Part shown: in pieces, positions 1 to 35,957 of the stretch | Numbering within the stretch: the stretch's first letter is position 1 | How the letters are laid out: every line of letters starts with the position of its first letter | Virus record (IMG/VR): IMGVR_UViG_3300035698_009603 | Location: 1 to 35,957 of that record | Source: a virus | Reading direction: 5' to 3' (one strand) | DNA length: 35,957 bases | The notes under the pieces: generated by a model | Databases searched by the model: none | What the model was told of the DNA's origin: nothing | Seen by the model: the letters and a program-made list of their open reading frames with translations, nothing else | Position numbers and translations under genes: made by a program

Positions 1-246
1 AGTTACTGTAGCCTGAGTTCCTGTAGCCTGAGTTACTGAAGCCTGAGTTCCAGTCGCCTGAGTTACTGTAGCCTGAGTTCCTGTCGCCTGAGTTCCAGTC
101 GCCTGAGTTACTGTCGCCTGAGTTCCAGTCGCCTGAGTTACTGTCGCTTGAGTTCCTGTAGCCTGAGTTCCAGTAGCCTGAGTTACTGTCGCCTGAGTTC
201 CTGTCGCCTGAGTTCCTGTCGCCTGAGTTACTGTAGCCTGAGTTAC
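1..246 (-). repeat. 15-bp tandem repeat, about 16.4 units, coding NSG[YD][SRW] pentads
   Basis: On the plus strand units such as AGTTACTGTAGCCTG repeat head to tail without spacers. Sixteen full units are present, and position 1 begins at a unit boundary. In the gene's frame on the minus strand the codons for N, S and G are nearly fixed, and almost all differences fall in codon 4 (TAC or GAC) and codon 5 (AGT, AGG or TGG). The variation therefore changes residues at two set positions of each pentad. The array is cut by the window edge, so its full length is unknown. Confidence 0.95.
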
Positions 247-550
247 CCCATCCAGCGTTAGTCCCCATTTCTTTTTTTAACTCTGTCTTAGTAAGTTTTC
301 TTATTATCTTGATTTTAGAGCACACAGACTTATCATTACCGTGCAAGAGTTTACCAGACGCCTCAACCTCACATGTTACAGTTTTATCTAAGTCAAAGGT
401 ATAGTATTTAAATAAATCTGTCTTGTGTTTATGGAAGTGAAAACCACTAGAACACAGCTCTATTCCTCCTTTATGGGTGTACGTTTCCCCAATTTTAAAT
501 TTAAACTCATTACAACTCATGTCTTTATTAAAATTCTTATATCCCTTCAT
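1..550 (-). CDS. DUF7666-type phage protein with NSG[YD]x repeats, 3' end cut by window edge
   Basis: Reading leftward from an ATG at 548-550, an open frame of 183 codons runs off the left edge. It begins MKGYKNFNKDMSCNEFKFK and contains SGFHFHKHKTDLFKYY, which I recognise as the N-terminal domain of phage proteins now labelled DUF7666. About residues 1-95 form this domain. The sequence then passes through TNAGWGN into pentads of the type N-S-G-[Y/D]-[S/R/W] up to the edge. AGAGGT lies about 8 bases before the ATG, and the ATG overlaps the stop of the upstream gene (TAATG). Family members in other phages carry similar NSG-type tails, but their function is unknown to me. Recognition is from memory; the frame and repeats are seen directly. 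Confidence 0.85.
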   Translation of the reverse strand, partial: MKGYKNFNKDMSCNEFKFKIGETYTHKGGIELCSSGFHFHKHKTDLFKYYTFDLDKTVTCEVEASGKLLHGNDKSVCSKIKIIRKLTKTELKKEMGTNAGWGNSGYSNSGDRNSGDRNSGDSNSGYWNSGYRNSSDSNSGDWNSGDSNSGDWNSGDRNSGYSNSGDWNSGFSNSGYRNSGYSN

Positions 551-729
551 TAGTACCTCTCACAGTATATTCTATTAAACTTACACACGAATTCAACCTG
601 TTTGCATTCTATAAACTCTTTTTTACACCTTGCTTTAATGTCAGTCAAGTAAATAAAGGTGAAAACCGCACCTAATGCACATAATCCAATAACTACAAGT
701 AGTGTCTTATCTAACCTATCATACTTCAT
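550..729 (-). CDS. small single-helix membrane protein
   Basis: An open frame of 59 residues begins MKYDRLDKTLLVVIGL and ends in NRIYCERY. A hydrophobic stretch at about residues 9-31 looks like one transmembrane helix. A Cys-rich, Lys-rich tail follows, with Cys at about 37, 43, 50 and 57. Its ATG overlaps the stop of the upstream gene (ATGA), GGGAG precedes it by about 4 bases, and its TAA overlaps the ATG of the DUF7666 gene. These overlaps on both sides support a real gene in a leftward operon. No family recognised. Confidence 0.7.
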   Translation of the reverse strand: MKYDRLDKTLLVVIGLCALGAVFTFIYLTDIKARCKKEFIECKQVEFVCKFNRIYCERY

Positions 730-944
730 AGCTCTCCCTCATCTTTAGCATTGTCATACTCCCTATCTGTGAAGTCATACTTACCTTCTGGCTCTTCTGG
801 CACCTCATCGCACTCGTTAATCTCATATTCCCTATAATATGTTAAGAGCTTGTTAACTGTATCACTCAACTTATCATCACTCTTAGTCTGCTGTTTAAGA
901 AAGCGCCAGTTATCATTACTTATATATAACCTAAGCTGTTTCAT
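726..944 (-). CDS. small acidic-tailed protein, possible ribbon-helix-helix
   Basis: This 72-residue product begins with a short strand-like segment, KQLRLYIS, followed by two predicted helices covering about residues 10-40. That pattern resembles ribbon-helix-helix DNA-binding folds. The C-terminal half is rich in Asp and Glu. The ATG at 942-944 overlaps the stop of a seven-codon reading frame that has a strong ribosome-binding site, while the gene itself has none of good quality, so it is probably translated by coupling. A regulator or antirestriction-like role is only a guess. Confidence 0.7.
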   Translation of the reverse strand: MKQLRLYISNDNWRFLKQQTKSDDKLSDTVNKLLTYYREYEINECDEVPEEPEGKYDFTDREYDNAKDEGEL

Positions 945-964
945 AAGCCACCACTTTCTTTCAT
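941..964 (-). CDS. seven-codon leader peptide for translational coupling
   Basis: ATG at 962-964 follows AGGAG by about six bases and reads MKESGGL, then stops at a TGA that overlaps the next gene's ATG (ATGA). The next gene lacks a good Shine-Dalgarno of its own. I read this as a loading site that delivers ribosomes to the 72-residue gene. The peptide may have no function of its own, or the arrangement may be chance. Confidence 0.4.
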   Translation of the reverse strand: MKESGGL

Positions 965-974
965 ACTATCTCCT

Positions 975-1037
975 TTAATTAGTCAACCATACGATTATAA
1001 AGTAACTTATTAATATACTTAATATCATTGTAAACAT
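975..1037 (-). CDS. 20-residue hydrophobic peptide
   Basis: GGAGG sits about five bases before ATG at 1035-1037. The product is nearly all hydrophobic (MFTMILSILISYFIIVW) and would span a membrane once. It overlaps the upstream 32-residue frame by 13 bases. The good ribosome-binding site and the operon context support translation, but a product this short cannot be proved from sequence. Confidence 0.4.
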   Translation of the reverse strand: MFTMILSILISYFIIVWLTN

Positions 1038-1123
1038 AGAACCTCCAGGTATAGGGAAAGGCAAGCGTATGATAAAAACACGTGACTTGCCAACACTACA
1101 CATATTATTAATAGATCTTTCAT
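1025..1123 (-). CDS. 32-residue hydrophobic peptide
   Basis: The frame starts MKDLLIICVVLASHVFLSY. It begins one base after the stop of the 49-residue gene, with GAGAGGTG about six bases upstream. About residues 4-27 are hydrophobic and could be a membrane helix or an uncleaved signal. No homolog recognised. Confidence 0.5.
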   Translation of the reverse strand: MKDLLIICVVLASHVFLSYACLSLYLEVLCLQ

Positions 1124-1124
1124 T

Positions 1125-1274
1125 TTACACCTCTCTTCTCTTTGCTTGTTCTAATGTCTCGCACTGTGTTAGATCGTACTTTATCCAATAGTTATATAAT
1201 GCTGTGAAGTATGCCTCTCCGTGATGTCTGTTCAGCATCCTATAGATAGCCTTGATAACCTGAGTTCTTTTCAT
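1125..1274 (-). CDS. small hypothetical protein, 49 aa
   Basis: The frame begins MKRTQVIKAIYRMLNRHHGE and ends AKRREV. A near-ideal GAGGAGGT lies about six bases before the ATG. The product is basic, soluble and probably helical, with an aromatic middle (AYFTALYNYWIKYD). It is the first clearly supported gene of the leftward small-gene operon. No family recognised. Confidence 0.65.
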   Translation of the reverse strand: MKRTQVIKAIYRMLNRHHGEAYFTALYNYWIKYDLTQCETLEQAKRREV

Positions 1275-1309
1275 TGGACCTCCTCAAGTCATTACAACAA
1301 AGGTTTAGG

Positions 1310-1426
1310 TTAAGATAACCTACACCATTGCATTATACATGCCACATTATAAGGCATTGAGATTACACCCATTGCACAACAATGAGGCAGTGAAAACCTG
1401 TCTAAAATACCAACACTCATACCCAT
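1310..1426 (-). CDS. possible 38-aa peptide
   Basis: ATG at 1424-1426 is preceded by GGGAG about four bases upstream, and the frame stays open for 38 codons. Composition is unremarkable, with four Cys and several Met. It lies about 35 bases before the 49-residue gene in the same direction. Only the ribosome-binding site and position support it. Confidence 0.3.
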   Translation of the reverse strand: MGMSVGILDRFSLPHCCAMGVISMPYNVACIMQWCRLS

Positions 1427-1448
1427 ATTGCTCCCAACCTATTAGATA

Positions 1449-1461
1449 GTTTACAGTAAAC
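1449..1461. promoter_or_regulatory. perfect 13-bp palindrome, possible operator
   Basis: The sequence GTTTACAGTAAAC is a perfect inverted repeat around a single central base. It lies just upstream of the first candidate start of the leftward small-gene operon, where a repressor or activator could bind. No known consensus recognised. Confidence 0.35.
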
Positions 1462-1510
1462 CATGACCTGAATAGGCCTTGTAATTGGGTCACTTGCGAC
1501 ACGTGTCTCG

Positions 1511-1709
1511 TTGTGTGAAAATCGTAGGACGTTGTGAAAACCGTCTCTCATGGTCCAAGAATATCAAGTTGAAATTGTTTTTCGAGAAAAGTCTAAATTG
1601 GGAGGGGGGTAAGAATTTCGACTTTTATTTCTTTGGGGGAGTTAAATAAGAATATGTTCTATTAATTTTACTTTTGAAATTTGAATTCCTTAGGACGTTG
1701 TGAAAACCG
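1511..1709. repeat. interspersed GTGAAAACCG repeats
   Basis: A 19-bp word, TAGGACGTTGTGAAAACCG, occurs exactly at 1525-1543 and 1691-1709. A diverged copy (TTGTGTGAAAATCG) precedes the first at 1511-1524. Related GTGAAAACC words occur near 1390, at about 659-668 and at about 427-435 in the neighbouring operon. All have the same orientation. The spacing is uneven, so these may be protein-binding sites or origin iterons rather than a tandem array. Confidence 0.6.
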
Positions 1710-2220
1710 CACGTCTTGCCCTGTCCCCTGCTCTCCTTAATCAGCTATAATAGTATAGTCTCTTGTTGACCATAGTAACGCATCATGATATACTCTTAGC
1801 ATATCTCTTTTGTAATACAATAAAACCAATAAATAATCCGCTCCTAGAGCCACTTATACTGGGTAGTCATGACTAGTCACCTGCCTATGCGCCTATATGC
1901 CACCGTACCTAAGCACATTAGCATGCTCTGTAAGCCTATATAAAGGTCTAAAAGGTCAATGATAGTGTGTAGTTAGACTTCATACCCTATTACAGTACAT
2001 TAACATACAATACAATATATGTATAGTCATATCATATACTTAGGCTAAGCCATTACCCCCATTAACAATGTGTGTCATGTATTATAGTTGTATACCGGAC
2101 AATAACACACGGGATAAAAATAGAGAAAGACCTTAATTGAGTAGTTTTAGGCGTTTTCCACTAATTACAATGGGTTGCAAGCACTTAATAGCCAAAAATA
2201 CGGGAAAACACTTTGAGCGT

Positions 2221-2240
2221 ATCCGGCAACATCCGGCAAC
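2221..2240. repeat. two tandem copies of ATCCGGCAAC
   Basis: An exact 10-bp word repeats head to tail immediately beyond the 3' end of the 2245-2433 gene. Its role is unknown; it could be a binding site near the end of that transcript. Confidence 0.5.
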
Positions 2241-2244
2241 TTTC

Positions 2245-2433
2245 TTAAGAATTTATCAGTTCATTAAGGGACTGGATGTCATTCTCACCATACATATCCT
2301 TGTAGTCCTCGTACATATCCTTGTAGTCCTCCCACGCTTCTGCCAAATTCCCTTCACACTTTAGAAGGGTCTCTCTTTCCTTCTCAGTTTCACATACACT
2401 CATAAGGCTAGAGAAGAAGTCTTCAAAGTTCAT
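2245..2433 (-). CDS. small acidic protein, 62 aa
   Basis: The product MNFEDFFSSLMSVCETEKER is helical and strongly acidic. It contains a duplicated heptad, EDYKDMY, encoded by a 21-bp tandem repeat at about 2291-2331. The ATG overlaps the stop of the dehydrogenase-like gene (ATGA), so the two are translationally coupled. A plus-strand frame over the same bases lacks a ribosome-binding site and is a shadow. No family recognised. Confidence 0.65.
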   Translation of the reverse strand: MNFEDFFSSLMSVCETEKERETLLKCEGNLAEAWEDYKDMYEDYKDMYGENDIQSLNELINS

Positions 2434-3152
2434 AGCACTGCACTCATTTCCAGCGGTCTATAATGGTGGTTTTTAAGCACTGCAGCTTTCAGAGTTTCAG
2501 GGCTATATCTGTGTGTAAAGGCAACTGCATCTTTAGGAAAGCAAGCTCCCCCAAAACCCCTTTCTCCGTCCGAGCCAATCTTAGTATATTGTTCCCCAAC
2601 GTTATCATTAATCGCCAAGAGTCCACCTAGCATTTCCCTATAATTAACCCTTTCCCGACCACATATATCAAATATCTCATTAAAGAACGTTACTTTCAAA
2701 GCCCCAAAACAGTTATGCACATGTTTAATCATACACGCTGTGTCAATATCCGTAGTCCTAACCTCATCATAAGGCATTCCTTCAAAGATCCTTCTATATG
2801 TCTTAGCCTGTTTTATGTCCTGAACTCCTATAATGTGTTTATCGGCCTTAAAATAAGGCTCATGCTGATTTAAGAACTCAGGTGATACCATAACATTCAT
2901 TTCAGGTAATGTTGTACCAGGTAGGATTGTGGACTTAATTATAACAAGGCTGGTTTTTGACACTTCTTCAAGTCTTTCATATAAGATGGAAAGGTCTTGT
3001 CTCCCACCTTTAGTAGGCGTAGGCACACAAACAAAGTAAGCCTCACACAACTCCAGCTTATCCCCAACATCATATATATGAACCTCATGCTCAGGTAATG
3101 AATTATGAACTGAACGTCCAACTACCCCATATCCAATTATACCTATAATCAT
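2430..3152 (-). CDS. UDP-glucose/GDP-mannose dehydrogenase family protein, short form
   Basis: Members oxidise nucleotide sugars to uronic acids in two NAD-dependent steps. The 240-residue product has the Rossmann motif GYGVVG at 7-12, PTPT at 45-48, KSTILPGTT at 73-81, SPEFLNQ at 90-96, the Lys and Asn of KHVHN at about 143-147, and GGACFPKD at 201-208 with the catalytic Cys at 204. Typical enzymes have 390-450 residues, so the C-terminal UDP-sugar-binding domain is missing. The protein may bind a host partner, act on another substrate or be degenerate. GGGGGGAG precedes the ATG by about four bases. It is the first gene after the promoter at 3193-3221. Confidence 0.85.
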   Translation of the reverse strand: MIIGIIGYGVVGRSVHNSLPEHEVHIYDVGDKLELCEAYFVCVPTPTKGGRQDLSILYERLEEVSKTSLVIIKSTILPGTTLPEMNVMVSPEFLNQHEPYFKADKHIIGVQDIKQAKTYRRIFEGMPYDEVRTTDIDTACMIKHVHNCFGALKVTFFNEIFDICGRERVNYREMLGGLLAINDNVGEQYTKIGSDGERGFGGACFPKDAVAFTHRYSPETLKAAVLKNHHYRPLEMSAVL

Positions 3153-3192
3153 AACTCCCCCCTGGACTTTCTTAACTTTATATGATATTAAT

Positions 3193-3221
3193 ATACTATG
3201 AGAAAAGATCTAGCGTGTCAA
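3193..3221 (-). promoter_or_regulatory. sigma70-type promoter for the dehydrogenase operon
   Basis: Read leftward, TTGACA (3221-3216) is followed after 17 bases by TAGTAT (3198-3193). Initiation would fall near 3186, about 34 bases before the dehydrogenase ATG. The -35 box lies inside the start of the opposing terminase small-subunit gene, so the two transcription units overlap head to head. Confidence 0.65.
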
Positions 3222-3497
3222 GACAATTCTATAACCATATTCTTGGAAAAGCATGGGCTTACAGAAGACTACATTGCAGGTAAGTTAAAAGAACTCATGG
3301 ACTGGGAGTCTGTAAAGCTCGATAAGAACGGTGAAGTACATACCTTTACAGATGGCCCGCTGCGTCTTAAGGCTATAGAGTTATGGCTTAAAATGAAGGC
3401 ACCTAAAACACCAAATCAACACTTGCACGTTAATAACTTGGGGGACGCTAAATTAAATGAACTCCTCAGAAAAAGTAAGAAAAAAAGCACTAAGTGA
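3198..3497 (+). CDS. terS: probable terminase small subunit
   Basis: TerS recognises phage DNA and delivers it to the packaging motor. This 99-residue helical protein lies immediately before terL and overlaps it by 41 bases. Features include LTEDYIAGKLKELMD near the N terminus, LRLKAIELWLKM in the middle and a basic tail, LLRKSKKKSTK. The pattern resembles short terminase small subunits of other tailed phages, in which a predicted helical region precedes an LRLKA-type helix. The assignment rests on position and pattern rather than a conserved motif. No ribosome-binding site precedes the ATG at 3198; an internal Met at 3300 is possible but has no better site. Confidence 0.6.
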   Translation: MRKDLACQDNSITIFLEKHGLTEDYIAGKLKELMDWESVKLDKNGEVHTFTDGPLRLKAIELWLKMKAPKTPNQHLHVNNLGDAKLNELLRKSKKKSTK

Positions 3498-5931
3498 CCT
3501 GTACTTCTTTTGTAAGGAAATCCTAGGCTACAACCTTATGATGCCTAAGCCTCATAGGGAAGTTTGCAACGTAGCTCAAGACAAAACTAAAGAGAAGAAA
3601 CTCTTCCTCCTACCTCGTGGTAGTTTTAAATCAACCATATTAACAATCAGTTACCCACTATGGAGGTTAATGCAAGACCCTAACCTTAGAGTCTTAATAA
3701 GCTCAGAAACCTTCACACAATCTAAATCCTTCTTAAAAGCAATCGCAGCTCACATCCAAGAGAACAAAGTCTTTAAAGGTATTTTCGGAGATCAGAAACC
3801 TAGTGATGCGGTGTGGCGACAAGAAGAGATAACAGTTGCAGGTAGGGAAAAGGTAGCTAGAGAAGCCTCAATCTCAGTAAGTGGTGTGGGACAAACTAGA
3901 GTCGGATTTCACTATGATCTCATAATCTTAGATGATGTTGTGTCTAATAGAAACATCAACACCCCAGAACAAGCCCTTAAGTTAATTGAACACTACAAGC
4001 TCCTCCTTTCAATCTTAGAGCCCGGTGGTGAGCTTATAATAGTCGGCTGTTTAGCTGGCGAATCCATGGTTTTAATGGGGGATTGTACTTATAAGAAAAT
4101 AAAGGATATTAAAGTTGGTGACTTTGTTTGGTCTTTAGATAAAAAGTTGGGCCTTCAAAAGAAAAAAGTTTTAAATGTTATTCCCCAAGGCAAGGCGGCA
4201 ACAGTTGAAGTTAGGTCAAATAGTTCTAAAATGACCTGTACGCCAAACCACCCTTTTTTAAAAATAGAAGGGACGCAGTTTGACTGGGAAACAAAGTGGG
4301 TTAAAGCAGAAGACCTTAAAAGCGGTGACGTTGTCGTTGCATCAAAATCAATCAACAGGGAATACAGAAAAAAAGTATTTGGAAAACACATAACAAATGA
4401 AATGGCTTGGCTTCTTGGTTTTATAGTTGGTGATGGTTGGTTTGCTAAAAACGACAAGTCTTATTACATATCAATTGCTAAATCAGCTTACCCTATACTT
4501 AATGATAAGATAAAAAGCTTATTAAAGAAATACTTCGGAACCCCATATGAATCGAAAAATGGTTATTATAGGGTTACAACTAAAAAAGCAAAGGAGTTCT
4601 TTGACCTTGATTTCAAACAAGGAGCTAAAAACAAAGACATTCCTCAGTGGATTTTTAAATGCAGAACGCACATAAAAAGAGCCTTTTTGGAGGGCCTTGT
4701 CGAGGCTGATGGTAGTAAAGACAAAGTTGGGTTTGCCTATAGCCTAGAGCTTTCTAGCGAAAAATTAATTCATGATGTTACGCTTTTAGCCAAAACCTGT
4801 TCTGTTAGAACTACAAATATAACATCTAGAACACGAACCTTGCAACCACCAAACAGTCCAAAACCAGTAATTTCAACATCTTGGAGCGTTAGATTATGTT
4901 TTGAACACCCATCTAAAATAACAAATAAGTGTAAGTTTAAATATTTCCCTCAAGATGGCGTAAGAATGGATATTATCCAGTCTGTTAAGAAAGACGAAAC
5001 ACAAGAGGTTTATGATCTAACAATTGAAGATAATGAAAATTTCATTGCTAATGGCTTTGCAGTGCATAATACGCGTTATTCATTCGCTGATCTATACGGT
5101 TATCTCTTAGAAGAGGCAATGAACGTCTTTATCGTGCATAAAAGAGGAGCAATTCACCCTGACGGTACCCTCTATTTCCCTTCCCGTTTAACTAGGGAGT
5201 TCTTAAAAACGCAAAAGAAGGGTCAGGGAGCGCACCATTTTGCCAATCAGTACATGAACGAACCCGTAGATCAGGATTCTGCTATATTTAGGAAAGACTG
5301 GCTGCGTTTCTACGATAAAGCACCTGAAAACATCCGTAAATTCATCTTAATAGACCCTGCATCAACAAATGAGAAGTATTCTGACTTTACAGGGATAATA
5401 GTATGCGGAATTACTCATGAAAACGACATATTCGTACTTGAAGCGATAAATAACAAGTCAACTATCGGAGATATGGTAAATTTAATATTTGAGAAGGTCG
5501 GGGAGCATGAAATTCACCTTGGTGGGACCGTAGGGCTTGAAGTTAACGCAAATCAGCAAACATATCAGTATATATTCGCAGAAGAGATGAAAAAGCGTAA
5601 TTTCTACTTCCCAATAACGGAATTAAAGCCAAATAGCACTAGAACTAAGACAATGCGCATTAAAGCACTACAACCTTACTTTGAGAACGAAAAGATCTGG
5701 TATAAGAAGGATATGACCGAATTAATCCATCAAACTACAATGTACCCCAGAACTCGTCATGATGATCTAATTGACTCCCTAGCTAACGTATTGCAAGTAA
5801 TGATCCCAGCCAATGAAATAATTGAAGATAAATGGAAAGATTCTAAACTGTCACCAAACGAAGTTGAAGTATGGAAGAATAAAGAAGAATTAGGTAAGAG
5901 GGTAGTTAAAAGAACCAAATATAGGTGGTAG
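3457..5931 (+). CDS. terL: terminase large subunit interrupted by an intein
   Basis: TerL is the ATP-driven DNA packaging motor with a nuclease for genome cutting. The 824-residue precursor has Walker A LPRGSFKST at 52-60 and Walker B LIILDD at 155-160. A 341-residue intein begins at Cys198, and removing it leaves 483 residues, a usual TerL length. The C-extein resumes TRYSFADLYGYLL, the coupling-motif region. The RuvC-like nuclease follows, with LIDPAS (first Asp), GLEVNAN and the late RHDDLIDSLAN. It overlaps terS. The stop overlaps the -35 of a downstream promoter. The family assignment is secure; the type of packaging (headful or other) cannot be read here. Confidence 0.95.
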   Translation: MNSSEKVRKKALSDLYFFCKEILGYNLMMPKPHREVCNVAQDKTKEKKLFLLPRGSFKSTILTISYPLWRLMQDPNLRVLISSETFTQSKSFLKAIAAHIQENKVFKGIFGDQKPSDAVWRQEEITVAGREKVAREASISVSGVGQTRVGFHYDLIILDDVVSNRNINTPEQALKLIEHYKLLLSILEPGGELIIVGCLAGESMVLMGDCTYKKIKDIKVGDFVWSLDKKLGLQKKKVLNVIPQGKAATVEVRSNSSKMTCTPNHPFLKIEGTQFDWETKWVKAEDLKSGDVVVASKSINREYRKKVFGKHITNEMAWLLGFIVGDGWFAKNDKSYYISIAKSAYPILNDKIKSLLKKYFGTPYESKNGYYRVTTKKAKEFFDLDFKQGAKNKDIPQWIFKCRTHIKRAFLEGLVEADGSKDKVGFAYSLELSSEKLIHDVTLLAKTCSVRTTNITSRTRTLQPPNSPKPVISTSWSVRLCFEHPSKITNKCKFKYFPQDGVRMDIIQSVKKDETQEVYDLTIEDNENFIANGFAVHNTRYSFADLYGYLLEEAMNVFIVHKRGAIHPDGTLYFPSRLTREFLKTQKKGQGAHHFANQYMNEPVDQDSAIFRKDWLRFYDKAPENIRKFILIDPASTNEKYSDFTGIIVCGITHENDIFVLEAINNKSTIGDMVNLIFEKVGEHEIHLGGTVGLEVNANQQTYQYIFAEEMKKRNFYFPITELKPNSTRTKTMRIKALQPYFENEKIWYKKDMTELIHQTTMYPRTRHDDLIDSLANVLQVMIPANEIIEDKWKDSKLSPNEVEVWKNKEELGKRVVKRTKYRW
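4048..5070 (+). other. in-frame intein with LAGLIDADG homing endonuclease
   Basis: The 341-residue insert starts CLAGESMVLMGD (block A with Cys1). It has TCTPNHPF (block B with the T-x-x-H motif), two endonuclease motifs, LLGFIVGDG and FLEGLVEADG, both keeping their Asp, and ends EVYDLTIEDNENFIANGF followed by AVHN (blocks F and G, His-Asn). The first C-extein residue is Thr. Splicing would rejoin ...LIIVG with TRYSF at the ATPase coupling motif, a site where loss of splicing would be lethal. All splice residues and both endonuclease Asp are present, so splicing and homing both look active. Base use looks somewhat more AT-biased than the exteins, consistent with acquisition. Confidence 0.93.
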
Positions 5932-5957
5932 ACAAAAAGCCATAAAAGAGATATAAT
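5929..5957 (+). promoter_or_regulatory. sigma70-type promoter downstream of terL
   Basis: TAGACA at 5929-5934 and a perfect TATAAT at 5952-5957 are 17 bases apart. The -35 overlaps the terL stop codon. Initiation near 5964 would leave a leader of about 40 bases before the ATG at 6005, which helps choose that start over the upstream GTG at 5972. Confidence 0.65.
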
Positions 5958-6004
5958 AACCGAAATGACTGGTGTCTAGAACACTTGCAATTTACAGGTG
6001 TTTA

Positions 6005-6931
6005 ATGGCAAACTTCAAAGTAGTACAAGTCATACGCTTAAACGATCAACTCTCAATGATAGACTTTTCTGCCCTTGGTTTAGCTACTGCGGGTGGTATT
6101 AGTTCTGTATCTTCAATAACAGATGTATGTGGAGATGCCTCAGCCGATGACGTTCTGCGGTATGATGGTGTAACATGGAACCCAGTATCTTTAGCTCTTG
6201 GCCTTTCCCCAACAATATCAAAACTTTCCAGCGTAACTGATGTAGGAGATCTTACACTTTCTGCTGATGACATTCTCATATGGGATGGAGCGTCATGGTC
6301 AGCCACTTCTCTTTCTTACCCATCTTCAACAGTTTCAAATTTGTCTTCTGTGGGAGATGTTGGAGCCCTTACTCTTTCAGCTTGCGATATACTAATCTGG
6401 GATGGAGCATCATGGAGTGCTGTAACAATTCCTGCTGCGGGTGCAGGTGGCGGCGGTGGTGGAGCTAGTATCTACTGGACTGACGCATGTGGTAATGCCC
6501 CAGTTGAAGACATTATACAAGGGTTTAAAACTAGAACTTTTGAAGCTGGCATGTCACAAGTCTTAGAAGGTAAAGTTCTCCTACCAGACTCACACGGAGC
6601 TGGAGATCAAGTTACTTTAATAGCCTCAATTTGGGCATCTTCGACAGGTAGCGTCATGCTAACAGCAGAGGTTGATGTTATAAGGATGGGTATAGACCTG
6701 TACGCTTTAACTTCAACACACTATTCTGGATCTCACGATGTTACAACAATTACAGCAGCTTGCACACCTTATAGAGTTGTAATCCCATTAACTGATGAGG
6801 CTGGTGAGGTTTGTGCTGCAGCAATAAGTGGATCGGATGGAGTTATATTTAACGTAGCCCTTCACGAAGTAGACAACAGTGCAAGTGTTCAGCTTAATTT
6901 ACATTCAGATTTAATAGAGGTAAGTATATGA
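6005..6931 (+). CDS. tail-fibre or receptor-binding-like protein with WDG repeats
   Basis: From ATG at 6005 (AGGTG five bases upstream) the product is 308 residues. The first half holds three repeats of about 36-39 residues with the pattern S-S-V-x-D-V ... D-[VI]-L-x-[WY]-D-G-x-[ST]-W, seen in collar and fibre proteins of many phages. A Gly-rich linker (AGAGGGGGGAS) then leads to a beta-rich C-terminal domain starting ASIYWTDACGN. It overlaps the next gene by four bases. The protein is very rich in Ser, Thr and Ala. A virion surface role is inferred from the repeats and location; the receptor is unknown. Confidence 0.65.
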   Translation: MANFKVVQVIRLNDQLSMIDFSALGLATAGGISSVSSITDVCGDASADDVLRYDGVTWNPVSLALGLSPTISKLSSVTDVGDLTLSADDILIWDGASWSATSLSYPSSTVSNLSSVGDVGALTLSACDILIWDGASWSAVTIPAAGAGGGGGGASIYWTDACGNAPVEDIIQGFKTRTFEAGMSQVLEGKVLLPDSHGAGDQVTLIASIWASSTGSVMLTAEVDVIRMGIDLYALTSTHYSGSHDVTTITAACTPYRVVIPLTDEAGEVCAAAISGSDGVIFNVALHEVDNSASVQLNLHSDLIEVSI

Positions 6932-8769
6932 GATTAGCCATTTTATATCTATTTATGACAAGTTTAGTCGCGGCAGCAACATTAACAAGTGCAACAAAGC
7001 AAAACTTCGCAGCAACTAACTTAATTACAAAGAACTCAGGGTTTGAAAGTGGTAAGTCAAATTGGACTTCTAGTGGAACTCCAACAACTTACACCATTAC
7101 AACAACTGAAGCAGAGGGCAATTACGCAATTACTTACGATCCTGATGCTGATGGTGAATACTTAGAAACTGATTTATATGCAGTGCCAGCAGGGTTTTAC
7201 TCTAGGAACGGAGTTGCTTGTATAAGATACTCAGGAGCAGACGCAAATATAGAATTTAATATTATAGATAGTTCAGCTAATGAGCTTGTGAGTGTACCAT
7301 TTGTAGCACATGTGGGATACACGGAGCTGTGTGTTAATTTTATCTTCCCTGCTGCTGGTTCAGTTCAATTACGGATTGAAGCAGAGGGTGACGCCGCAAC
7401 TGGTAATTATGACTCAGCTTTAATCGCTGATGCTTATAGGATGAATATAAAAGATACGTCAAGTGCTGAGATATATGGAACTATTGAATATGATACCGAT
7501 TGTGGGTGGAACACAACTTCCGCTTCTTTTACAAATGTAAGTGACGCTGATTGCGGAACTATTGTAACCGGAAAAGTAACTGCTATCGCCGGAATTAATG
7601 CGGGAGTTGAGCTAATAAATGCGCCCCCTGGAAAATATTATTTATCTTATGTCGGGCAGCTATCAAAAATTACCACGAATTCTATGGTGTGTAGTTTTAG
7701 ATTTTATGATGGCACGAACACTTTTGGACAAGGGGAAGTCTGGTCTAATGACGCGACATCAAATTCTCCTGTTTTAGTTGGACAGCATACATATACAACG
7801 ACAGGAACTAGAACAATAAATATGCAAATTGATGCGGATGGTTCAAACGCTTGCAGAATACAAGATAATAATGCAAATGGTAAAATAATCGTTATGAGAT
7901 TCCCCCTAGCCTCCGAGGTAGCTTATAAGGCTAATACTCAAAATACTTTTGGTAGTGTTGAGATTGCGCTAGATGCCACTCATCAAGCAACAACTAATAC
8001 CGCCGCATATGTTACTTTTACTGATGCAGATATTATCGCTGGTGACAAAACTCATTCTGGGGGTGCTACAATAACAACAACTGCTGGAGATGTTGGACTT
8101 ACAATGCCAAAACTTAATCGAGGGTGGTATAGGGTAACTGCAACAGGTGGATTTATAACTGTTTATGTTACATCTTCTACTGTTTGCGAGTATTCTATTT
8201 ATGATGGGACGGATAACAAAGGACAATTTAATTCAATAACTCATTCCACTTCTATAAGGGCGCTTGGGTCTTCTATTATTGGATATTTTTATTATGACTC
8301 CGTACAAACCGATATAGAGTTTGTGGTTCAAGCCAAACGCTCTGCTGGTGGGGGTGGCTGTTACGCTTATATACTAACAAGTAATTTATCAGTAACAGTC
8401 GAGCCAATTACTCAAAACATCCCAATGCCACAAATACTTAATAATGTAGAGTCAAGCGCAAGTGGTGGGGTTAGGACTTGTGGTGGCCAAATAGAAAATA
8501 ACGGTACTGTTACATCTGAAGAAGGCGACTGTATCTCAAGCGTTGACAATCCTGCAACAGGTGATTATACCGTTAATTTTAAAAGCGGGACTTTTAGTGC
8601 AGCGCCTCATTGCACATGTGTGGCATCTGACGAACTGTATAGAAATTGTGGGTTAAATGAAAACGGAACAGCTACAACTAAAGATCTCGTAAGAATATTT
8701 ACGCACGTTACGACTGTCACAATCAAATCTGACAGTGATTTCACGTTTAATTGTATAGGAGCCAAGTAA
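6928..8769 (+). CDS. exported Ser/Thr-rich adhesin-like protein with carbohydrate-binding-like domain
   Basis: The 613-residue product begins with a typical Sec signal peptide (MRLAILYLFMTSLVAAATL). Residues about 35-180 start NSGFESGKSNW and look like a CBM4/9-type carbohydrate-binding module. Two related beta domains follow, at about 185-330 and 345-500; each opens G-[TS]-[IV]-E and shares C-x-[FY]-x-[FI]-YDGT near its middle, indicating an internal duplication. A Cys-containing C-terminal domain closes with FTFNCIGAK. The ATG overlaps the previous stop and GAGGT lies seven bases upstream. A signal peptide is unusual for a virion fibre, so it may instead be a secreted or surface protein. 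Function is inferred only from fold hints. Confidence 0.6.
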   Translation: MRLAILYLFMTSLVAAATLTSATKQNFAATNLITKNSGFESGKSNWTSSGTPTTYTITTTEAEGNYAITYDPDADGEYLETDLYAVPAGFYSRNGVACIRYSGADANIEFNIIDSSANELVSVPFVAHVGYTELCVNFIFPAAGSVQLRIEAEGDAATGNYDSALIADAYRMNIKDTSSAEIYGTIEYDTDCGWNTTSASFTNVSDADCGTIVTGKVTAIAGINAGVELINAPPGKYYLSYVGQLSKITTNSMVCSFRFYDGTNTFGQGEVWSNDATSNSPVLVGQHTYTTTGTRTINMQIDADGSNACRIQDNNANGKIIVMRFPLASEVAYKANTQNTFGSVEIALDATHQATTNTAAYVTFTDADIIAGDKTHSGGATITTTAGDVGLTMPKLNRGWYRVTATGGFITVYVTSSTVCEYSIYDGTDNKGQFNSITHSTSIRALGSSIIGYFYYDSVQTDIEFVVQAKRSAGGGGCYAYILTSNLSVTVEPITQNIPMPQILNNVESSASGGVRTCGGQIENNGTVTSEEGDCISSVDNPATGDYTVNFKSGTFSAAPHCTCVASDELYRNCGLNENGTATTKDLVRIFTHVTTVTIKSDSDFTFNCIGAK

Positions 8770-9176
8770 TGAAGTATTTAATACTCTTTGTTAGTTTTAA
8801 TTTGTTTGCTGCTAATTATGCGTCAAAAAGCGACATTATTAAAGAAAATCAAGGACTTCATGGAACAACAAAATATCAAAAACTTAGCGATTGTCTAAGA
8901 ATAAAAAAAGAGGCTTGTTTTCAGGTTGACAATTGTAAGCCAGATATATGCTCTGTCCAAGTTGATAGACTACTTCCAGACCCATTACTAATAGCACAAA
9001 AAGAAGCCCGAAGGGTTGTGAGGGTAAGAGAAATAAAGCTCATCGGTTTGATGGAAAAACACAAAGAAAGATCAGCCTGGGAGAAAGTAAGGGATGAGGA
9101 AACTTTAACCATACAGGAGCGTACAGACGTCTTAAAGAAGATCACAGACTTAAGCTCATTTAAGGAGGTCAAGTAA
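8769..9176 (+). CDS. small exported protein, 135 aa
   Basis: I choose ATG at 8769 (AGGAG about eight bases upstream, TAATG overlap with the previous gene) over an in-frame start at 8751. The product starts with a signal peptide, MKYLILFVSFNLFAANYAS. The rest is charged and helical, with four Cys in CLRIKKEACFQVDNCKPDIC that may form disulfides in the periplasm. It lies between the adhesin-like gene and the cell-wall hydrolase and overlaps both, so it could assist either adhesion or lysis. No family recognised. Confidence 0.6.
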   Translation: MKYLILFVSFNLFAANYASKSDIIKENQGLHGTTKYQKLSDCLRIKKEACFQVDNCKPDICSVQVDRLLPDPLLIAQKEARRVVRVREIKLIGLMEKHKERSAWEKVRDEETLTIQERTDVLKKITDLSSFKEVK

Positions 9177-9637
9177 TGTGTTGGATTTTTGGAGCTAAGA
9201 AAACAAAGATAGAAGATAGTGATCCTTTATGGCTTAAGGCAGCATTAGGAGAACAAGGGGTTAAGGAATTACGCATAGGTGATAACCCTAGAATATTAGA
9301 ATATCATAAATGCACAGATTTAGATTCAAGGAACGATGAGACGGCTTGGTGTTCTGCTTTTGTCAACTGGTGCATCAAACAGAGTGGCCTCATAGGCACC
9401 GATAAAGCACACGCAAGAAGCTGGCTCAAATGGGGCCGCTCTCTCTACAAGCCAGAAAGAGGTTGCATTGTAGTTCTTTGGAGATATCACATAAATGACT
9501 GGAGAGGTCACGTAGGTTTCTTTATAAAGGAAGATAGTAAGTATATTCATATACTTGGGGGAAATCAATCTGATAGCGTAAGAGTATCGAGGTATGCTAA
9601 AAATAGACTCCTTAATTACAGAGGAGTTGAAGCATGA
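9176..9637 (+). CDS. peptidoglycan hydrolase, TIGR02594/NlpC-P60-like endolysin
   Basis: The 153-residue product matches the pattern I know for TIGR02594 cell-wall enzymes: DPLWLKAALGEQGVKE, then NPRILEYH, then a catalytic-type Cys in ETAWCSAFVNWC at about residue 59, ARSWLKWG, and a His in GHVGFF followed by LGGNQSD. Cys and His would be catalytic in a papain-like fold that cuts the peptide part of peptidoglycan. GGAGG lies seven bases before the ATG. A holin-like gene follows with an ATGA overlap, so this is the phage lysis cluster. There is no signal peptide, so release through a holin is expected. Confidence 0.8.
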   Translation: MCWIFGAKKTKIEDSDPLWLKAALGEQGVKELRIGDNPRILEYHKCTDLDSRNDETAWCSAFVNWCIKQSGLIGTDKAHARSWLKWGRSLYKPERGCIVVLWRYHINDWRGHVGFFIKEDSKYIHILGGNQSDSVRVSRYAKNRLLNYRGVEA

Positions 9638-9810
9638 CACACCCTTGCCAAAAAGAAGAAGTTATAGAAATTATAAAAGAAGACTTGAAAATAATTAAGG
9701 ATGATGTTAAAACTCTATTAAAATCAACTGCCATTCTATCAGTTAAGTCTGGTGTTTGGGGTGTAGGGGGCGGAGCTATTGTGGTTCTGCTTTGGTTAAT
9801 TAGAGGATAA
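9634..9810 (+). CDS. holin-like small membrane protein
   Basis: This 58-residue frame starts MTHPCQKEEVIEIIKEDLK. A charged amphipathic N-terminal helix of about 35 residues precedes one hydrophobic segment, roughly residues 36-56 (SVKSGVWGVGGGAIVVLLW), and a short basic end. That layout resembles XhlA-type and other one-helix holins. Its ATG overlaps the endolysin stop. Role inferred from layout and the endolysin neighbour. Confidence 0.65.
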   Translation: MTHPCQKEEVIEIIKEDLKIIKDDVKTLLKSTAILSVKSGVWGVGGGAIVVLLWLIRG

Positions 9811-9822
9811 AAGGAGTAAATT

Positions 9823-10047
9823 ATGGCTTATGATTTAAAAGTATTAGGCAAGAGCTTAAAAGACAAAGGTTTGGTAGTTTTAGAAGACAGTGCTGAGTTG
9901 GTTTATGATGAGGTTTCAGCATGGTTAGTTGCTTCTGCAATCGAAAGCGCAACACCATATGACAACATTTTGTGTGCTTTAATGCCAGTTATTGATCCAT
10001 TAGCTAAGGCTCAGATTGATAAAATTGACCCATCGGACAACGTATAA
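9823..10047 (+). CDS. conserved-looking small phage protein, 74 aa
   Basis: AGGAG lies about seven bases before ATG. The product MAYDLKVLGKSLKDKGLVVL is soluble, acidic and mostly helical, with no signal or clear membrane helix. It sits between the holin-like gene and the spanin-like pair and its stop overlaps the next start. The pattern resembles small proteins found in phage lysis or tail regions, but I cannot assign a function. Confidence 0.6.
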   Translation: MAYDLKVLGKSLKDKGLVVLEDSAELVYDEVSAWLVASAIESATPYDNILCALMPVIDPLAKAQIDKIDPSDNV

Positions 10048-10250
10048 TGCCAGCTTGGGTAGCGGCAATATTAGCTTATCTTCTTAAATTCTTAGGCGAA
10101 TTCGTACTTGACAAACTTAAAGAATGGTATAAGTTAGAACAGAAGAAAAAACAAATTAAGAAACAAGTCAAAGCTAAGATAAAGGAGATTAAGAGTGAAA
10201 AAGATGCTGATGTTCGTGCTGTTAGGATGCGGGAGTTTCTTAACTCTTAG
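10047..10250 (+). CDS. inner-membrane spanin-like protein (Rz-like)
   Basis: The 67-residue product starts with a hydrophobic segment, MPAWVAAILAYLLKFLGEFV, and continues as a long basic helix with a coiled-coil look (LKEWYKLEQKKKQIKKQVK). This is the plan of inner-membrane spanins. The next gene begins inside it in another frame and encodes a lipoprotein, exactly the Rz/Rz1 arrangement. Spanins fuse inner and outer membranes at the end of lysis. The assignment is by architecture and context. Confidence 0.5.
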   Translation: MPAWVAAILAYLLKFLGEFVLDKLKEWYKLEQKKKQIKKQVKAKIKEIKSEKDADVRAVRMREFLNS

Positions 10251-10485
10251 TTGTGACAACAACTGGGACTGGAAAGCCGATCCTTACGAAGTGAGCTTTG
10301 CAAAACAATATTTTACTAACGGGGAGATTCGTCTCCCTTTTAGTGATCCCAACATTGAGGATTTTACTTGTTTTCCTAGCGAGAACATCATTGAACTAAA
10401 AATAAACATTGAAAGACTCGATATCTCAGATAATGAGAAAGATTATGTTATAGAGAAGATAAACGAAGCTGTAGGAGATTTTTAA
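10195..10485 (+). CDS. lipoprotein, outer-membrane spanin-like (Rz1-like)
   Basis: I use the GTG at 10195, with AAGGAG about seven bases upstream; an internal ATG at 10204 is possible. The product opens with a lipoprotein signal, MKKMLMFVLLGCGSFLTLSC, where Cys20 would be lipidated. The mature part of about 76 residues is acidic and not proline-rich, so it is longer than classical Rz1. It overlaps the preceding gene by 56 bases out of frame. It could also be an immunity or superinfection-exclusion lipoprotein. Confidence 0.6.
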   Translation: MKKMLMFVLLGCGSFLTLSCDNNWDWKADPYEVSFAKQYFTNGEIRLPFSDPNIEDFTCFPSENIIELKINIERLDISDNEKDYVIEKINEAVGDF

Positions 10486-10679
10486 TGGAAATTTTATACG
10501 GGATTATAGTTGTACTGTTGGGCTACATTATCTTTAAGGAAATCGTCACAATTAGAGAACGTGATGACTTACTAAAGAAAATAATGTCTAATAGCTTCCT
10601 AGATTACTCAAATGCAGAACTGGCTAAAGCACAAATGAAGAAGAAGCCAGCCAAAGAGAGTAGTAACACTATATTTTAG
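10485..10679 (+). CDS. small membrane-anchored protein, 64 aa
   Basis: A hydrophobic N terminus (MEILYGIIVVLLGYIIF) should anchor it, followed by a charged helix, IVTIRERDDLLKKIM, and a Lys/Pro-rich tail. TAATG overlap with the previous gene and the position at the end of the lysis block suggest a lysis accessory or a second inner-membrane spanin candidate. No family recognised. Confidence 0.6.
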   Translation: MEILYGIIVVLLGYIIFKEIVTIRERDDLLKKIMSNSFLDYSNAELAKAQMKKKPAKESSNTIF

Positions 10680-10708
10680 TTGATATTAATACTATAGTGT
10701 AGTAAAAT
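10680..10708 (+). promoter_or_regulatory. sigma70-type promoter before the portal-capsid block
   Basis: TTGATA at 10680-10685 and TAAAAT at 10703-10708 are separated by 17 bases, directly after the stop of the last lysis-block gene. Initiation near 10715 would give a leader of about 50 bases before the 10765 reading frame and about 130 before the portal ATG. Confidence 0.6.
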
Positions 10709-10728
10709 AGAGAGAGTTTCACAGTAGA

Positions 10729-10747
10729 TTTCTGGTAGAGCCAGGAA
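10729..10747 (+). other. stem-loop in the portal mRNA leader
   Basis: TTTCTGG and CCAGGAA can form a 7-bp stem with one G-T pair and a five-base loop, TAGAG. It lies between the predicted start of transcription and the ribosome-binding site of the 42-residue leader frame. No T-run follows, so it is not a terminator; it may affect RNA stability or translation. Confidence 0.4.
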
Positions 10748-10764
10748 CATCTTTTGAGGTGTAT

Positions 10765-10893
10765 ATGGCTTTACGTCTTATCAAAATCGTTGTTTCTGGA
10801 ATAAAACAAATATTTACAACTAGATACGAGACTGCCCGCTTTATACATGAGTGTAGATGCGGGGGGTCAATTGCTAAAGATAAACAAAGATAA
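10765..10893 (+). CDS. 42-aa leader frame overlapping the portal start
   Basis: GAGGTG stands about four bases before ATG at 10765. The basic product MALRLIKIVVSGIKQIFTTR continues with a Cys pair, CRC, and stops at 10891-10893 inside the portal gene in another frame. The portal ATG at 10847 has no ribosome-binding site of its own, so this frame may bring ribosomes to it. The peptide may or may not have a separate role. Confidence 0.5.
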   Translation: MALRLIKIVVSGIKQIFTTRYETARFIHECRCGGSIAKDKQR

Positions 10894-12835
10894 GAAACAC
10901 GGTTTTCCTAAAAGTGAAAGTGAGTGGGTGAGATTTGTAACTGATCACGTTACTCGCGGGCTTATGGCAAGACAAAACCTAGAGGCTCAATGGGCTAGGA
11001 ATATTGCGTATAACTTTGGCTTTCAACACCTACAGTACAACCCTACAATTAGATCTATAATGATAGACAATGGAAGAAGTGACGAATACATCATTAATAG
11101 AATAGCTCCATTTATAGAACAGCGCGTTGCAAAACTCACAAGATCAAAACCTACCTTATCAGTATTACCAGACAAGATGGATAAAGATGTTTTAATGGGT
11201 GCTGACATAAGTGAAAAGCTTCTTAAGAATATATGGAAAACAAATAATAAAGACGACAAACTTGACACTGCAGTTTTATTCGCAGTCTTATGTGGGTCTT
11301 CTTTTAAAAAGGTAATGTGGAACGCAGATGGTGGGGAAGGTATTCGTGATGAGCAAGACCCTGAAGGTAATATTATGTTTGGTGAAGATGGTAGCCAGAA
11401 GCAACATTTATACTTTCTTGGTGAAGTTGAAAATCACGTAAGAAGTCCATTTGAGATACTATCGTCTCCAGGTTCTAAAAAGATAGAAGATAGTGATTGG
11501 ATTTGCGAGAGATCCTCTAGGGTAGTTGATGAAATTAAACAGAAATTCCCTGACTTTGATATAGATAAAGCAATGAAATATGGTGATGACACTACGCGTT
11601 TTGAGAGGTTTGTTAGCTCAGTGGCTAATGGTGGTTTATATGGTTCTGGTGGCTTAGGTGGTGGTTTTAGTAATGAGAATATGCAAGAACAGATCAAAGA
11701 CTTAGGCATGGCTATGGTTAAAGAATTCTGGATGAGACCCAACAGGATATATAAAGAGGGTCTTTTAATAACTGTAGTTGGAGATCAACTCCTTCAGTTT
11801 GAATCTTGGCCCTATGAACACAAAGAATACCCATTTGTTAAGATAGATGAGCATAAGAATCCTTTTGGCTTCTATGGCAACAGTACAGTAACAAGATTAA
11901 TACCAATACAACAGCATTATAACCAAGCAAGAACACAGATATCTAAGAACGCTCAATTAATGGCAAATGTTAAATGGTGGGTTCCTCTCGGAAGTGGACT
12001 GAGCGCAGATTCACTTACAGATGAGGAAGGTGAGGTTTTAGAAAGTAATGGGAATATGAATCCTCCTCAACAAATAGGTGTGACTCCCCTACCAAATTAT
12101 GTAATTGAAAATCAAAATCAAGACATTAATGATATTAGGGATATTGGTGGGGAAAGATCCGTAGATCAACAACCATTCTCAGGCTTAACAGCAGGTATAG
12201 CAATTGAAACAATGGCTGAACTGTCAGATATAGGTCTTGGACCAACAATTAAGAGCATGGAAAGAGCTAGTATTCAAGAAGGAAGACTAGAATTGATGCT
12301 TGCTAATGAGTTCTACACTGACGAAAGAACCCTGAAAATTATAGGTCCGCTCTCTGGTGAAAGATCTGTTATTGTCTTTAAAAACACAGACTTAAAGAAC
12401 CAAACAGATGTTTCAATTGAGTTAGAGTCAGGTTTTGCCAGCTCTAAAGCTGCAATACGTCAAACCTTACTTGATATGTGGGATAGAAGAATCATAGCTG
12501 ATCCTGATGCCCTACTTAAGAGTTACGCTACTGGGAATATAGATCTTATTCTAAGGAGTAAAGATCCTGCAGAAGCAGTCGTTGCTGAAGATATTGAAGT
12601 GATTAAAAATGGCGCAATGCCTCCAGTACAACCTTTTGATAACCACGTTGTTTATGTAAGGGCTCTTAGCGAGTTCATACAAACCCCTGAGTTTAGGAAG
12701 CTGCCTCCTGACAGACAACAAATAGCAACTCAGGTACTTCAACAGCATTTACAGTTTTTACAGCCACAACAGCCTGAAGGAGAACAAAACCAGGCCGCTG
12801 TAAATACCCCTTTTGGTCAACAGGTGACCACTTAA
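10847..12835 (+). CDS. portal protein
   Basis: The portal ring forms the packaging and ejection channel at one capsid vertex. The 662-residue product has portal-type features: an N-terminal AQWARNIAYNFG region, VLCGSSFKKVMW, DEHKNPFGFYGNSTVTRL followed by IPIQQHYNQARTQI, and a long C-terminal helical part ending in a Gln-rich tail (QQHLQFLQPQQPEGEQNQ). It precedes scaffold and capsid genes, as expected. The length fits podovirus portals. The start is uncertain: ATG 10847 lacks a Shine-Dalgarno, and a TTG a few codons downstream follows a G-run. The function is well supported by motifs and gene order. Confidence 0.85.
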   Translation: MSVDAGGQLLKINKDKKHGFPKSESEWVRFVTDHVTRGLMARQNLEAQWARNIAYNFGFQHLQYNPTIRSIMIDNGRSDEYIINRIAPFIEQRVAKLTRSKPTLSVLPDKMDKDVLMGADISEKLLKNIWKTNNKDDKLDTAVLFAVLCGSSFKKVMWNADGGEGIRDEQDPEGNIMFGEDGSQKQHLYFLGEVENHVRSPFEILSSPGSKKIEDSDWICERSSRVVDEIKQKFPDFDIDKAMKYGDDTTRFERFVSSVANGGLYGSGGLGGGFSNENMQEQIKDLGMAMVKEFWMRPNRIYKEGLLITVVGDQLLQFESWPYEHKEYPFVKIDEHKNPFGFYGNSTVTRLIPIQQHYNQARTQISKNAQLMANVKWWVPLGSGLSADSLTDEEGEVLESNGNMNPPQQIGVTPLPNYVIENQNQDINDIRDIGGERSVDQQPFSGLTAGIAIETMAELSDIGLGPTIKSMERASIQEGRLELMLANEFYTDERTLKIIGPLSGERSVIVFKNTDLKNQTDVSIELESGFASSKAAIRQTLLDMWDRRIIADPDALLKSYATGNIDLILRSKDPAEAVVAEDIEVIKNGAMPPVQPFDNHVVYVRALSEFIQTPEFRKLPPDRQQIATQVLQQHLQFLQPQQPEGEQNQAAVNTPFGQQVTT

Positions 12836-12895
12836 TAACTCGTCACTAAAGACGTTAAAACGTTATCGCCGACAGGCGTTAAATGGAGGTTCACG

Positions 12896-13615
12896 ATGAG
12901 TGAAGAAATTAAAGACGAAAAAACTAATCAGGAAGCGTCAACTGATCCGGCTAAAGAATCAACCGATACAGCTAAGGCTGAGGATTCTAAAACAGAGGTT
13001 TTTGCTGAAGACAGAACTATTCCTTACGCTCGCTTTAAGGAGAAAGCAGTGGAAGCAAAAGAACTTAAAAAGACTCTTGAGGAAATGAAGACTAACAATG
13101 CAGCCGAAGTCAACAAGGCTTTATCTGAGACTCAAGCTTTTTATGAATCTGAAATAGCCAAGATTCAGAGAACTAAAGAGGAAGATACTTACGACTTTGA
13201 TCTTGACGACACAGCTAAGATCGATACTAAGATCAACCCTCTTTTAGAAAAGGTTAACTCTCTTGAGAGCACAATCAGTCAAATGAAGACTGAAGGTGAA
13301 ATCACAAGATTGAAATCTAACATTAAAAACCTCAAATCAGTTTATCCTGAACTTGATGACGAACACGTATTCGTAGTTCAGAAAACTAAGCCCGACTGGT
13401 CATTAGAGGAATGTGCTGAGTATTCACACAACTACTTTGATAAGGCGGTAAAGGATAAATTTACTAAGATGATGGACAAGAAGAAAGAAGCCGCTAAGAA
13501 ACCAGTCTTTACAGAAAGCGGAAAACTTAACATGCCTACCGGGGAAGCACCAAAAACTTTCAAGGAGGCTAAGAAGCGTATGATAGAATACGCGGAACAA
13601 TTAGATAGGAGCTAA
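12896..13615 (+). CDS. capsid scaffolding protein
   Basis: The 239-residue product is highly charged. It has an acidic N terminus, central coiled coil (about residues 50-145) with EAKELKKTLEEMK, and a basic tail after about 195. It lies between portal and major capsid genes, the standard scaffold position, two bases before the capsid ATG. TGGAGG precedes its start by about seven bases. Scaffolds guide procapsid assembly and then leave. Assigned by composition and order, since scaffold sequences diverge quickly. Confidence 0.8.
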   Translation: MSEEIKDEKTNQEASTDPAKESTDTAKAEDSKTEVFAEDRTIPYARFKEKAVEAKELKKTLEEMKTNNAAEVNKALSETQAFYESEIAKIQRTKEEDTYDFDLDDTAKIDTKINPLLEKVNSLESTISQMKTEGEITRLKSNIKNLKSVYPELDDEHVFVVQKTKPDWSLEECAEYSHNYFDKAVKDKFTKMMDKKKEAAKKPVFTESGKLNMPTGEAPKTFKEAKKRMIEYAEQLDRS

Positions 13616-13617
13616 TA

Positions 13618-14889
13618 ATGGGACAAACATATGCGTTATACGCAGCAATGTTAAAAGAATTCTATGGAGCAGCGTTCCAAGAAACTTTTAATAACGAAGT
13701 ATTACTCAAGAAGTATCTTGAGGAATCAAGTAAACAATGGGATGGACTAAGGGTTAATTATCCAGTTCATTCTGCAAGAAACCAAGGTATCGGTGCAAGA
13801 GCTGAAGGCTTATCACTTCCTACTGCTGGTTATCAGGGTTTTGACTCTGTTTATGTTACATCAGCTTATTTGTATGGGAGAATTAATTTAACAGGTCAGG
13901 CTTTGGCCGCATCTAAGAAAACAGCTTTTGCTGAAGCTCTTGGAATCGAAATGGAAGGCGTTAAGACTGATTTAATGTTTGACATTGGGCGTCAAAGTTA
14001 TGGCGAAGGTCAAGGAATCTTGGCTATGTTTGACGACAGTTCAACAGGCGTTAATCTTGCTGTTGCTAATCAATATCAAGATGCTGGACAGCCTGGTGCT
14101 AGGTATCTTTCTGTTGGTCAAGCTCTTGACATAGGTCATACATCTTGCGTAGCAGTATTCACATCTAGCGTACTTGTACTTGTATCAAGTATCACAATCG
14201 CAGCTAACAGTGGAACACTTACTGATACAGTAGTGAACAGTTCTTGTATGAACATTAATTCTGAGAATTACATGTTTAGACGCGGAGCTGGCGGAAGAGG
14301 CGTAGAACTTAAAGGATTAAGAGCTATTGTTGATGACACAACTTCAACAAATGTTTATGCAATAACAGCAGCCTTTTTTGGTAATGCTACAATATTTAAT
14401 GTAGACAGAGATGCAAATGCAGGTTGGAATTCTTACGTTAATCAGAATTCTGGTGCAGTAAGACTTATAAACAATTCACTTTTACAAAAATGTTTAAGCT
14501 CAGCCAAAAAGAAAAGTGGTAAAGACATTAACATTATATTCGCTGAATATGATGTAGTGGACGCTTTCTTAGACAGTGTTGCTGGCGACAGACGTTTTGC
14601 TTCAAAGAATTTTGATTCAGGACACGAAGCGTTAACTTTTAATGGAATAACTTTAGTTAAAGATCTTCAAGCTCCATATAATGAGCTTTTTGGTCTACAT
14701 AAAGACGCTCTTAAATGGTACATGTTACATGATTTTAGTTTTGATGACCTTGACGGTTCAATACTTAAGAATGTAGCTGGTTACGATAAGAACGAAGCTT
14801 TTGTTAAAGGATATATGCAGATTGCTCCTGGTGAGGAAGCTGCACCTAATAGTTGTTTCGCCCTTAGAGAAATCAAAACAGACATTTAA
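13618..14889 (+). CDS. major capsid protein
   Basis: This 423-residue product is the shell subunit, expected to have the HK97 fold. The N-terminal part (FNNEVLLKKYLEESSKQWDG followed by LRVNYPVHSARN) and the run AEALGIEMEGVKTDLMFDIG resemble the N-arm and spine helix of capsid proteins in this group. The C-terminal part includes DVVDAFLDSVAGDRRF and FNGITLVKD, as in the peripheral domain. AGGAG lies six bases before the ATG. A strong stem-loop follows the gene, as often after highly expressed capsid genes. An inserted Ser/Thr-rich segment lies at about residues 175-215. Confidence 0.88.
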   Translation: MGQTYALYAAMLKEFYGAAFQETFNNEVLLKKYLEESSKQWDGLRVNYPVHSARNQGIGARAEGLSLPTAGYQGFDSVYVTSAYLYGRINLTGQALAASKKTAFAEALGIEMEGVKTDLMFDIGRQSYGEGQGILAMFDDSSTGVNLAVANQYQDAGQPGARYLSVGQALDIGHTSCVAVFTSSVLVLVSSITIAANSGTLTDTVVNSSCMNINSENYMFRRGAGGRGVELKGLRAIVDDTTSTNVYAITAAFFGNATIFNVDRDANAGWNSYVNQNSGAVRLINNSLLQKCLSSAKKKSGKDINIIFAEYDVVDAFLDSVAGDRRFASKNFDSGHEALTFNGITLVKDLQAPYNELFGLHKDALKWYMLHDFSFDDLDGSILKNVAGYDKNEAFVKGYMQIAPGEEAAPNSCFALREIKTDI

Positions 14890-14901
14890 TTAATTAACGG
14901 A

Positions 14902-14931
14902 AATCCAGGTGGCTAACCCGCTGCCTGGGTT
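14902..14931 (+). terminator. stem-loop after the capsid gene, possible weak terminator
   Basis: AATCCAGG and CCTGGGTT form an 8-bp stem with one G-T pair around a 14-base loop. Only a short pyrimidine stretch follows, not a T-run, so transcription probably continues in part. Such hairpins can set the high ratio of capsid mRNA or protect its 3' end. Confidence 0.45.
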
Positions 14932-14954
14932 CTTCCATAGAGGAGAGTAAGAAA

Positions 14955-15419
14955 ATGGGTATCAAAAGAAAAAATTTACAACAGGACTCAGTCCTTAAAA
15001 AGAACTACGTAAATGTAGCTCTGCACAACACGGCTGGTTATTCATTGTCAGCAGGGTACAGAGGTGAGTATTTAATGCCTTACAACTGTACACTAGATTC
15101 ATTATGGTTTGCAAATGACGGTGTAATTTCTGCTTCTAACGGAATTACAGTTTCTGTTTGTAATGCTACAAATGACGAAGTTCCTATTGCTTTAGCAGGG
15201 AATGGAAACTTTTGGTCTGCTAAACTATCACCAGAATTAGTAAATATGACAGGGAGTCTTGATTGGTTAGCCAATAGATTTCACAAAGTGTATCCTTCTT
15301 CAAATTACGTGCTTACAGCAGGATGCGTTATACACGTTGCTATTTCAGCAACAGTAGACACACAGGCAGTTCCAATTGCAATCACACTTGAATTAGATCC
15401 AACTAGGGACGTGCAGTAA
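14955..15419 (+). CDS. small beta-rich virion protein, possible capsid decoration
   Basis: The 154-residue product has a short basic N terminus, MGIKRKNLQQD, then beta-type alternation with many Asn, Thr and Ala (YLMPYNCTLDSLWFANDG, VIHVAISATVDTQ). It lies directly after the capsid gene with AGGAG about nine bases upstream, and its stop overlaps the next start (TAATG). Position and composition suggest a head decoration or head-fibre protein. The 121-residue product at 16594 has a similar style and may be a distant relative. Confidence 0.5.
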   Translation: MGIKRKNLQQDSVLKKNYVNVALHNTAGYSLSAGYRGEYLMPYNCTLDSLWFANDGVISASNGITVSVCNATNDEVPIALAGNGNFWSAKLSPELVNMTGSLDWLANRFHKVYPSSNYVLTAGCVIHVAISATVDTQAVPIAITLELDPTRDVQ

Positions 15420-15901
15420 TGCTCAAACCTAATACTTCAATAACAAAGGCTTTAAAAGCTTATGACAAGAGCCTATCAGTCAAATGGAACAACCGCGATA
15501 AGCGTTGGGAAATTTGGTATAAGATGGCTTCAGGTAATAAACTAATTACACCTTTAGTTGAAAGTATATACGTTGATGGGGGTGATACTGAAAAGTATTA
15601 CCCTTTAGACGTTAGAATTCTTGACTGGGTTAAAAGCTCCGACACTGGTAGGGTTAATAAGAACTGGAAGTGGTTAAACAGGAAGAAGTTCGATGCTAGA
15701 ACTCGATCAAGAGATGAAAAAACCAAACACAAATTTATCAATATAGCCCAAGACAACTACAATCTTGTAAATATGGAAATGATAAACCCTCTTGCAGCTC
15801 AAACAGACTGGATTGCTCCAGACAAGGGTGACAATGTAGTTATGAGATCTGGTGACAATGTAAGAGCACACAGGGCCAATATGGAGAAACACAAGATATG
15901 A
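15419..15901 (+). CDS. virion-associated protein of unknown role, 160 aa
   Basis: A soluble, basic protein begins MLKPNTSITKALKAYDKSLS. The early segment SVKWNNRDKRWEIWYKM resembles a small domain found in phage proteins near head-completion genes. The C-terminal half is charged and helical. It overlaps both neighbours by a few bases, between capsid and adaptor genes. I cannot name its function beyond likely structural or assembly use. Confidence 0.5.
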   Translation: MLKPNTSITKALKAYDKSLSVKWNNRDKRWEIWYKMASGNKLITPLVESIYVDGGDTEKYYPLDVRILDWVKSSDTGRVNKNWKWLNRKKFDARTRSRDEKTKHKFINIAQDNYNLVNMEMINPLAAQTDWIAPDKGDNVVMRSGDNVRAHRANMEKHKI

Positions 15902-16590
15902 CACTCTTAGAAACCTTAGATAGTGCAAGGAAGATTTTAAAAGACAACCTGCCAGCAACAAGGACATTCCCTGATAACTCTAGCACAACCTTTAAAGATT
16001 CAGAGATGACAGACTGGTTTAATTGGGCGCAGGTAGAAGTACAATCCATTCTTCTTCAGACTCATGAGAATTGGTTTGTAACTTCAACAGCTATAGATAT
16101 TATTTCAGGACAAGAAGCCTATTCCCTCCCAACCGATCTTATTAATATTATAAGGGTTGAGGATAACAATAATACTTCTGCACCACTTGAGATATATCCA
16201 ATGAGTTTCAATGATAAAGACAAATACACCACTGATGTAACATATAATGTAACGGGCATAACAGATATTAATCACTACGCTTTAAGGGGTGACAGTATCT
16301 TATTTAGGCCAAGACCAACAAAAGCTGGTACTTGTGCAGTAAGGCTTTATTACTCAAGACAAGTTGAAGCTAGAACATCAGCAAGCTCATGCTCAACAAT
16401 CCCTAACCAACACCATGAATTAGTAATGTGGGGAGTAGTTGAGAATGGACTAATAAAACAGGAAGCAAGCGCCGAGGCACAAGCTGTGATCCTTGGTAGA
16501 AGAAATAGGCTGATTTCAAATTTAATGAGAACAGCAGACAATAGACAGGTACAAAAATCAAGACAAGTGAAAAGAAAAAAAAGGAGTTAG
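15898..16590 (+). CDS. head-tail adaptor protein
   Basis: The 230-residue product resembles adaptor proteins of podoviruses. It has an N-terminal helical part (TLLETLDSARKILKDN, FNWAQVEVQSILLQ), the pattern EAYSLPTDLINIIRVE and LEIYPMSFNDKD, then a strand-rich segment and a C-terminal helix ending in a basic tail, QVKRKKRS. Adaptors bind below the portal and link it to the tail nozzle. ATGA overlap with the preceding gene. Assigned from the YxLP-D pattern and gene order between capsid and nozzle. Confidence 0.7.
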   Translation: MTLLETLDSARKILKDNLPATRTFPDNSSTTFKDSEMTDWFNWAQVEVQSILLQTHENWFVTSTAIDIISGQEAYSLPTDLINIIRVEDNNNTSAPLEIYPMSFNDKDKYTTDVTYNVTGITDINHYALRGDSILFRPRPTKAGTCAVRLYYSRQVEARTSASSCSTIPNQHHELVMWGVVENGLIKQEASAEAQAVILGRRNRLISNLMRTADNRQVQKSRQVKRKKRS

Positions 16591-16593
16591 ATT

Positions 16594-16959
16594 ATGAGTG
16601 ACAAGGTAGAATTAAGAAATTTACACATTTCTGCAGTATTAATTTCAGGATGCACAACAGTTGCAAATGTTTTTATCGGAGATTTGGAACATTTTGATGT
16701 GACAATTAAGAGTTGTGCTACCTGTACAGTTCCGTATGCCCTTTGTTTTTCACCGTTTGAAGACACTGGGTATTTTAGTACAGCAACAAACTTTACAGCA
16801 ACAAGTATCTTAGAGGGTAGTGCTACAAACTCTTTTGTAACAAACCATATTTCTGCAAACAACATGAATCATATGAGCGTTGTTTTCCACACAACTAATG
16901 CTGGTGGACATGGAGCTGACACATTTGTCGGACATATTCATGGAACACTAAGAAAGTAA
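16594..16959 (+). CDS. small beta-rich virion protein, 121 aa
   Basis: AGGAG lies about eight bases before the ATG. The product is rich in Thr, Ser, Ala and Asn with alternating hydrophobic residues (LRNLHISAVLISGCTTVANV) and His-containing loops near the end (HTTNAGGHGADTFVGHIHG). No signal peptide. It lies between the adaptor and a fibre-like gene, so it is probably a virion component. No family recognised. Confidence 0.5.
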   Translation: MSDKVELRNLHISAVLISGCTTVANVFIGDLEHFDVTIKSCATCTVPYALCFSPFEDTGYFSTATNFTATSILEGSATNSFVTNHISANNMNHMSVVFHTTNAGGHGADTFVGHIHGTLRK

Positions 16960-16969
16960 GGAGTAATAA

Positions 16970-17983
16970 ATGGCAACAATTGCAAAGACTTACACGTTCT
17001 TAGATAAGATAACTGCAGATGCGTCTGAGACAAACAGGAATTTTGACGACCTGTTCACAACTATCAACGCACTTAACAGTGAGAATATGGCTGCGGCTTA
17101 CACAGTTTCTATATCACAGGTATCTTTTACTGACTCTAACGCTACTTATTCTGGTACTCGATTAGAGGATGCTTTAGGTGCTACAAGTTACGCACAAAAA
17201 GGAATAAACACAGTTCATGTTATGCCAGATGGTACAGGAGCTTTAAGGGTATTCTCTGGTAAAATTGATATCTTAGGCAAGGTATGTACGATAAGTGATG
17301 GTTTTAGTACAAGTGGATTATCAGACCATGATAGCGGAATAATGCGGTATGGTCTTTATGTTGTGTGTGGTCTTCCTGCTTCAGGTGAGGAGATAACAGC
17401 ATCAGACTTATTCTTAATTGAAGATTCATCAATAGCTGCTACGGCTGATTTCAGTTTGTCTGCTGCTGGTTATTATTATGACAGCAAAAGGTTAATAGGC
17501 TCTGTTTATGCACCTACAACCACATGTCAAAACCTCCAGAACAATTATAGTCCTGACCCCGCAACTGGTAAGTTTGCTTATCAACCAACAAGTCAAACTG
17601 GTCACGGTTTATTTGGATGGTCTCAGGGAGCTAATGTAGCTGGTACAGGTACTTATATAAATGTTGCCTTAATAACTTACGATCAAGAAGTTGGTGCATT
17701 TGGTTATACTATGGAGCTTAGAACTAACTCAGCAACAAGCGTATATGCCACAGAATACTTAGGTAGAGGAACCAGAGTTGGATATGAGTTTTCAATTCAT
17801 ACGTCTGGTACAAGTGTGAAATTTGGTGCTGGCGCTGGGACATTAGTTAATCCATATCAAGACATGGGCCTTATAAAACATGCTGATTACCTTACTTTCG
17901 TAGTTGGTGAAGCAAGAGGCACACCAGAAACAGCACAAATTATTGCTAAACCATACGTTAATATGAACGGAGACAATAAATGA
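16970..17983 (+). CDS. structural protein with fibre-like features
   Basis: The 337-residue product begins MATIAKTYTFLDKITADASE. The helical start NRNFDDLFTTINALNSEN resembles fibre proteins that attach to tails. Middle and C-terminal regions are beta-rich with many Thr, Ser and Gly. AAGGAG precedes the ATG by about seven bases, and the stop overlaps the nozzle gene (ATGA). It may be a tail fibre or a nozzle-associated protein. No catalytic motif seen. Confidence 0.55.
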   Translation: MATIAKTYTFLDKITADASETNRNFDDLFTTINALNSENMAAAYTVSISQVSFTDSNATYSGTRLEDALGATSYAQKGINTVHVMPDGTGALRVFSGKIDILGKVCTISDGFSTSGLSDHDSGIMRYGLYVVCGLPASGEEITASDLFLIEDSSIAATADFSLSAAGYYYDSKRLIGSVYAPTTTCQNLQNNYSPDPATGKFAYQPTSQTGHGLFGWSQGANVAGTGTYINVALITYDQEVGAFGYTMELRTNSATSVYATEYLGRGTRVGYEFSIHTSGTSVKFGAGAGTLVNPYQDMGLIKHADYLTFVVGEARGTPETAQIIAKPYVNMNGDNK

Positions 17984-20646
17984 GCTTAGTCTTCCCTAAA
18001 GCTTTAACATTAGATAATTTAGCTGGTGGTTATAGAAGTGATCTTGACTTTACTGGACTGGAAGCTAATCAAACCAATGACGGTAAAAACACAGAGATAA
18101 CTACCACAACTATAAAACAAAGAAATGGCTATACAAGACTCCTTAACTCAGCCCTTACTAAAACAGGTGTCAGAGAATTGACAGCTTTAGATGGTAACGA
18201 GATAAAGGGTCATTTTCAACTTGTTAAAAGTGGTGAGGGTGTGGAAGTAGCTAAACACATCGTTGCAGCAGGAACTAATCTTTGGGAATACGACTCTCAG
18301 ACCGCATCAATTCTCTTAACAGGACTTAATGATTCAAAGGAAGCCCAATGGTCTTTTGTTCAAATTCAAGATCCTAGAGATGGTACTGATGATATCGTGG
18401 TGGGTGTTAATGGTTATGACCCTCCTATAATTTGGAATGGGACAGAAGCCTCAGCAACACACTTAAGTAGCGTTACTGGTGCAAGTGGTGTTTATCCTGC
18501 CAAGTATGTAATCTCAGTTAAGAATAGACTTGCAATGCTTAACATTAAAGACTCAACAGACGTTGATTCTAAGAGCAGATTTAACCTATCATCTTTAGAA
18601 AGTGGCGTACCACAACCACATCAATACCCTTCTGCACTTGCAAACTGGGCTGGTGGTAGTGATAGACACGGTGGTATTACAGGTGGGGCTAGTCTTAAGG
18701 GTGATATTGTAGTCTTTAAAAAGAGTACATTCTACCAGTTTTTCCTTGCAGCAGGTAATATCGATAGTATAGCACAGTCTATAGTTCATGATTTTAGCAT
18801 GAAACAGATCAATGATAACATAGGGTGTATTGCTCCTAAAACGATAGTTTCTACAGGGAACGAGGTAATGTTTCTTTCTGAACTTGGGGTGTATGCTTAT
18901 AATGGTGAACAGCTTGTTTATTTAAGCGGGGCTATAGAAGACGCTATTAAGAACGTAAACCATGTAATGAAGAAATATTCTTCAGGTGCCTACCATAGAG
19001 GTAAGAATCAATATTGGCTTTCAGTACCAAGTAGCGGAAATAATTCTAACGATGTAGTGTTTGTATATGACTTCACTGATAAGAAATGGTTCACTCCTTA
19101 TGACGATATGCGTTGTGATGTCCTGTCTAATTTTGTAGAGGGTTCACAAGAGCGGCTTATAAGTGGAGACAATAAAGGATATTTATATAAGTTAGATCAA
19201 GGAGTTAACAACGGTAAGGAGATTGGCTACAACCTTGTGCCAAGTACACTAACGGGTGGAAACACAGTAAATTTTTACGATTCACAGGCAATTGATGCGA
19301 ATGGTGACGGTCTACTAGGTTTAAGCGTGCTGGCTTTAGGATCAACAGGATCAAACTTTATCCTTAGAACTATAACAGACTCAACTGGGACACAGATCAC
19401 TGTAGAGCCTGTGTGGGGTTCTGACGTTGACACAGGTACAACCTTTAGCATCTTAGGTATTAACTCTTATCTTAGGACTAAAGATTACGGGTTTGATAGC
19501 CCTGACGACCTTAAATACTTCAAGCAAATAGCCACAAGAGCTAAACAGCTTGGTGATATTAACATGGATGTTAATTATATCATGGATTTTAATAATCCTT
19601 CTGAAGCTGCTACTGCCTCAATAAGTCAATATGACAACAAGTTTTTAACTTGGACTGCTGGTGATTTTGCTACAGGCACAGAGTCAAGGTTCTCAGGAAC
19701 TATTGAATCATCTGGAACCCTATTTAGTGGAACAGATGTTACTGTTTCAGCAGTTACTACCGAAATGGCAACAAAGTTTTTATCTTTTGTTGTTGATCCT
19801 CCACCGAGTGCTACTCTTATCGAGCTTATATATGGTGTAGATGATGTTCTTGGTGATCTTACTTTGATAAGTCTTGGTGGAAGCCGCTCTATAATAGAGC
19901 TTCCATATAAGTTTTTATCATGGGATTATTCTTGTCAGTCTTGGGCTAACTACTTTATCTCACTTGACGAAGATGCTCATGTAAATAGGTATGAGCTTAC
20001 TGAAATAGCACCATATGACCGTCTTTTTTATTATGCTTGTGGGGCTGGTGCTATTGCTACCCTTGATTACGAATGGATAATATATTCAGCTTCTACAGTT
20101 GGAGCAACGGCTGTTTTTGAATCTACCAGTACATCAACCATAAAACCAGTCCATCCCTATACTATACAAGATGTTACGGGAAGCCTGGCAACAATAGCAG
20201 ACCCAGCTCAAAGACTTATAACTGCAACGACTTTAAGATATAATATTTTTTCAACAGATCTTTCACAAGTAGTGGTAAGCGCTGACATATCAGCTTGTAA
20301 CCTTGCTGGGTATGGAATGTATTTCTGGAATTCTGGCACAAGATATGTAAGACCAATAACCACAGGGGAATGCGATACAATAAACCTTGGTGACTATGGG
20401 ACAGCTAGTTTAGTGGCAGCCCATTGCAACACAAATTATTTAATAAACACGAATTTAGAAAACACATGGGGGACAGCTAAATGGGGTCCAGCTAAGACTG
20501 AAAAGACTGACATAGGTATAAGGTCACTTGACACACAAGAGGCTGCAGGTAATCACTTCGCAATGAAGTTTGGTAATAAGAAAGCTAATGAGAAATGGGA
20601 GCTGTATGGCTTTGATATATTAGCTAAAGAAATAGGAAGAAGGTAG
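17980..20646 (+). CDS. tail nozzle-like beta-propeller protein
   Basis: The 888-residue product has an N terminus (LDNLAGGYRSDLD ... IKQRNGYTRLL) and repeated propeller-like blades (VVFKKSTFYQF, GIYAYN-like LGVYAYNGEQ, VFVYDFTDKKWF) of the nozzle or tail-stabilising family in short-tailed phages. The end, NTWGTAKWG ... WELYGFDILAKEIGRR, is also typical. Between about residues 600 and 800 lies an extra Cys-containing beta region that seems to split the normal C-terminal part. The nozzle extends the portal-adaptor channel and binds fibres. Assigned by overall pattern and position after the adaptor. Confidence 0.65.
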   Translation: MSLVFPKALTLDNLAGGYRSDLDFTGLEANQTNDGKNTEITTTTIKQRNGYTRLLNSALTKTGVRELTALDGNEIKGHFQLVKSGEGVEVAKHIVAAGTNLWEYDSQTASILLTGLNDSKEAQWSFVQIQDPRDGTDDIVVGVNGYDPPIIWNGTEASATHLSSVTGASGVYPAKYVISVKNRLAMLNIKDSTDVDSKSRFNLSSLESGVPQPHQYPSALANWAGGSDRHGGITGGASLKGDIVVFKKSTFYQFFLAAGNIDSIAQSIVHDFSMKQINDNIGCIAPKTIVSTGNEVMFLSELGVYAYNGEQLVYLSGAIEDAIKNVNHVMKKYSSGAYHRGKNQYWLSVPSSGNNSNDVVFVYDFTDKKWFTPYDDMRCDVLSNFVEGSQERLISGDNKGYLYKLDQGVNNGKEIGYNLVPSTLTGGNTVNFYDSQAIDANGDGLLGLSVLALGSTGSNFILRTITDSTGTQITVEPVWGSDVDTGTTFSILGINSYLRTKDYGFDSPDDLKYFKQIATRAKQLGDINMDVNYIMDFNNPSEAATASISQYDNKFLTWTAGDFATGTESRFSGTIESSGTLFSGTDVTVSAVTTEMATKFLSFVVDPPPSATLIELIYGVDDVLGDLTLISLGGSRSIIELPYKFLSWDYSCQSWANYFISLDEDAHVNRYELTEIAPYDRLFYYACGAGAIATLDYEWIIYSASTVGATAVFESTSTSTIKPVHPYTIQDVTGSLATIADPAQRLITATTLRYNIFSTDLSQVVVSADISACNLAGYGMYFWNSGTRYVRPITTGECDTINLGDYGTASLVAAHCNTNYLINTNLENTWGTAKWGPAKTEKTDIGIRSLDTQEAAGNHFAMKFGNKKANEKWELYGFDILAKEIGRR

Positions 20647-20647
20647 T

Positions 20648-21523
20648 ATGGGACTAGGCAGTTGGTTTAAAGCTGTATACAAGCAGAAAAAAAAGACTAT
20701 AAATTCGATTGGTGAATGGGCTGGAGATACTGCTAATGAAGTTGGTGAATGGGCTGGAGATACTGCTAATAAATTGGGAGCTGACGATTTAATAGAGTTT
20801 GTTCAGAATCCATTAGGGAAAGAGGAACCAAAAGACAAAAAAAAGAAAGCCACAGTACCAATTAATTATAAAAAAATACGCAGAGAGCTAGAAAACTTAA
20901 GTCAAAAGTCCAGGTCAAAAGAAGATGAGCTAAGAGGACTTCTAATGAGAAGCTCAGATGTTTCTCAGAAAGCTATAGATGAAGGGTTAGCAGCATTAAT
21001 GGATGAGACTGGAATTGGTGCAGGGCTTACTAAACAAGTCATAGGCGCACAACAAGCAGACAGAGGACTTCTTCGTAGTGGACAGACAGCAGAGAGACTA
21101 GCTGGCGTTGATATAGCAGAGGACATCATAGGAGCAGAAGAATTTGGTAAAGCAGAAGCAGGTAAAAGAGCTATAAGAGCTGAGGCTACTGGAGCTGTAA
21201 GAGATGTTAAAGACAGAAGAACACAGATAGAACAACAACTTCAAATAGTTGAAATGTCAGGGTTGCAAGACCTTGAGTATCAAAGACAAGCACTCGATAT
21301 TAAAATGAAATATGAGACTTTAATTAATGACATGGAATTGTCAGCTCTTGCTAAAAGAGATCTTATGGGTCTTTATGCTGGGCTTGGAACTATAGTTGGA
21401 ATTGGTGCTGGTTATGGAATGACTGGTGGAAACAACCTTGAGGAAAGTGGTATTTCTGTACCAGATAGATATACAACACCATCAGAATGGGACTATATAA
21501 TAAATAGGGCTAAAAACGACTAG
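20648..21523 (+). CDS. probable ejection or internal virion protein 1
   Basis: The 291-residue product begins MGLGSWFKAVYKQKKK and carries two 11-residue repeats, GEWAGDTANEV and GEWAGDTANKL. A charged coiled-coil region follows (EDELRGLLMRSS-like segments through QIEQQLQIVEM), with a Gly-rich hydrophobic end, LYAGLGTIVGIGAGYGM, that could enter membranes. It is the first of four helical genes after the nozzle, the place where podoviruses keep ejection proteins that form a channel across the cell envelope. Assigned by context and composition. Confidence 0.5.
   Translation: MGLGSWFKAVYKQKKKTINSIGEWAGDTANEVGEWAGDTANKLGADDLIEFVQNPLGKEEPKDKKKKATVPINYKKIRRELENLSQKSRSKEDELRGLLMRSSDVSQKAIDEGLAALMDETGIGAGLTKQVIGAQQADRGLLRSGQTAERLAGVDIAEDIIGAEEFGKAEAGKRAIRAEATGAVRDVKDRRTQIEQQLQIVEMSGLQDLEYQRQALDIKMKYETLINDMELSALAKRDLMGLYAGLGTIVGIGAGYGMTGGNNLEESGISVPDRYTTPSEWDYIINRAKND
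20709..20770 (+). repeat. 33-bp tandem repeat inside the first ejection-type gene
   Basis: A 29-base word is identical at 20709-20737 and 20742-20770, giving a period of 33 bases and a duplicated 11-residue motif. The identity at the third codon positions points to a recent duplication. Confidence 0.85.
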
Positions 21524-21531
21524 GAGAACAT

Positions 21532-22146
21532 ATGGCAGTAAATAATACGTTAACAGGTGCAACACCTATAACAAGCTCAATGCATCAAATAGAAGGTAAT
21601 TATGCAGCTCCAGGTGGACCAGATGGTCAACAGATTTCAGTAAGAGCTAAGCTAATGGCAGAACTAGCCGGGTCTGGACAGGTGGCAAAGAAAATTCAAC
21701 GATCTTTAGGTGTTCCAACACAGGGAGCAGAGCAGAAAATACAGGAAAGAGGTATTAGGGTTGGTGGTAGAGTTGTAGCTCAAGCTGAGCTTAATGAAGC
21801 ACTAACAACACAAAAACAAGCAGTTAAAGACTTTGTAAGAGCCTCTGGGTTTACAGATAGATATGATGTTGGTATTGCAGAGAGCTATATGAATGATAAA
21901 TTTAATAAGATAAGAGCACAACTACTTAAAACAGTCAATGCTTTTAACGCAAGGCTTACAAGAGAAAAAGTATCAGCAGCAGAAAGAAGTGCTTTCGCTA
22001 AGACTTTTGGTTCTATAGCAGGATCAATAGTTGGTGGAGTTATAGGTGCTTACGCTGGTGGGCCGGCCGGTGGGCCGGCCGGTGCAGTTGTGGGTGCTGG
22101 AGTTGGTGGTCAAGTTGGTGGTCAAATTGGTGGAGGGTTAGCATAA
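21532..22146 (+). CDS. probable ejection protein with glycine-zipper tail
   Basis: The 204-residue product has a soluble helical middle (KVSAAERSAFAKTFGS and preceding helices). It ends with a long glycine-zipper region, GSIAGSIVGGVIGAYAGG followed by GPAGG repeats and GAGVGGQVGGQIGGGL, suited to membrane insertion. A 12-bp direct duplication, GGTGGGCCGGCC, lies in this GC-rich tail near 22059-22082. AGGAG precedes the ATG by about six bases. Such proteins in podovirus ejection sets cross the host envelope; the exact role is inferred. Confidence 0.5.
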   Translation: MAVNNTLTGATPITSSMHQIEGNYAAPGGPDGQQISVRAKLMAELAGSGQVAKKIQRSLGVPTQGAEQKIQERGIRVGGRVVAQAELNEALTTQKQAVKDFVRASGFTDRYDVGIAESYMNDKFNKIRAQLLKTVNAFNARLTREKVSAAERSAFAKTFGSIAGSIVGGVIGAYAGGPAGGPAGAVVGAGVGGQVGGQIGGGLA

Positions 22147-23345
22147 TGTCTGATTCAAACTTATTTATAAGTGAAGTTCTTAAAGGTATGACAAGTGGCT
22201 TTATGACAGGCATGCAATTAAGACAACAAAAACAAGCACAAGCTGACGATACAGCCCTTAAAGCTAGGGGTCTTGATCTACAAGAGAGAGGGCTTGACAT
22301 AAAAGAAGCAGGGCTACTAGCGAAAGACTCAAAACTAAAAGCCACAACTTTTGCCGAATATGACGAAATGAGCACAGAAGATAAGGAGTCTTTTAGGTCT
22401 TTTAAAATGGCACAGAAAGGTTCAAGAATTTCTCCTTTAGACATTATGATGATAATGGGTGAGAAAGATCCCGTGAAGAGGCAAGAGATGATAGAGCTTT
22501 ATGGGTCAACTAAAGGGAAAGTACCTTTATCTCCAAAACAGAAAAAAACTCTTGATGATGAAGCTCAGTCTAAAATTGATGAGAGAAAAGCTTCAACCTT
22601 AAAAAAGACTAAAGAAGCTGGAAAAATAACAAAAGAAACAGAACTGCTTGGCAAGCCAAAAGTTAAAACTCCAGATGAAATCGCAGAAACTAAAAGCAAA
22701 GCATTTATGAATAGACAACATGGAAAACTTTATAGAGCGCAAGCTAAAGCGGTTGGGGAAAAGGGATCTGCCCTTAGACCACTTAAGCCAGCTATGATGA
22801 AAGGTATTATTAGTGGGCAACAACTTCCAAACATGCTAAATCAAATTAAGGCTAAGTTTGCTTCAGTTAGTGGTGATTTTGGTCCTGCAGAGGGTTGGAT
22901 TAAAAAGAAACCCTTCCTATGGAACGATAATATTCAAAATTATACTAAGGTTGTGACTATGTTTGGTGAGTCTTTAATGAAATACATTCAGGGGTCAAGA
23001 CCATCTGATTACGATGCTAAAAGGTATATAAAACTGTCTCCTCATCTTGACATGACTAAAGCCCAGGCTAAAGACAGAGTAATTCAGCTTGAGCAGGCTT
23101 ACAAGTACGAACAGCTGCTCACCTACAAGCTGTATAAAGCACAGGGATATAATATGGCAGGAGTGGCAGTACCTAAAGACGTTAAAGATCCTATTACTGG
23201 TCAAAGTGTAGACGTTGCAGTAAGAAATATGACACTGAAAGAAAAGACTAGCGGTCCTCCAGCAGGGCTAACAAAAGAAATACTTAGTGGGATGAGTAGA
23301 GAGCAGAAACTTAAAATGGTGAAAGAAAAAAGAGGCAGGAAATAA
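22146..23345 (+). CDS. probable ejection or internal virion protein, 399 aa
   Basis: The product starts MSDSNLFISEVLKGMTSGFM and has a Gln/Lys/Ala-rich helical region (LRQQKQAQADDTALKARG, then RGLDLQERGLDIKEAGL with a seven-residue periodicity). The C-terminal half has aromatic-rich segments (KKKPFLWNDNIQNY, GSRPSDYDAKRY). It overlaps both neighbours with TAATG junctions. No enzyme motif seen. Position after the nozzle and helical make-up suggest an ejection protein. Confidence 0.5.
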   Translation: MSDSNLFISEVLKGMTSGFMTGMQLRQQKQAQADDTALKARGLDLQERGLDIKEAGLLAKDSKLKATTFAEYDEMSTEDKESFRSFKMAQKGSRISPLDIMMIMGEKDPVKRQEMIELYGSTKGKVPLSPKQKKTLDDEAQSKIDERKASTLKKTKEAGKITKETELLGKPKVKTPDEIAETKSKAFMNRQHGKLYRAQAKAVGEKGSALRPLKPAMMKGIISGQQLPNMLNQIKAKFASVSGDFGPAEGWIKKKPFLWNDNIQNYTKVVTMFGESLMKYIQGSRPSDYDAKRYIKLSPHLDMTKAQAKDRVIQLEQAYKYEQLLTYKLYKAQGYNMAGVAVPKDVKDPITGQSVDVAVRNMTLKEKTSGPPAGLTKEILSGMSREQKLKMVKEKRGRK

Positions 23346-25627
23346 TGGAAGAAGAAGAATATGATAACTTAACAGAAGAAGAGTTAGATGCGGAATTACT
23401 AAAAGATTCTACAATAGGTGTAGAATCAATGTCGGATGCAGAGATAGACGCAGAGTTATTAACAGGCTCTGAAATGAGTACAGACCCCGAAGAGTGGTCT
23501 TATGCAAAACCTGAAAAGCCATCTAATATAAAACAAACACCAGCCGATATATCTCTTGCTGATAGAATTACTGCAATAAACTTTGCTTCAGACCCAGCTA
23601 AGGGAGCACAATTCTTACAGGAGAAGTACAAAGATAAACAATTTGCTTACAACGAGGATGCTGGAATTATCACAGAAATCAATAAGGAAACGGGCGAGGA
23701 ATATCCAGTTGATCCAGACACTTCCTATTTTAAGCCACTACTTCAGGAACCTAAATTTAAAATAGTTAATGGTAAACTTGTAAACCAACAACCACCAATA
23801 ACAGGTAGAATGATAAAAGAACTTACGGCTGATGCTGCTGACATGGCTGTCGATATTGGTCATGGCGCAGTTTCTTTTGCTGCAGGTCTTGGTTCTGCCA
23901 AAATAGCTGCTCCTGCTGGGGCGTTACCTGCTCTAGGTGCTGGTATGCTTGGTGGTGGTTTGGCTAGCTCTGGGTACGAATTAGGGAAGCAAGCCGTAGG
24001 AGATGCTTTAGGGATAAAAGATAACTACAGCACCAAAAACATAGCAATAGCTGGTGGCATAGATGCTGTATCTACGTTGTTAATGGGTACTGGGATTGGG
24101 ATAAAAACACTGCATAAATCAATGCTAAAAAAGGGTGCAACAGAAAAAGCAGAAGCTTTAGTAACAAAGACACTAAGAGAAGCCCTTGCTGCTGACGGCA
24201 TAGTTGGTGCAGGATTCACAGGAGCTAAAAAAATTGCTGGTGTTGTTGCAGAAAAAACCACAGGCGTTGCTTCAAAGTTGTATAAAACATATGTAGACCC
24301 AGCTAATAAAGCAATACTTAAGAGACTGGATGACGCAGGTGTGACAGAGATAGCAACAGAAATAGGTACTGAAATTGTTGAGCTTTGGAACTCAGCACTT
24401 AAAGGCTTTGGACAAAAACTAACTGACGTGAGACAAACGAAAGGCGTTAAGGTTAACATAACACCAGTTAAACAGGTTTATAAAGATAAAATTATTCAAT
24501 TAAAAAAGACTGCTAAAACACCTGATGATTTTAAAACACTAGACAATATGGTTCAAGAATATGACAACCTATTCTTAAACAAAAAAACAATGGACACTTC
24601 AACTGCACAAAGAGATGCTGTTGTAGGTCAACAAGATTCAGCGATTCAAAAATCAAAAGATATCTTAACAGAAAAGAAAGCAACGTTTGCCAAGACAGAA
24701 AAAGATATTCAAATAAGGAAAAAAGATCTGGAGATAGCAAAGAAAGAATATGAGTTAAGCGGGGAAAAAGTAAGAGAAGCAGAACGGGCTTTTGATAACG
24801 AGGAGCTTGAGATTAAATATGTAGAAAAAGAACTTAAAGAAGCTCAGAAAAAATCAATGTTAGAAGATAAGGTTCCAACTTTTGCTGAAGTTCCACAACC
24901 ACAAAAAGAATATATATCGGAAGTGTCAGGTGAAGAGTTTACAAATTTGCTTCAAAATATAAAAGAGTCTGGTGTTGTATGGAAAATAACAGAGGGTAAA
25001 AATAAGGCTGCAGACACAGCAACAAGAACAGCTCTTTCAGCTAAAAATGTCTTAGATAAAGAGATAGATAAACAGCTAGTAGAGCTACCGCTTCTAAGAG
25101 CTGAGTATAAAAGGATAAGAGACACTGAGGATTTTGTTTCTAATTTCTATAAGGTTGGAGACAACAAGCAGAAGATATACGATGACGCTACATATAAATA
25201 TTTAACAAACAAGTCTAACGATGTTGTTGCTTCTGAGAACATAAAAGGTTTTGACTCACAGTGGGGAACGGCTCTTTTTGAGAAAGCACAACTTCTAAGA
25301 ACTCATAAAGCTCTTGGTAAACATGCTTTAACAAATAAATATCCTGCTGCGGTTAGGCTTTTAGGTCTTCCTACAGCAGGATATTTAATTGGTAGGGAAG
25401 CTGATGGTTTTGGTGGTGGAGTAAGAGGGGCTGCAATTATGACAAGTATAGGCTTAATCGGCCTAAGCCCAACTGCATGGAAGCTATACTACGGTGGTGG
25501 CAGAGGAATAAAACCATTTATTGAAGCTACCTATAAAGGTATGAAGAAAAAAATTACTCAAAAAGCTATTACACAAGGGGTTAGCCAAGGCCTTAGAAAG
25601 CCAGCACCGCAATCGCCTCAAGAGTAA
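23345..25627 (+). CDS. large ejection or internal virion protein, 760 aa
   Basis: An acidic N terminus carries two related motifs, EEELDAELLKDS and DAEIDAELLTGS. Hydrophobic Gly/Ala-rich helices lie at about residues 175-235 (AAGLGSAKIAAPAGALPALG). A long coiled coil runs about 430-510, and another hydrophobic segment near 690-730 precedes a basic end. It is the last plus-strand gene of the block and its 3' end overlaps the convergent glycosyltransferase gene by 10 bases. Size and layout fit the largest ejection protein of a podovirus. No lysozyme motif was seen. Confidence 0.5.
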   Translation: MEEEEYDNLTEEELDAELLKDSTIGVESMSDAEIDAELLTGSEMSTDPEEWSYAKPEKPSNIKQTPADISLADRITAINFASDPAKGAQFLQEKYKDKQFAYNEDAGIITEINKETGEEYPVDPDTSYFKPLLQEPKFKIVNGKLVNQQPPITGRMIKELTADAADMAVDIGHGAVSFAAGLGSAKIAAPAGALPALGAGMLGGGLASSGYELGKQAVGDALGIKDNYSTKNIAIAGGIDAVSTLLMGTGIGIKTLHKSMLKKGATEKAEALVTKTLREALAADGIVGAGFTGAKKIAGVVAEKTTGVASKLYKTYVDPANKAILKRLDDAGVTEIATEIGTEIVELWNSALKGFGQKLTDVRQTKGVKVNITPVKQVYKDKIIQLKKTAKTPDDFKTLDNMVQEYDNLFLNKKTMDTSTAQRDAVVGQQDSAIQKSKDILTEKKATFAKTEKDIQIRKKDLEIAKKEYELSGEKVREAERAFDNEELEIKYVEKELKEAQKKSMLEDKVPTFAEVPQPQKEYISEVSGEEFTNLLQNIKESGVVWKITEGKNKAADTATRTALSAKNVLDKEIDKQLVELPLLRAEYKRIRDTEDFVSNFYKVGDNKQKIYDDATYKYLTNKSNDVVASENIKGFDSQWGTALFEKAQLLRTHKALGKHALTNKYPAAVRLLGLPTAGYLIGREADGFGGGVRGAAIMTSIGLIGLSPTAWKLYYGGGRGIKPFIEATYKGMKKKITQKAITQGVSQGLRKPAPQSPQE

Positions 25628-27606
25628 AGCTCTTTAAACTTCTTCAGATAATGTTTAACCTGAAACATAAACTCTTTTGTAATCTTATGATAAATCATAT
25701 GTCTATGATCTACATGTTCTATTGTATTTAAGAGTGAGTGTGTTGCATTCTCATAATGAAACAGTTGCAGTTGAAGCACGTCAAATATCAAAACCCTGAA
25801 TAGTAGCTCTGTAAACATCTTCTTTTTAAAGTTCATCTCTACAGTGTTAGTTACATTACCCCACAGCTTTTCAATATTAGCCTTGTTACTTCTTAGGAGT
25901 AAGATATTCTCATAAGCATCTGGAGCTGTCTCATGACAAAGACCTACCATTTTTTCAATCTCATTGTAGCATGTTTTAATAGCATCCTTAATAAGACCAG
26001 AGGCTATATCCATATCTTTAATATACCCATCTAAAGTCACAGCGGAGTCTTTTATCTTCTTGTTAAAAGCAACTACACTCTCAGGTGGTAGTTTAGCTCT
26101 GTGTTTTTTAATAAGCTCATCTGTATTCACACCCTTTTGAAAATACTCCTCAATCTTATCCATTGTCTTAAATGTAGTGAGTGGAATGACGGCTCCATGT
26201 TTAGCTGTGTTTATAACGTTTAACTTCTTACCTTTCCTGTTCCATTTCTGAATAGTTTGCATATATTCCCGTCTACAACGCTGCCACACCGGTATGGTAA
26301 TACTCTCACCACCAGAGTTAGTTTTAATCTTAGTGTGGAGCTTCTTACTCTTCTCAATGTCAAACTCAACCTTCGTACCTTTAATGTGTGTCTCACCTTT
26401 TGGTCCTTTACATACATCTATACCAGCAAGAAAGATATTCTTACATCCAAAGTTAATAGCCATTTCAATAGCTGCATTTGCACTTGAAACACCCCCGTCT
26501 ATGTTACCATGAGGCAAGTCTGTAAACGCACAAACACCATTCTGTCTAAAGAGATAGAAAGTATCTTCAAATAGATCAAAGAACTCAGTTGGAGTCCAAG
26601 GATAAGCAGCGTAATAGATACCCTTAGTCATTTCCTTAGTTATACCTTCAAAGATACCAGTAAGCTTTCTTTCGCAACGAGTTACAACGTGAGGCTTAAT
26701 CCCATTATCAAGTAGTATCTTAAGCACTGCGTCAGCAGCTATAATAATACTGTTCTTAAGTTTAGGGTTCTTCTTGTACTCCTCTATGAAATCATTAAGG
26801 CTTGGTCCACCACCCAGGATGAAACATGGTACATGACTGAACTTATCATACAATCCTTTAACAACCCATGACTTAAGCATAGGCTCTTTGTTCTTTATCA
26901 TTAACTCATGCCTATTAAACTGATCATCAGGACAACCCATACTAAGTTTAATCTGCTGCACTGTGTCTTGAATACATTTAGCATAACCTTTGGCTACTGT
27001 TTGCTTCTCTGTTGTATTATTAACAAAGGGATCAATTACAATTTCCATATTTAATATTAGTGTGGTTCTTGATATTGGTTCTTTTACACTAATAGGTTTG
27101 GTAAGTCTTAAGAATAACTCAGGAAGAAGAGGCTCACCCTCAACACCTAAGATAAAGTCAACAGCAGGGTTAAGGAGAATATCTGTTATATCCTCTGTTG
27201 CAATCAATTCTTTAAAGACAGATAGGTTTGGCTCAATTATACAGGTATACTTTATTACTTTTTTCTTTCTTTGCATAGCATCATACAAGGCTCTAGTTGA
27301 GAAACCAATATACATAGACACTAGTGGGTTCTTAATATCTTTCAATACTAACTTAGAGTCCACCTTTGTTTGTACGTTTGGAGCTACTTTAATCTTATCA
27401 AGAAGCTTGTCCCAGCCTAGCTTTTTCATAGCTGCCAAGTTACTAGCAAAAGCATCAGCAGACTTACGCCTTATAGCTATAGTCTCTTTCTTTTCTTTTT
27501 TCTTTGCAACTTCACCAGTTATAGTAGTCTGACCAATCTCACCATCATGATCCATGAAACTCCCTGTTGCAGAAACCTTGTTCTTCTTTCTTTTGCCTTT
27601 ACCCAT
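25618..27606 (-). CDS. Maf/MptE-like (DUF115) motility-accessory-factor glycosyltransferase
   Basis: The 662-residue product has the core of the MAF_flag10 (DUF115) family: CFILGGGPSLND at 261-272, AADAVLKILLDNGIKPHVV at 290-308 and NIDGGVSSANAAIEMAI with FLAGIDV near 370-398. Upstream, VSMYIGFSTRALYDAM and CIIEPN recall the Maf N-terminal domain. In bacteria, Maf proteins attach nonulosonic acids to Ser/Thr of flagellin. A basic N terminus (MGKGKRKKNK) and a helical C-terminal region flank the core. AAGGAG lies about seven bases before ATG. As last gene of an operon with NeuA, NeuB and NeuC homologs, it is the likely transferase. The acceptor is unknown. Confidence 0.85.
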   Translation of the reverse strand: MGKGKRKKNKVSATGSFMDHDGEIGQTTITGEVAKKKEKKETIAIRRKSADAFASNLAAMKKLGWDKLLDKIKVAPNVQTKVDSKLVLKDIKNPLVSMYIGFSTRALYDAMQRKKKVIKYTCIIEPNLSVFKELIATEDITDILLNPAVDFILGVEGEPLLPELFLRLTKPISVKEPISRTTLILNMEIVIDPFVNNTTEKQTVAKGYAKCIQDTVQQIKLSMGCPDDQFNRHELMIKNKEPMLKSWVVKGLYDKFSHVPCFILGGGPSLNDFIEEYKKNPKLKNSIIIAADAVLKILLDNGIKPHVVTRCERKLTGIFEGITKEMTKGIYYAAYPWTPTEFFDLFEDTFYLFRQNGVCAFTDLPHGNIDGGVSSANAAIEMAINFGCKNIFLAGIDVCKGPKGETHIKGTKVEFDIEKSKKLHTKIKTNSGGESITIPVWQRCRREYMQTIQKWNRKGKKLNVINTAKHGAVIPLTTFKTMDKIEEYFQKGVNTDELIKKHRAKLPPESVVAFNKKIKDSAVTLDGYIKDMDIASGLIKDAIKTCYNEIEKMVGLCHETAPDAYENILLLRSNKANIEKLWGNVTNTVEMNFKKKMFTELLFRVLIFDVLQLQLFHYENATHSLLNTIEHVDHRHMIYHKITKEFMFQVKHYLKKFKELYS

Positions 27607-28635
27607 TTATAACTCCTTAATTTTATTTACTATTTTATCTGAAGAGTCACCTGTACCAAACAAGATCCTCCTTATTCTATCCATGTAAGTAGCTTCTTCT
27701 ACAGCTTCCTTAATATTATCAAAACTACAGTTAACTACATTCCCACTCTTAACTCTACCTTCTTGTCTACGGCCCACATTAACCGCTGGCACGCCAAGAA
27801 ATGAGGCTTCCCTTATACCAGCAGATGAGTTACCTATTATCATCCTGGCTGTAGCTAGGAGCCTATAGAACTGTTCTCCTGGTAGGTTGTAAGTCACGTC
27901 AATACCATCTAAACTCTCCCCAACTTCCAGACTACCTGGGTCATCATTAGGGGCAAACCAGTACACCTTATCCAACTTTAAAGCCTTAATAGCAGATATA
28001 AGAACTCTTATCTGCTCTTCTGCCTCCTCAACTTCTTTAGTATGAGGGTGGAACATTACAATAACGTGTCCTTGTGCTGGCATTACTTCAGGCACTACCT
28101 TTTTAACCAGGTCTAAACTAGGACAACCCGTGTTATGAACCTGGGTTAGCCCAAAGCATTTAAGCCTAGTCTCAGCGTGGTGGTGTGATACAAAATGAAC
28201 GTCAGCTAGCATTGAAATTGCGTTCCTAACCTTATCATCTATATTACCAGAGATCTCCCCACCTTGTATGTGAATGAGTGGTATATTTAAGTAAGCAAGT
28301 ACCTGAGCAATAGGTAGAAGCTCAAACCGATCAGCAATAACCATCCCATAATCAAAACTTTGACCCGATACCCATAGAGCAAACCTAGCTGCGAGTTGTG
28401 TTGAAGAAGTCGCCATAGATATAAGGCTTCGTCTATAATTGTCCACATCAAACACAACGTTAGTGAACAAACTATTAATTTCATTATAGGTATTGACATA
28501 TTTCTCCTTCGTTAAACTCCCTGTAATAACAAGGGTTAAAGCTAGCTCAGGATCAGCTTTTATCTTTAAAAAGAATTCCTTACTTCTGTAGTACGTACAC
28601 CTATTAGATAATATACAAACTATTTTTTTGACCAT
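27607..28635 (-). CDS. neuC: UDP-N-acetylglucosamine 2-epimerase, NeuC type
   Basis: NeuC-type enzymes hydrolyse and epimerise UDP-GlcNAc to ManNAc plus UDP; the legionaminate enzyme of the same family uses a diamino sugar. The 342-residue product shows the family marks ADRFELLPIAQ at 101-110 and HIQGGEISGNIDD at 122-134, followed by RNAISMLADVHFVSH. NTGCPSLD and IGNSSAGIREASFLGVP later match the C-terminal nucleotide-binding half. The length is slightly below the usual 370-390. It overlaps the NeuB-type gene by 16 bases and ends one base before the Maf-like start. Substrate (ManNAc or its diamino analogue) cannot be fixed from sequence. Confidence 0.85.
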   Translation of the reverse strand: MVKKIVCILSNRCTYYRSKEFFLKIKADPELALTLVITGSLTKEKYVNTYNEINSLFTNVVFDVDNYRRSLISMATSSTQLAARFALWVSGQSFDYGMVIADRFELLPIAQVLAYLNIPLIHIQGGEISGNIDDKVRNAISMLADVHFVSHHHAETRLKCFGLTQVHNTGCPSLDLVKKVVPEVMPAQGHVIVMFHPHTKEVEEAEEQIRVLISAIKALKLDKVYWFAPNDDPGSLEVGESLDGIDVTYNLPGEQFYRLLATARMIIGNSSAGIREASFLGVPAVNVGRRQEGRVKSGNVVNCSFDNIKEAVEEATYMDRIRRILFGTGDSSDKIVNKIKEL

Positions 28636-29399
28636 TTACGTAGCCCCTTGAATTCTTTACAATAATATTTAAAGTTCTCTACCTCATCTTCACTAGGCTC
28701 TCCCTTGTTGTATTTCTGTCTTTCTAAATGGTTGACTTCTTCTATTAATTCTCTTACCTCTGACTTGTCCCAAGTGGAGATGCCATTATGTAAGTTATAG
28801 TGTATCTCTGTGTATTCTGTTGACACAGCACCAATTGCTGCAGTGGTAACGTACTTACCATGATAAGAAAACCCCGTTAAATCTAAGTCTACTATCCTAT
28901 TTAACCGGGCCTCTACTGTTGGGTACTCACTAACGCAATGGTAGAATACATAGTTAGAGTTTGGGTATTTGTTTTCGTAATCCCACATCAGCTTTCTTAC
29001 TGTTTTATCACAAACCATTCCTGTAGAAATATGAAGATCAAAAAATTTATTGTAACACTTTTTTATAAACTTCTCGTATCTAAAGTAGGTTGACGGTATC
29101 TTTACAGTATTAGTGAATTTACTAAGTGGTTCAATCATTGACTCACTAAACACTGAACACCAGAACTTTAAACCCATATGATCGGCGAACAGACTAAGCT
29201 CTTTAAGCTGTTCTATAGTAAGGTGACTCTTAACATTTCTCTTGTAGTTAAAGTGAGACTTAACGAGATCCTTAAGGTCATAGCACTGAAATTTCACAGC
29301 GTACACACCAAGATCTGCAGCATCCTGTATCATTCTCCTGGCAATAGTCATATCACCAAGATGGTTCTTAGCCATTTCAAGTATTAGTTTGATAAGCAC
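28620..29399 (-). CDS. neuB: sialic/nonulosonic acid synthase, NeuB type, without SAF domain
   Basis: NeuB condenses PEP with an N-acetylhexosamine to form a nonulosonic acid. The 259-residue product has LILEMAKNHLGD at 5-16 (catalytic-type Glu8 and the NH pair), AVKFQCYDL near 34-42, HCVSEYPTVEARL at 154-166, GFSYHG at 176-181 and a late EIH at 198-200 where family members have EKH. Typical proteins have about 340-350 residues, so the C-terminal SAF (antifreeze-like) domain that closes the partner active site is absent. Start is GTG at 29397-29399 with a G-run directly before it; the next ATG would remove the catalytic Glu. Probably in the family; activity uncertain. Confidence 0.8.
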   Translation of the reverse strand: MLIKLILEMAKNHLGDMTIARRMIQDAADLGVYAVKFQCYDLKDLVKSHFNYKRNVKSHLTIEQLKELSLFADHMGLKFWCSVFSESMIEPLSKFTNTVKIPSTYFRYEKFIKKCYNKFFDLHISTGMVCDKTVRKLMWDYENKYPNSNYVFYHCVSEYPTVEARLNRIVDLDLTGFSYHGKYVTTAAIGAVSTEYTEIHYNLHNGISTWDKSEVRELIEEVNHLERQKYNKGEPSEDEVENFKYYCKEFKGLRKWSKK

Positions 29400-29402
29400 C
29401 CC

Positions 29403-30137
29403 CTATATAATTATATCTCCTCTGCGTATAACGCCTTTAGCTAATTCAAGATCCTCTGCGTCATCTATGTTAGTACCTAGCTTCCTTGAATGAAGCAGCT
29501 CTGATACTGAGGCATTCTCAATGTCAATATTACCCATCATGTATGAGAAGAAAGGCTTAACCTCAAAGGTTTCTTTGCTCAAAAGATTCACCCTCTTACC
29601 AACATAGAAGTTGCCAGAACGTATAACTTGTGGTAAAATGTCCTGCTTATTCTTATAGTTACACTGCCTTAACCTGTGTGCTTGGTCTTCTTTCCAAGTA
29701 TAAATCCTATCTATATATTCCTTAGTAGGTTTAAAACTAATGGCACCTTCCCACTCACCTGAAGTTAAGGCTGTCTTTATCTTAAGGAAATCCTGTACTG
29801 TTCTGAATGGACTTGTTGGTTGCAAGAGCCACACCCAAACCTCAGCCCCACCAATATCAGCAAGGATGCTTTTAACAACGTCTATCATAGGGGTGTCATC
29901 TTCAGCTAACCCTTTAGGTCTTGCCAGGTACTGAATGGTAGAGGAGTAGATGTCCTCAATACCAATCTTGTGCCTTGGGTAGTCAGTTGATACGATGATC
30001 TTTGAGAAGACTTTAGACTCTAAGGCTGGCTCAAGTGCTAACCTTATTAAACTCTTATGATTAAATTGTATTAAGTTCTTGTCTTTAATAGACTTAGACC
30101 CTGAACGTGCTGGTATTATACAGACGTGACGCTCCAT
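29403..30137 (-). CDS. neuA: CMP-nonulosonic acid synthetase, NeuA type
   Basis: NeuA activates the nonulosonic acid with CTP, releasing pyrophosphate. I place the start at ATG 30135-30137 (AGGAG six bases upstream, one base after the methyltransferase stop), giving 244 residues; an upstream in-frame ATG at 30176 lacks this site. Motifs are IIPARSGSKSIKDKN at 7-21 (nucleotide loop), IVSTDYPRHKI, LARPKGLAEDDTPM, WLLQPTSPFRT and NIDDAEDLELA near the end. These cover the known CMP-sialate synthetase signature. The CTP-binding residues look intact, so it is probably active. Whether it prefers Neu5Ac, legionaminic or pseudaminic acid is open. Confidence 0.88.
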   Translation of the reverse strand: MERHVCIIPARSGSKSIKDKNLIQFNHKSLIRLALEPALESKVFSKIIVSTDYPRHKIGIEDIYSSTIQYLARPKGLAEDDTPMIDVVKSILADIGGAEVWVWLLQPTSPFRTVQDFLKIKTALTSGEWEGAISFKPTKEYIDRIYTWKEDQAHRLRQCNYKNKQDILPQVIRSGNFYVGKRVNLLSKETFEVKPFFSYMMGNIDIENASVSELLHSRKLGTNIDDAEDLELAKGVIRRGDIII

Positions 30138-30138
30138 G

Positions 30139-31035
30139 TTATCTCCTCTCCATAATGGTACAGATCTTATATCCACCCACAGCTTTAGCTATTTTCTCTA
30201 TAGTTATATCGTTATCAGATAAGTTAAAACCAAGGTCAGTATAAGGATCGAACCCTTTAAGATGTCTTAAGATTGGTTGGATCTCTGACTCTATAGTGGC
30301 AAACTTACCTATCTTCATATTAAAATTGTAGAAGAATGCGTCTAGTGTACTTGGACTGAAGTACCAAAGATGCTGAGGACAGAATGTAGAGCACTTATCT
30401 CCTATAGTTTTGACGATAGTTGACTCAACATTAGGCACTATAAGACCAAACTCACCATCGTCTTCAAGTAGTTCTTGATATTTTTCTATCTCTTTGTAAG
30501 GTTCTTTGACGTGCTCAAGTACACCGTGTAAAGTTATGAGATCGTACTTCATCTTCCCATGTACAGACTCTGAGAACTTCTCATAGCTAGGGTAGGTTCC
30601 AAACTTACACTTTTCCCTAGCCTTGTCACTCATTTCAATACCAACTTTAACTATCGAGCTGTCTAAACCATTAAGAAAGAAGCCGTTACCGCAACCCACG
30701 TCTAGTACCTTCTTAATATTGTTTTCTCCTACATGTTCATTAAAGAATAAGAACTTATCCCACTGTCTTGTTGTTTCAGTCTTGCTTTGTTTAATAGCTG
30801 ACCACATTGCAATAGCAGGTGAATCAGCGTAGAAGTCATCGAGAACTTCTTGTGTTGGTTGACTCCATTGCCATACGAAGTTACAGGTAGGACATTTAAC
30901 AGTAGGGCAGCTCTCAAGAGAGATCACTACTTCTTTAGGCACTACATCTTGTTCACCACATATAATACAATGCCTTACAACTTCCCTATCCCTACCAGCA
31001 AACCAATTCCTAACCTCTTTAAAATACCTATCCAT
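30139..31035 (-). CDS. class I SAM-dependent methyltransferase with zinc-ribbon N terminus
   Basis: The 298-residue product has two CxxC pairs, at 23/26 and 48/51, that probably bind zinc. SAM motif I VLDVGCGNG lies at 110-118, an acidic residue in IEMS follows, and LITLHGVLEHV matches motif II of Methyltransf_23-like enzymes. This layout is common in sugar methyltransferases of polysaccharide and nonulosonate gene clusters. Acting between groEL and neuA in one operon, it could methylate the nonulosonic sugar or its nucleotide form. AGGAG lies about five bases before ATG and the gene overlaps groEL by eight bases. Substrate is inferred from neighbours. Confidence 0.85.
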   Translation of the reverse strand: MDRYFKEVRNWFAGRDREVVRHCIICGEQDVVPKEVVISLESCPTVKCPTCNFVWQWSQPTQEVLDDFYADSPAIAMWSAIKQSKTETTRQWDKFLFFNEHVGENNIKKVLDVGCGNGFFLNGLDSSIVKVGIEMSDKAREKCKFGTYPSYEKFSESVHGKMKYDLITLHGVLEHVKEPYKEIEKYQELLEDDGEFGLIVPNVESTIVKTIGDKCSTFCPQHLWYFSPSTLDAFFYNFNMKIGKFATIESEIQPILRHLKGFDPYTDLGFNLSDNDITIEKIAKAVGGYKICTIMERR

Positions 31036-32551
31036 CTTTCTCCTCTGTAACTATACATGACCCACTCATTAGAAGCATCGCAGCCACGGAAGCAGCCTTT
31101 TGAATAGCAGTCCTGGTAACTTTAACAGGATCAATAATTCCAGCTTCAAATAGGTCACACATTTCTTTTTTACTTGCGTCATATCCAAATGTCCCACCCT
31201 TCTCCTCAACTTGAGCTAAGATCTTCTCTGCATTCTCACCAGTGTTTGACACGATGTATCTAAATGGCATCTCTAAAGCCTTGTTTAATATCTTTTGACC
31301 CACCTCGTCAGAGTCTATTCTGAGCCGTAGGAGCGCTGTTCCACCACCCTGTACCACTCCCTCTGCTAGGGCATGCTTCGTTGCGTTAATAGCATCTTCA
31401 ATCCTGAGCATGAGGTCTTTAAGTTCTGTCTCTGAGTTGGCAGCAACATTTATAGTAGCAACTGAGCTAGTCAGTCTGTTTATTCTGTCTTGTAGTCTTG
31501 CTTTTGTGACTTCATCTTCTTCGTTTCCTGCTTGCTCATTAAGGAGAGTAAGTCTGTCACTGATGTCGCCACATCCCTGAATAAGCGTTGTATCAGATTG
31601 TCTAATAATGATCTTTTCCGCGCTGCCGAGGTCTTCGGGTTGAAAATTACTAATAGGGTTCCAATCAGGATTATAATGTCTTGCACCGCTTCGACAAGCA
31701 AGATCATCAATAAGTTCACCATTATTAAAGCCAGGTGTTTTAATAACTGCAATTTGCATCCCTCCTTTTATCTTGTTCGTTGCTATCATTGCCAACAGGG
31801 AGTCTTCAATCTCCTTAACTATTAATATAAGAGGTTTTTTGCTTTTGGCAACATACTGCAGGACATGTTCAATCTGAGTTACCTTATGAAGATTGTCATC
31901 TACAATCAGGATGTCTGGGTTGTCGTATTCAACAGTTCTATTCTTATTAATGAAATAGTGAGTGGTTTCACCCCACCCTCTTTCTATAATCATACCATCT
32001 TGAAAACTAACGTAAGTCTTTGCTTTCTTTGAATTTTCCACCAAGATAGAGCCGTCCTTACCTACCTTTTTAATAGCTTCAGCTATCAAATTTCCAAGGT
32101 AGGGATCGTTATTGGCTGAGATAGTAGCAACATCTTCTACGTTATCAACATCCCTTGATATCTTCTTAAGGTTTTCAATAGCCTTCTCTGTTGCCTCGTC
32201 GATAGATCTCTTTACTTTAACAGGGCTGTGTCCTGCTGATAAATACTTTAGTCCTTCTGTAAAGATAGCTTGAGCTAAGACTGTAGCTGTACTGGTTCCG
32301 TCGCCGGCCTCGTTATTAGTATCTCTTGCGGCTTGCTTAACTAGGTTAGCACCAAAAGATCTAAGTCTATCCTTAAGATTAACGTAGTGCGCCACAGTTA
32401 CACCATCTCTTGTTGAAAGAGGTGCAGCGTTTGGTCCCATATCTATTAAAATGTTCTTACCATTGGGTCCTAATGTTTCACGCACTGTGTTAGATAGTTC
32501 ATCTAAACCCTTCTTTAGTTCAGGTAGCGGATCTTTAATAACCTTGTTCAT
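31028..32551 (-). CDS. groEL: chaperonin GroEL (60 kDa type, phage form)
   Basis: GroEL forms a double ring that folds proteins in a chamber closed by GroES. The 507-residue product keeps TLGPNGKN at 26-33, RDGVTVA at 48-54 and GDGTST at 83-88 (nucleotide site with the Asp matching E. coli Asp87). It also keeps IEDAINATKHALAEGVV with the Asp matching Asp398, then QGGGTALL and IDPVKVTRTAIQKAASVAAM. It is about 40 residues shorter than E. coli GroEL. It lacks the Gly-Gly-Met C-terminal tail, ending CIVTEEKDG, and has a reworked apical domain. It follows groES with a four-base overlap. ATPase residues look intact. Confidence 0.95.
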   Translation of the reverse strand: MNKVIKDPLPELKKGLDELSNTVRETLGPNGKNILIDMGPNAAPLSTRDGVTVAHYVNLKDRLRSFGANLVKQAARDTNNEAGDGTSTATVLAQAIFTEGLKYLSAGHSPVKVKRSIDEATEKAIENLKKISRDVDNVEDVATISANNDPYLGNLIAEAIKKVGKDGSILVENSKKAKTYVSFQDGMIIERGWGETTHYFINKNRTVEYDNPDILIVDDNLHKVTQIEHVLQYVAKSKKPLILIVKEIEDSLLAMIATNKIKGGMQIAVIKTPGFNNGELIDDLACRSGARHYNPDWNPISNFQPEDLGSAEKIIIRQSDTTLIQGCGDISDRLTLLNEQAGNEEDEVTKARLQDRINRLTSSVATINVAANSETELKDLMLRIEDAINATKHALAEGVVQGGGTALLRLRIDSDEVGQKILNKALEMPFRYIVSNTGENAEKILAQVEEKGGTFGYDASKKEMCDLFEAGIIDPVKVTRTAIQKAASVAAMLLMSGSCIVTEEKDG

Positions 32552-32808
32552 TTCATGCCCCCTTTAACTGCCCAGATATTTTCACTGTCTATAATGTGGT
32601 ATTCTTTACCGTCAATCCACACATCTTCCCCTGCAAATTCAGAGAATATAACATGCTCACCAATCTCATACCCACAGTCTCCTGATGTTGACATGATCTC
32701 ACCTTCAAAACTCTTATGTTTCTGACTGTCAGTATAGATGACACCGCCATCAACAACCTTATCGCTTATTTTTTTAAGTAGTAGCTTCCCGTTTTTCATC
32801 TCTAGCAT
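32548..32808 (-). CDS. groES: co-chaperonin GroES, short form
   Basis: GroES caps the GroEL ring. The 86-residue product contains GKLLLKKISDK, the mobile-loop tip DGGVIY (GGIVL in E. coli) followed by a short loop, FEGEIMSTSGD, and the strand pattern GEHVIFSEFAGEDVWIDGKE ending NIWAVK. It is about ten residues shorter than usual, mainly in the mobile loop and the roof hairpin. AAGGAGG lies five bases before ATG 32806-32808. It overlaps the dehydrogenase-like gene by 35 bases. The presence of its own GroEL partner next door suggests a dedicated pair. Confidence 0.9.
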   Translation of the reverse strand: MLEMKNGKLLLKKISDKVVDGGVIYTDSQKHKSFEGEIMSTSGDCGYEIGEHVIFSEFAGEDVWIDGKEYHIIDSENIWAVKGGMK

Positions 32809-33610
32809 TCAGCCTCCTTATTAATTTATCAAATAGTATCTCACTTGTTTTAGTTAAGTCTTCTATTGTGTAGCCACCAGTGTGGTTTGTTACGACAACG
32901 TTCTTGCGTCCTGTTAGCTCTTCACGTAGTCTAAAGTCAGAAGCAAACCCACCAAACCTATCAATGTGTTCAGCCATAGCTATCTGATCTATAAGACATG
33001 GTCTTGATGTGTTGACGATGAAAGCTCCATCCTTAATAAGTTTAATCTCTGCTGCTCCAAGGATGGGTTTCTTATTAGGTTTAACTGATGCGTTTATAGA
33101 TATGATATCGCATTCTTTTAAGATGTGATCCCTACAGAATATGTAATCATCTATAGGTCCGTAACTCTTCCTGTTATACAAATCAATAGCATGGATAGTC
33201 ATACCAAAAGCTTTAGCAAGTTCAATCAGTTGCCTACCTACCCTACCCTTACCAATAATGCCTATGGTTTTACCTTTAAGTGTAAAGCCTGGCTCACTTC
33301 TCCTTGTGTTTCTTTTAAGGAGTCTCATTATTAAATACATGGTGTGCTCTGCAGTTGAGACTATATCACCAAGTTCCGAACCATCTAAGTGTATGATTTC
33401 CTTATCCCACTTCTTTTTCAGGTGATTAACGTTGGTCATGTTACATGCCAAAATCTCGAAGTTTTCTTCGGGGCGTTTTTCCAACTTTGCCTTGCCGCAC
33501 AGCAGCAATTTAGAGTTAGTGTTTGTCCCATGTAGGAAGTTTTTATAGAATTTGTGATGAACTCTTTCAGATAGTCCAGGATCTAGCCCTGAAGCGTCGT
33601 AGAATAACAT
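32774..33610 (-). CDS. D-isomer 2-hydroxyacid dehydrogenase family protein
   Basis: These NAD(P)-dependent enzymes reduce 2-oxo acids or oxidise D-2-hydroxy acids (for example phosphoglycerate dehydrogenase). The 278-residue product has VSTAEHTMYLIMRLL, the Rossmann motif GIIGKGRVGRQLIELAKAFG near 114-133, NTSRPCLID with the catalytic-type Arg, and VVVTNHTGGYTIEDL with the catalytic-type His. The N-terminal substrate domain is shortened. It opens the eight-gene operon, about 55 bases after the predicted transcription start. It could supply a hydroxyacid or oxo-acid precursor or adjust redox for sugar synthesis. The substrate cannot be read. Confidence 0.82.
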   Translation of the reverse strand: MLFYDASGLDPGLSERVHHKFYKNFLHGTNTNSKLLLCGKAKLEKRPEENFEILACNMTNVNHLKKKWDKEIIHLDGSELGDIVSTAEHTMYLIMRLLKRNTRRSEPGFTLKGKTIGIIGKGRVGRQLIELAKAFGMTIHAIDLYNRKSYGPIDDYIFCRDHILKECDIISINASVKPNKKPILGAAEIKLIKDGAFIVNTSRPCLIDQIAMAEHIDRFGGFASDFRLREELTGRKNVVVTNHTGGYTIEDLTKTSEILFDKLIRRLNARDEKREATT

Positions 33611-33631
33611 GTGTTCCCCTTAGCCTTACAC

Positions 33632-33671
33632 TATATGTATGGTCATTTTGCATTACATGTATGGCAATTTT
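33632..33671. repeat. 18-bp imperfect direct repeat in the divergent control region
   Basis: TATATGTATGGTCATTTT (from 33632) and TACATGTATGGCAATTTT (from 33654) match at most positions and start 22 bases apart, about two DNA turns. The second copy overlaps the -10 of the leftward promoter. Same-face spacing suggests a dimeric regulator binding site for the glycosylation operon. Confidence 0.55.
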
Positions 33672-33694
33672 AACGCAAAGAGTTGAATTGTCAA
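33667..33694 (-). promoter_or_regulatory. strong sigma70-type promoter of the chaperonin-glycosylation operon
   Basis: Read leftward, consensus TTGACA (33694-33689) is followed after 16 bases by TAAAAT (33672-33667). It drives the operon beginning at 33610. Its -35 touches the -35 of the rightward promoter back to back, so RNA polymerases going opposite ways compete for the same site. Confidence 0.7.
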
Positions 33695-33711
33695 GCTTAA
33701 AATGTTATGAT
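33683..33711 (+). promoter_or_regulatory. sigma70-type extended -10 promoter of the 100-aa gene
   Basis: TTGAAT at 33683-33688 and TATGAT at 33706-33711 are 17 bases apart, and TG at 33703-33704 gives an extended -10. Initiation near 33718 leaves a short leader before the ATG at 33736. Confidence 0.65.
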
Positions 33712-33735
33712 GCATTAAATTGTATGGGGGTTAAT

Positions 33736-34038
33736 ATGGGGTATGTTCAGAACCAGAAGAGTGAACTAGTGCAGAACAGAGATGGAAACCTACGCAAAGT
33801 CACAGGATTGTGGCTATATAATAAGCAGAATGAAAAGGGTGATATGGACTTATTAATGAAGAGTGGGAGAATTAATGAAGCTGGCTGGGATAATATTCAG
33901 GCTTTTGGGGACAAGACTATTTTCCTAATTGTAAAGAACAAGAAGAAGCGCAAACCTTTCATGTCTCCAGATTACTTCTTAATAGCTGTTGAGGATTACG
34001 GACAACCGAAGGAGACTTTAGACGAATTCCTACCTTAG
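33736..34038 (+). CDS. small protein, possible regulator, 100 aa
   Basis: I start at ATG 33736 because GGGGG lies five bases upstream and the promoter at 33683-33711 would begin transcription near 33718; the open frame extends further upstream without support. The product has a basic run, KNKKKRKPF, near residues 68-76 and an acidic end, DYGQPKETLDEFLP. Otherwise it is mixed helix and strand (TGLWLYNKQNEKGDMDLLMK). It is divergently placed from the chaperonin-glycosylation operon, a position often used by a regulator, but no DNA-binding motif is clear. No family recognised. Confidence 0.65.
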   Translation: MGYVQNQKSELVQNRDGNLRKVTGLWLYNKQNEKGDMDLLMKSGRINEAGWDNIQAFGDKTIFLIVKNKKKRKPFMSPDYFLIAVEDYGQPKETLDEFLP

Positions 34039-34117
34039 ATATTTCCCCGTGATTTTCACAGCACACGGCTCTATGTCTTTGTTATTTAAAAACTATATCG
34101 CTTATCAATCGCCAAGT

Positions 34118-34156
34118 ATTGCGACATAGTTTGTCGCGATTCTCTGTATTGCGACA
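34118..34156. repeat. inverted and direct TTGCGACA repeats
   Basis: ATTGCGACA (34118-34126) faces TGTCGCGAT (34132-34140) across five bases, with one mismatch, and ATTGCGACA recurs exactly at 34148-34156. Further CGAT or TATCGC words flank these. They lie in the gap between convergent genes, so they may be a protein-binding site or part of a transcription end rather than a promoter. The gap of about 200 bases (34039-34246) holds no gene I can support. Confidence 0.5.
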
Positions 34157-34246
34157 GTTTACTCACATTAACAATATCGCTAACCTAAGTAAATTACCTA
34201 AACAACATTTTTATCCATTCATAGACAGCTTTAAGCCAATCTATAA

Positions 34247-34588
34247 TTATAGCCACAGGGGGGCTTCTGGCGCCACGTTATCAATTGTCACCAGCTTTTC
34301 ACTTGACATTGAGCTTTCGTTTCCAATTAAATCTATTGCAGTTAATGTGAGCTTGTAGCTTTCACTATTAATACCGATAGGCAAATCAACCAAATCATAT
34401 TCACAGAACGGCATTGGGATCTCTATGCTTGGAGACCCATAGTCTATTGTCGCGGCTTCCGGAACATAAAAAATCTTATGCTTCACTATGCTAGGGTCGC
34501 CAGGAGCTTGCCATGAAATCTTTTGCTCAACATACTTTGCTGCAAACAAAGCACAACTAAGAAATAATACCAATAATAATTTTCTCAT
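34247..34588 (-). CDS. small exported fibronectin-III-like protein
   Basis: The 113-residue product begins with a signal peptide, MRKLLLVLFLSCALFAAKYV. The mature part has a Fn3-like pattern: ISWQAPGDPSIVKHKIFYV, then YKLTLTAIDLIGNESSMS, ending VAPEAPLWL. AGGGAGG lies about four bases before the ATG. It is similar in plan to the next upstream gene (34663-35055), and the two may be divergent copies. Exported Fn3-like modules mediate binding; a role at the host envelope, such as receptor blocking or superinfection exclusion, is inference. Confidence 0.6.
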   Translation of the reverse strand: MRKLLLVLFLSCALFAAKYVEQKISWQAPGDPSIVKHKIFYVPEAATIDYGSPSIEIPMPFCEYDLVDLPIGINSESYKLTLTAIDLIGNESSMSSEKLVTIDNVAPEAPLWL

Positions 34589-34608
34589 TCTTCCTCCCTA
34601 TAGTTTAT

Positions 34609-34622
34609 ATTTGTATACAAAT
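34609..34622. promoter_or_regulatory. perfect 14-bp palindrome, operator candidate
   Basis: ATTTGTATACAAAT is a perfect inverted repeat lying just downstream of the predicted start of transcription for the 34247-34588 gene. This is a typical place for a repressor to block elongation or initiation. A second GTATAC word lies about 20 bases away at 34634-34639. Confidence 0.5.
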
Positions 34623-34639
34623 GACTACCATGGGTATAC

Positions 34640-34669
34640 ATTATAACCTTTATTTAAACCTTCTACCAA
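34640..34669 (-). promoter_or_regulatory. sigma70-type promoter for the 34247-34588 gene
   Basis: Read leftward, TTGGTA (34669-34664) and a perfect TATAAT (34645-34640) are 18 bases apart. The -35 overlaps the 3' end of the upstream gene. The palindrome at 34609-34622 follows downstream. Confidence 0.5.
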
Positions 34670-35055
34670 ATTGGTGGCGGAACCTTCTTAAAGATCCTCC
34701 ACGCTCCACTTTCCCCATCTACTGAGGCATACATCGGATCAGTGCTGGACACCCACACAGAAAATGTTTCTTGTTGTGTTTCTTCATCCCAACGTCCAGC
34801 CCTAATCTGAATTTCAAAGTGACCTGATCTAGGCCAATCATCTATAACAAAGATCAACTCACTTGTCCTGCCTAAATAATAATCTTTTGCACCAATATCT
34901 ATATAATGAAGTCTAAGTTCCCAGAACTCTGTGATCTCGTCAACAGGTGGGTCCCATGCAACCGTAACACTTTCTGTTATAGTGTACTCTCTACCATCAA
35001 AGATCTCATCAGCAAATAAGTTAAATGATAATAAGACTATTAATAGATACTTCAT
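34663..35055 (-). CDS. small exported fibronectin-III-like protein, 130 aa
   Basis: A signal peptide, MKYLLIVLLSFNLFADE, precedes a beta-rich mature part. ESVTVAWDPPVDEITEFWEL and FEIQIRAGRWDEETQQETF fit a Fn3-like domain. The signal sequence resembles that of the 135-residue exported protein at 8769 (both start MKYL and end FNLFA). ATGA overlap joins it to the preceding gene. Function unknown; it is predicted to be periplasmic or secreted. Confidence 0.6.
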   Translation of the reverse strand: MKYLLIVLLSFNLFADEIFDGREYTITESVTVAWDPPVDEITEFWELRLHYIDIGAKDYYLGRTSELIFVIDDWPRSGHFEIQIRAGRWDEETQQETFSVWVSSTDPMYASVDGESGAWRIFKKVPPPIW

Positions 35056-35372
35056 TCATTCATACCATTGAAATCGTTATACGCTCTGAATAGGAATTGT
35101 AAAACATCAGAGTCAATTCTTAGGGTTTGAACTTTCTTAAAGTTTCCCATCTGTAATGAGAATGTTGTGTTGTTTAAAAACCCACTAACTGTAACGTCTG
35201 TTTCGTCGTTTGGGTCGTTGTCTCCAGCTTTTCCTTCAAGCACAACAGCTAAGTTATTAGCATTAAAGTTCATACTCTTTATGCTATTCAGATTGACGTA
35301 CTGAAATGACTCCACTTCACAGAACGCTACTAAAGCACAAAACACTACCATTAAACCGATTAATTTCTTCAT
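35052..35372 (-). CDS. small exported protein, 106 aa
   Basis: The product begins MKKLIGLMVVFCALVAFCEV, a signal peptide, perhaps cleaved near residue 18. The mature part alternates strands (SFQYVNLNSIKSMNFNANN, DVTVSGFLNNTTFSLQMG). GGAGG precedes the ATG by about six bases. It lies upstream of two Fn3-like exported proteins, with which it shares an operon. No family recognised. Confidence 0.6.
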   Translation of the reverse strand: MKKLIGLMVVFCALVAFCEVESFQYVNLNSIKSMNFNANNLAVVLEGKAGDNDPNDETDVTVSGFLNNTTFSLQMGNFKKVQTLRIDSDVLQFLFRAYNDFNGMNE

Positions 35373-35396
35373 CTTACCTCCAGTGTATCCTCACGG

Positions 35397-35489
35397 TTAT
35401 CGCCAATACCTTTGTATTAACTCTGCCACTATAGGCATAGTAAACAAGGTAGCAAACACAATTGTTATAAAAACTAAAATCTTAATCAT
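35397..35489 (-). CDS. 30-aa membrane peptide
   Basis: ATG at 35487-35489 overlaps the end of the preceding gene and follows a G-run by about six bases. The product MIKILVFITIVFATLFTMP is one membrane helix with a short charged end, LIQRYWR. It fits the pattern of tiny membrane peptides in this phage, but short length limits confidence. Confidence 0.45.
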   Translation of the reverse strand: MIKILVFITIVFATLFTMPIVAELIQRYWR

Positions 35490-35667
35490 CAAAACCCCCA
35501 TCAAGATAGTCAGGTTTATCCTTACTAGCTAGAACATCTTTAGCATTCTCTCTTAATTTATAAAGGTTGAATAGGTCATTGTAATGTAGGCGTTTTTTCC
35601 CACACTCAGCCTCTTCAATCTTCCTTGTTAACACTTCAATCCTAGCCCTTATATCCTCTACCTTCAT
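35482..35667 (-). CDS. small helical protein, 61 aa
   Basis: I choose ATG 35665-35667 (GGGGAG about five bases upstream, ATGA overlap with the 54-residue gene) rather than an in-frame ATG at 35685. The product MKVEDIRARIEVLTRKIEEA is a charged coiled coil-like helix, followed by FNLYKLRENAKDVLA and an acidic end, DYLDGGFDD. No family recognised. Confidence 0.65.
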   Translation of the reverse strand: MKVEDIRARIEVLTRKIEEAECGKKRLHYNDLFNLYKLRENAKDVLASKDKPDYLDGGFDD

Positions 35668-35828
35668 TTTATCTCCCCTATACATTCAATTTCACAAAAC
35701 AAATGCGCTGGTTTCTTGCTTTTAAAAAGCTTACAAGTCTTCCCAGTCCACCAAGTGTAGTACATGTCTTCGTTAGGATATTTTAAATAAAGCTCATCAA
35801 AGATCCTATGGTAATATAGTTTAATCAT
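35664..35828 (-). CDS. small protein, 54 aa
   Basis: The frame MIKLYYHRIFDELYLKYPNE continues through an aromatic and Cys-containing middle (MYYTWWTGKTCKLFKSKK) to CIGEIK. Its ATG overlaps the stop of the repeat protein upstream and its stop overlaps the next start, both as ATGA, which supports a real coupled gene. No family recognised. Confidence 0.6.
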   Translation of the reverse strand: MIKLYYHRIFDELYLKYPNEDMYYTWWTGKTCKLFKSKKPAHLFCEIECIGEIK

Positions 35829-35957
35829 TTCCCCGCCAACATTTTAATAAGTTGATTTATTTGAGCAGCCCTAGCAGCATCCCTAGCAGCAGCCCTAGCA
35901 GCAGCCCCAGCAGCATCCCTAGCAGCATCCCTAGCAGCAGCCCTAGCAGCATCCCTA
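35825..35957 (-). CDS. C-terminal end of an R[DA]AA-repeat phage protein, start beyond window
   Basis: The minus-strand frame enters from the right edge as 43 codons. Tetrapeptides of the type [R/G]-[D/A]-A-A repeat until RAAQINQLIKMLAGK and a TGA. Ala-rich R-D-A-A and W-D-A-A tails with a short polar end are found at the C termini of phage proteins whose N terminus is often a DUF7666 domain. This may be a paralogue of, or the same gene as, the frame at the left edge. An alternative frame would contain stops, so this frame is the coding one. Confidence 0.7.
   Translation of the reverse strand, partial: RDAARAAARDAARDAAGAAARAAARDAARAAQINQLIKMLAGK
35864..35957 (-). repeat. 12-bp tandem repeat, about 7.8 units, coding R[DA]AA
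   Basis: Plus-strand units of AGCAGCCCTAGC or AGCATCCCTAGC follow one another to the window edge. On the minus strand each unit codes Arg, Asp or Ala, Ala, Ala. One unit has CCCCAGC, giving Gly in place of Arg. The array is cut by the edge. Confidence 0.93.

Follow-up and report, generated by a model that had tools for sequence, protein, structure and literature searches.

Why should a tailed phage carry, in one run of genes, a chaperonin pair, the enzymes for a sialic-acid-type sugar and a transferase of the kind known from flagellin glycosylation? The question is raised by IMG/VR record IMGVR_UViG_3300035698_009603, which comes from an uncultivated tailed phage and was analyzed in its entirety (35,957 bases; the window in what follows). 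Profile matches place on its plus strand a terminase with an intein, a P22-like portal, a major head protein and further head and packaging genes, and as the window is a full IMG/VR record with such genes, its viral origin is sound. By capsid and portal, phages of Arthrobacter, Microbacterium and Cellulosimicrobium are the nearest named ones, at less than 30% identity. The answer that we favor, with somewhat better than even confidence, is that the minus-strand operon would supply a tailed phage with a self-contained system for the O-glycosylation of proteins, including a virion protein as acceptor; the genes argue strongly for the sugar pathway and weakly for the virion acceptor.

Operon Organization

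The first-pass annotation had described eight tightly packed, partly overlapping genes and had proposed that they combine a nonulosonic acid route with a Maf transferase. The order and the named families were borne out: the eight open reading frames form a single tight minus-strand run from 33610 to 25618, encoding in turn a 2-hydroxyacid dehydrogenase, GroES, GroEL, a methyltransferase, NeuA, NeuB, NeuC and a Maf-type transferase, with mostly good ribosome sites, and all eight proteins score above the Pfam gathering score of the named family (2-Hacid_dh_C, Cpn10, Cpn60, Methyltransf_23, CTP_transf_3, NeuB, Epimerase_2, and MptE-like; Table 1). The close packing is equally evident from the intergenic gaps, which are in order -35, -4, -8, -38, +3, -16, and 0 nt, and the presence of the sugar route and the transferase in one phage operon is supported by families, intact-looking motifs and folds. 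The stricter NCBIfam cut-offs are passed only by NeuC (TIGR03568) and by GroEL with general subfamily models. The scores of NeuB, NeuA, and Maf are far short of the equivalog cut-offs, and these three are therefore treated as members of broad families with putative substrates, the exact sugar being unreadable from sequence. The promoter-like site ahead of the first gene is weak evidence for a start of transcription, and such sites were no commoner in the window than in shuffled sequences.

Table 1. Features of the operon and of the structural region, with coordinates in the window.
Feature	Coordinates	Strand	Evidence
Promoter-like site	33667..33694	-	TTGACA-16-TAAAAT, 57 nt ahead of first gene
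2-Hydroxyacid dehydrogenase-like, first operon gene	32774..33610	-	PF02826 90.8 bits; ribosome site AAGGGG
GroES, 86 aa	32548..32808	-	PF00166 39.5 bits; aligned with 3nx6, 1wnr
GroEL, 507 aa	31028..32551	-	PF00118 202.6 bits; PRK12849 458 bits
SAM methyltransferase, N-terminal part Cys-rich (zinc-ribbon-like)	30139..31035	-	PF13489 49.8 bits
NeuA/PseF-like CMP-sugar cytidylyltransferase	29403..30137	-	PF02348 62.8 bits; PDB 1eyr E 2e-14
NeuB-like nonulosonate synthase, barrel only	28620..29399	-	PF03102 72.8 bits; model pLDDT 88.9; Foldseek best 6ncs
NeuC, hydrolyzing UDP-GlcNAc 2-epimerase	27607..28635	-	TIGR03568 (NeuC_NnaA) 239.9 bits, cut-off 235.9
Predicted Maf-type (MptE-like) nonulosonate protein transferase	25618..27606	-	PF01973 89.5 bits; 5mu5
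Two Ser/Thr-rich genes, candidate acceptors	5972..8769	+	Ser+Thr 0.207, 0.215; one weakly tail-fiber-like (phrog_9729, E 3e-4)
Portal protein	10847..12835	+	phrog_156; PF16510 86.2 bits; family common to other Maf phages
Major head protein	13618..14889	+	phrog_14242 E 1.7e-50
Three Ser/Thr-rich virion-region genes, candidate acceptors	16594..20646	+	Ser+Thr 18-22%; 17980-20646 is phrog_3287 virion structural protein

Proposed Synthesis and Decoration of the Sugar

In the proposed pathway, NeuC would convert UDP-GlcNAc to ManNAc, NeuB would join PEP to ManNAc, or to a closely similar sugar, giving a nonulosonic acid, and NeuA would activate this product with CTP. NeuC is the one enzyme of the three that clears its equivalog cut-off (Table 1). 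NeuB consists of 259 aa and stops after the barrel, without the C-terminal SAF domain, which is missing in 20 of the 22 NeuBs that were aligned from virus records. All columns that are invariant among these 22 proteins are kept in the window enzyme, the kept residues being K36, K100, S103, S125, G127, H154, Y159, P160, G176, S178, H180, E198, and H200; they include two histidines that we take to be the metal binders of Neisseria NeuB, as well as what are presumably the PEP lysines (1xuz positions). Structure prediction, which had been proposed as a check and was run for NeuB and Maf, gave a barrel for NeuB (best Foldseek match 6ncs, E 1.9e-16, followed by SpsE, Neisseria NeuB, and PseI), and 6ncs is a sialic acid synthase with a chain of 290 residues. 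Profile, invariant columns and fold thus agree on a PF03102 barrel with its PEP and metal residues. In Neisseria NeuB, E134, N184 and, within the SAF domain, R314 presumably contact ManNAc; as the window residues aligned with E134 and N184 are changed and R314 is gone with the SAF domain, the enzyme may use a substrate other than plain ManNAc. N-acetylneuraminate is not claimed as the product, because the NeuB_NnaB equivalog is not reached (74.2 vs. 399.65 bits). NeuA has the CTP_transf_3 domain and its N-terminal signature (IPARSGSKSIKDKN, LLQPTSPFR) and is likewise below its best equivalog, PseF (83.9 vs. 205.7 bits), so its substrate is putative. For this gene the likelier start is the ATG at 30137, which lies behind a GGAGAGGAG site, rather than the GTG at 30176 that opens a longer frame.

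The 2-hydroxyacid dehydrogenase contains an NAD domain with GxGxxG, and the usual R/E/H triad can be made out by eye. The dehydrogenase and the methyltransferase would probably modify the sugar further, a methylated hydroxyacyl group being one possible addition. A 2-hydroxyacid dehydrogenase accompanies neu genes in the window and in the viral loci L004, L013, and L041, and by phmmer alone in L034. In six related Maf phages a lactate-racemase-like protein (LarA) is found instead of the dehydrogenase, and four Maf phages have relatives of the window methyltransferase in the interval from terminase to portal. The occurrence of 2-hydroxyacid enzymes and methyltransferases beside neu genes suggests a hydroxyacyl or O-methyl decoration, for which there is a precedent in Campylobacter, whose flagellin bears pseudaminic acid in a di-O-methylglyceric acid form (PMC3068675). 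In L004, L013, and L041 the dehydrogenase gene adjoins neuA, neuB, or neuC, a recurrent arrangement.

The Maf-Type Transferase

Maf proteins act in the cytoplasm and are classically flagellin transferases (PMC4065374), and from its family the window protein is predicted to transfer the activated sugar there to Ser/Thr of a protein. Its PF01973 central domain scores far above the cut-off of 34.6 bits, and the solved Maf glycosyltransferase 5mu5 was matched both by sequence (E 2.6e-8) and as the first Foldseek match of the model (625 columns, E 2.1e-17, prob 1.0). The model has a pLDDT of 61.6 overall and about 90 in the central domain, and it reproduces the three-part 5mu5-like architecture with the N- and C-terminal parts at low confidence; the N-terminal domain model PF20157 had no match in the window Maf and weak ones in its relatives. 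The window protein keeps the positions that do not vary across phage and bacterial Mafs, and the PseD equivalog is not reached (52 vs. 670 bits). A pterin kinase activity, considered for an MptE-like protein, was rejected, as the whole-length match is to Maf. The window Maf is 23-27% identical to other phage Mafs and had no match among INPHARED phages, and the long branches of the Maf tree leave a common phage ancestry of these proteins unsettled. Two of the three bacterial relatives found (L060, L062) adjoin flagellin-like genes. One Maf can use Neu5Ac as donor, and the Mafs studied so far did not act on non-cognate flagellins (PMC11339370).

The Chaperonin

Cpn60 and Cpn10 domains with the ATPase motifs kept identify the remaining two genes as GroEL and GroES. 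GroEL lacks the GGM tail; its identity to phage and bacterial GroELs is about 38%, which is also the upper limit among its INPHARED relatives. In the alignment to 3nx6 and 1wnr, GroES shows a gap at the place of the cellular roof hairpin. GroEL is common among phages, occurring in 261 INPHARED records. The co-transcribed chaperonin would most likely fold phage proteins in general rather than serve the sugar pathway.

Related Loci in Other Viruses

When Maf, NeuB, GroEL, or capsid served as a single query sequence, the virus collection gave no matches; exact peptide patterns fail on relatives this diverged, and alignment-based scans were therefore used. With the NeuB alignment, 42 IMG/VR records were retrieved, many with NeuA and eleven with NeuC nearby, and an MptE-like protein exceeded the cut-off in 8 of 43 NeuB records. 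The NeuC alignment returned zero matches from patterns in poorly conserved stretches, which says nothing on absence. In INPHARED the window NeuB matched one entry, the huge phage LR756508, and canonical NeuB three, one of them a bacterial contig; an INPHARED match to NeuC was rejected as a phage, being a Moritella contig with capsule genes. NeuB-NeuC-NeuA in L005, L006, and L013 adjoin open reading frames that by eye resemble portal or capsid genes.

At least six other virus records of the same portal family encode a full-length Maf (G018, G032, G043, G044, G045, G050; from the Maf scan plus the NeuB-record results, with families tested by profile), and their portals match that of the window. 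In the three with the longest cover, the region just upstream of terminase and portal reads NeuB, ribonucleotide reductase, NeuC, methyltransferase, NeuA, LarA, and Maf (about 650 aa); the three shorter ones show the Maf end only (LarA-Maf-terminase-methyltransferase-portal, LarA assigned by eye). The cluster continues with terminase, a methyltransferase related to that of the window, portal, scaffold, and capsid. Since the module recurs with Mafs that are just 45-60% identical to one another, it seems to have been maintained for long. Ten further records of the portal lineage, mostly short fragments, had neither Maf nor GroEL. The first-pass annotation knew of no described phage with this combination; this stands for the libraries that we searched, but the neu genes, methyltransferase and Maf recur as a module in other uncultivated phages. 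The search it had suggested for neu-Maf beside groEL found neu-Maf in other phages and no adjoining GroEL.

Three further loci differ in content. The 484 kb uncultivated phage LR756508 (310772-335512) has a SAF-less NeuB beside GDP-sugar enzymes and methyltransferases, and several of its open reading frames carry by eye a sialyltransferase-like signature (IVGNSG...GEEIDxHDxVIRFNxAP). In a 167 kb record (L020/G017), NeuB, NeuA, and two MptE-like matches belong to a cluster of the pseudaminic/legionaminic type. In L059/G046, which may be a prophage border, an 862-aa Maf-like protein, NeuB, and a nucleotide-sugar epimerase are convergent to tail/baseplate-like genes.

Acceptor and Alternative Explanations

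Among possible acceptors, a virion protein of the phage itself is the most likely, a reading favored because the module adjoins terminase, portal, and capsid genes in its relatives and no flagellin is encoded. Flagellin (PF00669) is absent from the eight Maf phage records, window included, and for this reason the operon is not filed as a flagellin glycosylation island. The Ser/Thr-rich proteins put forward earlier as acceptors do have the composition ascribed to them (18-22% Ser+Thr vs. 9-15% in most other window proteins) and stay candidates, as high Ser+Thr is common in fiber proteins and hence no proof of such a role; no acceptor common by sequence was found among the Maf phages. Since the Mafs studied so far are flagellin transferases, to propose a virion protein as their target is new. 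Their classical role, and the flagellin-like genes beside the closest bacterial relatives, suit the idea that the genes modify flagellin or another protein of the host, for instance to block flagellum-specific superinfecting phages. We consider this unlikely, though less so than the other alternatives, as the module adjoins late structural genes in the relatives, assembled flagellin is out of reach for a cytoplasmic enzyme, and each Maf is specific to its cognate flagellin (PMC11339370). The nonulosonic acid could also enter host LPS or capsule, the Maf-like gene being a different transferase, with a change of receptor or serotype as the outcome. Phage enzymes modifying capsule nonulosonic acids have been reported (PMC6586298), and the window has a UDP-glucose dehydrogenase-like gene. 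The similarity of the transferase to Maf, a protein transferase, over its whole length speaks against this, as does the lack of a flippase or polymerase among the eight operon genes (Pfam), so that we rate a surface-glycan role as more doubtful still.

A single transcript unit with overlapping genes would also fit a machine in which GroEL/GroES folds Maf or its acceptor, and the roof-hairpin gap of GroES could enlarge the folding cage, as in T4 gp31. This functional tie, part of the original proposal, found no support and is given little credence: GroEL was found in none of the six related Maf/neu records, weak evidence as these may be fragments, and in one of 58 other virus records (G017), about 115 kb from its neu genes, and phage GroELs are common without neu genes. 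With GroEL missing from the related records, a special link between chaperonin and glycosylation is unsupported, and the chaperonin most plausibly rides in the operon as an independent passenger. Bacterial-type genes in a metagenome assembly might, finally, be host sequence, either decayed or misassembled. Such a chimera is rejected as scarcely credible, since the frames are open with motifs kept, the GC content of operon genes (0.36-0.41) equals that of structural genes (0.36-0.43), the end of the Maf frame shares 10 nt with the last gene of the plus-strand structural run, and similar gene sets occur in independent phage records.

Comparison with Known Systems

The Maf flagellin islands of Campylobacter, Aeromonas, Clostridium, and Geobacillus are alike in making a CMP-nonulosonate with Neu/Pse/Leg enzymes and in Maf transfer to Ser/Thr, predicted here, with the 5mu5 fold. 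The present system differs in being phage-borne, in having no flagellin gene and a SAF-less NeuB, in its NeuC-type route vs. Pse/Leg enzymes, and in including a methyltransferase and a 2-hydroxyacid enzyme in the unit. The six uncultivated records share Maf, portal family and, where covered, NeuB, NeuC, NeuA, and methyltransferase, but have LarA for the dehydrogenase, ribonucleotide reductase in the cluster and no GroEL/GroES. GroEL-related chaperonins are encoded by phages EL (gp146; PMC7185714) and AR9 (PMC9598537), whereas the window adds a GroES gene and places both in the same operon as sugar genes. Mycobacteriophages Che8 and Rita glycosylate their capsids (cited in PMC11256854) and are alike in that phage-encoded glycosyltransferases modify virion proteins, which is predicted here from genes. 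Both phages are unrelated to the window phage. We know of no nonulosonic acid route or Maf in either.

Phage virion glycosylation is thus already known, and what would be new is a flagellin-type (Maf) system; a literature search of open-licence papers found no description of nonulosonic acid synthesis or Maf-type glycosylation in phages. The parts are ordinary and the setting, a recurrent and conserved Maf-type nonulosonic acid module in phages, was not found described, the GroEL link being its weakest part. That a whole tailed-phage lineage puts a modified nonulosonic sugar on the proteins of its own virions by a phage version of the Maf system is a tentative proposal, to which we give somewhat less than an even chance. 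If true, a Maf system would work outside flagella and phage particles would bear self-made sialic-acid-type sugars, which could alter their recognition by receptors, mucus, or immune proteins. The compact neu-plus-Maf unit with its probable non-flagellin acceptors is usable for tests, and a set of SAF-less NeuB enzymes with putative sugar substrates is now in hand.

Other Features of the Record

Both contig ends carry tandem repeats, so the phage genome is probably incomplete and the record a fragment. The start (2-550, minus strand) encodes a protein of pentapeptide-like Asn-Ser-Gly repeats that is truncated at the contig edge, and a 12-nt tandem repeat occupies 35852-35955. The dehydrogenase-like gene mentioned above (2430-3152, minus strand) is a short one of the UDP-glucose/GDP-mannose type, of 240 aa and without part of the usual enzyme. 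The gene for the terminase large subunit (3457-5931) contains the intein in frame, at about residues 200-541, with a LAGLIDADG domain (PF14890, PF14528).
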